NCBI GenBank assembly: GCA_964017185.1
Contig: OZ024874.1
Coordinates: 16,549,957 to 16,613,956 of the forward strand
Length of the DNA stretch: 64,000 bases
Source of the DNA: Rugalucina vietnamica
Taxonomy: Eukaryota > Mollusca > Bivalvia > Lucinida > Lucinidae
Direction of reading: 5' to 3'
Below are positions 1 through 64,000 of the stretch, in pieces (the first letter of the stretch is position 1; each line of letters opens with the position of its first letter). A program made the translations under genes and the position numbers. The notes beneath the pieces were generated by a model, which had not been told where the DNA came from, ran no database searches, and worked only from the letters and a program-made list of their open reading frames with translations.

Positions 1-675
1 TGCATTTTTAATTTCAATTAGTATAGCACAGACGCGTTTGACATTGCTTTGAATTCATACCTGACCATATTTTCTTTGTTGTATGTGATTGGGCTTTTGT
101 TCGTTTTAACACAATAGCTCGGTGCGCCTATGCTTCAATGCATTCGCCGTTCACGTTCTTACTAGAAAGTTTATACTTTCTGTATTCCGCCTTGATACGG
201 AATTAAATATTTTTTCCTATATATTTACAGGTATGATCTATTCATGTTTTGTTAGATAAAGATGAGTAGTTATGTTTAATGTAAATTGTACTTTTCATTA
301 TATTTTGTAAAGCCTGTTTCCTTTGAATTCAATAGAAGCTTTGTGAAATGATGCTTCGTCCAATACATTGTGTGTATTGATTTTGATTGTATTGTTCATG
401 TCCTTTGTGTAAATCGTTTGTATTGATATTTTGTATCATTTACTCATAATGCATTCGCCGTTCACGTTCTTACTAGAAAGTTTATACTTTCTGTATTCCG
501 CCTTGATACGGAATTAAATATTTTTTCCTATATATTTACAGTCATACCATTGTTTAGCCATGATGTCCATCAGATGGCAGCCATATTGTTAATGTAAATA
601 GATTTCATCAACTACTCCTGAGTTTGGGTCTTCAGTTTATCGCCAGGAACCATGAAAGAACCCGAATCGGTTATA
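1..675 (+). repeat. 5' LTR of element 1 (first ~20 bases outside window)
   Basis: Matches 11836-12510 with one substitution. The end is set by where the copies diverge: after GGTTATA at 675 the 5' copy enters the primer-binding site and the 3' copy enters flanking DNA. The presumed LTR ends TGTAAC and GTTATA form an imperfect inverted pair. It contains a 94-bp internal direct duplication (137-230 and 448-541). Confidence 0.93.
137..230 (+). repeat. Intra-LTR 94-bp direct duplication, copy 1 (copy 2 at 448-541)
   Basis: The segment from AATGCATTCGCCG to TATTTACAG occurs twice, seemingly identical, in each LTR (3' LTR copies at 11972-12065 and 12283-12376). Each copy holds two adjacent hairpins: AGAAAG (164-169) with CTTTCT (176-181), and ATTCCG (184-189) with CGGAAT (198-203). 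Function unknown. Its retention in both LTRs shows that it predates this insertion, because both LTRs are copied from one template. Confidence 0.85.
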
Positions 676-676
676 T

Positions 677-690
677 TGGTGGCCAGTGTA
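677..690 (+). promoter_or_regulatory. Candidate primer-binding site
   Basis: TGGTGGCCAG begins one base after the 5' LTR, where an LTR element's minus-strand primer site belongs. TGG would pair with the CCA end of a tRNA whose acceptor 3' strand reads about ACTGGCC. I do not recognise which tRNA this is. Confidence 0.6.
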
Positions 691-3370
691 TAAGATGGTT
701 CCATCGGTCGATTGCCAAAAGATTCAGCAGAAGGAGTATTCGTTGACCTACATTCTTGTGCTTTTTGGATTATGTTGCTATAAATAACAACACGTCTTGA
801 CGTCAGCGACGATGGTCCAATAGATGACAAGGATCTTCCACCTGTTTCTAAATATGGATGTTTATTCTGTGTGTTTCATGATGTCACGTTTCGCTTATCC
901 AATGGATTAATGCGTGTTTGTGTAATCTTGATTTCAATACCATATATGGATAATTCGCTTCTATGGATACCATGACGTACAAGTGATTGTCCAATGGAGT
1001 TGTGTTTCCTGTTCCGCCATGTTTATTTACATAAACATTATAGTGCCAGCCACGTGTGTGCTATCTCGGGGCCCCGTTCTTGTTGCGCTGTTGTTCTTAG
1101 AGAAATGTCAACTGACGGACAGAACGTGTTAGTACCAGTGACTGTAAGGAGAGGAACCAAAACCTTCACCGCACATTAACTGCGCAGTGACATTGTGCTT
1201 CTTGTGTATTTGTGTTTGTGATTTATGTAGTGTTTGTATAGTGGATATTATAGGATATGTTTGTATTTGCCGGTAAGATTTTTGTATTATTTTCATTTTG
1301 TTTGGAGCTATTTTTCAGGCTCCATTTTTCAGTGTAGCATTTTCAGATTCAATAAGGGAGTATTTTTCAGCTCCTACTTTTCAATTTGAAGTAAACAACC
1401 CAAGCTATACGTTTCTTTTGACAGTCATATTACCCCGGGGTTATACTCGTTTTCATTCTAAACGCGAATCGACATACGCGCATACTGTCACAGGAAATGT
1501 TAGTTTGATCAATAAACTGAGTTGATTTTACACAGAAAAATAAGACATCTCAGTTAACAGCTTATTTATCCTATTAGAAAAGCCCAAATTTACGCTTCAT
1601 CGTTGTTCGCCTGATAAATTAGCATTTTGTCAGTGACAAGCGATAATCCCTACCTGTGTGAAAATATTTGTTGGTTCCCGTTCGACAAGTTCAAGCTAAC
1701 ACTATTGTTGACTTAGCCGTTTTCGCATTGTATCGATTTGCAAAGCTGGTTCCCTGCTCCCGATAACTCGCGGAAGTGTTATAAATACCTTTAGAATATA
1801 AAAGTAATTATCGGATGGCCAGGTAGCCTAATCGGTAGAGGCGCTGTTATTGTATTGCAGTAGTAATCCGTTGGTCGCGGGTTCGAATCACAGTAGGAGC
1901 TAAATTTTTTTTCTCGACATATTTTTTTTTCTCAAAATATTATCTCTATTACATTTTTTTTTCTCTACATTTGTTCTTTATTTATTTTTCTACTGATTTC
2001 ACTTTCTAGTATTTATTGTTTTGTACTCCTGTACTTATATTTTGTGTGTTTGAATCTGTGCAAATGTGTTTACATATTTTCTTTTTCAATTTCATTTGAA
2101 TTCATTTATCACTTGATGCTTATGCTATTGTTTCAGCAAATGTTTTGATTGTTGTCTTACCCTCCCTAATTACACGGGTTGTTTTGATTGTTGTCTTTCC
2201 TCCCAAATTATATTTGTGGTACAACTACTGTGTTTTCAAATGTTATCCCCCAGTTTAGATGGTACATATGGTGTAGATATTTAGGTAGGTAGTTACAGTG
2301 AATAAACAAGATAGTGAATAAATAAGATAAGCATATCAGTAAGTTTGCGACTGATTTTGTTTTTCAAGAAGCGCGTTGTTTTGTGCAACAGGATATCAAG
2401 CGTCGACATTTTTTTTTTAATATTCCAGTTACGATACAATAATCTGACTTTTGGTTCTTAACCGGTAGGCAGTTCAGTACATTGCCACTGTCCACATTCA
2501 TTTTGGTTGCTAACTGTACGCATAGCTGCGGTTAGTTTAAAAACGCGTAGTTTTGCTTTGTAGTTAGCAAGCAGAATTTCTTTTCGGTAAAGATCGATCT
2601 GACAACAAAGATCTGATTTGATCATTACACTGTACGACTAGCTGTCATTAAAAAAAAATACCGTCGATCGCTATCAAATTCGTACTGTACGCATTGCTCG
2701 CCGGTTTTGAAATAACCGGTTTTGTTTTGTATATCAGTTGAAGAACTTCTATCAGTGCATCATATTATTAAACCACCATGGCTCATTCACTGCACAATTA
2801 ACATCACCAACAAACAACTAACTTTCACTTCACTGTACGACTAGTTGCTGCTATTGTAAAGACGCATTGTTGTGCTTTGTGTGTGAACAGATTCGATGGA
2901 TTGTGCTTCATGTGTGATTTATTCGAAGGATTAATACGGAGTTTCACTACGTGGTGCTATTCATTGCGGAATATTGTTATTCACTGTACGACTAGACCTC
3001 AAGTCTAAAATTGTGTGTCGATAGTGATACTGTGACTTATATTAAGGCAAATCATATAAAAGCAGAAGTTTTGTGTCGATAGTGATATTGTGACTTTAAA
3101 TTAAGACATAACATACATATTCTTCGGACAATAGTGAATCAGTTTTGAACAACATTTCAGTGTTTGTTTACATTACACTTAGTGGTCGACGTGTGGATAT
3201 ATTCGGTTGAATTCTGGATCTTCGACTGTACATCGTTCTGTGTGCCTGAAAATAGAAAAAGTAATTCATTAGCACATGATTATTAAATTATCCAGAAAGA
3301 GGATAAACTGTGCGATTGTACATAAACTCTTAACAAGATTATATGAGAATTACTTTACGTACACCTCGAC
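691..3370 (+). other. Long untranslated leader of element 1
   Basis: About 2.7 kb between the primer-binding site and gag. It has only short unremarkable open frames in either direction. It contains a tRNA-like segment (1817-1901) and T-rich tracts after it. CACTGTACGACTAG recurs near 2626, 2832 and 2982, and a phrase around GTGTCGATAGTGATA occurs twice (about 3015 and 3072). The leader may carry packaging, promoter or splice signals, but none can be assigned. Confidence 0.6.
1817..1901 (+). other. tRNA-like sequence (pol III A and B boxes) in the leader
   Basis: TAGCCTAATCGG fits the A-box consensus and GGTTCGAATC fits the B box, with spacing like a tRNA carrying a long variable arm or insert. 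The presumed T stem pairs poorly and the acceptor ends do not match, so it is not a good functional tRNA. The 5' end reads GGCCAG, the same as part of the primer-binding site TGGTGGCCAG. It could be a degenerate tRNA, a SINE head, or a fragment related to the primer tRNA. Confidence 0.5.
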
Positions 3371-6300
3371 ATGGATAAATCTAAGGACACGCGAGCGGAC
3401 AGGGCAGCCAGGAGAGCATTGAGAAGTGAAGCTGTAGCAAAAACAGAGCAAGCAGAGGAAGAAAAAGCTATTCAGCAACACTGGGAAGACTTTATAAGAA
3501 AGAAAGCCATGTCCAGTGGACAGAAAAGAATTCAAGACCAACGTGCAGATCACATAAGAAGCTTGGCAAGACAGAGAAGAGACTCAAATGTACAAATGCT
3601 ACATGAAGCTTTGCACAGTGGAGAGGATGAAGAGAGAGAAAAGCAAGAAATGTCTTTAAGACGAACAGAGGGGGAGGATCTCATAAGAAAACAAATTGAA
3701 ATGAGGAAACAGAGAGAAAAGCAAGAAACGTCTTTAAGACGAACAGAAGGGGAGGATCTCATAAGGAAACAAATAGAAGTGAGGAAACAGAGAGAAGCAT
3801 TAGAACGAAAGGAGGAAGAAGATAGTAGAAAGAAGAAAGAAGAAATGAGGAAGCAGAGAGAAGAGGAATTGAGGAAGCAGAAAGAAGATTACTTAAGGAA
3901 GCAAAAAGAAGAGGAGGTATTGAGGAAGCAGAGAGCAGAGGAATTGAGAAGACAGAAAGAAGAGGAGTTAAGAAAGCAGAAAGAAGAGGAATTAAGGAAG
4001 CAAAAAGATGTGGAATTGAAAAAGCAGAAAGAAGAGGAATTGAGAAAGCAGAGGGAAGAGGAATGGAGGAGACAAAAAGAAGATGAATTAAGGAAGCAGA
4101 AAGAAGAGGAATGGAGGAAGCAGAAAGAAGAGGAATTGAGAAAGCAGAGAGATGAAGAAATGAGGAAGCAGAGGGAAGATGAATGGAGGAGACAAAGAGA
4201 AGACGAATTGAAAAAGCAGAAAGAAGCAGAATTGAGGAAACAGAGAGAAGAGGAATGGAGGAAGCAGAAAGAAGAGGAATTGAGAAGGCAGAAGGAAGAG
4301 GAATTGAGAAGACAGAAAGAAGATGAGTTAAGAAAGCAGAAAGAAGAGGAATTGATGAAGCGAAAAGAAGAAGAGGACCGTAGAAAGAAGGAAGAGGAGT
4401 TGCAAAAGCAGAGAGAAGCATTGAAGAGAAAGATGGAAGAGGATCTCAGAAAGAAAAGAGAGGATGAATTGAGGAGACAAAAAGAAGAAGAAGAATTAAA
4501 GCGGAAGAAAGAGATAGAATTGCAAAGACAAATGGAAGAGGAAATTAGAAGAAAGAAAGAGGATGAATTAAACAGACAACGGGAAGAAGCATTAAGGAAA
4601 AAGGAGGAAGAGGACCGCAGAAAGAAGGAAGACGATTTGCGGAGACAAAGAGCAGAGGAAGAATTAAAGCGGAAGAAAGAGATAGAATTGCAAAGACAAA
4701 TGGAAGAGGAAATTAGAAGAAAGAAAGAGGATGAATTAAACAGACAACGGGAAGAAGCATTAAGGAAAAAGGAGGAAGAGGACCGCAGAAAGAAGGAAGA
4801 CGATTTGCGGAGACAAAGAGCAGAGGAAGAATTAAAGCGGAAGAAAGAGATAGAATATCAAAGAGACATAGAAGAGGAAATAAAAAGAAAAGAAGAGGAG
4901 GAATATAATTTACTCATAGAAAAAGAGATAGAGAAACGCATTGAAGAAGCTTTACAAAGGCACATGCAGGACCTCGAGAAAGAAAAGAATGAACAACAAT
5001 TGCAAAGAAACAGAGAGATTGAGTTGAGGCGTCGCCAAGAAGAGGAAATGAAACAACAGTACACTAAGCAGTTGCAAGAAAAGGAACAATTGCTTATGAA
5101 GTACAAAGAGGAATTTTTAAATAGGCAAAATGAAGAAGATGAAAGAAAGATAAGGCTGATAGAAGCTGAACGCGAGCGAGCGATTCAACGACAAAAGGAA
5201 GAGGATGCAGCTGAAAGGAGAAGACAGATAGAAAGAGAGAAAGAAAAGGAAATAAATAGGCGCGTCAGTGAAGCATTACAAAGACGTCAAAGAATTGAAC
5301 ATGAGGAAGAATTGAGACAACAGCAAAAGTATGAGGAGGAACAGAGCTTACTGAGAAAAAATGCTGAAGAGATTCAAGAGTTTTATCAGCGTCAAATCGA
5401 CCAAAAAGAAAACGAATTACAGATGTATAAAGAGGAAGAGAAGAAAAGACGTCTTAGAACAGAAACTGACATAGGAGATTATATACAACGACCAGACACT
5501 GCTCTGAAAGAAACAAGTGAGGCTGATATAAAACAAAGACTAGGGATAGAGATGAAATTTGAAAAGGATAGAAGTACAGGTTATGGGTATGGGGCAATAC
5601 CGAAGCGACCACAAACTCCAGTGATGGAAGAATCGTTCGGAAAAGTTCTTGATCGAGAAATAGTAGACATGGATAGAAGATTGACAAATTTGGGTATACC
5701 AGAGAAGACATCGACTGTTAAGAAATTGTTTAGAAGTGAGCAAACTATGTTACCAAGAATGGAACATAGAATAGATGAGGATGAGAATCTTGTGCATGCT
5801 TTTGGAGAAGATGAAATACAGCTCCATGCATCACGAGATACGTACACCTTTGATCAAGAATGTGACCTTGGATTTGAACCACAGGAACAATCATCTTTTG
5901 GACAAAGAGTGTTTGACACAGAAAAGGACAGCAGCGAAAGAACAGATCTGTATACGTTTGCAGGTGAAGATCTAAAAAAGATCTTTTATGAAGGTTACAA
6001 ATTCGCCATGGAAGATCTGAAGAAAGAAAGAAAGAACTCTGCTTCAAAGATAGAAGAGAGTGAACAATGCAAACAACATAAAGAAGAAAGAGTCCCAATT
6101 ACCCACCCACGCTTAATAGAAATGCCCAAGAAAGAAAGAAATTCTACAGATGTCAATCAGGATGATTACATCAAGTTAGATTGTTTTGACAGAGACTTAG
6201 CCTTAGAAGAAGAGCGTCTGGCAAGGAGAGAACGACTGTTAGAAGAAAGAAAAAGAAGACAAAGAATATTGGAAGAGAAAAGGGAGAAGTTGCGGAAAGC

Positions 6301-7357
6301 AGAGATTGAACTGATTAAGAAAGAGGCCTGGCTGAAAGAGCAAGAAGACACAGCAGACAGACAGCTATTTTACCCGGTCGATGAAAGTGTCCGTCAACAG
6401 GAAGTAGAATTACAGTATAGAGCGGAACAAATTAGGGCTCGGGAGAATGAGATAAACAGAAAAGAAAGCTTATTTCAGCAAGAGTTGAAAAATCTCCAAA
6501 AGTTAAAGCAATCTGAGAAAGCCGATAACAAGAATGGACAAAGTACAACAAAGGAATTTGAAAAGACAGAGGAGAGTTTAAAAGGAAAACCATCTGGTGA
6601 GGAACAATCAAACACAGAGAAGTCATGTTTTACACAAGAAGTAACACAAGCAAGTAAAGAGAAAAGTACAGCTGCTAATGCCAATGATCCACCAAAGTTG
6701 TCACCATTTTCCGGAGAAGAAATAAAGGCTAAGAATATGGCTTCTTATGAAGAGTGGAAGTATGAAGTTGAATATTTGATGCAAGGTGGAAATTATAGTG
6801 AAAGTCAAATGGGCCAGGCTATTCGAAGGTCACTGAGATCACAAGCAAAACGCGTGGTGATGCCATTAGGTGCATCGGCTTCAGTGCAGGAGATCATGAA
6901 GAAGTTGGAATCAGTGTTCGGAAGTATTGCGACAAGAGGAGCTATCATGAGAGAATTTTATACCGCAACTCAACAACAGGATGAATCAGTGTCATTATGG
7001 GGCCTCAGACTCGAAGAAATAATACATCGAGCATTAGAGAAAGGACATATTAGACCTGAAGAGAAGAACGATTTATTGAAGGACATATTCTGGAGAGGAC
7101 TTAGGAGTGAAAAGATGAAGAATGCAACTAGAGTCCACTTTGAATCGATCTCTAATTTCGAACTTTTGAGGAGAGCAGTCAGAGAAGAAGAAAATCAAAT
7201 AGCTATCAATACAGGAATCAAATTGCAACAACAGAGAGTAGAAGACGATCCGAAATATAAGAATTTACAAGACCAAGTAACATCACTACAGAAACAGCTG
7301 AAGAATAAAGAAGAAAAGAAAGAAGAAAAATCAAATCACGGGAATTTAAACGCCTAG
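3371..7357 (+). CDS. Gag polyprotein of element 1, with very long coiled coil and PNMA-like capsid
   Basis: 1328 residues from the ATG at 3371. Residues about 25-700 are an almost uninterrupted charged coiled coil built from R-K-Q-K-E-E-E-L heptad-like repeats. Inside it a 168-nt unit is tandemly duplicated (4493-4660 and 4661-4828, apparently identical; a third partial unit starts at 4829), adding 56 residues in frame. A second charged helix lies at about 942-992. Residues about 1105-1280 (from PPKLSPFSGEE) resemble the capsid domain of Ty3/gypsy Gag and the PNMA/Arc family. No CCHC zinc knuckle is present; the C-terminus is lysine/glutamate-rich. It is much longer than typical Gag proteins of a few hundred residues. 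It presumably forms the particle. It ends two codons after the frameshift heptamer. Confidence 0.92.
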   Translation: MDKSKDTRADRAARRALRSEAVAKTEQAEEEKAIQQHWEDFIRKKAMSSGQKRIQDQRADHIRSLARQRRDSNVQMLHEALHSGEDEEREKQEMSLRRTEGEDLIRKQIEMRKQREKQETSLRRTEGEDLIRKQIEVRKQREALERKEEEDSRKKKEEMRKQREEELRKQKEDYLRKQKEEEVLRKQRAEELRRQKEEELRKQKEEELRKQKDVELKKQKEEELRKQREEEWRRQKEDELRKQKEEEWRKQKEEELRKQRDEEMRKQREDEWRRQREDELKKQKEAELRKQREEEWRKQKEEELRRQKEEELRRQKEDELRKQKEEELMKRKEEEDRRKKEEELQKQREALKRKMEEDLRKKREDELRRQKEEEELKRKKEIELQRQMEEEIRRKKEDELNRQREEALRKKEEEDRRKKEDDLRRQRAEEELKRKKEIELQRQMEEEIRRKKEDELNRQREEALRKKEEEDRRKKEDDLRRQRAEEELKRKKEIEYQRDIEEEIKRKEEEEYNLLIEKEIEKRIEEALQRHMQDLEKEKNEQQLQRNREIELRRRQEEEMKQQYTKQLQEKEQLLMKYKEEFLNRQNEEDERKIRLIEAERERAIQRQKEEDAAERRRQIEREKEKEINRRVSEALQRRQRIEHEEELRQQQKYEEEQSLLRKNAEEIQEFYQRQIDQKENELQMYKEEEKKRRLRTETDIGDYIQRPDTALKETSEADIKQRLGIEMKFEKDRSTGYGYGAIPKRPQTPVMEESFGKVLDREIVDMDRRLTNLGIPEKTSTVKKLFRSEQTMLPRMEHRIDEDENLVHAFGEDEIQLHASRDTYTFDQECDLGFEPQEQSSFGQRVFDTEKDSSERTDLYTFAGEDLKKIFYEGYKFAMEDLKKERKNSASKIEESEQCKQHKEERVPITHPRLIEMPKKERNSTDVNQDDYIKLDCFDRDLALEEERLARRERLLEERKRRQRILEEKREKLRKAEIELIKKEAWLKEQEDTADRQLFYPVDESVRQQEVELQYRAEQIRARENEINRKESLFQQELKNLQKLKQSEKADNKNGQSTTKEFEKTEESLKGKPSGEEQSNTEKSCFTQEVTQASKEKSTAANANDPPKLSPFSGEEIKAKNMASYEEWKYEVEYLMQGGNYSESQMGQAIRRSLRSQAKRVVMPLGASASVQEIMKKLESVFGSIATRGAIMREFYTATQQQDESVSLWGLRLEEIIHRALEKGHIRPEEKNDLLKDIFWRGLRSEKMKNATRVHFESISNFELLRRAVREEENQIAINTGIKLQQQRVEDDPKYKNLQDQVTSLQKQLKNKEEKKEEKSNHGNLNA

Positions 7358-7404
7358 ATGTCTTCAACGCGGGGCTGGCTGAAGACAAACACAAACAAAG
7401 CCCC
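7345..7404 (+). promoter_or_regulatory. -1 programmed ribosomal frameshift signal (slippery site plus H-type pseudoknot)
   Basis: TTTAAAC lies at 7345-7351 in the Gag frame as T TTA AAC, a canonical -1 heptamer. After a 7-nt spacer containing the gag stop, TGTCTTCA (7359-7366) pairs perfectly with TGAAGACA (7380-7387). Within the loop GGGGCT (7371-7376) is complementary to AGCCCC (7399-7404), forming stem 2 of an H-type pseudoknot, with an A-rich 11-nt loop at 7388-7398. Pol is open in exactly the -1 frame and overlaps gag over 7309-7357. Element 2 has the same arrangement at 23973-24032 with a different stem sequence. Confidence 0.9.
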
Positions 7405-10400
7405 AATATAAACGAAAGAGGGCAATTCTCCAGATTAGTTGGCCATTCAAATGAGTCCATAATTTCTTTTTGCGGCCAAGAAACAACGGCTCTCATTGAC
7501 AGTGGATCGATGGTTTCAACAGTATCACAAGAATTCTTTGAGTCAATCATCCCTCGTCCACAATCTGTTGATATCAAAGAGTTAAAACTTTCAATTCAGG
7601 GAGCGGATGGGAATGATATACCATACAATGATTGCATATGGGCGCCCATTGAAGTCCCATTTTGTGATACAACGTTGTGGGTTCTTGTGTTAGTTGTGCC
7701 AAATACAAGATTCAATCAAAAAGTGCCTGTTATTGTTGGAACAAACGCAATATCACGTGCACAGAACCACTGCAATGGACAAGAAGTGCCTACTGAATGG
7801 AAAAATGCTTTCCTTAGTTTACAGAAAGGTTTTGTTGGTGTTGTCAGGTCAACAAATAGAAAGGATATTGAGATCAAACCTTATGAAACTGTGACTTTAT
7901 CAGGATTCACCAGGAAGAAAGGCAATATAGAAACAGCTGTCACAGAACAAACAGAGGGAGCATCAGAAAGAATTGGAGTCTGTCCACGAGTAGTGTCTCT
8001 TCAGTCACCATCCCGGAATCAAAGGATACCAGTTAGAGTGTTCAACATCTCGGCAAAGACTATAACTATTAAACCTCGGACAACGCTATGTGAACTTCAA
8101 GAAGTAAAAGTTTTAAGAAACTTTGATCCCTCAGAACAGGAACAGACAGATGAACCGGTTCATGTAGCAAGCCAATGTAGTAGCCAAGAAGAGAAAGAAA
8201 TAGAATTACCTGAAGGAGTTGACTTGGATACATCAAAGCTAACAGAGGAACAAAAGAAAGATGCAACAGATCTGTTTCATAAGTGGAAACACATTTTTTC
8301 CACAGGAATTACTGATATAGGACAAACTGACCTGGTTAAACACCACATAAAATTGACAAATGAGGAGCCTTTTAAAGAACCTTTTCGGCGGATACCACCA
8401 AACCTCATTCAGGAAGTGCGGGAACATCTTCGGGAAATGTTGCAAGCTGGAGCCATTAGAGAGAGTGAAAGTCCGTTTTCTTCTAACGTCGTCATTGTTA
8501 GAAAAAAAGACGGTACTATCAGATTCTGCGTGGACTTTCGGAAACTGAATAAACGGACAGTTTTGGATGCATATGCCATTCCACGTGTGGAGGATTCACT
8601 TCATCTTCTGGCAGGCTCGAAATATTTCTCAAAGTTGGATCTCAGAAGCGGGTACTGGCAGGTCGAACTGGAAGAGAATGATAAGTGTAAGACAGCGTTC
8701 CAAGTGGGCAACCTGGGCTTTTACGAGTTTAATCGCATGCCGTTTGGTTTGTGCAACGCTCCAGCGACTTTTCAACGTTTGATGGAAAGATGCATGGGCG
8801 ATATGAATCTGCGAGATTGCTTGATTTATCTCGACGACATCATCATCTTTTCGTCGAACTTTGAGGAGCATCTGGAGAAGTTGCAAGCGGTGTTTCAACG
8901 GCTGAGTAATAACCATCTGAAACTAAAAGGAAGCAAGTGTGAATTCTTTAAGAGCCAGGTTTCTTACTTGGGGCATATTGTCTCGGAGGAAGGAATCCGA
9001 ACTGACCCATCAAAGATAGAAGTAGTGAAGACCTGGCCAGTACCCAAATCAGTGAAGGATGTTCGGCAATTTTTGGGATTTACGGGCTACTACAGAAGGT
9101 TCATCGAGGGATACAGTTCAATAGCCCGCCCCCTTAACGACCTGCTTATCGGAAACAGTCCCAAGGAGAAGCAAAAGAAAGGCAGAAAGCCACGGTCTAC
9201 AGGAGCAGCTTTCATATGGGAAACAGCGCAACAAGAAGCTTTTGACACTCTAATCAACAAATTGATCAACCCTCCAGTGTTAGCATACGCTGACTGCAGA
9301 CAACCATTCAAGCTACACACGGATGCTTCATCGTCTGGACTCGGGGCAGTGTTGTATCAAAATCAGGAGGGAATCGACCGAGTCATAGCTTACGCCAGCC
9401 GGAGCCTCAAGCCAGCAGAACGAAATTACCCTGCTCACAAGATGGAATTCCTGGCACTTAAATGGGCGGTCACGGACAAGTTCCACGACTATTTGTATGG
9501 GTCAAAGTTCGAAGTCCTTACAGACAACAATCCATTGACATACATCTTGACTACGGCTAAGTTAGATGCCACAGGACAACGATGGGTTGCTGCTCTGTCC
9601 AATTACGATTTTACCCTTACCTATAGAAGTGGAGCTCAGAACGTAGATGCTGACACCCTCTCAAGAAGACCAGAAATTACTGGACAAGAATGTCGTTTCC
9701 CTGAAGTACTGAGAGCTTTATCGGAAGGCGTTTCCACATCACAAGTTCCGATCGTGCATACTCTTTCACTTCAAGCATCGGCCACAGAGGAAGAAGAAGA
9801 AAAGATACCAGAAGATCTTCTTCAATCAACTGCTTTGACAGCACATGACTGGAAGAAAGCCCAACAAAAGGATCGCTCCATCTCGAAGATTATTCGCTGG
9901 ATCCAGGATGGTCTTCGACCTTCAGCTCAGCTGGTTGAGACAGAAAATATTGATCAACGGTTTCTTCGAGATTGGGACAAGTTGATTCTCATAGATGACA
10001 TTCTTCATCGACGAGTCACTATGGACGAAGGAAGTTGCGATCAGCTTGTCATCCCGCGTCAACTATATCGTGACATCTTCCAGTCATACCACGACGATCT
10101 CGGGCATCAGGGCAGAGACAGAACGTTGTCACTGATGAAAAGAAGATTCTTTTGGCCAGGAATGGACAGTTTTGTGGAATCCAACATACAGAAATGTGGT
10201 CGATGTATACGGCGGAAGATCCTACCAAAAAGAGCAGCTGATTTAGTCAGAATAACATCTACGGCTCCCATGGAACTAGTATGCATCGATTACCTCAAGC
10301 TTGAAAGATCAAAGGGAGGATATGAAAACATACTCGTCATCACGGACCATTTCACCCGATATGCGTACGCAGTTCCCACAAGGAACCAGACTGCCAGAAC

Positions 10401-11406
10401 CACAGCCCGTGTTCTCTTGGATAACTTCTTTCTACATTATGGATTTCCAGCCAAGCTTCATAGCGACCAAGGCGCTAATTTCGAATCCAGAGTGATTAAG
10501 AGTCTGTGCAAGTTGACAGGGATAAAGAAGACAAGGACTACGCCGTACCATCCAATGGGCAATGGCATGGTAGAGCGGTTTAACCGCACTTTGCTGAATA
10601 TGATGGGGACCCTGACAGACAAACAAAAGTCAGATTGGAAAGCATTTGTCCCTACCCTCTGCCATGCCTACAACGCTGCAAAACATGACAGTACAGGCCA
10701 AGTTCCATTCTATCTGATGTACGGTCGCCATCCGAGATTGGCTGTTGACGCATTTCTGGGCCTCAAGTCTTCAGAACCTAGTGTCACCTCGCATGCGGAC
10801 TATGTGAAGAAGCTTAAGTCTCGACTCGCTTTCGCCTATGATCTCGCATCCAAAGAGGCGCGGAAGAATGCAGACAGACACAAAGTCATGTATGATATGC
10901 GAGTCCGCCATGCTGCACTAGAACCTGGAGATAGAGTTCTTGTGAGAAAAACTGGTGAGAGGGGAAAACACAAGATTGGTGACGAGTGGGAGCATACCGC
11001 CTATATTGTAGACCGTCAACCAATAGAGGGAATTCCTGTGTTTGATGTCCATAAGGAAAACGATCTTACAGGAAAAATCAGAACTCTGCACAGGAACATG
11101 CTTCTGCCGTTCATGGGCCTTCCAAGTGAACTTCCACCAGAGACAAAAACCCACAAACAACCTGTACCAGATATTCCAGAGAGTTCTTCATCCGAAGACA
11201 GTACGTCTGACTCAGACGACTCTGATTCTTCATTCATTGAGGAAACAGAAATCGATGAGCAACCTCCGGAATCAACAACTCACCGAAAGAACGGTCGTCG
11301 AAGAGGTACTAGGATCAGAAGAGCACCTGACCGCTTGCAGGTAGGCCAAATGGTCAATGGGGTTTACGAGTTTTACGTTCCAGAGAGTATGGTAACGAAG
11401 CTGTAA
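7351..11406 (+). CDS. Pol polyprotein of element 1: protease, RT, RNase H, integrase
   Basis: Open from 7309 and expected to be entered at 7351 by -1 frameshifting. The first ATG in frame (7510) is too late, because it lies after the protease active site D-S-G (7498-7506). Next come the reverse transcriptase with FCVDFRKLN and the catalytic YLDD (8827-8838), then RNase H starting with HTDAS (Asp at 9322). The integrase has an HHCC zinc domain (about 10085-10215). Its core has catalytic Asp at 10288, Asp at 10465 and Glu at 10573, a D,D(35)E spacing. A GPY/F-like C-terminal region and an acidic serine-rich tail follow. I see no chromodomain. No internal stop or frameshift is present, so it appears intact. 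It would copy and integrate the element. Confidence 0.95.
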   Translation, partial: RLDVFNAGLAEDKHKQSPNINERGQFSRLVGHSNESIISFCGQETTALIDSGSMVSTVSQEFFESIIPRPQSVDIKELKLSIQGADGNDIPYNDCIWAPIEVPFCDTTLWVLVLVVPNTRFNQKVPVIVGTNAISRAQNHCNGQEVPTEWKNAFLSLQKGFVGVVRSTNRKDIEIKPYETVTLSGFTRKKGNIETAVTEQTEGASERIGVCPRVVSLQSPSRNQRIPVRVFNISAKTITIKPRTTLCELQEVKVLRNFDPSEQEQTDEPVHVASQCSSQEEKEIELPEGVDLDTSKLTEEQKKDATDLFHKWKHIFSTGITDIGQTDLVKHHIKLTNEEPFKEPFRRIPPNLIQEVREHLREMLQAGAIRESESPFSSNVVIVRKKDGTIRFCVDFRKLNKRTVLDAYAIPRVEDSLHLLAGSKYFSKLDLRSGYWQVELEENDKCKTAFQVGNLGFYEFNRMPFGLCNAPATFQRLMERCMGDMNLRDCLIYLDDIIIFSSNFEEHLEKLQAVFQRLSNNHLKLKGSKCEFFKSQVSYLGHIVSEEGIRTDPSKIEVVKTWPVPKSVKDVRQFLGFTGYYRRFIEGYSSIARPLNDLLIGNSPKEKQKKGRKPRSTGAAFIWETAQQEAFDTLINKLINPPVLAYADCRQPFKLHTDASSSGLGAVLYQNQEGIDRVIAYASRSLKPAERNYPAHKMEFLALKWAVTDKFHDYLYGSKFEVLTDNNPLTYILTTAKLDATGQRWVAALSNYDFTLTYRSGAQNVDADTLSRRPEITGQECRFPEVLRALSEGVSTSQVPIVHTLSLQASATEEEEEKIPEDLLQSTALTAHDWKKAQQKDRSISKIIRWIQDGLRPSAQLVETENIDQRFLRDWDKLILIDDILHRRVTMDEGSCDQLVIPRQLYRDIFQSYHDDLGHQGRDRTLSLMKRRFFWPGMDSFVESNIQKCGRCIRRKILPKRAADLVRITSTAPMELVCIDYLKLERSKGGYENILVITDHFTRYAYAVPTRNQTARTTARVLLDNFFLHYGFPAKLHSDQGANFESRVIKSLCKLTGIKKTRTTPYHPMGNGMVERFNRTLLNMMGTLTDKQKSDWKAFVPTLCHAYNAAKHDSTGQVPFYLMYGRHPRLAVDAFLGLKSSEPSVTSHADYVKKLKSRLAFAYDLASKEARKNADRHKVMYDMRVRHAALEPGDRVLVRKTGERGKHKIGDEWEHTAYIVDRQPIEGIPVFDVHKENDLTGKIRTLHRNMLLPFMGLPSELPPETKTHKQPVPDIPESSSSEDSTSDSDDSDSSFIEETEIDEQPPESTTHRKNGRRRGTRIRRAPDRLQVGQMVNGVYEFYVPESMVTKL

Positions 11407-11815
11407 GAGTAAACAGTCAGGGGTACATAGTTAGAATAGTGTCAGAGTAGATGTTGTAGTATCGAAGTTTTACCCTGGTTTTAAAGAACTTTTAATTTGT
11501 CTCATTTGACCAAGGTGCTATTGATGATTAAGTGTTCTTACCTTTAGTATTCCATCCCTGTTAGCGTTGTCTCCATCCCACATGTTCCTCTTCCATCATC
11601 CATCGGTTTGTTCATCATTTCATTGTTGTGATGCAAGATACTGGCGTGAGTGTGGTTTTTTTTTTAAATTTCTACTAATTTATTTATTTATTTATTTCTG
11701 TATGTTTTTGCTTCTTCCTTTATTTTTAACTCACATAACTGCTCTCAAATATATTTTTTCCCGCTACTCACTGAATGATTAAATGTCGAGACGCCATTTT
11801 TTAAGCGGGGAAGTA
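11407..11815 (+). other. 3' untranslated region and polypurine tract of element 1
   Basis: About 400 bases, T-rich, without a supported gene. AAGCGGGGAAG at 11803-11813, two bases before the 3' LTR, is the expected plus-strand primer (polypurine tract). Confidence 0.75.
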
Positions 11816-12510
11816 TGTAACAGGGCGTACGTCTGTGCATTTTTAATTTCAATTAGTATAGCACAGACGCGTTTGACATTGCTTTGAATTCATACCTGAC
11901 CATATTTTCTTTGTTGTATGTGATTGGGCTTTTGTTCGTTTTAACACAATAGCTCGGTGCGCCTATGCTTCAATGCATTCGCCGTTCACGTTCTTACTAG
12001 AAAGTTTATACTTTCTGTATTCCGCCTTGATACGGAATTAAATATTTTTTCCTATATATTTACAGGTATGATCTATTCATGTTTTGTTAGATAAAGATGA
12101 GTAGTTATGTTTAATGTAAATTGTACTTTTCATTATATTTTGTAAAGCCTGTTTCCTTTGAATTCAATAGACGCTTTGTGAAATGATGCTTCGTCCAATA
12201 CATTGTGTGTATTGATTTTGATTGTATTGTTCATGTCCTTTGTGTAAATCGTTTGTATTGATATTTTGTATCATTTACTCATAATGCATTCGCCGTTCAC
12301 GTTCTTACTAGAAAGTTTATACTTTCTGTATTCCGCCTTGATACGGAATTAAATATTTTTTCCTATATATTTACAGTCATACCATTGTTTAGCCATGATG
12401 TCCATCAGATGGCAGCCATATTGTTAATGTAAATAGATTTCATCAACTACTCCTGAGTTTGGGTCTTCAGTTTATCGCCAGGAACCATGAAAGAACCCGA
12501 ATCGGTTATA
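11816..12510 (+). repeat. 3' LTR of element 1
   Basis: 695 bp from TGTAACAG to GGTTATA. Positions 11836-12510 repeat 1-675 with one substitution (12172 C against 337 A). The internal 94-bp duplication is at 11972-12065 and 12283-12376. The following five bases, TGTTT, would be the right copy of a target duplication. Confidence 0.93.
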
Positions 12511-13144
12511 TGTTTGTATATCATGATTGCTTCTGTTTGTATTGTCATTCATTATGCAATTTGTATGTATGTATTTCATGTCTGTGTGTTTTTTGCTTAT
12601 GCGTTTATTATTGCTCATTGTATATATGTCATATTTAATGACTTACTTGCTTACTTACTTACTTACTTACTTACTTACTACTGCAGAGTGCAAGCATAAG
12701 AGTAATTTCTTTCATACGCTCGTATGTTTCTTGTTTATCTTTACTGTTAGCATGTTTTTTCAAGCCTTTTTCCAGTATTTGCCTGTTATTACATGCACAA
12801 GTTTGTATATTCTTTCTTCAGATGAATGATGAAGAACAATACAATTAAAGACATACCTGTTGTCCATGGACTCAACTGATTGTCAATATTGAATGTGCAA
12901 ACTCCATTATACAGTCACACACGTGTACATGCAGCTATATCAGATGGACATAAACCGCATGGTATCAAATTGCTGGTTTGAATCAAATTTGGTAAATTGA
13001 TACAACTCCAAGAATGTTTGTATATATACTAAACAAAACAACCACAACTATTAGTTTTCTACATGTATGTTTCTGAACAAGCTTTGATACTGTCAGGTAC
13101 AGATGTATTTTTTCCGAGTTTGTAAGGAATCCTGCGGCAAAATG

Positions 13145-13201
<57 letters not shown>

Positions 13202-13407
13202 AATCGATCTTTACCTACCTACATGTACCTACCTACCTATCTATTGATAGATAAGAATATGAAAAAAAAACAAAAACAATATGATAAATAGGAATTTGGA
13301 AAAATTCAACGACATACAATTAAGAGGACACTATTTTGTAGAAAATTATTGTTACATCAAACGTATTTCAATCTTTAAACTGAAATCGCCTTCATTTTCA
13401 TTAATTG
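12511..13407. other. Non-coding flank with tetranucleotide microsatellites
   Basis: No supported gene. A CTTA run lies at about 12645-12685 and a CTAT run at about 13144-13202. Short open frames through them are repeat artefacts. Confidence 0.7.
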
Positions 13408-13644
13408 GGCTGCATCATGAGAAAACTGGATTTTCCTATAATATGCGAAAACAAAGGCGCAGATCAGCTTCGCAGTGACTGCGAAGCTGATCAGCGTCTA
13501 TGGCTTCGCCGCACGGATAGTACAATTCCTCTTCTTTCTAAATCCCAAACTTCAAGCATCTAGCCATCTTCTTTAGCTACACAGGCCGGTTTGTGTCAGA
13601 CCCGTTCGGAAACCCTGAAGACCGGTTTTCTCACGTCGCGGCTC
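13408..13644 (+). repeat. Palindromic MITE family M, copy 1
   Basis: One of twelve copies of a family about 210-240 bp long. Complete copies start TGAGCCGCCTC and end with its complement. A core palindrome pairs GCGCAGATCAGCTTCGCAG with its reverse complement, followed by a phrase like CGGATAGTACAATTCCTC and GGCCGGTTTGTGTC. This copy has diverged ends. Translations give the spurious CENKGADQLRS-type peptides seen in bivalve annotations. Confidence 0.8.
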
Positions 13645-13768
13645 AATTATGATAAAGATTGTCACACTCGGTATATGATCCGATTCGGATACCATGAAGA
13701 CCGGTTTTCTCACGTCGCGGCTCAATTAAGATAAGGCTTGTCACTCTCGGTATATGATCCGATCAATA
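13609..13768 (+). repeat. Tandem duplication of the MITE right end plus flank (~80 bp x 2)
   Basis: GAAGACCGGTTTTCTCACG and the following GTATATGATCCGAT occur twice with a period near 80 bp. The duplication includes the right terminus of MITE copy 1. Confidence 0.75.
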
Positions 13769-14030
13769 TAGGGTCTTTTACTTGTGTCATTGTCGATCAC
13801 CTCGAGAACTGGGCGTCGTAAACTGAACCTGTCACCATCCACTCGAAGACGAAGCTTCTTGTTACCGATTGTTCCGGTTATAACGAGGACCTGTAAAACG
13901 AGGAGATGCAAACTCAGAATGAGTACAACGACAAATTGGTTGAAGAAGCTTAGTAATAGATACTAGTAGCCAATCTATTAGAAAAAAAAACAAAAAAGAG
14001 GAAGAAGAGTGTGAAAAAGAAGAAGAAGAA

Positions 14031-14062
<32 letters not shown>

Positions 14063-14240
14063 AAAAGAAGAAGAAGAAAGATGAGTAGTAGTAGAAGAAA
14101 TTAATCAAAATTTAATAGCAGATACTAATTATCTTAAATTAGAATATGATCTGGAACATTGCAAACATTGTAAGATGTCAAGAAAATGAAAACTTTTTGG
14201 CATATTTTTGAAATTGAATATTTTTCTAAGTATGTCTAAC
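13769..14240. other. Non-coding, with GAA-rich microsatellite
   Basis: A GAA/GAAGAG run spans about 14000-14085. A 60-codon plus-strand frame at 13784-13966 is arginine/serine-rich and matches nothing I know. Confidence 0.5.
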
Positions 14241-14404
14241 CTTGTCACTCATAGCTCTGATTTCCTGTACATTGTCTGGTTTGAATGAATAAAAATCGTC
14301 CAATGCATTCCTCAGGTCACCTGTCTTATCGTATCTTCTGAACGTCTTTGATCTGGACCAGACCTTTTTGCCACTGGCAATTATATTTTTTAAAGCGGTG
14401 GTTC
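14241..14404 (-). CDS. Possible coding exon of an unrecognised gene
   Basis: On the minus strand a T-rich tract and AATTAACAG (acceptor) precede an open exon of 164 nt encoding ALKNIIASGKKVWSRS and then ALDDFYSFKPDNVQEI. It ends at GACAAG followed by GTTAGA, a possible donor. Composition and the W-x-x-S-K-T-F then DFY pattern look like real protein, and vaguely resemble a repeated family of uncharacterised bivalve proteins. The family is not identified and no neighbouring exon can be joined with confidence. Chance openness remains possible. Confidence 0.35.
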
Positions 14405-14435
14405 CTGTTAATTGAAAAACAAAACAAAACAAAAC

Positions 14436-14463
14436 AAAAAAAAAAAAAAAAAAAAAAAAAAAA
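14436..14463. repeat. Homopolymer A run
   Basis: About 28 A in a row, on the minus strand part of the pyrimidine tract before the possible exon at 14404. Confidence 0.9.
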
Positions 14464-14881
14464 CCGTAAAATTCTAAACATTTTAAATAAATATAATATA
14501 GAAATACTTTTAATATGATATCTTTGATTATGGAATATCGATGGTGGATACATTTATTCAGATTAACCCCTCAAGAATGTCTACTTTTCGTTGCCAGTTC
14601 GTAAGGTTCGTTTTCCGTTGAATGTTTGTTTTTTCTCCTTTGCTTGAACAGATTTTTTCGTTTCTGTTCACTGTGTCCCTTTAGGTTAGTCAATCGTACT
14701 TTATAAATTAAAAACATTTAATAATAAAATATTACAGGAACCGAGCGGTTTGATAGTGACAAGGCGAACAATATACGTGCTTAAAATACGCAACGGTTTG
14801 TACAATGCATCAAGGTTCATTTGCATAAAAGCAAACGCATAATATTTATTCGAATTCGAGAAGCAAACAACACTCAATATT

Positions 14882-15375
14882 ATACGAGGGTTGTTCTTTA
14901 ATACTTGTCATTTGCTTGGATACTTTTCCTGAGGACTAACAATGAAAATGTTGTTTATATGTGGGGAAAGCTCAGAATTAGTATCAAAACTATTGCCCAC
15001 TTCCATTTAACACAATGTTGCCATTTTAAATGAGCATCAGAAAGTAATATTGTAGAATGTTTTCAAATTTACTTTATAGAGTTACTGCCCTTGTTTTGTT
15101 GCGACATAATATTTTGAAAATACGCCATTTAAAATCACTTCATAGCTTACGCCTATAAATATTTTCAGAATTTTCAAATTGGATTGTATGGTGAATACAT
15201 CATTATGGTTATCTTAATTTTGTCTAAAATGGTCTAAATGGATATTCGCTGTAAATTGCTAAACTGTCAATTTAACATTTGCGTCAGGTTTAAGCGAAGA
15301 AGGCGCACAGTTTCTAGTCAGATTTTCGTCTCTATCGTAATAGAAACCCAGGACGGAGATCGAGTCCGGTGACTC
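14882..15375. mobile_element. Left end of a mariner-like element (partner end at about 29170-29201)
   Basis: TACGAGGGTTGTTCTTTAAT starts at 14882. A diverged inverse copy (GCGAGGGATGTTCTTTAATT read on the minus strand) ends near 29200. The CGAGGGTTGTTC core is typical of mariner-type termini, and both lie next to TA. The sequence between this end and 15375 is not homologous to that beside the right end, so these look like two ends of one element later split by the inverted-repeat block at 15376-28476. No transposase is seen. Confidence 0.5.
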
Positions 15376-15484
15376 GATTTATGTGTTGTGACATTTTGAA
15401 AAATAACTCAAAATTCCTTTGAAAAAATCTTCCATACCACAATATAATCACGTGCTAATACAAGTATCATACTTACATTCAATT

Positions 15485-15539
<55 letters not shown>

Positions 15540-15616
15540 TTTATTAGCAAAATAAGCATTTTGCCTTTGGCTATAAACATTTACAAATATGGGAATACAA
15601 ATTTATGAAATTGCAT
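15376..15616 (+). repeat. Left arm of a 12.6-kb-spaced inverted repeat
   Basis: Reverse complement of 28243-28476 over about 235 bp with scattered differences. Homology includes unique sequence on both sides of an AATC run (15481-15538), not just the microsatellite. The part reading GCAAAATAAGCATTTTGCC looks like the 3' end of a non-LTR element or SINE in reverse. Confidence 0.85.
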
Positions 15617-15726
15617 ATAACAAATTCAGAAATATTACAAACAATTTCTACTACTTCCCAAAATCTATTTACTTGATATTGAAACAACGTTTTGGTGGAC
15701 GTTTTCAATCAGAAAATTAAACTGGC

Positions 15727-15972
15727 TTATAAAGGATTTGATAAAAAAAACTTATTACAAGCTGATTAACATCCTCTCGTTGTTTATGTAACATAACATA
15801 ACATAACATAACATAACATAATATAACTTTATTTCTCTCAAACTGTATACGATACAATACATGAGGAATTGAACACTGATCAAATAAATATACAATTAAT
15901 TGTTTGTTGAGGTGCGTGCGCAGTTTACAGGCACTAAAATTTGCTTAAGATAATCTATATGAACCTACTTAA
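15727..15972 (-). repeat. Dispersed repeat with ATAAC tail, left copy (direct partner at 29198-29452)
   Basis: TTATAAAGGATTTGATAAAA through an ATAAC run to GAACCTACTTAAT, repeated in direct orientation at 29198-29452 with few differences. The pentanucleotide run next to an AT-rich 3'-end-like sequence suggests the tail of a non-LTR retroelement read in reverse. Confidence 0.8.
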
Positions 15973-16711
15973 TCGCGGGATTTTGACACGAATTCAACCG
16001 CGCATTTAAGGTATTACACCCATAATAATTCCGTTAATAATCGGCTAATATCGACAAACATCGACATAAACCGTAACCCCATTCGGCAAAGCGCGCCATT
16101 CTCCGCCGTACTTAAAATAGAATCGGATATGATGTCAAGCGCGCGAGATTGTCGCGTCATGTTACTAAAAATAGTAACAGTCGGTGATTCCTGGGTATTT
16201 TTCCGGCGGAAGAAAATGGCGTCGATGGTAAACCAGCACCGAGATCAACGGGGAAGATTCTCAAAATCCTCCGTTAAAAAAAGAAAAAAAACTGAAAACA
16301 CACATACAGATCAAACATAATTATTCATCGGGACATTTATGTGAAGGAAATGCATGCGTAAATGCGACATGTGCGTTGCACGACCCGATTCCACCAACGG
16401 CCAGCAGAGAGGGATGGAAGTTCGGTAGACGCGTTGTGGAGTTAGATCATTTATTGTCCTCCCTCAAGTCGTGTTCTAAATGTAGATTGGGGCCTGTACC
16501 TCTCACATATTTCAACATTGTTGGGGAATTGAAAAAGGGACTTAGCGGGTATATTTATGTGAAGTGTACAAACAGTGATTGTGGTGCAGTTAACAGGGTC
16601 CCTTATGGAAAAACACACAGGAAGAAGTCAACACGGGGTATGCCATCCTTTGCTGTGAATACAAAGCTAGGAACAGGTAACGTATGATTGTTATTTTTTA
16701 ATGCACTAGTC

Positions 16712-17007
16712 ATTTGTAACCACGGCCCCCCAGACCCGGGCCGGGGGAATAGCGGGGACTTTTACTTTTGGTCCATCAAATCCCCGCTAAAAGCCCCACC
16801 CTGCGGGGACTGCTCGTTGGTAAAACCACTGCTCTTTTCCCCGCAGCCTGCTATCTTTTCATTTCACGGCCCTTTTTGCCTATATAAAGCAAACCCCAGA
16901 TATTTCCCCCGCACTGCGGCTGCCATGGCAAAACTTTGGTCAAAGTCCCGCTCATTTTCAGGGGTATCCCCCGCCCTCCCCCGGGGGTGGGGGGCGTGGT
17001 TACAAAT
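16712..17007. mobile_element. GC-rich hAT-like MITE inside the intron
   Basis: Termini ATTTGTAACCACG and CGTGGTTACAAAT are perfect inverted repeats. They are flanked by CACTAGTC (16704-16711) and CACTAGTG (17008-17015), an 8-bp target duplication with one mismatch, as made by hAT elements. The interior is C- and G-rich, unlike its surroundings, and has no transposase. The 110-codon open frame across it is a composition artefact. Confidence 0.75.
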
Positions 17008-17646
17008 CACTAGTGCTTAAAAAACAAAACTGTTGGTGAGATTTGTTTACTGTCCTCAGAGTTGATCAATTTCTGGCCATTACCTCAAGCGCCACATGTG
17101 GAAATTGATGTGACTTGCTCAAGGCCACAACCGACAGCTCCCCAGCAGAGGCTCAAGAGTGAGACCTTTGGAACCTATCTGAGATCTAACCTGGTCCTGA
17201 GGTTATAAGACTTTTTTTCATGCTCAGCTCAGCTGAGACTAAAATTTATCCTGCCCATAAATATTAAAATGCCAACAATTTATAAGCAGGATACATTATC
17301 AGCTTTGGTGATATAAACCTGAAATTTGAATTAATTTGTGCTATTTTCATATTTATGAACAGTTTAAATTTTATGCTCAGCTGAGTTGAGCTTGAAAAAC
17401 GTTTTATAACCTTCGGGCCAGGCCTTGACCCTTGTCCCGTAACTGGTGCGGAGACAGGATGAGTCGGTTTTACAACATTATGGGCCGGAATTTATGTTTT
17501 GATGAAGACTCCACAAAGAAATTTAAGACTGACCGTAGTTGCAAATAATGTGGTGTTATAGGTTTACAGGGTTAATAAATGTAATTTTGCAATATATCTG
17601 AATCACTACGAAAACTTCTCCATACAATATACAGAGACTTTTTAGG

Positions 17647-17823
17647 GAGCGTGGTGGCGTAGTGGTAGAGCATGGGAGTCTGAATTGAGAGGTATGATCC
17701 CCACAGGCGGCACTGCGTTGTGTCCTTGAGAAAGACACATTAAGTACCTACAGTTCTTGTTAAATCCGTCACGACATGACTGAAAAATTTTTGACTGGGA
17801 CGTAAAGCCCCAATACAAACAAG
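17647..17823 (+). repeat. tRNA-derived SINE
   Basis: A-box-like GGCGTAGTGGTAGAGC and B-box-like GGTATGATCCC are followed by a body with TGTCCTTGAGAAAGACAC and CCGTCACGACATGACTG, and the end GACGTAAAGCCCCAATACA. This order is typical of CORE-type SINEs in molluscs and other animals. A body fragment (CGTCACGACATGACTGAA) recurs at 47326. Confidence 0.75.
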
Positions 17824-17829
17824 AGATTT

Positions 17830-18076
17830 TTTTTCAGCGCCATAAAAATTGAAAATTTCATAGGAAAAAGTTTGATATTTTGATTTATTTTGCTCATAAT
17901 ATAGATTACGGGGTACACATTAGAACAGACTCGCAGAGGTGGTTCTAACAAGTACCCACAATCTATATTTTGGAACGAAAAAAATAAAAATACATGTAGG
18001 TATTTCCTGCATACCTCAGTTTGACAATATAAAAGAAGGATTAAAGGGGGTATAGTTTTCACGGACATGTTTTCCT
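17830..18076 (-). repeat. Dispersed repeat family A, copy 1
   Basis: On the minus strand it reads a phrase like TATACCCCCTTTAATCC, then ATTTTGT/TTTTGGAACG and CATAGATTGTGGGTACTTG-like sequence. The same order occurs at 28560-28800, 49486-49600 and 58318-58500. Type unknown; no coding capacity. Confidence 0.65.
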
Positions 18077-18543
18077 GATTGTATTATTCAAGAATGTGTA
18101 TTTATTATATTTTCAGCAATGGTAGACAGCATTGGTGGACCAGTGAGAGTGAACAACTTGTTGAGTACCCTCAATATACCCGAAATTCAGTCTAAGAAAC
18201 AACCAATCTAAGTATGACATCTTGATTTTTGTTTTGCTTTGATTAAAAGAAGAAAAAAAAAAACAATACACATATGTGTATATGCAAAAACCAAAGTTTC
18301 AAGCCTCAATAGTCATCACTTATTACTGCAGAGCACAAATTGTGTAAGACCTGGTCAGAAGCCTCAAATACATAATATCAAATACATGCTATCTATTCAC
18401 ATGGATGAAGGCTTGAAAGCTATGTTGTGTGTTACAACACTTAGAGTATAAAGGTATGTGGAGCTGATTCCACTTATCTTATTTTTGCAATGTATGTAAG
18501 TTTATTTTTCCGCTCATATGGCAATATATTGATTGTTTTCCAG

Positions 18544-19367
18544 TTCGAGGTGGACAGATGCCCCATATCACTCAGATAGCAGCTACTGAACCGGGATCTA
18601 AATCGATTTTTAATGGATACATCATACCAACAGTCCCAATATCCCTGGAGGCACAACAGGTCACTGGAATTGTAAAAACGGGATCAAATACCACGACTGT
18701 CCATGGCCAGCCAGTTCCATCTTCAAAGATCCAACCTTCATTGGAACAATTTATACAATGGTTGAAGAAGTATCCCAACATAATTCTTGTTGCTCATAAT
18801 GGGCGGAGGTTCGATTTCCCAGTGTTCTTATCTGCTGTTAGAAGTTGTGGTTTTATAGATATATTGTTTCAAATTGTGTGTGGTTTCATTGATTCTCTGA
18901 CAGTGTTTCGCAAGAAATATCCTGGCAGGTCCTGCTACAAGCAAGAAGATCTTGCGAAAGATTTATTAAATTGTACTTACAATGCTCACAATGCCATTGG
19001 GGATGTAGAGACTCTGGGCAGTTTGATAGCCAATACAAATATGTCTAGTAAAAACCTACTAGAACACAGCTTTTCACCACAGGCGTCATACAATTCTATG
19101 CTGTTCAACCGGGAAAAGAACAAGAATGTGGGTACCCTTGACATTCTTGTTGCAAAAGGAGTGTGTAAGCGTGCAACTACAGAGAATATTGCCGGCTCGG
19201 GATTACGACTGTCTCATCTAAAGACGATATATGAGCGAGATGGCGAGGATGGACTGCTGAATACGTTCACCGAAAAGAACTCTGAAGGCCAAGCCAGAGT
19301 AACTGCTTGTAAAAGAACTTTGGAAAGTGTTATTCCAAAAATGGCAGAGTATTTCAAAGACAACTAA
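18544..19367 (+). CDS. DnaQ-like (DEDDh) 3'-5' exonuclease domain exon, first motif missing
   Basis: Preceded by an acceptor (TTTTCCAG) and open to TAA at 19365. The ORF gives RGGQMPHITQIAA, then ALVAHN-type ExoII (VAHNGRRFDFPVF) and ExoIII with the catalytic His and Asp in NAHNAIGDVETL. The C-terminal tail has SGLRLSHLKTIYERDGEDGL. The ExoI motif (D-x-E) should lie in an upstream exon just before RGGQM, but none is visible, so the enzyme here is incomplete or that exon is lost. It lies within the TTAA-flanked transposon, downstream of the transposase exons. It could be cargo or part of the same gene. It would degrade DNA or RNA from the 3' end if complete. Confidence 0.7.
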
Positions 19368-20957
19368 CTGGAAAGGCAACAGTTTGGTGTCTTTGAAATA
19401 AACTATCATTTTATAATGACCTTCAGAATGCTCTTTGGTGAACATATTCCATACTGTCATACATTCTTGTATCAACTGGAGTTGACTATTGTATTGTGGT
19501 TCTATAAAGGACATGTGGTGTAGATCATAATCGTGCTTGGCAGTCTTTTTCTAAATTGTACAAATTTATTGTTCTTAATGTTTTATAGCTGTTTTTCCTC
19601 AGTAAACAGCTATGGTCATGTCGTGACGGTCAGTTATCATAACCAGATTGTTACTGGGCCACTTTCCCTGAGGAGGATTATCAGTACTAAGTGCACATTT
19701 ATTTCACCAATAATGGACAAATGCTCTTATTGAATAGGTTAAAAATGGCTGTAGAAATGCATAATCAAAAAATGTCATACATCTTCTTGAGTTCTTGTTC
19801 CGACTCAAACTTATAATATTCTCTGCAGTTGCGCGCTTAAGTTGACTACTGTACTACTGTATTCATTTTTTTAGTCTGTATTTCTTCTTTCAAACCAGAA
19901 TATCATACATAGACATAAGTCCTTGACTAGGCCTGATTCAAATGTTGATCTTGATTCAGCTGAAATTACTTAATGACCAATTTCTTCATAAAAGGAATGG
20001 GGCGGATGTGAGGATTGATCATCGGCCAGCTTCAGTCGGACAATCGGTACAAGTTTTGAAGACAGATTTTTGTTCACATATATTTCTCCTTGAATGCCCA
20101 ACAAGAAGGCACTTATTTCATCAGCTGATATGAAAATTAAACCATTACAATGGTATAAATTAGTGTTAGTCTTCATTTATGTACACTAGTTTGAGCAAGG
20201 AGACAAACGGAAAAGTCAAGTTTTTTGAAAAGTCAATACTTGTCACAAACACTTTTTGAAATGTCAATACTAGTCACAAAAACTAAATGCTTTCTCTTTA
20301 AGTCAAATTTCATGACTATGTATCAACATTGTATTGATTTTTGCATTTGTTTCATGAGAAACGACAAAAACATAGAAAATGTATTTTTTGATTATACAGA
20401 ATTCGAGCCCTAAAAATGACCCCAGGGGTAAATTACGCTAATTTTATGCACATTTTTGACGGTAAAAGTTATTTGTTTTAATTTAAACTTTCAATATAGT
20501 CTTGTAGATAATTTTTATTGGCAAACATTTAATGCCCCCTTATATATGAGGATGCTAGGTCACATCATATTGTCTGGTACGTTTTCTGCAAATGCATTTT
20601 TTTGCAGTTTTTGTAGACAAATAGTAGAGAAAAGTGGTAAAATAATCACTATGGGCAATAAATTGATGTAAAAATTAGCTTATCATAGCTTCTTATTACT
20701 ATTTACATAAAGAAATACCAAGAAAATAGAGAAAAACTCAAAAATAAAAAAAAATAATGTATCATTTAACAAAGAAGGCGTCGTCTTGGAAAGGCCGACT
20801 TTTCAAACAGGGGGTATGGAAGAGAAATTATGAATAATTTTTAAACCGAACGGTAAAAACTTCTAAAAATCTGTAATTTTGTGCAGAATAAGATGTAGAT
20901 TAACAAAATAGCATAAAAGAACACTTTTGAAATCATAGCTATTACGACCCTAATACC
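19368..20957. other. 3' part of the TTAA-flanked transposon, no gene seen
   Basis: AT-rich, only short frames of 60-71 codons with no recognisable motif. It ends at the TTAA-bounded terminus. Confidence 0.6.
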
Positions 20958-21256
20958 TTAAAACGCCGATGCATTATTCGCTTTCTACGGAAGCACCGAA
21001 GTGCCAGTGAAAATAATACATATACATTAGAATGTGCAAATGTATTAATGATCAACCGACAGCATTAGTTTGAAGAAGCTTATCAGTGAACGTGTACTTG
21101 TTTAGAAAGGAAAATATCAACGTTTCAGAAATATACGGAGGACAATTAGTGTCATTGTGAATAATTCTAGGAGGTTCAAAGCTAAATTGTGAATGTGAAC
21201 AGGAATAATTTTCTACCGAAGCTTGGAAGTGAATAGATATAGTGATACATTGAAAT

Positions 21257-23011
21257 ATGGCGCATCAAATGAGTGAAAGAGAACTGCGCAATTTAAGGCG
21301 TAATCTTCTTAGAGAAGAAGAGGAAACACAACGACGGACAGATGAAGCGATGGCTAATTTACAAAGTCAGAGAGAGCAGCATCTCAGAGATCGAAGCTAT
21401 AGAATGCAGTTATTGGGCACAAATAGCTTAGCAGACAGATCTCAAGTGAGAACAGACATGCAGCTTAGTTCGGCAGTGTCTCCTCAAGACAACTCTGTGT
21501 TCTTGCCTGATGAAGACCAGGATCATAGACAGATTTCACAAGCTCAAGGACCAAGGAGCATTCTAAAGAAAACACCATGTGCTGACCAAATGAACAGTAG
21601 GGAAAGTGAATCAGGACAGGATAGAAGACAATCGAATGTTACATTTGCAAGGAGGCTGACATATTCACAGGAACATGAGCAGGGTCAAGGTGAATTGACC
21701 AGAGATCTTCGAAGTATGGCAATGAGTTTAGAGGATGCTGATTACGGCCTAATTGACCAGGGAGAAAGTTATTTGCAGAATAGGAGTGGGGATAGAATGC
21801 AAGATAATCGCACAGATTCGACGCAGACAGAAAGAACAGGCTCTGAAAGGATGCAGTCTTCATTTCTGAATTTCATGGACAGGGAGATAGAGGACATGGA
21901 TAGACGTCTTAATGTAATGTTAACTAGTGGGAGTGAAATACTGGAGAAGAACAAGATGTTGAACAGATCTTATTCAAAAGATAGGTCAAGAGATGAGTCT
22001 CTGACGGGTGCTAAGACAATTAGTTCACCCAAGAGAGAAAATGAAGGAGCGACAGTCAAGACAAGGATAGACTATGAGCAAGAAAGAAATAGATCTCGTT
22101 CACAGGAGGAAATAATACAATCTACAGTAACGGATAGTAATAGGAGATTACAAGGATATTTTGTCTTAAGAGAGAGACCAGACTTACAAAGGATGGACGT
22201 TGCAAATAGTGCTTTGAGATCTGAAAGAGTTGACACTCCATATGACAGAGGAATATCTAGATACGATACGAATCAAAGGATAGATAGGAACGTAGTGAGC
22301 GATAGGCCAAGAAGTGCAATAAATGCAATAGATTTACAAGTCGAACAGTTATTGCAATTAAGACAAAGATTAGATGAGGCTCAATATAGTGCTATTCAGA
22401 CGGAACCGTTAGACTTACGGACGTCAACTAGTGTTATTAGTGAAAAGGAGCCCAGAATGGAATTGTTGCAACCTATCGACATGAGGCTTAACATACCACA
22501 ACGTGATCAGTACTCTACAGGGATGTTTCATGATGAGAGGATGAATGATCTACGATTTAGAGAAAGGATTGAAAGGCCATTCAATATTCCTCAAAGTGAA
22601 CAGATTCGCGGACAAGAAAACGTCATGAATCTAGAAACACGACGTGAATCTGATTATACGTTTGGCAGAGAAAGAGAGAACAGGAATTATCGTGAAAGAT
22701 CAATAGATGAGATGGTGAATATACCTGTGAAGAGAGAAAATAGCAATGAAGTGAGGGAAAGAACAGAAAGAGGCGAATTGAGAGAAACTCTGGAGAGAAT
22801 GAATCTACCTTATGAACAGTCAGAGGTAATAAGAGAGGAAATACCCTTACTGGAAGATGGGAAAAGGAGAGAAGCAATGTTAAAGGAAAGAGAAATTCAA
22901 CTTATTGAGAGAGAAAGGAAACTTAATGCAAGAAAAATTCAACTTGAAAAGGAGGACAATAGTAGACGGACACTAACTGACAGATATGATCAATTATTGA
23001 AGATACACTAG
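21257..23011 (+). pseudogene. Gag of element 2, N-terminal part
   Basis: 584 codons from ATG 21257 (MAHQMSERELRNLRRNLL). It is rich in Arg, Glu, Gln and Ser, with MDREIEDMDRRL (also found as DREIVDMDRRL in element 1 Gag) and a C-terminal helix ERERKLNARKIQLEKE like residues 942-992 of element 1. It lacks the giant coiled coil of element 1. The frame ends at 23011, while the capsid continues in the -1 frame from about 22990, so a small indel separates the two. Confidence 0.8.
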
Positions 23012-23982
23012 AAGACAGAAATCATGTTGAAAGAAGAGAAATCAGTTCCTCCAAAGACAGAGAGAAAATTTTGACTTTTGATGTCTCAGACATGACTACC
23101 ATCAAAGACAGAAATACAGCAACTGTAGCAACTAACACTGGGCCTATGTTACAGGATTCCACAAACAACTTCCCGAAGATGTCTGTTTTCTCTGGCGAGG
23201 ATCCAAAACCAAAAAGTGAAGCCTCGTTTGAGGAATGGGCCTATGAAGTTAAATACCTAAGTAGGAGATATTCTAAGGCTGGTATGGGTCAGGTAATAAG
23301 GAAAGCATTGAAGGGTCACGCAAAGCAAGCGATACTTCCAATGGGTCCTGATGCAACAGTTTCCCAGATTATTCATAGGTAAGAAGGCGTCTATGGAAAT
23401 GTGGCAACCCCCATGAGTATTCTTCAGGAGTTTTATACTGTATACCAGAAACAGGACGAATCCGTTAGTACCTGGAGTATACGATTGGAAGATATACTCC
23501 AAAGAGCTGTAGATAAAGGCCAAGTTAGACGTTCAGATAAGGACGCATTGCTGAGAGATAAGTTCTGGCGACCGCGCAGAAGTGAGAAACTGAAGATGGC
23601 TACCATACTGCACTTCAGTACAAGTGAAACTTTCGATCTCCTAAGAGAGAAAGTAAGAACAGAAGAGCTAGCAATTCAACCTAGTTCGGCAATGCAACAG
23701 GAGGCCATTAGAACAGAAAGACCAGCTACAAAAGACATCCCTGAATCGAAAGCTGACTTGATTCTAGAAAGACTCACACAGTTAGAGAAGAAAGTAAATA
23801 ACAGAAAACCGAGGTGGAAATGGAAGAATAAAACAGACAATGAAGATGGTGAAGAAACTCTTAATCAAAATGCTGGAGGGAGTCACAGTCAACAGAATCA
23901 TAATCCGAAACAGCAACATCAACAACAGCCAGAACAGAATCCATCAGATAGAGCAAGAAACCAACAACAGGTTTTAAACTAG
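22990..23982 (+). pseudogene. Gag of element 2, capsid part with a nonsense codon
   Basis: Resembles the element 1 capsid from FSGEDPKPKSEASFEEW on. A TAA at 23380-23382 replaces the Leu found in element 1 (K-L-E against R-stop-E). The frame then continues through QEFYTVYQKQDESVSTWS to the end at 23982. The C-terminal part is Gln/Asn-rich and, like element 1, has no CCHC knuckle. It ends exactly after the frameshift heptamer. Confidence 0.85.
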
Positions 23983-24032
23983 AAGGCGTCTCCATCGAGG
24001 GGCAGACTGGGGACAGACGCCTTTCCAGCCCC
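23973..24032 (+). promoter_or_regulatory. -1 frameshift signal of element 2 (conserved, covarying)
   Basis: T TTA AAC at 23973-23979 in the Gag frame, directly followed by the stop TAG. AAGGCGTCT (23983-23991) pairs perfectly with AGACGCCTT (24015-24023). GGGGC (23999-24003) can pair with GCCCC (24028-24032) as stem 2. Protein similarity resumes in the -1 frame (NIKGFFDKFVGHSNE against NINERGQFSRLVGHSNE in element 1). Confidence 0.85.
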
Positions 24033-27000
24033 AATATCAAAGGATTCTTTGACAAGTTTGTTGGTCACTCCAATGAAACACATGTTGGATTCTGTGGCAG
24101 GGAAACAAATGCATTAGTGGATAGCGGATCACAGATAACTACGGTTACTGAGGAATTCTATTACACCTTATCTCCTAGACCGCGTCTGTTTTCATTAAAG
24201 GAAATTGGGCTCGATCTTAATATTCAGGGAGCAGAAGGACATGATATTCCGTATATCGGCTGTATACTAGCCCAAGTTAAAGTGCCATTCTTGCCTAACA
24301 CTGAAATAGAAGTGGGAGCTTTAGTAGTGCCTTTGACTGATTATGGGCAACATGTCCCAGTGATCATTGGTACAAATGTGATCGGCCGATGTAGGAATAA
24401 ATGTAAGGAGGACACCACTGTGCCAGATAATTGGAAAGATGCATTTGTTGCTTGCCAAACAGAATCAGCTGGAGTTGTCAAATCTACCAACAAAGTGACC
24501 ATCAGGCTTAAACCAAATGTGTCTATTATTCTGTCAGGGATGGTGAAGAACTGTAGGCAGATTGTTAGTGCTGTGACAGAGACCACGAAAGGGGCATCAA
24601 GCAGGATAGGCGTTTGTCCCCGGGTTGTCAAACTTGATAAGATTGGAAAGAATCAAAGAGTGCCAGTGAAGATATATAATGTATCAGCAAGGAAATAGAG
24701 ATAACTCCTAAAACAGCACTTTGTGAACTCCATGAAGTCAAAGTATTAAGACATCTGGACTTGGATACACCAGGAGAAAATGTGTAAAGCTGTCAACAAA
24801 CGGTTCAGGAGTCAACACTGCCAGAGGACAAAGAATTACCAGCCGGGATAGATCTGACTGACTCTGCAGTGACAGAAGAACAAAGACAGGAACTGACGCA
24901 ATTTCTGATTAGATGGAAGGGAATATTTTCTAAAGGGCTCACTGACCTTGGAAACTGCGACAAATTGAAACACCGGATCAAATTAAACGATGATAAACCG
25001 TTCAAGGATCCTCATCGTCGAATCCCAGCTGCGCTGTTCCAGGAAGTACGTGAACACCTGCAAGAAATGCTCGACGCCGGTGCTATACGACCATGCAAAA
25101 GTCCCTATTCATCTAATGTGGTGATTGTGAGAAAGAAAGACGGCACAATAAGATTCTGTGTGGACTTCCGGAAACTAAGCAACAGAACAGTTAAAGATGC
25201 CTATGCCATTCCCAGAACAGAAGAAACTCTCCATCTGCTTGCCGGTGCCAAGTATTTTACCAAGCTGGATCTCCGGAGCGGGTACTGGCAAGTGGAGATA
25301 GAGGAAGAAGACAAGCCGAAGACAGCCTTCCAAGTAGGGACCCTCGGTTTTTATGAATTTCACAGGAATCCCTTCTGTTTATGCAACGCCCCAGCGACTT
25401 TCCAGCGTCTCATGGAGCTGTGTATGGGCGACATGAATCTGCGTGAATGCTTAGTTTATCTGGACGACATCATTTTTTTCTCGACGACTTTTGAGGAACA
25501 TATCGACAGCCTACAAGAGTTTTCACCAGACTACAAGAGTACAACCTTAAACTGAAGGCAACCAAGTGTGAATTCATGAAATCGGAGGTCACATACTTGG
25601 GTCATATAGTATCTCAGGATGGAATCAGAACGGATCCAGAAAAGACAGCTGCAATTGAAAACTGGCCAGAACCAAAGACAGTGAAAGATGTGCGCGCTTT
25701 TCTTGGATTTACCGGATACTACCGGCATTTCATTAAGAATTATGCCAGGATAGCAAGGCCGCTAAACGACCTTTTTGTTGGGCACAGCACTGCCAAGAAT
25801 AACAGACTATCAAAGAGGCCGAGAGCACAGAAAACACCATTCATATGGACAGACGCCCAGCAGATGGCATTCGAGACACTCAAGGAGAAACTGACGAACC
25901 CTCAAGTCCTTGCCTACGCTGATTACCGTCTGCCATTCAAACTTCATACAGAAGCCTCTACGGCAGGCCTTGGAGCCGTGCTCTACCAACATCAGGATGG
26001 CCAAGACAGAGTTGTAAGCTATGCCAGTAGGAGCCTCAAACCGTCGGAGAAAAATTACCCGGCTCATAAATTGGAGTTCTTGGCTCTGAAATGGTCTGTT
26101 ACCGAGAAGTTCCACGATTACCTTTATGGAACCAACTTCGAGGTATTCACAGATAACAATCCACTGACCTACGTGTTTACAACTGCTAAGTTGGATGCGA
26201 CAGGACACAGATGGCTTGCCGAGCTCTCCAATTACAACTACAGTCTCACCTACCGAAGTGGTAAGAAGAATATTGACGCAGACGGGCTATCAAGACTCAA
26301 TGAGAACACAGCCACAACGTCAGTCTTTCCAGAAGTCCTGAAAGCTATATGCAATACAGTTGTTGCACAGGATGCGGACACAGAACCGTTAGTTGACAGC
26401 CTTGCACCTCCTGACATCACACAATACATCGGAAAGGATGAATCTGAAAATATACAAGCAGAGACAATTTCACATACAGCACTTACCTCGCAGGACTGGC
26501 AACGGGCCCAAGCTGCTGATGATAACATCAACTTTGTAGTCGACGCTGTACTCACAGGAGTAAAGCCTACAACAGAACAGGTTAAACGCAACAACATAGA
26601 TGCTGGATACTTACCTGATTGGGACAAGTACTTGTTGAACGACGGCGTCCTCTACAAAACAGAGACTATCAATGGTGAGGAATTCAGCAGACTAGTCCTT
26701 CCAGATGCCTTCAGAGACAAAGTGTTCAAGTCGTACCATGACGACTTAGGTCACCAGGGTCGAGACAGAACTGCTTCGCTGATCAAGCAACGCTTTTTCT
26801 GGCCCTATATGTATAAGTTCATTCGCGAACGCGTACAGTCGTGTGGACGCTGTATACGCCGGAAAACAGCACCCGTAAAGGCCGCGCATCTCGTCAATAT
26901 AACGTCGTCCGCGCCGATGGAACTTGTCTGCATAGACTACCTCTCTTTGGAAAGATCGAAGGGCGGGTTTGAGAATATCCTGGTCATAACAGACCACTTC

Positions 27001-27583
27001 AGTCGTTATGCCCAGGCTATTCCGACAAGAAATCAAACGGCTCAAACAACTGCCCGTGCATTGTTTGAGAATTTTTTTCTGCATTACGGTTTTCCGGCAA
27101 AGTTACACAGCGACAAAGGTGCAAACTTTGAATCCAAAGTTATCAAGAAGCTGTGTGAAGTTGCCGGAATACAGAAAACCCGCACCACTCCCTACCACCC
27201 AATGGGGAATGGTATGGTTGAACGATTCAACCATACCCTACTGAACATGCTTGGTACGATGAGCGAGAAACAAAAGACTGATTGGAAAGCACATGTGCCT
27301 TCCTTTACTCCCGCCTACAATGCTGCTGTGCATGAGAGTACGGGTTTCTCGCCGTTTTACCTCATGTTCGGGCGCCATCCCCGATTTGCGATAGATGCGT
27401 TCCTTGGGATTCGATCTTCCGAAGAAAGAAAGTTTCATCAAGATTATGTAGACAAGTTGAAGGACCGCATGGCAGATGCCTACCAGAACGCGAGTGAAGA
27501 AGCCAGACAGAAGGGTAGGAAATACAAGCGGTACTACGATCACGGTGTTCGCTATTCGGTGTTGGAACCTGGTGACCGAGTTC
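23979..27583 (+). pseudogene. Pol of element 2, broken and 3'-truncated
   Basis: The protease has D-S-G just after 24117. Frame breaks occur near 24690 (indel) and about 25520 (indel), with a stop at about 24784. RT has YLDDIIFF near 25457. In RNase H the motif HTDAS of element 1 reads HTEAS. The integrase zinc domain and core are intact (Asp at 27112, Glu at 27220, again D,D(35)E). Similarity to element 1 stops inside LEPGDRVL near 27583, where unrelated inverted- and direct-repeat DNA begins, so the C-terminus and 3' LTR are gone. No LTR is recognisable at the 5' side either. This is an old, dead relative of element 1. Confidence 0.9.
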
Positions 27584-27720
27584 TGTGTAGTCAATTTTAC
27601 CAGAACATGATGAAATGATGATGATTAGCAGCAACTTCAATCCATAGCGATGTCTGCAATTATAATAATATATCCAAAATATATTATGGTACCAAAAATG
27701 GTAAAATTGACTACACAGAA
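27581..27720. repeat. 22-bp inverted repeat pair at the element 2 break
   Basis: TTCTGTGTAGTCAATTTTAC (27581-27602) is the reverse complement of the stretch ending in CTACACAGAA (27699-27720). It marks the left edge of foreign DNA that truncates pol, possibly a small terminal-inverted-repeat element. Confidence 0.6.
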
Positions 27721-27764
27721 AAGTATACAACTTGACTGGCTTGGCTAATGGCGTTAAGTGCAGT
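27654..27764 (+). repeat. 111-bp direct repeat, copy 1 (copy 2 at 28005-28115)
   Basis: From CTGCAATTATAATAAT to GGCGTTAAGTGCAGT, repeated at 28005-28115 with almost no change. The two copies enclose about 240 bp with no gene. The arrangement resembles a short terminal-direct-repeat element. Confidence 0.8.
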
Positions 27765-28242
27765 AATAACAAACCACAGCATGAATCAACAATGAATAAT
27801 GATAACAACATTTATGAAATGTGCGGATTTAAACAACATGACGTATGACCTTTGACCTTGACCTTGCAGTTTCATGGCTTACAAAACATTACACGGCAAA
27901 TAAAATATTCAAAACCAGACAAATCTATCGATTTCTCAATTACCAAATGTCTGTATTTCTTCAAAATAGATCAAAGAATGTACAAAATACAAAAGATTAC
28001 ATACCTGCAATTATAATAATATATCCAAAATATATTATGGTACCAAAAATGGTAAAATTGACTACACCGAAAAGTATACAACTTGACTGGCTTGGCTAAT
28101 GGCGTTAAGTGCAGTGAGGCATGCGCAACGATCATGCATATTGAAACTTACACACGCCTACGGCGAAGACGCTATTAACGCATTTTGGTACACGGTATAT
28201 AATCGAAACGGACCTTAAATCGCAGGTAACATCTGACCATGA

Positions 28243-28320
28243 CATGTAATTTCATACATTTGTATTCCCATACTTGTAAATGTTTATAGCCAAAGGCAAA
28301 AGGCTTATTTTGCTTATAAA

Positions 28321-28379
<59 letters not shown>

Positions 28380-28476
28380 GTATGATACTTGTATTAGCAC
28401 GTGATTATATTGTGGTATGGAAGATTTTTTCAAAGGAATTTTGACTTATTTTTCAAAATGTCACAACACATAAATC
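28243..28476 (-). repeat. Right arm of the long-spaced inverted repeat
   Basis: Reverse complement of 15376-15616, including an ATTG run (about 28321-28376) and unique flanks on both sides. Confidence 0.85.
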
Positions 28477-29201
28477 TAGGTTTTAGAGGATAGACAACCC
28501 AAAACTTGTATCAATGGAAATAGCAAAGATCTGATACAAAGCAGCATTACATAAGTAAAACATGTCCGTGCAATATATACCCCCTTTCACCCCACTTTTA
28601 TATAGTAAAACTGGGATTTGCAGGGATATACCTATTTTTCTTATTTTTGCTCCAAAACATAGATTGTGGGTACTCGTTACAATTTATGTTTTGAGCGAAA
28701 ATAAGAAAAAATAAAAAAAAAATCTTCTGAAAATTTTCAAAATTTTCAACTTAAGAAAACTCTGTATATAATATGGGCATGTTTTCGTAATGAACAGTTA
28801 CGATCAGTCATAATGGAAATAAAATTTTGAGGCTCTAAAACTTCTATACCGACATTCTTTCAATTTTAAAATTCATAACGCTATGTTTTAATTACAGTTC
28901 TCGTAAAAATTGCAGTTTCTGTTTTAGGAAAATAACTTCGCCTCCTCGGCTACTCGGTATGTGTAAGCAAGGTTTTGAAGCCTCCGCAAGTATAAGATCG
29001 TTCTTCTAACCGTTTTTATTCTAACATTATGGACTCAGTTTGCAATGATTAATTGTATCATCATAAAATGGTAGGGTGATTTCAATATCGAAAAGAACCT
29101 GCATGTATTTATAGCTGCCAAGTAATTTTCTTCTGGTGCACATGCTGGTTTAGGCAAAAAACGAGTCGATGACAAGAATTAAAGAACATCCCTCGCATTA
29201 T
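28477..29201. mobile_element. Right end of the mariner-like element, with family A copy 2 inside
   Basis: The family A repeat occupies about 28560-28800. The right terminus (AAAGAACATCCCTCGC) ends near 29200 next to TA. No transposase frame is visible. Confidence 0.5.
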
Positions 29202-29452
29202 AAAGAATTTGATAAAAAAAAAAACTTATTACAAGCTGATTAACATCCTCTCGTTGTTTATGTAACATAACATAACATAACATAACATAACATAACATAA
29301 TATAACTTTATTTCTCTCATACTGTATACAATACAATACATGAGGAATTGAACACTGATCAAATAAATATACAATTAATTGTTTGTTGAGGTGCGTGCGC
29401 AGTTTACAGGCACTAAAATTTGCTTAAGATAATATATATGAACCTACTTAAT
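29198..29452 (-). repeat. Dispersed repeat with ATAAC tail, right copy
   Basis: Direct copy of 15727-15972, with a slightly longer A run and a few substitutions. It starts exactly where the mariner-like end stops. Confidence 0.8.
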
Positions 29453-29994
29453 TGCTGTAATAGTTTTATCTTTGTACTTGTCATAAGTGTTTGGAATTTC
29501 AGGGTATTAACATGTTTACGATAAAAACTCGGTAAATATAATCTTCTAGTTTCTTTAAAAACTCATGCATATAGAACTGTTTGTCCCTAACCTTTTTCAG
29601 CTAGATACACAGTCCTTTTATGCCTTGCATGTGAAAATAGTTTGTGGATCATATTAGCTGAAATAAAGAAAAGATAATAAATTAAACCATTTTTTTTCAG
29701 CTTGAAACGGCTGAAATTAAGATAATGTGATGCTATAGTGGCGTTGCGTTGAAATGTTTACTGAGGCAGTAGTGCTTTACTTTTCAATGGATTTTTATTT
29801 CATCCATAGCACACGGTATTTGTGTCAGTTAGACAGGGAGCAACTGAGGTTTTGAATTTCATCTAATTTATAAATGTATACTAAACAACTGGAGTTTGAA
29901 TCTCATTTTTATTCGAAATTATATGTTATGTATTATAGCATCGTGTGCCTTTTCTACTTTCCTTTCAATATTGAAACATTGAATGAGAATAACA

Positions 29995-30025
<31 letters not shown>

Positions 30026-30262
30026 TAAAAATAAAAATAATAATAAACAGCAAACATAAGATTATTGTATCAATGAGTCCAGTTGCCAAAACGGAATGCG
30101 TGTATATAGACAACACACGTAAGTGTGGTATGTGGTATGTTAGCTACCTGACTTAGAAATACTTAAACATCCAGAATGTTTCAAAGACTTTTGCAAAACC
30201 TACTTCTAATTAAGGTTTACGCATCAGCTTATGTGACACCACCGTACTTAACCTTTCTATTT
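29453..30262. other. Non-coding, with AAT microsatellite
   Basis: No supported gene. AAT/ATAA repeats lie at about 29997-30053. Confidence 0.65.
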
Positions 30263-30496
30263 GAGCCGCCTCTTGAGAAAACCAACAATGTGGTTTCCGG
30301 CCAGGTCTGACACAAATCGGACTGTACAAGCACAGAAGCTGGCTAGAAGCTTGAAATTTTGGATTTAGAAAGTAGAGTAATTGTACTATCCGTGTAGCGA
30401 AAACAAAGGCGCTGATCAGCTTCGCAGTTACTGCGAAGCTGATCTGCGCCTTTGTTTTCGCTTATGCAGATTGTTGGTTTTCTCATAATGCGGCTC
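30263..30496 (-). repeat. Palindromic MITE family M, copy 2
   Basis: Complete copy in reverse orientation: GAGCCGCCTCTTGAGAAAAC to CTCATAATGCGGCTC, with the full core palindrome at about 30400-30460. Confidence 0.85.
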
Positions 30497-30642
30497 ATTT
30501 GTCGTACCTCCCTCATTCCTCTGTTTGTCGCTGTGACCAATCCCACCAGTACTGTACGCCAGAGAAAGAGTCACCAATAGACAGAGTACGGGCGGGTGGA
30601 CGGTACAGTTAAACATCACACTGGCCTGATTAACACAGAAAT

Positions 30643-30872
30643 GAGCCGCCACATGGGAAAACCAACAATCTGCCAAGGCGAAAACAAAGGTGCAGATCAG
30701 CTTCGCAGTAACTGATCAGCGCCTTTGTTTTCCTTACACGGATAGTACATTTGCCCTTCTTCTTAAATTCGAAATTTCAAGCTTATAGCCTGCTTCTGTG
30801 ACTGTGCATCCATCCTGATTTGTGTCAGACCTGTTCGGAAACCACATTGTTGGTTTTCCCACGAGGCGGCTC
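30643..30872 (+). repeat. Palindromic MITE family M, copy 3
   Basis: GAGCCGCCACATGGGAAAAC to CCCACGAGGCGGCTC. The core palindrome has lost part of its right arm. Confidence 0.85.
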
Positions 30873-31039
30873 AAATGTGACTATTTTGTTAATTTATGGT
30901 ACAATGGATACTTTTTTTATCTTTTACTAGGCACTGAAGCCATACCGTGTGCGAGTTAATTGGCACTTTTACCAATACTGAATAATATTGATTAAAACAA
31001 ATCATACAGGGGCGGTTTCTTAATCACTCGATCGTCTCA

Positions 31040-31205
31040 CCGCTGTAACTGGTGTGGGTTCGAGCCCCGCTCTGGCCACATGTGAGACAAGCCAAGTTCT
31101 GCTTGCGGGTGTGTCAGGTGGTTTTTCTCGGGGTTCTCCCGTTTTCGCCCCACCTACTGATTGGCCCGTCTCATATGAGCTGAAATAACCATGAAAGGGA
31201 CGTAA
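31040..31205 (+). repeat. tRNA-derived SINE, 5'-truncated
   Basis: B box GGGTTCGAGCCCC is followed by a body with GGTTTTTCTCGGGGTTCTCC and the end GAAAGGGACGTAAAACTGAA, then an AT run (31210-31230). The body phrase and the GGGACGTAAA end are typical of CORE-type SINEs. The A box is not convincing. Confidence 0.7.
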
Positions 31206-31520
31206 AACTGAATATATATATATATATATAGTAAATAAAAAGTTCTTTAGAATGCACAATTTCTTTATTTCGTATGGCTGACCGGTTTCATGATAAATAT
31301 CAATTTTCAAAGCCTTTAAACAAATGTGGTTTCCATTAAAGTAAAATGGCGTCCTGTTGTCAAGCGACACGACGTAACGTAACGCCAAATACTTCCTTCC
31401 GTTAATTACATTGCATGTAACGAAATGTCTGTTTAAATACGTCGTAAATACAATGTACGCAACTTGTCTCTAAATTATAAACAAAAACAATAAGACTTAA
31501 TGTAAAGAGTTCAGTTTTGG

Positions 31521-33797
31521 CTAAAATGTTCGAATAAAATACTTCTCCTTTTCTTTTCGTTTTATAATGCTATCTGTTTTCATTTGATAAAATGGGAATA
31601 TACTGTATTTTGGATCATGGTCAGAGCAATCAGCAATGTGTTTGCTCACAGGTATTTTCCTTAGTTCCGCGTGTCTTATATGTTGATTATGAAGTGTTAC
31701 GCGGTTTCTCAAATTTACTGTTTCACCTATATATTGTTCATTGCAACCTCTGCACTGTATTACGTATATGACATTTTTGGCCTTACAAGACATATTGTCT
31801 TTTACTGTAAATAATTTATCTTTGAAATGAATTGATGGTCCTTCTTTTATATATTTACAAAGACCGCAGCGCGGCTCATTGCATTTTGTTACATTGCATT
31901 GACAATCATTATTAATGTTATTTGTAAATTTAGCCTTTGTTAAAAGACGTTTTAAATTTGGTGGCTGTCATTTGCTTTTTAGAAAGACCTTGTTCTTGAA
32001 AACTTCGTGTAACTCATTATTCCTGTGCAATATTGTTTTCAGTTGCTTAATATCAGGATAAATTTCGGGGTTATATGGGTTAAAGGTGGTTACATAAGGT
32101 ATGGTATTCGTTTCATCTGTTTTATCAGATTTGCTTAATAATTTTCTTCTATCTAACGAGTGCACTTTTGAAATTGCATCTTCGATAAGTTTGACGGGAT
32201 ATTTGCGTTTTAATAGATACTTCTTCAAATCACCTAGACGGATGTTTAAAGTGTCCTCGTCAGACACTATGGTTTTTAGTCTTCTTGCTAAGTTATATGG
32301 GATACTATTTCTAGTGTGTTTCGGGTGACAGGATGTGTATAATAGGTATTGTTTCGAGTCTGTTGGTTTGTAGTATATATCAGTTTGTATTTTACAACCA
32401 TTGCTAATAACCATTGTATCTAGAAATGGAAGTTGATTAGTGTTACTGTCCATTGTGAACTTTAAACTGGGATGTAAATTATTTAAATATTGATACAATT
32501 TCTCCAGTTCATTGTCTGATTTTGTAAATAAGATGAAGCAGTCATCAAGAAATCTCTTGAAGTTTTCTTCAATATACTGACTAAATTGGTGATTGAAATC
32601 CCTTTCAAGTCGGAGATAAAGTTGTTCTTCAAGGTAAGACAGCACTAGGGTTGCATAAATCGGAGCGACCTTGGTACCCATTGCTGTGCCTTTTACTTGT
32701 AAATAAAACTCATTATTAAAGCAAAAATAATTATTTTCTAAGATTAATTTAATTCCTTCTAAAATGAAGTTTTTATTTATTCTACTAGGTATATCCTCTG
32801 GATGTTTCTCTAGCCAATATTTAATGGCATCTAGGCCTAATGTATGTGGGATGTTTGTATATAAACTTTCTACATCAAATGTTACTAGGGTCGCATTAGG
32901 GTCTGTTGACTCGGGGAGTTTTGTCAAGAAATCAGTAGTATCTTTAATGTAACTTTTCACGCGCTTTGAGAATGGCTGTAAAAGAATATCAATAAAGTTG
33001 CTAAGTCTGTGCGTTTCACATATAGGACCAGCAACTATGGGTCGGAAAGAGAGATTTTCTGGTGCATCAATTTCGACATAATTTTCTTTAGAGATAGAAC
33101 AAGCTTCATTTATTTCTTTTGATTTATGAATTTTAGGTAGCCCATAAAAATTGCTCGGTTTAGTCTCAAATTCTGTTAAGTAATCGAATTCTTTTCTGGT
33201 TAGGTTAGACCTATACTTTTGAGCAAAGTCATTATATTTTATCATGATTTCTTTCTGTGGATTTTTATCCAGTTTTTCGTAATAATCTTCATTTAGGAGC
33301 ATATTTTCTATTTTGTCTTGGTAAAATGATTTGTTCATTATGACGGTAGCACCCCCTTTATCTGCTTCTTTTATTATGATGCTGTTGTCATCAATTAGTG
33401 ATTTAATTGATTTATGTTGTGACTGTGGTAAGTTATGTTTAATTTTTGACTTGTTATTTTCGATAAGGGGAACGTCAGTAACAAGTGAAACAAACGTATC
33501 TAATTTTCTATCTCTGCCTTTAGGGGGTATCCAATTTGATTTATTTCTCACTAGAGATTCGTCTTCATCTTCGGTTCCCTTAAAATATTCAACTAATCGC
33601 ACTTTTCGCGTAAACTCCATCCTATCTTCATTTAATTCCTGTATGTTTGGCTTTGTAGGAGTAGGGGTAAATTTTAAACCTTTCTCTAAGAGTTTAGTTT
33701 CATGTTTCGTCAGTTTTCTAGAGGACAGATTAATTATTTGAATGTCAGTTCTATCGGTTATCTTCTCCTGGTTTGCCGACTGCGCGGGTATAAAAAA
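31521..33797 (-). pseudogene. Penelope-like reverse transcriptase plus GIY-YIG endonuclease, one in-frame TGA
   Basis: Open from 33797 on the minus strand; the first ATG in this frame is at 33620. Counting from it, residues 160-166 are GLPKIHK, an Asp sits in VTFDVESLYTNIP (about 249), and the catalytic Asp pair is in FLDD (357-360). The frame meets a single TGA (31968-31970 on plus) after VFLKSK. It then continues in the same frame with QPPNLKRLLTKAKF and a Cys-rich linker (CNEPRCGLC). The GIY-YIG domain follows (IYVIQCRGCNEQYIGE, then an Arg two turns on) and ends at 31521. Without that stop it would be one protein of about 700 residues. The upstream part overlaps the frame at 33758-34117 and may be reached by -1 frameshifting. 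Confidence 0.88.
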
Positions 33798-34117
33798 TCA
33801 TTTGATTGCAAGTTTTGGTTCTGTCTAGGGTTTCTGTCATAATTATTTGGGACATAATTGTTTGATTGTCTCTCTGTTGGACTCGGTCTTTGACCGTATG
33901 TATTGTAACCTTGTTGGGCTGGTGGTCTAGATTGTGTATTTGTTAAATTTGGGTTAGGTGCATTGGGGTATGAGGGTGAGTATTGCCTGCCCTGGCCAGG
34001 ATAATATTGTTTGGGTTTTTGGTTTGGTTGTTTGTTTTGGGAAGTATTATTTGAAAATCGAACATTTTTACCAATATAGGTTGTTCCATTAGTATCCCTT
34101 GATTGTTGTGTTTTCAT
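33758..34117 (-). CDS. Q/N/P-rich upstream frame of the Penelope-like element
   Basis: About 120 residues from the ATG at 34117 (an in-frame GTG lies at 34126), with MKTQQSRDTNGTTYIGKN and a Gln/Asn/Pro/Tyr-rich body, ending RSRQTRRR. No domain is recognised; the composition suggests a disordered, perhaps RNA-binding, leader protein. It overlaps the RT frame by 40 nt. The overlap contains the heptamer T TTT TTA in this frame (plus-strand 33791-33797), and a -1 shift there enters the RT frame directly. Confidence 0.6.
   Translation of the reverse strand: MKTQQSRDTNGTTYIGKNVRFSNNTSQNKQPNQKPKQYYPGQGRQYSPSYPNAPNPNLTNTQSRPPAQQGYNTYGQRPSPTERQSNNYVPNNYDRNPRQNQNLQSNDFLYPRSRQTRRR
33791..33797 (-). 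promoter_or_regulatory. Candidate -1 frameshift heptamer TTTTTTA
   Basis: In the upstream frame it reads GAT TTT TTA, the X XXY YYZ pattern. The RT frame is -1 and opens right after a TGA that borders the heptamer. No strong downstream stem was found by eye, only a weak TCGG/CCGA pairing, so this is less certain than the gypsy signals. Confidence 0.5.
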
Positions 34118-34261
34118 TGAAACCACATTTGTTTAAAGGCTTTGAAAATTGATATTTATCATGAAACCGGTCGGCCATACGAAATAAAGAAATTGTGCAT
34201 TCTAAAGAACTTTTTATTTACTATTTATAACCCGTATTGAGGACTTTTTAAATAATATTTT

Positions 34262-34267
<6 letters not shown>

Positions 34268-34312
<45 letters not shown>
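34268..34312. repeat. AT microsatellite, left part
   Basis: About 40 bases of alternating A and T, directly left of a terminal-inverted-repeat element. Confidence 0.9.
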
Positions 34313-34315
<3 letters not shown>

Positions 34316-34926
34316 CCTCAACGCGACAAAATGTACCTTCGGACATTCTGACATTACTAGTAGAAAGCAGCATAATGCGGAAAAATGATGTAATATACGT
34401 GTTTTAGAAATAACACTGTATTTGTAATCTTAGAACACTGGGCTACCAAATGAATGAGTTTTAAAACATATTATTTTTCAATATCTGGAGTTATCTGCCC
34501 TTGTTTTAGCCCATAATACACATAATTTTCGATTATTTATCGTTAAACGGTAATCATAGCAACCGCATCATCATAAGAATAGACAAAATAATTACGACAG
34601 ATTGCCTGCAAGGATGGTTTGCTTCTATCTTAACAATAGGTTCTTGCCAGTGCGTAAACATTTTAAGCAAATGCATCGAGTTTTGTAAGCTCTACTAACA
34701 TGCAGAAATGCATTACGCAATTTTGACGTCATTTTTCAAAACAATGACGTCTGTAGGGCTCATATAGTAAATTGGTCATAACTCACAAAATAACAAGTAA
34801 TCTGGTCAAGTAAAGACTAATAGACTCTAGAAACATTAAACATTCAAAAACATTAAACATTCAAAGTATCTTTGTTTTTCTTATACTAAAAAAATTGTCT
34901 GAAGGTACATTTTCTCACGTTGTGGC

Positions 34927-34927
<1 letters not shown>
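34313..34927. mobile_element. MITE inserted in an AT microsatellite
   Basis: The left end CAACGCGACAAAATGTACCT continues TTCGGACA. The right end is its inverse with few changes (TGTCTGAAGGTACATTTTCT and CACGTTGTGG). Both outer sides run into AT repeats (34268-34312 and 34929-34977), so the element appears to have landed within one AT tract. No coding capacity. Confidence 0.7.

Positions 34928-34928
<1 letters not shown>

Positions 34929-34977
<49 letters not shown>
34929..34977. repeat. AT microsatellite, right part
   Basis: About 48 bases of alternating A and T. Presumably the other half of the tract at 34268-34312. Confidence 0.9.
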
Positions 34978-34980
<3 letters not shown>

Positions 34981-35197
34981 GAATTATTGCATTTCCTTTG
35001 TTTCAACTGGCATTGTTACCAATACTGAATGACTTTGGTAAAACAAACTATACAGGAATTATCGCATTGTCCAAAATTCTTTTCTTGTTATTTTTATGTT
35101 GTTGTTTTTTCTTTCTTATATAAATTGAATTAATTCATAAAATATTTTAATATTTTGACAGGCTCATATGTCGAATTTGACCAGATAACGTGTAAAC

Positions 35198-35199
<2 letters not shown>

Positions 35200-35238
<39 letters not shown>
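35200..35238. repeat. Homopolymer A run
   Basis: About 39 consecutive A. Confidence 0.9.
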
Positions 35239-35240
<2 letters not shown>

Positions 35241-35379
35241 TTTCGTTGGAAATGTTATTAATTATCACGCCACAGCACCAGATAAGACGAATAATTTTTT
35301 GATATCGATAGGTTGTCAATGATACAATTTCGAGTTGACATACATTGAATTGAAAATTGAAATAATTCATTCTTACCGT

Positions 35380-35470
35380 TTTAAGGCTTTCATGTACTTG
35401 CACTTCATCACATATTTCTGTAAACTGATCTTGAGCAGGGATATACACGTATTTATACTTAAGGTCAAAT
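35380..35470 (-). CDS. Possible coding exon of an unrecognised gene
   Basis: The minus strand is open with YVYIPAQDQFTEICDEVQV and HESLKT, and ends at ACG followed by GTAAGA, a good donor. The 5' boundary is unclear. The peptide looks natural, but no family is recognised. Its phase does not fit directly to the other minus-strand candidate exon at 14241-14404. Confidence 0.25.
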
Positions 35471-35671
35471 TGTATCACCGTACTATTGCTGTGTAATTAT
35501 GACTTGACGTAACACTGAACACCTGTGTTTGATACTCTTATTTGTCAAATTAGTTTTATGAAAAGGTACAAGTAGGCAATGATCAGGAAAAGGCACAATC
35601 AGAAAGAAATTCCGAACCACAACAGAAGTATCTCCTTTGAACGATCAGTAATATAAAATAACTAGGGGAGG

Positions 35672-36296
35672 GGGCTTAAAATATAAAGGCATGTTTCTTT
35701 ACAAGCAGTAAAAACATTCAAAGGGGAAAGTATTATCTTTATTGCGCAATTTCGGGTAATGAACCCTCATCAGTAGCCCTTTTAAGCAGGCAACGAAGGC
35801 CAGACTATTATACTACAATTTCCAAAATTTACACGAGATGTCTAAATCAAAGACACATTCCTAGACGGGGTCAAATAATTTAAACATTGCTTAGATGTAT
35901 GTTTCTACACGTGAGTGTTTTGGACACTCTGAATATCTTTACTGGTCCCAAAGGACCTAGTTAAAATATATAATCTGCACTATGGATGATGTACGTGGAA
36001 CCTTTGTGATCCTTTGTAGGGCCGCCTCACCAGCTGCAGTAATAACAAAATAAAATATAAAGGTTTGTTCTTTTGGAAGCAGTAAAACAATCAAAGGGAG
36101 ATAGTATGGACTATATTGCGCAATTTCGGGTAATGAACCATCATCAGAAGCCCTTTTTAAACCGGCAACGAAAGCCAGACTATTGTACTACAATTTCAAA
36201 AATATACACGAGACGGCAAATCAAAGTCACATTCCTAACGGGGTCAAATAATTTAAATGTATGTTTCTAAACCTGAGTTTTTAACACTCTGAATAA
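35672..36296. repeat. Diverged tandem duplication, two ~250-bp units
   Basis: 35672-35935 and 36049-36296 share AATATAAAGG, TTGCGCAATTTCGGGTAATG, GCCAGACTATT, GGGGTCAAATAATTTAAA and ACACTCTGAAT in the same order. The gap between them (GTACGTGGAACC to CAGCTGCAGTAATAAC) has relatives near 37225 and 47765. No gene. Confidence 0.8.
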
Positions 36297-36741
36297 AAGG
36301 ACCTAAATAAAAATGTACTCACCAAAAGAAATTTTGCACCAGTTGATATTTTTTTCATTTTAATACAATGTTTAGTATAAAACTTTAAAAACTTAATACC
36401 ACCTTAAAGGGCTGAACTTCGTGAATAACAAAGTAGTAATTTTTTGTTTTAAAATGATAAAGTAAAAATGTGCAAAAATGCATGTTTTTGAAAACACCAA
36501 AATTTGGGATGCAGCAAAAAACCCACATTCTTATTTCTGGGCTTCCAAACCTGAATTCGTGTCACATCCTCATTCGAGAAACTGAAAGCAATCATTTCAA
36601 GCAAAAAAAAAATAAATAAATAAATAAAAAATAAAATAAAAAATTGATTTTTTGGACAAAAACACTGTTCTTGACCAAAAATAACGATTTTTGAGATTTT
36701 GTTTAAATTCTAAGATAAAGCCAAGTAACCCATCTCTCAAA

Positions 36742-36774
<33 letters not shown>

Positions 36775-37035
36775 CTCATCAAACACAGCATGCAACGCCC
36801 CTTAATGTTTAACTGGAGGTACTGCTTTTCAACCCATCCGAATTCCGACATTTTAAAAAACTGTATTTCAAAAACATACTCATGCAATGCTTTTGACGTG
36901 AGATCGCCTTAAACAGAAAGAAAATAGGCGGTAGGTTTTGGTGTCAGAAAATCTCATACTAATCAAAACCTGAAACGAATTTTGATTTTACTCATTCTCT
37001 CCAAAATTTTTTGATTTTTTTTTTAAAATTGCAAT

Positions 37036-37088
<53 letters not shown>

Positions 37089-37562
37089 CATTTTTACCCA
37101 CATTTTGAGCTTTTTAAAATAATTATTGTTTTTTGGCTTAATCATTTGCTTTGGAGCTCTTGTGTATGGAAACAAAACGTGTAACGTTTTCTTAACACTT
37201 TGTCATTCTTGGTGGAATTTGGCTGATGTACGGGGAGACTTTTTAGGGTTAAACCTGTTTTACAGGCGCCTAACCTCACCCTCATCATCCGCAGTGGTTC
37301 ACAACATTTAGTAATGCATAATCAACAAAGAAAATAAAAACACATTGTAAGTTTTTTTTTCTCATTATTAAAGTGGATGATGATCAAAGATATATATATA
37401 CGAGCAAAAAGAAAACTAAAGCCACATTTTACTTGATCAAAAGTAAAAAGTCATTTTATCTTTTCTGGAAATGTTAAAATACCGTCTGCACACACACGTG
37501 TTTAAATCTTACTACATATATCTCGACACTCAACATAGGAGTGATGTCGGAAGTTTACCATT
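36297..37562. other. Non-coding, poly-T (36745-36773) and poly-A (37040-37085) runs
   Basis: No supported gene. The long homopolymers produce artefact frames of Lys or Phe. Confidence 0.7.
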
Positions 37563-37735
37563 AGATATCTTGATTGATTGGGGTTTAACGTCCAACCAAA
37601 AGCTAAGGTCATATGGAGACTGGACCTCGGTTCATAGTCTCAATCCAAAGGACTGGAGAAGCCCGGGATCGAACTTGCGACCCCTGGTATACAAGGCAAG
37701 TGGCTTTAACCATTGCGCCACGGAGGCTTCATAAT
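37563..37735 (-). repeat. tRNA-derived SINE (minus strand)
   Basis: On the minus strand GTGGCGCAATGGTTAAAGCC (A box) and AAGTTCGATCCCGGG (B box) begin a tRNA-like head. The body and the end GACGTTAAACCCCAATCAA follow, with an ATCA tail. Intact head and tail suggest a complete copy. Confidence 0.85.
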
Positions 37736-37907
37736 TAGAAATCTGAATAAAAAAATAAAAAAGAACAGGCATGCAATTCATGCTATTCAGATTTCTAACG
37801 ATTAGTCACTTGTTGAGTATTGAATGTCTTATTACCGTTTACATTCCAGTTATTTGAAGACAATTAAGCATTTTTAAAATTTATATAATATATATAAAAT
37901 ATATATA

Positions 37908-38140
37908 AGCCGCCTCATGGTAAAACCAACAATCTGCATATGCGAAACCAAAGGTGCAGATCAGCTTCGCGGTAACCGCGAAGCTGATCAGCGCGTTTGT
38001 TTTCGATACTCGGATAGTACAATTCCTCTTCTACTTAAATCCAAAATTTCAAGCTCCTAGCTCTTTTCTGTGCTTGTACAGGCCGGTTTGTGTCGGACCT
38101 GTTCGGAAACCACATTGTTGGTTTTCCCACGAGGCGGCTC
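37908..38140 (+). repeat. Palindromic MITE family M, copy 4
   Basis: AGCCGCCTCATGGTAAAACC to CCCACGAGGCGGCTC. Core palindrome complete (GCTTCGCGGTAACCGCGAAGC). Confidence 0.88.
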
Positions 38141-38170
38141 AATTATATAGATCCCGGACGATCGTAACTA

Positions 38171-38280
38171 GACTTTCGTCACAGATTAACCGTTATAAAT
38201 TTGAATAACACACCTGTTCCTATTGGTCAAATATATTCATGTCATTCATATGCATAACGGTTAATCTCTGACGAAAGTCA
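38171..38280. repeat. Short hairpin element (110 bp)
   Basis: GACTTTCGTCACAGATTAAC (continuing CGTTAT) is inverted at the right end (ATAACGGTTAATC, TCTGACGAAAGTC) with one mismatch over 26 bp. Probably a tiny foldback or MITE. Confidence 0.7.
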
Positions 38281-38480
38281 TTGTTCAATATATATATATA
38301 TATAAAAACGTAATAAATCTGTCATTTATAATTATAACGGTTAGCTACGAGTTAGACTTGTGACTAAACTTTGATTTATACCCTCGTAGAAAAATATAAA
38401 GACTCATTTGCGGCTGATGTTTTGCAGACAGCTAGTGTCACCATAAAATTGTCCATAAAGGATTTTAAAATGGAACGTTA

Positions 38481-39524
38481 TCATGAAGATGAGCTCCAAC
38501 TGGATGGTCGGAATATTCCCACTAGGTCCTTTCTGAATCCTGACCCTATGAAACAATACAGATAAAAGTTACATCCATTATTCAAGTACATCAGCATATG
38601 AAATGGAATCCTCAGATACTGCACGTGCTCGTCGGCTATTACGTCACTGAATGATGACGTCATCAGAAGAATGTTCAGTATGGATAACGGTGCTGTACAT
38701 AAGCAGTAGGTTATGCTTAGAACAACGATCCGCACTGTGACTGTTTTCAACATTCTATCAGCTTTGGATTTCCCGTTGGCTTTAACTCCACGTGCTTGAA
38801 GCGTTTTTCGGCGTTTGTTCGCTAGGTACGCAACTCTTGCAAGAATGGCAGTATTGCAAATTACTATGACGGCAAAAGGGATAATAAAGAATAAGCTCAG
38901 ATCCATGTAGAGCCATGTTTTCATGTACATCTTCAGTGCAGACGTTGAGAGTGCGTTACATTCATTCCAAGTTGTTGTATTTGTCATTAGCGTAATGACG
39001 TCGACGCCAATAAGAAATGGCAGGTAGACGGTGGCAAGAACAAATATTGTTATCAGAATTGCAACCACTGCAGTCATAGGACGGCACGAAATGTTGATTT
39101 TGTGCGGTATCCACACACTTAATGTTCGCTCCACTGTCACAGAAACTAAAATCCACGCTGAAATTGACGGTCCTGCGTAAGCGACGTAGTAAAATATCTT
39201 GCAGATGACTCTTGAGTATATTCTAATGTCCACATTAAGAACGTAACCAATCCAGAACTCCACACCTGACGTACACAATACGAACATATCCGCCACGGCT
39301 AACGCTGAAAGAAATCTAGCCGTTGATGTTTTGCGTCGACGTCCCTTAATCCACACAAGTAGACTAAACATATTTCCAATAACGCCCAGTAATATTATGG
39401 GTGACATCATGGAACCGACAAGAAACGTAGACCACGTCTCCCCCGTTGCGGTTTTCACCACCCGTTTGTTAACGTAATCGGTTCCGTTGTACATCAAGTC
39501 ATAATCCGACAGTGAGTGGTTCAT
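38481..39524 (-). CDS. Class A (rhodopsin-like) GPCR, peptide-receptor-like, single exon
   Basis: 347 residues, intronless, seven hydrophobic segments. The N-terminus has candidate N-glycosylation sites (NHS at 2, NGT at 13). TM1 has the conserved Asn (GNMFSLLVW, N51) and TM2 the conserved Asp (LAVAD, D79). Cys108 and Cys190 can form the TM3-ECL2 disulfide. The DRY position reads E-R-T (132-134). TM6 has C-x-x-P (276-279). TM7 carries NFYLY (319-323) in place of NPxxY, which matters because the missing Pro is near invariant. Loop 3 is rich in Lys and Arg; a serine cluster ends the tail. The overall look is that of FMRFamide/TRH-type neuropeptide receptors, expanded in molluscs. It would sit in the plasma membrane; the ligand is unknown. 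It appears intact amid repeats. Confidence 0.9.
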   Translation of the reverse strand: MNHSLSDYDLMYNGTDYVNKRVVKTATGETWSTFLVGSMMSPIILLGVIGNMFSLLVWIKGRRRKTSTARFLSALAVADMFVLCTSGVEFWIGYVLNVDIRIYSRVICKIFYYVAYAGPSISAWILVSVTVERTLSVWIPHKINISCRPMTAVVAILITIFVLATVYLPFLIGVDVITLMTNTTTWNECNALSTSALKMYMKTWLYMDLSLFFIIPFAVIVICNTAILARVAYLANKRRKTLQARGVKANGKSKADRMLKTVTVRIVVLSITYCLCTAPLSILNILLMTSSFSDVIADEHVQYLRIPFHMLMYLNNGCNFYLYCFIGSGFRKDLVGIFRPSSWSSSS

Positions 39525-40341
39525 TCTGATTACTTAAGCCTTAATTAGTTCTTTGTTTTTCTCTGGCTAGTTGGATTGTTCAGGTTGGTCTAAATATCAA
39601 AAATACACGTCAAATAACGTCTTTGAGCGAATTATTTAACAGTTCAAATATCTGAGAAAAGGATAAGAGACGTTTGTGTATAGCAACATTTCAGCAGCAT
39701 AATACCATTTAAATAAATGAACATTTGATGTGATGATCCTCCAAATATCTTTGTCGGACGCTCCTATGGTTGATGTGTTTAACCTTTGACTTAAGAGTTT
39801 CTGATTGCTTTCGGAAGGTCAACATTTTTCTTCAGTGAGAAGGCAATTGAACGGAAGGTGAGTTTCGTTCATAAAGTGTCGAAAGTGCGTCGTGAGTAAA
39901 AATGAGAGCCTGGCTATGAAAGAAACCGATTATTACGTACTTGGCTTCCCTTTTTGCGATATTGTCTGATGTGTTGAAAATATAGTGTTTATTATGATTA
40001 TTATGAAAAACGTCGTTTGTGATGTTCATTTATTTATTTTTTTTTTCAGAATAATCAGCGATTACAGGCAGGTTACAAACAGTTTGAAGCTTTGCCATTT
40101 CTCTTCCGTTAGTAGCAGGTTATCTCAGGACAGCTAACTGGTATTGAGTACGTTTGTATATTCATTCACCTACACTAAGGTCAAGTGGAGCACTTGTTTT
40201 CATCAGCTTGAAACAACTATGACGTGTAAATATGACGCTAAACCTCATTGATATTTACAAGTTTTCTATGTGAATTAGTGGTGTGTTGTACATGTATGTT
40301 TGATCAACACATGTACGCCCACCGTTATATTGTCAACTTAA
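39525..40341. other. Upstream region of the GPCR gene, no gene seen
   Basis: Only short unremarkable frames. It should hold the promoter of the minus-strand GPCR, but I can identify no specific element. Confidence 0.5.
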
Positions 40342-40550
40342 GGCCCAGTCCCACTGTGCTTAAGACCGCTTAATATCGTCATACAGTTGTCTTAATATTG
40401 ATTTGAGGGTCATTTTTGTGACCCCGATTTGAAAAGTAAGAAAGTATAAACACGTTGGAAAACATTTTACAAAATTTGCATACGCAGTCTTATCAGTAAA
40501 CTAATAATTAGGCAATCGTACGATTGCTTACGATTCAGTGGGACCGGCAC
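40342..40550. mobile_element. 209-bp MITE with TTAA target duplication
   Basis: TTAA at 40338-40341 and 40551-40554 flank ends GGCCCAGTCCCACTG and CAGTGGGACCGGCAC, inverted with few mismatches. TTAA suggests mobilisation by a piggyBac or Kolobok-type transposase. Confidence 0.78.
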
Positions 40551-40689
40551 TTAAAAATTACCATACGACCATGTTTGACTTCGTCAGTCGATGCCGTTCG
40601 TCTCTCACTAATGAGAAAGACCGTCATATTTTTCTTGAATAGGTTCGTGTGTGTTGGAGAGTTCTTTGATATCTGACTATGCCAATTCT

Positions 40690-42790
40690 AGCTCTAAACT
40701 GCCGGTTGCAAGTAGAGCAAATCAACTTCATGGAATCAGCTGGTGGCCCATTGGTACTGGCTTTGTGTTCTCTGCGTTTCTTTCAGCTTCACAGATTCTC
40801 TTTTTTTTCATAGACAGCTGCTCTTTTTTCATAGACAGTTGATGAGACCTCGCCACTTTGATCCCTCCTGTGCAGTTTGCTCCCAAGACCCAATTGGCAT
40901 GTCGAAATCCTTCAGAGAGGCTTTGAGGGTGTCTTTGTAGCGTTTCTTCTGGCCACCTTGAGAGCACCTTCCCTGTTGTAGTACTCCATAGAAGACTTTC
41001 TTTGGAAGTCGCTCATCGGGCATTCTTATAACAGGGCCAGTCCACCTTAGCTGTGCTAGCTTTAACACAGTATGCATGCTTTGCATCCCTGCTTTCTTCA
41101 GGACCTCCGTGTCTGGAACCTTGTCTTGCCACTTGATTTTAACAGCTTTCTCAAACAGTTTAAGTTAATGGTTAAATCTCTTTGCATAACGCTGGTATAC
41201 TGCCCAGGTCTCACATGCATACATGAGGGTTGGCATTACCCCAGTCTTGTAGACTTTCAGCTTGGTGTCAAGCTTGATTCCATTTCGCTCCCAGACATTT
41301 GCACGGAGTCTTCAAAATGCCACACTGGCTTTTGCAATTCTGGCAGTGACCTCATCATCAATGTGCCTGCTCTGGAAAGAGTGCTTCCCAGGTAGGTGAA
41401 TTTATCAACAACTTCCAGTTTTTGTCCATTCACAGTGATGGTTGGTTCAATGTACGGTTTTCCGGGTGCTGGTTGGTGTACAACCTCTGTCTTTTTTTTT
41501 TGCTGATTGTGAGATCATAGTTATCACATGACTGTGAGACATGATCCATGGCTCTTTGCATTTTTGCCTCTGAGCTGGCATTCTTGTCCATATCATCTGC
41601 ATTCAGGAGCTCATCTAGCACATCAGTGTACCATAGTTTTGGCTTGCAACCTTCTAAGGTTGAATATTGCCATCAAAACGGTACCTTATTGGAACACCAG
41701 TGTCACTGTCGTAAAAAGCATCCACGAGCAGCATAACACAGCCCTGTTTGGCCCCATTCGTTACCTCAAAGGGTTCATCATTTCGTGTTTGCATGCCATC
41801 ATGAAATTGCCGCACCATTGCTTTGGATCTGGATGGACAGCCAAACTTGGCCATGATTTTCCAGAGTCCATCACGACTAAATGTGTCAAAGGCTTTGGTG
41901 CGGTCTTCAAACGTCATGTATAGATCTACATTCTGTTCTTGGCATTTCTCCTGAATCTGTCTTGCTGTGAACATCATGTCTATTGTCCCTCTGTCTTTTC
42001 TGAATCCACATTGGCTTTCTGGGATAAGTCCCTTCTGATCAAGATGAACATTCAAGCGCTTCAACAGAATTTTTGCCAGTATCTTCCCAGCTATGCATAG
42101 GCTGTGGAATTCCTTTACGCTTGTATAGGTGGATTATGGATACATCCTTTTAAAAATTCTTGTGGGATAGCCTCCTTCCTCAACATACAGCGGAACAACT
42201 CTGTCAGTTTCTCTGCCATGGGTAGCCCCCGGCCTTATAAACCACTGCAGGAATTGCATCTGCACCTGGAGTTTTGCCAGATGACAGTAATTGAACTGCT
42301 TTTCTTGTTTCCATGACGGCTGGAAATTCATCTAACAGAACATTGCACTCTATCTGTGGAAGTCTGTCGATTGCATCTTCATTGATGCTTGATGGTCGAT
42401 TCTGCCCACCTTTTCAAGATAGCCTCTTTATCTGTGATAAGAGTGCTTCCATCTGCAATGAGCAACGTTCTTTGGGCCATAAATGGTTTTGTGTGCATCA
42501 TGAAATTTCTTCATGTCCTTTCTGTCCGCAAAAGACTGTATTTCTTCTGTTTTCGTCCACAGCCAGGAATCTTGCATGTCCCTAAGCTTGGTCTGGACTG
42601 TCTTACAAATGTTGCTCTATGCTGCTTTCTTGGATATTGAGCTAGTATCTCATCTTGATGTGCCTTGTGCAATCGGTTTTCTTCTTCAAGAAGCCTCTTA
42701 ATTTAATCATCGTTCTCATCAAACCCGAGATGGATGTCCTAACGTAGTAGCAGCTGAAGAATGAACTGTTTTATGGAAAACTGTCCAGTT
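40690..42790 (-). pseudogene. LINE (non-LTR retrotransposon) reverse transcriptase remnant
   Basis: Minus-strand pieces in order from 42790 down: an amphipathic linker (IKRLLEEENRLHKAHQDE); RT fingers and palm at 41654-42064 (GLIPESQCGFRKDRG, TKAFDT, NGAKQGCV); the catalytic region at 41430-41621, where the expected Y-A-D-D reads N-A-D-D; and the C-terminal region at 40829-41086 (LRWTGPVIRMPDERLPKKVF, then GSWEQTAQEGSKWRG). Several stops and frame changes separate the pieces, part of the palm is missing, and the 5' endonuclease is not seen. It resembles the RT of LINEs often annotated in molluscs as craniofacial development protein 2-like. Dead copy. Confidence 0.88.
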
Positions 42791-43183
42791 TTCTTCGGGG
42801 TTCTTATAATGGGCTCCAAACGACCGTCATTAAATTGTCAACTTAACCATACGACCTTGTTTGACACCGTAAAAACGCAAAAATATAGGTCTATGGTGCT
42901 TTCGGGATTCGTGATTGATATCAGTCGATTAGAAACAATCTTCACAAAGTTGAAACCAGCGCACAAAGTTTTGCTGTGTTTTCTTAATGGCCCATCAATT
43001 CAGAAGACCAACCTGACTTTGCATTTTGACATCTGAACATTCTGCTGGTTCACTGAGACCGTTACTTTGATCGGAAGTGTCGAAAGTCAACTTTAACGTC
43101 AGTGACTGAAGGCGTTATGAGTGGTGCCATATATGTAGGTATTTCAAAGAACGTGGTGTCTTAGGAACACGATTGGTGTGGTA
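42791..43183. other. Non-coding spacer, nothing recognised
   Basis: A 91-codon plus-strand frame here has no recognisable motif and is not supported. Confidence 0.5.
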
Positions 43184-43392
43184 GACGCGAGAAAATAGGT
43201 CTTCGGGGATTCCGAACAGGTCTGACACAAACCGGCCTGTGAAGTCTCAGAATCTTGAATCAGACTCAGAAGTTAGAATCTTGAAATTTTGAGTAGAGAT
43301 ATAGGAGGCACTGTACTATAAAGTTACTGCACAGCTTATCTGCGTCTTTGTTTTCGCATGGGCGAAAATCCGGTTTTCTCATGACGCGGCTT
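43184..43392 (-). repeat. Palindromic MITE family M, copy 5
   Basis: Reverse orientation with GCGAGAAAATAGGTCTTCGG at the left and TCTCATGACGCGGC at the right. Internal deletion removes half of the core palindrome. Confidence 0.8.
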
Positions 43393-45132
43393 ATACATGT
43401 ATGCGCTTGTGTGGGGTTTTATATCTTATGTTGGTTCTATGTAGCTGGGCATTATCGGAACCGTGGTCGCTGACTTGTATACAATATAGAGGTGGACATC
43501 GGGTAGCATAGTTCTTCCATATGCGGCGCAGTAGGTCTGGAGTTTATTTAAATGGGCAACAATGATTGAAAACACAAGAGAAGAATCGCTTCTCATATTA
43601 CTAGTGTTCAGCCTTGGACGTTTGTATACATTTTTGTCACGGGTAGCTGATAAATGGTATTCTTGTATCAATATAAAGAAAAATGTACGTGATGATAGCT
43701 CATATTTTAGTACAAAGATCAAATATCTTGTGTCTGTAAATAGAGGAAAAGTAGTTTTTATGAAATTATATCGGTGCTACAGTTGTGCACAATGATCAGA
43801 AGATAGTCGCATTCAGATTATTGGTGTAACGTCAGAGATTTGCTAATCGAAGCAAAACGTGGAGTTGTAAGTTTGGCAAAGACTAGGATCTGGTGCAATC
43901 ATAACACACACACACACGCACGCACGCACGCACGCACGCGAAACCAAGCTGGAAATCAATATGGCAACCATATCTTAGACAGAAAAACATACCATGTAAA
44001 AATAATAGCTTGCGAATAATATTATATGATATATGTTATGATTTTAAATGTTAGTTTAAAACTAAATTATACAATAGGGGCTCGCGGCAATATCATCATA
44101 TTATTATAATAAGTTCATTTATTATGCCGATTTTTATTCAACCAAAATTTGTTTATATGGCAAGCTAGTTTGACAAGATATGTTAAATGTCATGTTACGA
44201 TGTCAAACAAGCATGTGAGAGTCTAAATAAAGCTACAAACTTGTAAAAATAACTTGTATAAATAACAACAAACCACAAGTCAAGTGATAGAAAGTACGTT
44301 TATATGCTGGGATAATAAACTATGTAAGGCTATGTCTGTAATAATGTAAATTATGTGAATTCAGAGAACTAAATGTTTCAGTTTAGACCGTATGCGCATA
44401 AGAAGGCATGCTGGTTAGCTTCTTTGCCTTCTGAGGCTTTATTATATTCTGATTTTTGCGATGTTCAACTACGGACACTTTCAGGGTTTTCTGCACCGGT
44501 AAATGTATTGTAGATACAGTTTGATCTTGCCTAAAGACCTCGACCTCGTTTGAAGCAGTTTTATCAATAAATGCATATCAGCTAGCAAAGGTCAACTGGC
44601 ACGGTATAATATATTAGCAATACGTATGTGTAAATAATGGCCAATTGACAGTTTGGTGCCATGTTTCTCAAATTGTGTTGACAAGAGTTGGGTGACTTAT
44701 TGATAACTTGTCATTAGCAGCCGATTAAACTAGAACAGCAATTTACGTATATAAGTCTATAGTTTATTCGGCCACTTTATAAGTGTGTTTAGCGGAGGCA
44801 ACGGATATTCTCCGGGTTTTCAGTGAAATATGCGCTTTACGGATTGTTAAAAAACGAAGAACTTCAGCGAAAAGAACACAGTTGGACGTCATCCAAAATA
44901 AGTATTCCATAAATTGCTATGCCGGTATTTTTACATTATTTGTCCTTACCTACATTTATATGTTTCCGTATTGTGTTTGATTACGTCGTGCATATGCTAT
45001 TTCGCATTATTCGTTTTTCTTGTGAAAGCGGACAAAATTTTACTTATAGTAACATCTCCGCTTATACATGTATATACATGATGACAAGATTTATAATGTA
45101 GGCGTTTTTGTTGTATATTGTCCATGACGTCT
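43393..45132. other. Non-coding region with CA/CACG microsatellite
   Basis: ACACAC then CGCACGCACG runs at about 43904-43939. No supported gene; short frames only. Confidence 0.6.
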
Positions 45133-45134
45133 TA

Positions 45135-47183
45135 GTCACTCATTCTAAAATAAGTAGCGCACCCCCTGTCTCGGGGTGTTAAATAGAAATTGGAGTGACA
45201 TCGTTCAATATATTACCAGAGTTGGCTGTATTTTCAAAATTTGGCACTATCTCAATTTAAATCGAACAAAGTATGATACCCAATTATGTTTTTAAGGTTC
45301 CCGGCAGTAGTGAATAATGCATGACCCCACCAAAAACGGCATGTCACAAACTGAAATGCAAAAATTCAAAAGACGATAGAATAAACAAATTCTATTTTTA
45401 CACGAAACGACCTCGTTTGATTTACTTAATTTGACATTATCTTATGGTAAAATAAATGGTTATTTTATATCTTGTAAACAAACAAAAGTATCAAACATCA
45501 AAAGTCGAAAGAAAAAAAAACATGTCACAGAGCTTCTGTAATTTACGTGACGCTATAGAAGATTGTCCATATCTTTATAGTGGTTTCTTTTATTGCAGAC
45601 CAAACTGTGCCAATTAAATAGTTGAATTTATCCTTTATATGGATAACATATAAATTTTTCATTTTGCTTTACTATTTTTGTCAAGTAAATCTAATCCCTC
45701 TGCTTAACCACTGCGTCCCTTTTAAGATGTATTCATACGTGACACTGTTTTCCTACAAATCCAACATGGTATTTGAAACAACGTTATCTGAATATGAAAG
45801 TATGGCGTCCGAATACATCTAACAAAAATACAAAGATAATATCAAACGGCCCTAAGGTGATTTTTGGATGCTAAAGTTGAAAATGTAATTAACGTGACAG
45901 TAATTTACGTGACGCTTCTTACTTTCAAAATACCAATATGACATATTATATAGCTATTTGTGCTTTAAATCAGTGAGTATAAATGTTTTAAGGTCCACTA
46001 AGTACTTTTCAGTGGTTAAGTTTACAGAATATGATGTTATTTTCAAGCTGTGTCACGTAAATTTCGCATTTGTCAAGTAAAATATAGAGGTAGTTTAAAT
46101 CTATTTATCGATTACAGTGTCTAAAAGGATCATACCTGCTTCAATCAAGGACATAGCAATACTTCATTTGTTGTTCGCATTTGTCCATTCCAAAAAACTG
46201 ACCAACAATAAAATATCAGCCCTGGGATTAATATACATTTTTATCAATATAAAACAGTTTTATTCTACTAAATCATTATGTGGTTATAAGCGTCGAAAGA
46301 TTTACTTTTTGTGCAGAATGGTTTAAATTCCATGCCTTATTATAAGTTAGCAAAAACACAAACATATCAAAGTTTGAAAATAATGTAGGTGACTTTAATA
46401 TTACTGTCACGTAAATTACAGTATTCCGTCACGTATTTTACATTTTTATAAAATGTTGTGTATTCTGCAAAACATTGTTAAAAAGTGAAATAGGAACACA
46501 CTAGATTGTCTGTTGGGAGTAAACGTATCCAGATAAAGTCTTCCAGATAATATTTAATGCCATTGTGTGTCTGTATTTCAAAAATAATTTGATGTTGCCG
46601 TTTGCAAGTAATTTACGTGACACTAAATAAAACAAGACCTGTCATAAAACAAGATGTATTTAGAAAATTAATTATAAGCTCCGCCGGTCATGTAGGACAA
46701 ATGTAATTACCATTATATGTTTTGATATAATTCTGATGCACAGATCAGATGTTATTATAGTAATGTTGTAAGTTAACAACACTGAACATTCTTAATTAAG
46801 AAGCCTGCATCATGCACATATTATCTAACATTTTTCGATAGTAGTAATGAAAGGACCTTTATTGTTTGACTTAATGTACTTAATATTGTTCTTTTTTTTT
46901 TGAGAACATGAAACCTGTTAGTTAAAGATATACATTGAGTTTGTGTTATGGTTATATTTCGATCATATGTAGTGCTTCACGTTGATTACCGGATTGGAAT
47001 ATACCCATCAAGTTTCAAAAGGCTGTACAAATTGCAAGAATATCAGGAGGGTGGTGAAATTTTACAGGATGAAGCCTGAATGATCAAAAATTGTGATGGT
47101 ATACCGAAAAAGAGTAATTCTAAAAGTTTATTTTTCTTCGTTTTTTTTCTCCAGGATGTGCACCTTATTTTAGAATGAGGGAG
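45135..47183. mobile_element. Non-autonomous Tc1/mariner-like DNA transposon (2 kb)
   Basis: The left terminus GTCACTCATTCTAAAATAAG and the right terminus (read inverse) CTCCCTCATTCTAAAATAAG match at 17 of 20 bases, and both are bounded by TA (45133-45134 and 47184-47185). The interior has no transposase. It repeatedly carries GTAATTTACGTGACG-like motifs, direct (about 45539, 45900, 46608) and inverse (about 46052, 46406, 46430). Confidence 0.72.
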
Positions 47184-48831
47184 TACTCCATTGCCAAGTC
47201 AGTTTGCATTCCCTGTGCAGGGCCACGAATTTATTTCAAACTCTGCTTGGCATGGCATCGAGTTAGTAATTAGTAGCATCTCAACTCATAGTGATTCCTG
47301 ATGTTTCTATTTAATACTGTACCCGTCACGACATGACTGAACACTTGTTGAATGGTTCAGCCATAATCAAACAAATGTAGTTAAACGAATGCAATTATGA
47401 CTGATATATTATAGGGGAACATCTGTAATTCTGCTATTTCACATGCTAAGCAGACTGATTGAGGGCTAGCATTACATCAATTTACATGGCTTGTTACACA
47501 TTTTATTCATTTCGCCGCACCAAGAATGCGCACTCATAAACTAAACTTGTTTGTTTTTCTTTCACATACTTAATGTGCCTGTCAAGCAATCCATTACAGC
47601 TGTCTAAACTAGATGCAAAATGATGACGACTTTGTTTTAAAAGGTCCGATGACTAACTTACCGTCTCGTCAGTTTCCAAAGAGCCATGCTCAGTGTCGGG
47701 AAACAAGCTTTCTCATTAATATGTCCACTGCTCTAAAAGGACGTCAGTTTTATCTTTATTTTCTATTACTGCAGCTGGTGTTGTGCCGTGTGGCGGCCGT
47801 AAAAAGTCTCCCCGTACATCATCCATAGTGCAGATTATATTTTCCTTTTGGTCCTTTGAGGTCAGCGAGGGTATTCTGAGAAATCAGAAAATTATTATCG
47901 GTTAAGATTCATTTTCTAACCAACGTTTTTAGATATTTGGTCCCATTTGGATTTGCTACTAGTCTTTGTATCGACTACCCTGTTGAAAGATGCAAAATTA
48001 CAGTAATTCTCTTTGGCTCCATGTTGCAAAATCTATAGGGTCAGTGAAGAGGCTTAAGTAGTCGAAACCGCGGTATGGCCCATCCACTTTCTCATATGTT
48101 CACTGCTCTTAAAGGATGTCAGTTTTATCTTTATTTCTGTGTATGCTATCATTTATTTATACATGTACGTCATACGTTAGAGAGCGCTTTCGTACTGCAC
48201 ATAATTTCGGAAAGTACGCATTGCTATATTCATGCTAAAGAAAAATGTTTTACTTATATCCTATCATATGCGGCATAGTCTAAGCACTGTTTTGCAAAAT
48301 ATTTTTTTCTTTGAAACATTTGTGAGCATTTAGAACACTTCGGAATTTTAAAAAATCGGAAGTGTTCTCAGCGACGAGATGGAAGATGTGTTGTTTTATT
48401 TTAGTTATTCAACCTATTATGTGCGGTACATATGATAGGAGTGTATAAGATATTTCACAAATGACTCATGCAAACGGCACTTCAAATTGTCCGAACTTTG
48501 GTGTAGTCCGAAATGTTAAACATACACGGAGTTTGTTTCCCGACAGTGTGTGCTTTTAAAATCAAATTGCTTTGCTTCATAGCATCCCTGTTTTCGGGGG
48601 CGGGGGTTCTAATATAAACCAGTTCGTTCATAAACTCATTGAACTAGAGCAGTTGAATTTAGGAAGCACATTGACTATTGTGATGAAGGCGGCGGTCTTT
48701 TCTGAATGCAGAAAAAGCATGCCTTAAATGCGACATACACGGTTGAACAAAGGCTACTACAAACACTCTGTCGTTTACATTGCTGCTGGTTTTGGACAAA
48801 ATCACTTTTTATGTTGACTAGACTCACATTT
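47184..48831. other. Non-coding region with diverged repeats
   Basis: A SINE-body fragment (CGTCACGACATGACTGAA) lies near 47326. A unit with CACTGCTCTAAAAGGACGTC (about 47727) recurs diverged near 48101 (CACTGCTCTTAAAGGATGTC). The stretch 47770-47870 is an inverse relative of 35940-36040. No gene is supported. Confidence 0.6.
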
Positions 48832-49032
48832 GAGCCGCGTCATTGAGAAAACCAACAGTGTGGTTTCCAAACAGATCCGACACAAAGCGAGCTGTGCAAG
48901 CACAAAAAAATGACTAGAGGCTGGAAATTTTGGATCTAGAAAGTAGAGAAATTGTAAAATCCGTGTAGCGAAACTGATCTGCGCCTTTCTTTTCGCTAAA
49001 GCAGAAAGTTTGTTTTGTCATGTCGTTGCGCT
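48832..49032 (-). repeat. Palindromic MITE family M, copy 6
   Basis: GAGCCGCGTCATTGAGAAAA at the left; core palindrome deleted to one arm; right end diverged. Confidence 0.75.
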
Positions 49033-49485
49033 TTTTTGTTTTAAATGGGACGCTTGACCATGACTTAGGGGTAGATGACCGCTTGTTGACCAAGCTTGTA
49101 GATAAAACTTTATTGATAACGCAATGACCGTGGAGTACTTCTGGTGGCAGTATCATAGATAGCGCGGGTTTAACGGAATAAATGAAGCTCATATTTGGGA
49201 CATCCTTGAGTATTCATGTTGTATTTCACATTAATTTATTTTGGCGATGACTCTACTTTTTCAGCGTCATCCTCCTCCTAGATACTAGCAAGTTCGTGGC
49301 GGATTCACATTGTATTCGAAAATTCCAATGTCAAAAAGTCTTACATTTTAACCGAATCTATTGTATGATGTAAACAGACAAACGACGATTGCACTAGCAT
49401 ATCATTAAAATTTTGGTCAAACATTGGCTTAAATAGGACGCTTTAGAGCAATATTAGCATAAATCATCGGGAAAACATTTCCATG

Positions 49486-49605
49486 AAAATATACCCCTTT
49501 GAACCCCACTTTTATATAGACAAAATGTGGTTTTCAGGGGTATACCTATTTTTTTTTTTTTTTTTTTTCATCCAAAACATAGATTGCGCGTACTCGTTAT
49601 AACCG
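49486..49605 (+). repeat. Dispersed repeat family A, copy 3
   Basis: TATACCCCTTTGAACCCCAC, a T run, then CCAAAACATAGATTGCGCG and TACTCGTTATAAC, as in the copies at 17830, 28560 and 58318. Confidence 0.7.
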
Positions 49606-49897
49606 TCTCGCCTTTTTTCCGATGAAATGTTCCAGTTTGTTTTCTGAAAAAAAGTAAAAATAAATAAATAAAAAAATAAAAAGACTGTAGTTTTCGTAAT
49701 GTTGTTGATATCATAAGACGCTTTGTATAATGATGCATTTCATTAATTTCCTTGTTTCCTTATATAAATTTTACTTTAAACTGACATAAACTATTCTGTC
49801 TTCCGTTTTGTTTTCTCCCATCGTCGTTGACACACATAACTAAACAAAAATGTAATTAACACCGCATTATGTCACAGTTACAGCCATAACAACACAT

Positions 49898-50131
49898 GAG
49901 CCGTCTCGTGGGAAAACCAACAATGTGGTTTCCGAACAGGTCCGACACGAACCGGCCTGTACAGTCATAGAAGATGGCTAGAAGCTTTAAGTTTCGGATT
50001 TTAGTAGAAGAGGAACTGTACTATCCGAGTAGCGAAAACAAAGGCGCTGATCAGCTTCGCAGTTACTGCGAAGCTGATCTGCGCCTTTGTTTTCGCCTAT
50101 GCAGATTGTTGGTTTTCCCATGGGGTGGCTC
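49898..50131 (-). repeat. Palindromic MITE family M, copy 7
   Basis: Complete reverse-orientation copy with the full core palindrome (about 50045-50085). Confidence 0.87.
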
Positions 50132-50143
50132 ACATTATTAGAT

Positions 50144-50344
50144 GAACCACCGCGTCAGGAAACCGACAAAATGCATGAGCGAAACAGTAACTGCACAGCT
50201 GATCAGCGCCTTTGTTTTCGCTACACGGATAGAACAATTTTTCTTCTTCTTCAAGCTTCTATCCTGCTTCTATGACTTCACAAGCCAGTTTGTGTCGAAC
50301 CTGGTCGGAAACCCAAACTGTTGGTTTTCTCACGCAAAGTCTCA
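50144..50344 (+). repeat. Palindromic MITE family M, copy 8
   Basis: Begins 12 bases after copy 7 in the opposite orientation, with a shortened core and diverged ends. Confidence 0.78.
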
Positions 50345-51159
50345 CATGATATTTTATCTGTAAAATCTGGAGTAAGAGTAGTACAAATGTGTGCATACTT
50401 GCACTACCGGAAAGAAGAACGATTGAATGTGCAATTCATTTCATTTTTTTTTAACTTTAATGTCTCGCATTAATTATTTCACTGCAGGCGATTTTGCATA
50501 AAATTAGTCTTGTCAAGCTATGCGTAAAGTTTAACTAATTATCGTTGAATTTAATATCCAGGCAGACTGTAGTCTTAAACAATACAAATACATGTACCAA
50601 GATGTTCAAGCTATGCAGAGTATGGACTAAGGACTTGCGACCAGGCCGGACATAGACGCTCACCCTGTATGCTGATTTTGATACATCGTTCTGGAAGGTT
50701 AGTTATTTGCTTTCAAATTGTTGATTTTGTACATCAGTTGCGTTTGTTTATTTGTTTAGTTGGGTTATGAATGTTTGCAAAGATGACAAAATCAATATTT
50801 ATGGTGGACGAAAGTGTATATTTAGGGACCGTCGTGATATTCACAAACCACTTGAAAATTATGGTAGATTGTTTTCATTTCATATTTATAATCCTTTGGC
50901 GCGGTATGACAAAACGTAACTTCTTCATCAATTTAATATCAAAAACTTTAACGTACATGTGTCAGTTAATTTATAAAATGTTTATTTACTTATTCTGATA
51001 TTTAAGTGGCATGCAAACATATACTTATTTATATTACTTTTATATTATAAGACCAACTTAGCCCTTATAAAAGTAAAAATATTTTTGTTGAAGGTCAGAT
51101 GTCAAACTTTGCAGCTAGGTTTGACAATCGTATGATTGATGGCGAATATTTCACATGAT
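50345..51159. other. Non-coding spacer between MITE copies
   Basis: AT-rich. A 75-codon hydrophobic frame at 50771-50998 has no recognisable motif. Confidence 0.5.
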
Positions 51160-51375
51160 CCACGGCATAAGAAAACGTAAAGGCGCAGATCAGCTGTACA
51201 GTACCTACACAGCTGATCAGCGTCTTCGTTTTCGCTACACAGATAATGCTATCCCTCTTCTTCTTTAATCTGAAATCTCAAGCTCAAGTTCTAGCCAGCT
51301 TCTGTGACTGTATAGACCGGTTTGTGTCGGTCCTGTTCAGACACCAAAGTTGTTGGTTTTCTCATGCGAAAGCTC
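51160..51375 (+). repeat. Palindromic MITE family M, copy 9
   Basis: The core palindrome is a variant, GGCGCAGATCAGCTGTACAG against CTACACAGCTGATCAGCG; right end CTCATGCGAAAGCTC. Confidence 0.8.
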
Positions 51376-51831
51376 ACATGATTTTGTTGACATCTTCTTT
51401 ATGTCACTTCCCTAAATATAGTTGTTTTGTTTCTACTTATAGGAAGTTATTTAATAATGGAACAATAAAGGGTCACAGTGCGTTTTCAAAGGCTAGATGA
51501 AATAAAGGAAGAAGTATGGTAGTGACAGAAACCATGGCATTCATACCAAATGGAGTTAAATATCTTAAAAGGTTTGTAGGATATCACATACGCAAAAATT
51601 TACACAATTATGTAACAAATCCCTACAAAAATGACTAGAGACTGTGCCTAACAAACTGAATTACCGTCATATGAGGCTCTCTCTATGGCAAATTTTCTTA
51701 GAAAGAAATCACAATTAACATGGCAAGTTGCCTACATGCGAATTCATGGTACATGTAGGCATTTTGGTGTCATACTAACTAAGTCTTCCGTGTTTGGCTA
51801 GATCATAGTTCGCGTACTAATAATAAGCATA

Positions 51832-52042
51832 CGCCTGCGAAAACCAACAATTTGCATCTATTGGCGAAAACAAAGGCGCAGATCAGCTTCCTGCGAAGCT
51901 GATCAGCGCCGTTGTTTTCGCTACATGGTTACTACAATTCATCTACTTTCTAAAACTTTTTAGCTTCTAGCCATCTTCTGTGATTGTACAGGCCGGTTTG
52001 TGTCGGACCGAGTCAGAAGCCATATTGGTTTTCTCATTGTGT
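51832..52042 (+). repeat. Palindromic MITE family M, copy 10
   Basis: CGCCTGCGAAAACCAACAAT at the left. The core palindrome has a deleted loop (CAGCTTCCTGCGAAGCTG); right end diverged. Confidence 0.8.
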
Positions 52043-52918
52043 TCAGTCCTCAATTCTCCGTGCGGTGCTGCGCCGTTCTGTATCACTGGATTGAATATTT
52101 CGCTGAACACTCAAAAAATATTTTACTTATCTTGTACATACGTGCATAAGAAACCTGGACTGATCTGTCATGTTAAAAACTGACCACGAACATTTTGTGG
52201 CTTCGATGACCTTTGTGTGATGTCTATGCAATTTTAAGGACGGTGCCATTTGGTAAATGATTTGCATTGGTATTTTTAGTTGTATCTTCAGTTATTGAAA
52301 TTAGGGTTGAAACACAAAATTAACTTTCAGAAAACACGGCCGGGTGTTTGCATATAAGATCATGTATTACTCTGACATAATGCACGTTAAGAGATAACGA
52401 TTGTGCTTTAGCCAGGCCTTTAATCTCACCTCGGTTCTTAAATGCAAAGTGTATAACTTTTAAAGTATACTTATTTCAACTTGAAAAATGATAAAATGTA
52501 TTTGAACTGATAAGTTGCTTTTAAATAATCAAATGTTTAGTTTTAGCCTGCATTTGTCATAACTACCACCACTGTTCGATATGTTTCCTAAATCGTGAGT
52601 GCATATATAATTATATTTATTTTTTATACTTTTGTATTTATATATTCGTATACCTTTTTTCACTTAAATGTTTCATATAATTCAAAATTGAAATACATGA
52701 CAAAAATCCTTGCTCATTAATTTACCTATATATCCAAACACATACTTTTGATTGAAGTGGCATAATACATAGTCCAAAAACAAAAATACGTTGTCTGGGG
52801 GAACAGTGTAGAATGTATGCATGTACTATAGTTTTAATGGGAATATTGGCATTCCCCGCAGGAGTACATTCAATTTGGTTTTTACATTTACATGCTCTCG
52901 TGGATCGTGGAATCTTAT

Positions 52919-52976
<58 letters not shown>

Positions 52977-53840
52977 GTCGTTGTTGTTTTTATGTTATTT
53001 TTTCGCATATCATTGCCGTCTCACAATTGTTTCAGCACTCAAAATTAAGATTTTTAACCTTTCATAAATCACAAACAATATATGTATATGTAGCACATCC
53101 TGAAGTCGAGAATATTTCGCCATATCTCGTTTCCGGGGCGACAAAGTTTTAACGCGAGGAAGACTAACATGTATAATTTAACACGGAAATACGTTGAATA
53201 TCTTGTTGCAAACATCCAATTATACATTGTGTTCGAGTTAGATAAAGTTTTATCTACTGAGCGTAATTATCAATCAGATACATGGTACAAAGTGAAAATT
53301 GGGCAGTGACTGGACCAGTAATTGTAAATATGTGTTATATGTAGAAGATTAAATCTTGTTAAAATACGTGTAAATTGTATTTTGATAGTAGATAGAGATA
53401 TTATATTATTTATGGAATCTAAACTGACGTAAGTCAATTTCCACCCTTCGCTATAATTATCGCATCGATAATGTTTTCACCTTCTCACTGTCATGGCCCA
53501 CACAGAATACCATAGCTTATTATATAGATACAAAGATGCTGGTTACGACAGGAACGTCACATTATTACGCTCAAAAATGAGTTAACTTATGAAACGCACT
53601 ACAGTACAGCTAACGTGACTTTCCTAAGTGTCTCGCTACACGATACGCGTGTTGGTTGCCCGACATGCTTTACTGGCATGTGTGCAGGCGTATCCTCGTA
53701 TTCCTCAGCTACCCAAAATACACCATTGCAGGTAAAGGAATAATTATGTTTATGTCCACTTTTATTTTATTTATCTTTTCCGCAACTAAACATTTTAACA
53801 AGTTTTACTTTGATGCTTCTAACTGGCCATCTCTTTACAG
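52043..53840. other. Upstream of the visible PRR5-like exons; poly-T at 52919-52970
   Basis: No certain gene. A possible further upstream exon ends at about 53732 (CCATTGCAG then GTAAAG). Read in the phase required by the next exon it gives QAYPRIPQLPKIHHC, but it has no start codon, so it is unproven. The 52-base T run yields artefact Phe frames. Confidence 0.4.
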
Positions 53841-56800
53841 ACATAGTTTTGCTAATATCAGCGAGGCGTGGAGGGGTCATAACAGAGACCAGACTCCCGG
53901 GAGGCTGTCCTTGGCTTTTGGTCCTGGACTGGGCAAGGTGTCGGAACGGAATACACACTTTGATATGTAAGTTATGAGGAACTATAATGTTATACATGTA
54001 ATAAGACAGGGTGTTCCCGTCGGTGTTGCGTGATACCTCTCCCGAGCAAGGTCACGAAGTGAAACGGAGCGCGAGTTACAAGTAGCGGCGAAAGTAACTT
54101 AGCTGATGTTATTGTGGATTCGCCCCTTTTAAGGCTATCGACTGCCTTAAGATTTGACCGAAATACAGATCCTTTAAGTTCTTTTCAACAGATGGGACCA
54201 TAACTATCACTAGGCGTAAAGAACATTGTGTCGATACATTCGATAGGCACATTATATGTTTAAAACTACCTGTTTTTCTGTTTTTCCTGCGTTTTCTCGC
54301 GTAAAAAACACAGCCGCCATGTTTTCCCGCTTTACTGTTCTAAAATACTAAAACACGGTACCGGATAAACATACCGGTTCCGGGTCGTTTCGGCCCATAG
54401 CCATTTCGGCCCATGACCATTTCAGCGTCACGACTTCATGCCGAGCGATGAATCCACCCAGTATTATGAATTTTCGAGAAATGTGGATAATGCATCTTCA
54501 TATATAACAATGATAGAAACTCCATATATAGTACCTCTATATAGTCGGTGCATCCACATTTTGACAAAATACATAGATATTACAGGGGATAAATAGGACA
54601 GTGTGGAATACTATCGATGATATAAACTCCATATATAGTACCTCTATATTGCGGTGCATCCACATTTTGACAAAATACATAGATATTACAGGGGATAAAT
54701 AGGACAGTGTGGAATACTATCGATGATAGAATACTCCATATAAAGTACCTCTATATAGTCGGTGCATCCACATTTTGACAAAATACATAGATATTACAGG
54801 GGATAAATAGGTCAGCGTGGAAAACTATCGATGATAGAAACTCCATATATAGTACCTCTATATTGCGGTGCATCCACATTTTGACAAAATACATATATAT
54901 TACAGGGGATAAATAGGACAGTGTGGAATACTATCGATGATAGAATACTCCATATATAGTACCTCTATACATGGAGTTTCTATCATCGATAGTATTTCAC
55001 ACTGTCCTATTTATCCCCTGTAATATCCTTGAAAATTGTCAAAATGTGGATGCACCGCAATATAGAGGTACTATATATGGAGTTTCTATCATCGATAGTA
55101 TTCCACACTGTCCTATTTATCCCCTGTAATATCTATGTATTTTGTCAAAATGTGGATGCACCGCGTATATAGAGGTACTATATATGGAGTATTCTATCAT
55201 CGATAGTATTCCACACTGTCCTATTTATCCCCTGTAATATCTATGTATTTTGTCAAAATGTGGATGCACTGACTATATAGAGGTACAATATATGGAGTTT
55301 GATTGTTAGTTTGGTTTTTTCCCACCTCGGTTTTTGGAGTGGGAATCTTTTTCTGATTGCGCCTTTTCCTGATCTTTGCCTACTTGTACCTTTTTCTATC
55401 ATCGATAGTATTCCACACTGACCTATTTATCCCCATGTAATATCCCTGTATTTTGCCAAAGTGTGGATGCACCGCCTATATAGAGATGCATCCACATTTT
55501 TCATTTTTTCCATTTATTTATATGTTGTATTTCTTCAAAATGTGGATGCAGCGCCTATTCCATTCAATTTCATGAATTTTCAAGAAATGTGGATGCATCG
55601 CTATATATAGCAATTTGATATTGAGTTTCTATCATCGATAGTATTCCATATTAGGCAAAAAATGCACAAGGTGAAGAAGCTGATGTTATTGTGGTTCCGT
55701 CTCTTATATAGGCATGCAGCCACATTTTGAAGATATACGACTTTATAGTTAAATCGGAAAATGTGGCTACGTCTCTATATAGGCATGCAGCCACATTTTG
55801 AAGACAAACGACTTTATAGTAAAATCGGAAAATGTGGCTACATCTCTATATAGGCATGCAGCCACATTTTGAAGACAAACGGCTTTATAGTAAAATCGGA
55901 AAATGTGGCTACATCTCTATATAGGCATGCAACCACATTTTGAAGACATACGACTTTATAGTTAAATCGGAAAATGTGGCTACGTCTCTATATAGGCATG
56001 CAGCCACATTTTGAAGACATATACGACTTTATAGTAAAATCGGAAAATGTGGCTACATCTCTATATAGGCATGCAGCCACATTTTGAAGACATACGACTT
56101 TAAAGTAAAATCGGAAAATGTGGCTACGTCTCTGTATAGGCATGCAGCCACATTGTGACCTTTTTACCAATAATCTAGGTCAACCCTCCCTTGTGCAGGA
56201 TAGTGCTGGATTTTACCAACAAGATGGACAGTGGCGGCCAGTACAGGTTTTTAGTAATTATATGTAGAAGCTAGGAACCAGACCTTCTAATGACGACATC
56301 CACAAAAACATCAGCTAAGTTACTTTCCCCCAAGTAGCTAGCCCATCTGACATGTAATTACATGTACATAATACTTACTTTTTTATTTCCGAGAAGATTC
56401 CCTTGTATACATGTACCGATGCTGAAACATTAACTTTAGGTATAAAGATAGGGCGGGTCCCATGCCATTCTCACTTTACAGATTGATGAATATCCGTATT
56501 TTTTTTCTGCAAGATATTCATCCTCTAACTGGTAGCTTTCATAATGGTATCTAGTCGACAAATACAAAAGTCATATAAGTTAGCATGTATCTTTGTTCAA
56601 TATCTTAGAACTGTCAAATGCTCTTTTCCAGAATAACCCATAAAACTGATAAAACTTGATTTTCTTTTTCAGAATAACCCACGCTGTAGTACAGTTGTTC
56701 CAGAAGAAGAAGTTAGAAGAAAACGAGCTTTATACAATACAGGAAAATGTTCGACATCTTAACAAGGAATACGGACCGCTCATATATGACTACTACAAGG

Positions 56801-59800
56801 TTATTACATAATTTGCAAATTTTGTTTATATGGTTATGGTAAGATTGTCAAAATATCGTTGCTTTCATTGGTTATCGTTCATACTCGGTGGTTAGTGTAT
56901 TCGCTTTGCAATCAAGAGGTTGCAGGTCCGACATCTGGCTGGTGCATGCTTGTCTTGTTTGTGACAGATGTTAATCCTGGCATAATAGAGGCAAACCACC
57001 CATAAGGAGTTCCATTTAGTGTAAGCATAGTTTCGTAAACCGCCAAAAAAGGCAATGTTGTGCCAGGGGCATTGTCCGGTATGACACATCGAAAAGTGAA
57101 GGAGCGTACAAATCTGCCCATATTTCAGTAAACTTAAACAAAAGCCGGAGTGATTGCCCATGTATCTAACAAATGACTGCAGTCATTTAACAATGCAGTC
57201 TATTTAGTAGACGCATTACGTAGTCGCCATTTCTATTAAGCTGTTCTATATGTAAATACAGTGTGGTACGTGGTATTGGTATAGATTTCATGAAATGTGG
57301 TGCAAGTGTAGAATACAATGAAATGTGGTACACGTATTGGTATACAACTTTCATTTTGATATTCTATTTTATCAGGACAAGCTTATGAAGAAGGGAATGG
57401 TAATTCTTAGGGAAGCAGTTAAACGTGAAACAGGTAGTACTGCGTATAAACTGACTTGGCACCATAATAAAATGTTAAGGGGTTACTCTGATGATAACAT
57501 GTATATTCGGTCGTTTGTGGCCACTTAGGGTTTTCTGAGAAATCGGCATGGACGTTTTTTTAGTGTTTGGCCAAATGAATATGTGTAAGCTTCAATCTTA
57601 AGCCGACGTTTTCGAAGTTGCCCTCTTATTTTTCAGTAACATAACTTTAATATCATATTATATAATTTAAAATAGATACTCATTGACAAATAGTTAAGAA
57701 TTAGAAGTTGCATGTACATGTAAATGATGAGACGCACAGTCCATCAGCTTTTCGAAACTAACTTAAGGTTTATGTAATGTCATCCGTTTCGACTCATTTT
57801 TGTTTCTAGAGAGTTTTGAAATAAATGTTTTAAACTTACATTTATGAACAAGGTAGAATACCTTTTCTGACACCGTCTTTGCCTTCATTGGCGCTCCATG
57901 TTAACCAAATGTTACAAAGAAGATCAAAAGAGTATCAAATTTTGATTAACCGATGTTTTTCAGGCAAGAACTTGTTGATCAAGTTAGGAGAGCAGTGGGA
58001 CTTCTTTTATCAGGAGATTCTTCCCTCACTGCAGGCAATACTGTACCCAGTAAAAGTGAGTAGAACCTACGTTTAAGCTTCCAACCAGAATAATATCAGC
58101 CGCAACGCGAGAAAACCGGTCTTCGGGGTTTTCGACAAGGTCTGACATAAATCGGTCTGTGCAGCTACAAAACAAGGCCAGATGCTTGAAATTTGGGATT
58201 TAGGAAGAAGAGAAATTGTACTATCCCAGTGGCGAAAACAAAGGCGCTGATCAGCTGTGCGTCTTTGTTTTCTCATAAGCAATAATCCAGTTTTCTCATA
58301 ACGCGGCTCATTTATAAAATTAAAAGTATACGCTCTTACACCCCACTTTTATTTTGTAAAACTGGGATATACAGGGGTATACTTGTCTTTGTTTTTATCG
58401 AAAACATAAAATTGTACTGATTTTTTTTTGTAAATTTTTACAGCTTCAGACAGTTCTATATATTGCATGGGCATGTTTTTGTAATGTTATGCACATATCA
58501 GTGTTTTTCTTAGAGTAATAGCTGCGGGGTTCTCACGGAGGAGGATTATTGTTAGCAGATCTGGGTCTGAGATTATAAGACAATTTTATAAACTTAGGAC
58601 ATAATTCCTCCACATTCAGGTTTCCTTGCAACCCGAGTCACTCCAAGTCATTTGGGGAAATTACGGATAGGCCAATAGAAATGGTCACTATTGCTCATGA
58701 ACTGACAATCATTGAACTTTAATGTGCACCGTGTCTTGTATTTGATGGGAACCCAGGCATCAAAAATTCCCCACATTCTGATTTCCTTGTAACTCGAGTT
58801 TTGGACATTACCGATACTGCATTTTTCCAATTGGGAACTCATTAATGCCACTGAGTGTATTAGACGCATTAGCAAAATGTCACTACTGTTCATGTATTTA
58901 CAATAACTATTTAATGTGGACCATGTTTTGCATTTGATGGGAACCCAGGCATCTTTTCAAACTCACGAATTTAAATTGATCACTGATGACATTATTCATT
59001 GATCCAGATCATTTGCTTTAAGTCAACTTTGATGATTATTTTTATTGAAAATTATTTCTTATACCACAGACTAGATATGAGCCGCCTCATGGGAAAACCA
59101 ACAATCTGCATATTCGAAAACAAAGACGCAGATCAGCTTCGCGGTAAACGCGAAGCTGATCAGCGCCTTTGTTTTCACTACACGGATAGTACACTTCCTG
59201 TTCTTCTTAAATCCGAAATTTCAAGCTTCTAGCTCTTTTCTGTGCTTGTACAGGCCGGTTTGTGTCAGACCTGTTCGGAAACCACATTGTTGGTTTTCCC
59301 ACGAGATGGCTCATATGACTGCCTACCTCAAGGGAAATTCATGAACAATGCTTCATTTGACAGCAAAGACGGAAATAAATCAGGCCTAAGTGTGTGTGCA
59401 ATTATTTCAATTCGGCATTTGTCATGAACTAAAAAAGTTTTCAGAGACATTGCAAAGTAAAACTAATGTAGTTGCTTTTTAGCGACTTGCGCGTCGTACG
59501 AGTTATTCAAATGTAACCGGTCGATCGTTTGGCTCGTTAGCTCAGTGGTAGAGTGCTCGCACGGTAAGCGAGAAGACCCTGGGTTCGAGTTACCAAGCCA
59601 CATGATCGACCGGTTACACGATTATTGTGAAAAATTATTAAAGACACACACGAACACTTTTTTGGACATTCGAGAGTGCACTCCTTTAAGCAACTTGAAA
59701 AGGTACAAGTAGACAATGGAATATGGTAGTTAGAATAAAACAAGTAGGCAATGGTCGGGGGGTGAATATGGTAGTTAGAAAAAAACAAGTAGGCAGTAAT

Positions 59801-60984
59801 CAGGAATATGGTAGTTAGAAAAAACAAGTAGGCAGTAATCAGGAATATGGTAGTAAGAGATAGGAAAAAGCAAGCTGATTGCAAGCAATCCCTGGGGATT
59901 GGAAAAAATATGGCCGTTAGAGATAGGAAAAAACAAACTAATTGCAAGCAATCCCTGAGGATTGGAAACATTTAAACGCTGCTCCTACAGTTTTACTCGT
60001 TTTATGTTGCCGATTGTTTGTCTGTTTATTATTTATTCCATTTGACCAAGGGTTTAAGTACATGTGTTTCTTTATGATCAGTTTCTGATCATTGCCTGTT
60101 TTCTCTGATCCATTTGAGAACACTTGCACATGACACATAACTTCATCTTGAGTGCAATCGATATGATACTCTTTAAAGGTAACATATATGATAACGTCTA
60201 AAAATATAAAATCAAATTTCTTAACCCATACATAACGAATGGACTTGTCGATCAGTATTATTTGGGCGAGTCCACTTTCATTTTTTGGGGCATCAGGGAT
60301 GATTTTTTTTTTTTTTATTCCATGTTTCTTTAAGCAAACAGTATAGCCCCAGATGGGACGCCGCGTTCTGCGGCGTCCCATCTGGGGCTATACTGTTTGC
60401 CTATGTCCCATAAATATGCCGCCAGGCTTATACGAGTTTTAAAATTACATTTACGTTTGAGCATTGAATTAACATTGCTAAGAGATGCTAACATATTTCT
60501 TACCGTTACAGACGAATACTTACACGATGAAACAGATAACTCTTCTAGAGTTTAGGAACACAGTCCTTCTGAAGTTACCCATAGCCGGTATGTCTCCGCT
60601 TTCGAACCAATTTGCTTTATTGATACAGAGTTCGATGAAATGTTACTTTCGTTCCACTTACATAGGCTTCATACGTTCCGTTTCAATCAAATAAAATTTA
60701 ATATTTAAATTTGAATTCAAATTGAAAAGGTTGTTTGCATGGTATTGTTCTTTGTTTATTTTGCTTAGTTTTACAGATGTATGCCTCATGTTGTAATATT
60801 TCATTTGATATACCGTGTATACTGCTATTTGTATGCTTTGTTTTTATTTGCCACCGACATTTGAACAATTTGTTGACATAGACTAACCAGAACTTCTGTT
60901 ATTTCTTCTACAGTCGCTTTGAATGAGTTTACCAACAACGAGCCAGTCCCTCCGTCCATCCAGCAGATGTTACTCGTGCTACAG
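53841..60984 (+). CDS. PRR5L: PRR5/PRR5L (Protor)-like gene, six exons visible, incomplete at both ends
   Basis: Exons by splice sites and phase: 53841-53966, 56673-56799, 57376-57433, 57964-58055, 60512-60587, 60914-60984. All acceptors end in AG after pyrimidine tracts. Donors are GTAAGT, GTTATT (weak), GTAGTA, GTGAGT, GTATGT and GTAATT, and every junction keeps frame. The product reads HAVVQLFQKKKLEENELYTI, then KGMVILREAVKRETG, WDFFYQEILPSLQAILYPV, LLEFRNTVLLKLPIA and PPSIQQMLLVLQ. This is the order of conserved blocks in the HbrB-like domain of vertebrate PRR5 and PRR5L. Those proteins bind Rictor in mTOR complex 2, in the cytoplasm, and modulate its substrate choice. Total visible coding is 550 nt. 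The start exon is uncertain (the first exon may not be the true beginning). Exons after MLLVLQ lie beyond the window or were not found. Whether it is PRR5 or PRR5L cannot be told. Confidence 0.9.
54512..55300. repeat. Palindromic satellite: ~107-bp units, direct then inverted
   Basis: GGTGCATCCACATTTTGAC starts at 54547, 54653, 54761 and 54867 (period 106-108). From about 54969 the same unit runs in reverse (GTGGATGCACCG near 55037, 55152 and 55262). The unit includes ACTATCGATGATAG, itself nearly palindromic. Copies differ by few bases. Confidence 0.88.
55301..55390 (-). repeat. Dispersed repeat family D, copy
   Basis: GCGCCTTTTCCTGATCTTTG and CCTACTTGTACCTTTT. The inverse (AAAGGTACAAGTAGGC, AAAGATCAGGAAAAGGCGC) is at 63785-63890, and a diverged copy is near 35566-35618. 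Confidence 0.75.
55711..56155 (+). repeat. 71-bp tandem satellite, seven units
   Basis: GGCATGCAGCCACATTTTGA (one copy GGCATGCAACC) begins at 55711, 55782, 55853, 55924, 55995, 56068 and 56139. Each unit contains GCCACATTTT and AAAATGTGGC, an internal inverted pair that can fold. Confidence 0.9.
56875..57000 (+). repeat. Possible tRNA-derived SINE head
   Basis: GGTGGTTAGTGTATTCGC resembles an A box region and GGTTGCAGGTCCGACATC a degenerate B box, in intron 2 of the PRR5-like gene. No clear tail. Confidence 0.4.
58098..58309 (-). repeat. Palindromic MITE family M, copy 11
   Basis: GCCGCAACGCGAGAAAACCG to CTCATAACGCGGCTC, with a partly deleted core, in intron 4 of the PRR5-like gene. Confidence 0.82.
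58318..58500 (+). repeat. Dispersed repeat family A, copy 4
   Basis: ACACCCCACTTTTATTTTGT, GGGGTATACTTG, then TGCATGGGCATGTTTTTGTA, in the order seen at 28560-28800. It follows MITE copy 11 directly. Confidence 0.68.
59079..59312 (+). repeat. Palindromic MITE family M, copy 12
   Basis: TGAGCCGCCTCATGGGAAAA to TGGCTCA with TA on each side (TA|TGAGCC and GGCTCA|TA). Complete core palindrome. The TA flanks suggest a TA target duplication for the family. Confidence 0.88.
59513..59617 (+). other. tRNA-like sequence enclosed by a 14-bp inverted repeat
   Basis: GTAACCGGTCGATC (59513-59526) and GATCGACCGGTTAC (59604-59617) are perfect inverses. Between them lies a tRNA-like segment: TTAGCTCAGTGGTAGAG (A box), a perfect CTCGC/GCGAG anticodon stem with loop ACGGTAA (nominal anticodon GGT, Thr), and GGGTTCGAGTT (B box). 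The T stem pairs poorly, base 33 is C rather than T, and the acceptor stem is imperfect. It is therefore more likely a tRNA-derived repeat or pseudogene than a working tRNA. Confidence 0.6.
59697..59960 (+). repeat. Minisatellite, ~38-40-bp units
   Basis: GGTAGTTAGAAAAAACAAGT followed by AGGCAGTAATCAGGAATAT, repeated about four times, then two longer units with GATTGCAAGCAATCCCTG. The first unit starts GGTACAAGTAG, like family D. The 144-codon minus-strand frame across it is a repeat artefact. Confidence 0.8.
60334..60400. repeat. Perfect 31-bp hairpin with 5-nt loop
   Basis: The arm 60334-60364 (begins GCAAACAGTATAGCCCC, ends GGGACGCCGC) is exactly the reverse complement of 60370-60400; the loop is GTTCT. 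It sits in intron 4 of the PRR5-like gene, 112 bp before exon 5. Confidence 0.95.
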
Positions 60985-61119
60985 GTAATTTAATTAAATT
61001 ATTCTCTCTACAAACTTCTATAGTCCGGCATGAGCCAAAGATGACCGTGCAATAGCGTCTATAGGAAATGTTTTTGCAGAAATAAGTTGGTATGGGTATC
61101 CTGATTTGAAATCCGGATG

Positions 61120-61700
61120 ATGCCAGATTGGCATCGTTGGGCAATTCAAGATGGCCGCCAAAATCCAATATGGCGGACAAGGAGAGGATGCATACAGGCT
61201 CTGCCTATATCCAATCCTTTGACGTCTATATATATGCTTATACTTCTTTCACCGTATTTGATTATTTGTATTGAATGTATGTATGTATATAGATATGTCA
61301 TGAAATTTCTAATAAATAATAAATAAATGGCGGACAAAAGACAGAGTTTTGATAGAATTTCGTACAGCTATCTGATGAAATGCTAAATGGTTGCCCCAAA
61401 GCTTGAGAAATAATAAAATTTAGTCTTTTTCATCAAAATAAAACAAAATAAAAATTAACAAAATCAAGATGGCCATCAAAATCCAAGATGGACGACAAAA
61501 TAAGGGCTTTTAATAGAAGTTCTTACATGTATGTGATGAAATGTTAAAATTTCAAGTTAAGACATTTTTCCATTAATACGTATATGCAACAAACGCAAAT
61601 TTAACAAAGGTGGCCACTAAAATTCAAGATGGTCGACAAAATGTTATTTTTATAGAATTTCATCAATGTATGTGATGAGATGTTAAAAACATAACAATGA
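61120..61700 (+). repeat. Diverged tandem repeat with CAAGATGGCC motif
   Basis: Units contain AAGATGGCCGCCAAAATCCA or similar, then ATGGCGGACAA or ATGGTCGACAA, then GATAGAATTTCGTACAGC-like and TATGTGATGAAATG. They occur near 61147, 61325, 61467 and 61608 with spacing of 140-180 bp. Confidence 0.65.
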
Positions 61701-63784
61701 AGGTGCAGAGGTCATAGAGCTAACATTTTTCATGACTAGATAACAAAAGCTAAAATAAAAATGGCCACCGGTAAGAAGATAGAATGTGTTTGGCTATGTA
61801 GTAATTAAATGAAAATTCCATTTCTGTGTTATATTAAACAAAAGTTCAACAAAAAACTGCTATAACGCCAACATAACCTCCATAATTTGGATTTTAGGAA
61901 AATTATTTGCTAGGAACTATTTAACTTTTACCTGACTCTTTCAAAGGTATAAGTAGAATATATTGGCAGTCAGAGATGGCAGAATAGGATGAGATGGGTA
62001 CGATTGGGTTTCACGTACATGTAGTATGGCGACGTGTTAAAAGGTGGTTGGCTGTGTAGAATATGTGTAGAGACTAGAATATGGGTTGATGTGGCCTGCA
62101 GTGGGTTAAGATAAGGGTTACAATCGATAATGTGGGGATTTTAGTAGTATTTTAAATCTGGTTTGGTTATGGTTCCACTCCCTAGTCAACAAATCTTCAG
62201 TCATATTGTGACGGTAATCCCAATAGAATAATAAGAGGAAATGTTTTTGTTCTCATGTAAAAGCTGTGTATGAAGCTATCGCTCGCTGTAGAAGCCGTTT
62301 TCTATCTCAAAGCAGTATAAATGTGCAGCATAGCTAACATGACCACATAAGTCTCCATTTTAGATTCATCCACAATTCTCTATTTCATCAATTCGTGAAT
62401 CTTTACATTCGATAAAGATGTCCACAGATCCATTAGATGAGTCGTTTATCATTGAAACCAAATGCAACAGGTTGAAAACTGCTAACTGTTTGGTACAGCA
62501 GGAATATTTGATGGGGAGGATAAAACAAGACTTATATGTTCTAGCTGGTAATTGTTCACAATTATAAAATCTTTCAAGCTTTGTGGAATGCAATTTTGGT
62601 ACAGTATGGTGAATTTAATGGGTTGTGCTCAGCTGGTTACTGTCTCAGTAGAGAAATGACTTTTATGTGCGAACTTGAAAACTAAACTGTGCTTTTGAGG
62701 CGGTTTTAAACAAAAAAGTTGTAATACCAATAGAATGCCAAAATGACTATCAAACCACACTGAATGCCAATGGAGAAATTCTATTACTGGTCTGTGGGTC
62801 CCAAGCCCTTAGCAATCACAAGATCACCATCTTTTCCTTCTCCTTAAAGTGAGAACAGAAACACTGACACCAGCTCTGTTGTTAAAATAAAGCGAAAATA
62901 AAACATGTTGTGAGTTTAGGACTGTAAATGTTTTATGAGCTACACCAATGCAATGAAGAATCACTGTGATTTGGCAAGCATCAGTACTTCAAACAACTCA
63001 TTCCACAGAAATGTCATTTCTAGTGATATGCTTTCGTAGTAGCACTCAGTAGCCGGAGGTATGGAGAGGTTTTTGTTACTACATATCTAGATCTAGCATT
63101 CTGTTTTCTGTACCGATCTTCTGTGTTGGAACTTTGCAGAACGGTCGACCATTGCAGTAGCACTGTTAGTTTGGACAGTTCCTCAGTTGTTAATGTTGTT
63201 GGTCGTGTGTAGTTCCACTACGGGCCTTACACAACGTCTGTCGAAGTTACTCTCTGTAATTTATCCAATATTAATACAACGTCTGTTATGAATCGTATTC
63301 ATTTTGAAGTGATGACCTTTCACATACACCATTGTAGATAGGCATACATGAAGATAAAATAAGACTTACATAAATTGGTAACTGTTCACATTGATAATTA
63401 GTATGTATTGGCGTTCTTGCAACTGCATATCTAGAAACCGTACTCCGCCACAGAGCCGGATAATATTCTCCAGCTTTGTCCGAAAGTGCATTCACGATCG
63501 ACAAAATAAATGAAAAGAATGGAACGAAAACCCAGTTGTTTGATACGTGTACATGGTGATAATATCGCTTACTGGTTTTCTATGTCTGGATATGGCGGAC
63601 CCGACATTGTTTGTTCTCCCGGTAAATCCATATTAAGGCACCTTTTTCCCGGATACAATATGTTGATGACTATCTGAGGTAGTGGAAAGACATTATACAT
63701 TTTTTTTGTGTGTGAAACCACTGCAACTTGTATGTGACAGCATAATTAAACGGTATATTTGTAGGTAAAAATGGTATATCTGTA
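61701..63784. other. Non-coding; presumed intron of the PRR5-like gene
   Basis: Weak duplication: GATAAAACAAGACTTATAT and TGGTAATTGTTCACA near 62518-62560, again diverged near 63352-63400. The next PRR5-like exon was not found here. Confidence 0.5.
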
Positions 63785-63890
63785 GGTAAAAAGGTACAAG
63801 TAGGCAAAGATCAGGAAAAGGCGCAATCAGAAAGAGATTCCCACTCCAAAAATCGAGATGGGAAAAAACCAAACTAACAATCAGGTACTT
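63785..63890 (+). repeat. Dispersed repeat family D, copy
   Basis: AAAAAGGTACAAGTAGGC, AAAGATCAGGAAAAGGCGC, GATTCCCACTCC and AACTAACAATCAGG. It is the inverse of 55301-55390 along its full length. Confidence 0.8.
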
Positions 63891-64000
63891 ATACCATGAA
63901 ACATATCGTAAGCCGAATGAGCAGCTATTTTCCCAATAGGTGGCCACTCAGTTCTGACGAATCGTGAACCATACCCCTGAGAAATCTCGACATCCAACAA

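Follow-up and report, generated by a model that had tools for sequence, protein, structure and literature searches.

The closest described counterparts of the locus analyzed here are the mammalian genes PNMA3 (Ma3) and PNMA5, Metavirus-derived genes with a PNMA capsid that use a -1 frameshift with a classical heptamer and a classical H-type pseudoknot; frameshifting is given as about 20% for Ma3 and apparently similar for Ma5 (PMC5009743). PEG10, also Ty3/Gypsy-derived, enters its protease by a -1 frameshift (PMC11011659), for which a pseudoknot is described as the stimulator (PMC5009743), but it belongs to another Gag lineage (SIRH/RTL) and is a domesticated gene. Among animal LTR retrotransposons, a 2003 survey placed pol in the -1 frame in 28 of 51, many with classical heptamers (cited in PMC5009743), and the accessible part of the citing paper mentions no covariation-supported pseudoknot for those elements. 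The elements described below differ from PNMA3 and PNMA5 in that they still carry pol, and their likeness to these genes is one of description. Coronavirus and arterivirus frameshift sites likewise combine a UUUAAAC or GUUAAAC heptamer with a pseudoknot; these are RNA viruses, and the likeness is again descriptive, with no homology claimed. The mechanism as such is already known, including from mammalian PNMA3 and PNMA5, and the present case is a further one with unusually strong comparative support. In the literature searched, with most subscription papers outside its scope, we found no work combining retrotransposon, frameshift, pseudoknot and covariation, and none combining ribosomal frameshifting, gypsy, pseudoknot and bivalve.

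The window, i.e., the whole stretch of 64,000 nucleotides from Rugalucina vietnamica that was analyzed, contains two related retrotransposons, both on the + strand, with the following parts:

1..676, + strand: element 1 5' LTR, cut by the window start, 99.85% identity with 11836-12511
3347..7357, + strand: element 1 gag frame, with a PNMA-type capsid domain in its C-terminal part
7309..11406, + strand: element 1 pol, in the -1 frame relative to gag, encoding the protease start, RT, RNase H and integrase
11836..12511, + strand: element 1 3' LTR, the portion matching 1-676
23383..23982, + strand: element 2 gag, last open piece, with a PNMA match
23952..24698, + strand: element 2 pol, first open piece

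Past this piece, element 2 pol lies in two other frames, open at 24788-25555 and 25495-27618, and as it is thereby spread over three frames, this copy is broken. An LTR pair was looked for around element 2 and none was found, as opposed to the 99.85% pair of element 1. Piece by piece, the pol proteins of the two elements are 49-66% identical. RT, RNase H and integrase domains were identified in pol, the domain order taken to define Metaviridae being protease, RT, RNase H, integrase. The protease gave weak Pfam matches only (Asp_protease_2 in 24 of 34, with E up to 0.1 and 3e-5 at best), and a D-S/T-G motif, which we take to be the protease motif, is present. The PNMA capsid domain (PF14893) was recognized in element 2 Gag (E 8.4e-8); for element 1, the domain scan of the full-length gag returned no PNMA hit, and scanning the C-terminal part alone gave 4e-15. 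Element 1 and five other copies all carry this domain (6/6, E 3.4e-11 or better). Judged by their predicted pol domains, the elements are of the Ty3/Gypsy type (Metaviridae), with a PNMA-type Gag. Element 1 gag also contains, at 3790-4878, an array with a 24-nt period, in which a 225-nt unit recurs in 30 overlapping copies, mostly shifted by 24 nt from one to the next, and which codes for a long charged stretch of the protein.

Elsewhere in the window lie a gene piece matching an exonuclease (RNase_T) domain and a PML C-terminal domain (18468-19364, + strand), a rhodopsin-type GPCR reading frame (38481-39530, - strand), and two more reverse transcriptase frames together with a Mutator-like transposase piece (31968-33794, - strand; 41654-42130, - strand; 16232-16684, + strand).

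The gag-pol junctions of the two elements comprise the following features:

23973..23979, + strand: TTTAAAC, slippery heptamer of element 2, read T TTA AAC in the gag frame
23980..23982, + strand: element 2 gag stop codon TAG, directly 3' of the heptamer
23983..23991, + strand: AAGGCGTCT, 5' arm of the stem proposed for element 2 by the sequence-only reading, a competing helix of element 2's clade only
23988..23994, + strand: element 2 stem 1, 5' arm GTCTCCA, homologous to element 1 stem 1
23999..24003, + strand: element 2 stem 2, 5' arm GGGGC
24008..24014, + strand: element 2 stem 1, 3' arm TGGGGAC
24015..24023, + strand: AGACGCCTT, 3' arm of the proposed stem
24028..24032, + strand: element 2 stem 2, 3' arm GCCCC
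7345..7351, + strand: element 1 slippery heptamer TTTAAAC, with the gag stop one codon past it
7359..7366, + strand: element 1 stem 1, 5' arm TGTCTTCA
7371..7376, + strand: element 1 stem 2, 5' arm GGGGCT
7380..7387, + strand: element 1 stem 1, 3' arm TGAAGACA
7399..7404, + strand: element 1 stem 2, 3' arm AGCCCC

At both junctions (23973-24032 and 7345-7404), the heptamer is phased T TTA AAC in the gag frame and pol overlaps in -1. Each junction spans 60 nt, counted from where the heptamer starts to where stem 2 ends, so that the two can be aligned gaplessly; 39 of the 60 positions are identical. Counted from the heptamer, element 1 has stem 1 at offsets 14-21/35-42 and stem 2 at 26-30/55-59, and stem 2 of element 2 occupies the same offsets; stem 1 begins 7 nt past the heptamer in element 1 and 8 nt past it in element 2. 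The sequence-only reading had described an identical heptamer, an identical GGGGC/GCCCC stem 2 and, in element 2, the pairing AAGGCGTCT/AGACGCCTT; all of these are present, the last being perfectly complementary over 9 bp. As stem 2 is identical in both window elements, it is no proof by itself. The TGTCTTCA octamer of element 1 stem 1 also occurs five times at 55799-56092 (- strand), spaced by 71-73 nt, which suggests a tandem repeat and inflates the count of this octamer in the window.

In dinucleotide shuffles of element 1, a Watson-Crick stem as long as its 8 bp arose in 7 of 2000, and in those of element 2's 53 nt a stem as long as AAGGCGTCT/AGACGCCTT arose in 1 of 2000. H-type pseudoknots, defined here by stems of at least 8 and at least 5 bp with stem 1 starting 3-9 nt past the heptamer, appeared in 0 of 1000 shuffles of element 1 and 3 of 1000 of element 2. 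Neither junction matched any Rfam family up to E=1.

The sequence-only reading further proposed that AAGGCGTCT/AGACGCCTT is element 1's stem 1 with its bases exchanged on both sides while pairing was kept, i.e., covariation. This does not hold at the level of homology, as the arms lie at offsets 10-18/42-50, whereas element 1 stem 1 occupies columns 14-21/35-42. In the homologous columns, element 2 has GTCTCCA/TGGGGAC, where 7 of the 8 element 1 pairs are kept, with one two-sided change (T-A to C-G), one one-sided change (T-G) and one pair lost (C-A). The two helices overlap at GTCT (23988-23991) and are mutually exclusive. As a plain hairpin, the AAGGCGTCT/AGACGCCTT stem is the more stable (-11.7 vs. 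-8.6 kcal/mol), and it is part of element 2's minimum-energy fold. Elements 1 and 2 alone are too little to decide between the two stems.

The pol start was then searched against the window's own genome (1.09 Gb, 47 contigs), giving at least 150 matches, a lower bound because scoring covered the best candidates only. Junction regions were obtained for 146 of the 150, the other 4 (match starting past residue 57) being left out. A heptamer is present at the junction in 139 of the 146 copies: TTTAAAC in 74, GTTAAAC in 42, GGGAAAC in 9, AAAAAAC in 5, and nine variant or damaged forms, which were added to the search pattern only after being seen. On first inspection, seven copies lacked a usable heptamer (L005, L025, L069, L103, L109, L113 and L117), and in nine with two candidate motifs (L008, L009, L016, L057, L071, L072, L073, L116 and L125) the one at the conserved place was chosen. 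The gag frame closes within 11 codons of the heptamer's second base in all 139 junctions, at 2-4 codons in 132 of them, and in one junction the stop lies inside the heptamer; in 114 of the 139, gag is open upstream (for 60 codons or as far as the edge) and pol stays open throughout the rest of the obtained DNA. Relatives were also searched for in collections of viral contigs and of genome contigs, and none was confirmed.

Columns 1-44 from the heptamer start are gapless across the family, and the stem 1 columns therefore required no structural fitting. Covariation was evaluated on 35 cluster representatives, with element 2 representing its own cluster; the spacer between heptamer and stem 1 is 5-8 nt in 31 of the 35, within the roughly 5-9 nt expected of such signals. 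In this alignment, the element 1 pseudoknot is paired in 89.9% of 455 cells, and 11 of its 13 pairs have changed on both sides somewhere; the AAGGCGTCT/AGACGCCTT stem is paired in 44.8% of cells. Stem 2, uninformative between the window elements, does covary in the family: 96.6% of its cells are paired and four of its five pairs show two-sided changes (e.g., GGGATC/GATCCC and GGAGC/GCTCC). Among 69 distinct blocks, the six core pairs of stem 1 (offsets 15-20 with 41-36) form in 56-68, and the nine pairs of AAGGCGTCT/AGACGCCTT in 8-51. Hence, the earlier claim that covariation reveals selected pairing stands for 23988-23994/24008-24014 and for the family, and fails for the stem on which it was made. 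The lesson is that, in a two-sequence comparison, the longer and more stable complementary stretch need not be the homologous stem.

The covariation of the element 1 structure amounts to 0.478, against at most 0.176 for slid versions of it, and no column shuffle was as high (0/500); out of five measures compared with such shuffles, four were reached by 0/500 and the fifth, further pair types, by 17/500. In addition, columns were simulated independently on a tree derived from the pol DNA farther downstream, each column retaining its number of changes; like the shuffles, this null is not codon-aware. With stems 1 and 2 together, 0 of 1000 simulations reached the observed pairing or covariation, also after removal of both window elements: the simulated covariation averaged 0.216 and never exceeded 0.312, and without the window elements the observed 0.486 compares to a simulated maximum of 0.370. 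A structure-blind G-test over 1659 column pairs yielded no single pair at E<0.05, the best one (columns 16-42) being at 0.1 and the second-best non-structural, while its summed score for the structure was 139.5 vs. a null maximum of 30.2 (300 simulations of a null that is not codon-aware). Moreover, where elements 1 and 2 share a residue (M and W omitted), the codon is identical for 8 of 9 such residues at the junction, as against 278 of 697 in the rest of pol (binomial P 0.004; matched by 3 of 689 other runs of nine). Two of the nine junction codons are the heptamer's own; as gag ends 0-1 codon past the heptamer, gag coding is no explanation for the remaining identical ones. Overall, the predicted pair of interleaved stems, an H-type pseudoknot, is supported by covariation.

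Groups outside the alignment were examined in addition. L069 and L117 had been taken as heptamer-less exceptions, until the surrounding 2.4-2.6 kb revealed the heptamer and these stems at a site lying more upstream, where GGTCTACC/GGTAGACC occupy precisely offsets 14-21/35-42; the exception was therefore withdrawn and this clade used as a held-out group. A second genome search gave 30 loci, with L161, L167-169 (CCCAAAC), L170-175 plus L178, and L177 as new groups. L149-L160, being 95-100% identical to the query, were assigned to the already aligned L144 clade, and others were set aside (L163-L166, in the L141 clade; L176, equal to L089; L157 and L162, which gave no junction). The held-out test used one representative from each of five groups, not all of them remote from the alignment: L161 is kin to the L144 clade, with 65% to the query from that clade, and L170 seemingly to the L141 clade. 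Their stem 1 is paired in 36 of 40 cells, while 12 other offsets give 11-18 of 40. As to stem 2, four of the five groups have a 5/5 partner and L177 has 4/5, a weaker test because the 3' arm was free over 26 downstream places.

Some members deviate from this structure. Stem 1 has one C-A mismatch within the helix in L077 and mismatches in its middle in L125; in L089, L092, L100, L115 and L130 it is one base out of register (offset sum 55, not 56), with 9-14 bp; and stem 2 of L131 is poorly paired in the aligned columns. In L025, close to element 2, a T-rich site replaces the usual heptamer and the gag stop lies inside it; the stems are kept and pol has a long open frame. L026, kin of L022/L023, has two stops in the matched pol start and an unpaired stem 1 3' arm, as expected after loss of selection.

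Taken together, the site is very probably a -1 frameshift signal with an H-type pseudoknot, in which element 2 has 23988-23994/24008-24014 as stem 1. The folded RNA signal probably makes ribosomes slip one base back, thereby yielding the retrotransposon enzymes. Most ribosomes would terminate at the gag stop, directly past the heptamer in element 2 and one codon later in element 1, while some would stall at the pseudoknot, 8 nt past the heptamer in element 2 and 7 nt in element 1. In these stalled ribosomes, the two tRNAs would move back by one base, from T TTA AAC to TTT AAA, giving pol as a Gag-Pol fusion. The pseudoknot of element 2 would then consist of 23988-23994/24008-24014 and 23999-24003/24028-24032, in element 1's columns. 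Frameshifting itself, its efficiency and the Gag to Gag-Pol ratio are what we infer from the sequence.

We then weighed whether AAGGCGTCT/AGACGCCTT could instead have replaced stem 1 in element 2 and form part of the functional pseudoknot there. Its perfect 9 bp, rarely equaled in shuffles, and its greater stability as a plain hairpin speak for it, and so does its core (offsets 12-16/44-48), kept in 14/14 distinct sequences (33 copies) of element 2's clade. Nevertheless, this core varies only by G-U changes, with no two-sided change among the 33 copies, and the full 9 bp occur in element 2's subfamily only. When the tree-based simulations covered all 35 rows, only 6 of 1000 equaled the stem in pairing and 3 in covariation, numbers that rose to 414 and 288 of 1000 without element 2's close relatives, and its signal is therefore clade-limited. 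It would also leave only 4 nt between its 3' arm and stem 2, and a spacer of 3 nt as compared to 8 nt with the homologous stem 1 and to a typical 6-9 (PMC3835772); such a short spacer is perhaps not fatal, as the same source argues that pairs beside the spacer can open in RSV and ALV. By contrast, within this same clade the homologous stem 1 has a pair changed on both sides in L041, and L110, whose heptamer is damaged too, is the only copy in which it is broken. We thus consider a functional replacement of stem 1 highly improbable. Somewhat better placed, although still unlikely, is that both helices are used in turn: the outer one would form first and be opened by the ribosome, upon which GTCT would move to the inner stem 1 with its 8-nt spacing. 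The mutual exclusion through GTCT, the outer core kept in 33 copies and the low simulation counts with all rows agree with such an exchange, for which HIV-1 offers a likeness, with two mutually exclusive pseudoknots, one of them with a 0-1 nt spacer, and an exchange between them having been proposed (PMC3835772). The HIV-1 sequence is unrelated. The outer core lacks two-sided changes in a closely related clade, where the codons (Gly, Lys/Arg, Arg) could account for its conservation, and its signal is absent outside that clade.

The pseudoknot with the homologous stem 1 also has to be set against simpler readings. If stem 1 alone were the stimulator and stem 2 a coincidence, the shortness of the latter would be explained, as would the simulations that reach it when taken alone: 1 (pairing) and 3 (covariation) of 1000 with all 35 rows, and 5 of 1000 for covariation without the clade in shifted register; the 4/5 pairs of L177 point the same way. 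Such a simple stem-loop is nonetheless very improbable, given the nearly complete pairing of stem 2, its two-sided changes at four of five pairs, and the fact that, once both window elements are left out, 0 of 1000 simulations attain its pairing or its covariation. It could further be argued that no RNA structure exists, and that the sequence match reflects protein-coding conservation or chance, since the region codes for the pol start, with some residues common to both elements, and the tree-based null is blind to codons. We find this scarcely credible in view of the 0/1000 simulations, the two-sided changes at 11/13 pairs, the pairing in held-out groups and the excess of identical codons.

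The sequence-only reading had also placed the selection of the signal before the death of element 2, and this part was borne out. Over 3.03 kb, L019-L021 share 95-96% identity with element 2, and over a further 0.36 kb 86-92%; in these copies, the pol frame stays open for 1396 codons, and the junction, starting at the heptamer, is that of element 2. The signal of element 2 was thus inherited from a lineage still holding open-pol copies.

Across the family, five heptamers (TTTAAAC, GTTAAAC, GGGAAAC, AAAAAAC and CCCAAAC) are exchanged, and the geometry, with stem 1 at 14-21/35-42 and stem 2 opening at 26, is kept despite 11 of 13 changed pairs. On this basis we tentatively suggest that a pseudoknot of fixed geometry may be ancestral to PNMA-Gag metaviruses, and that the PNMA3 and PNMA5 signals could be its domesticated descendants. 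A single genome thus supplies dozens of divergent natural versions of one frameshift pseudoknot, a comparative set for the constraint on spacer, stem and loop lengths and on the heptamer, with a bearing on the origin of the frameshift sites of mammalian PNMA genes.
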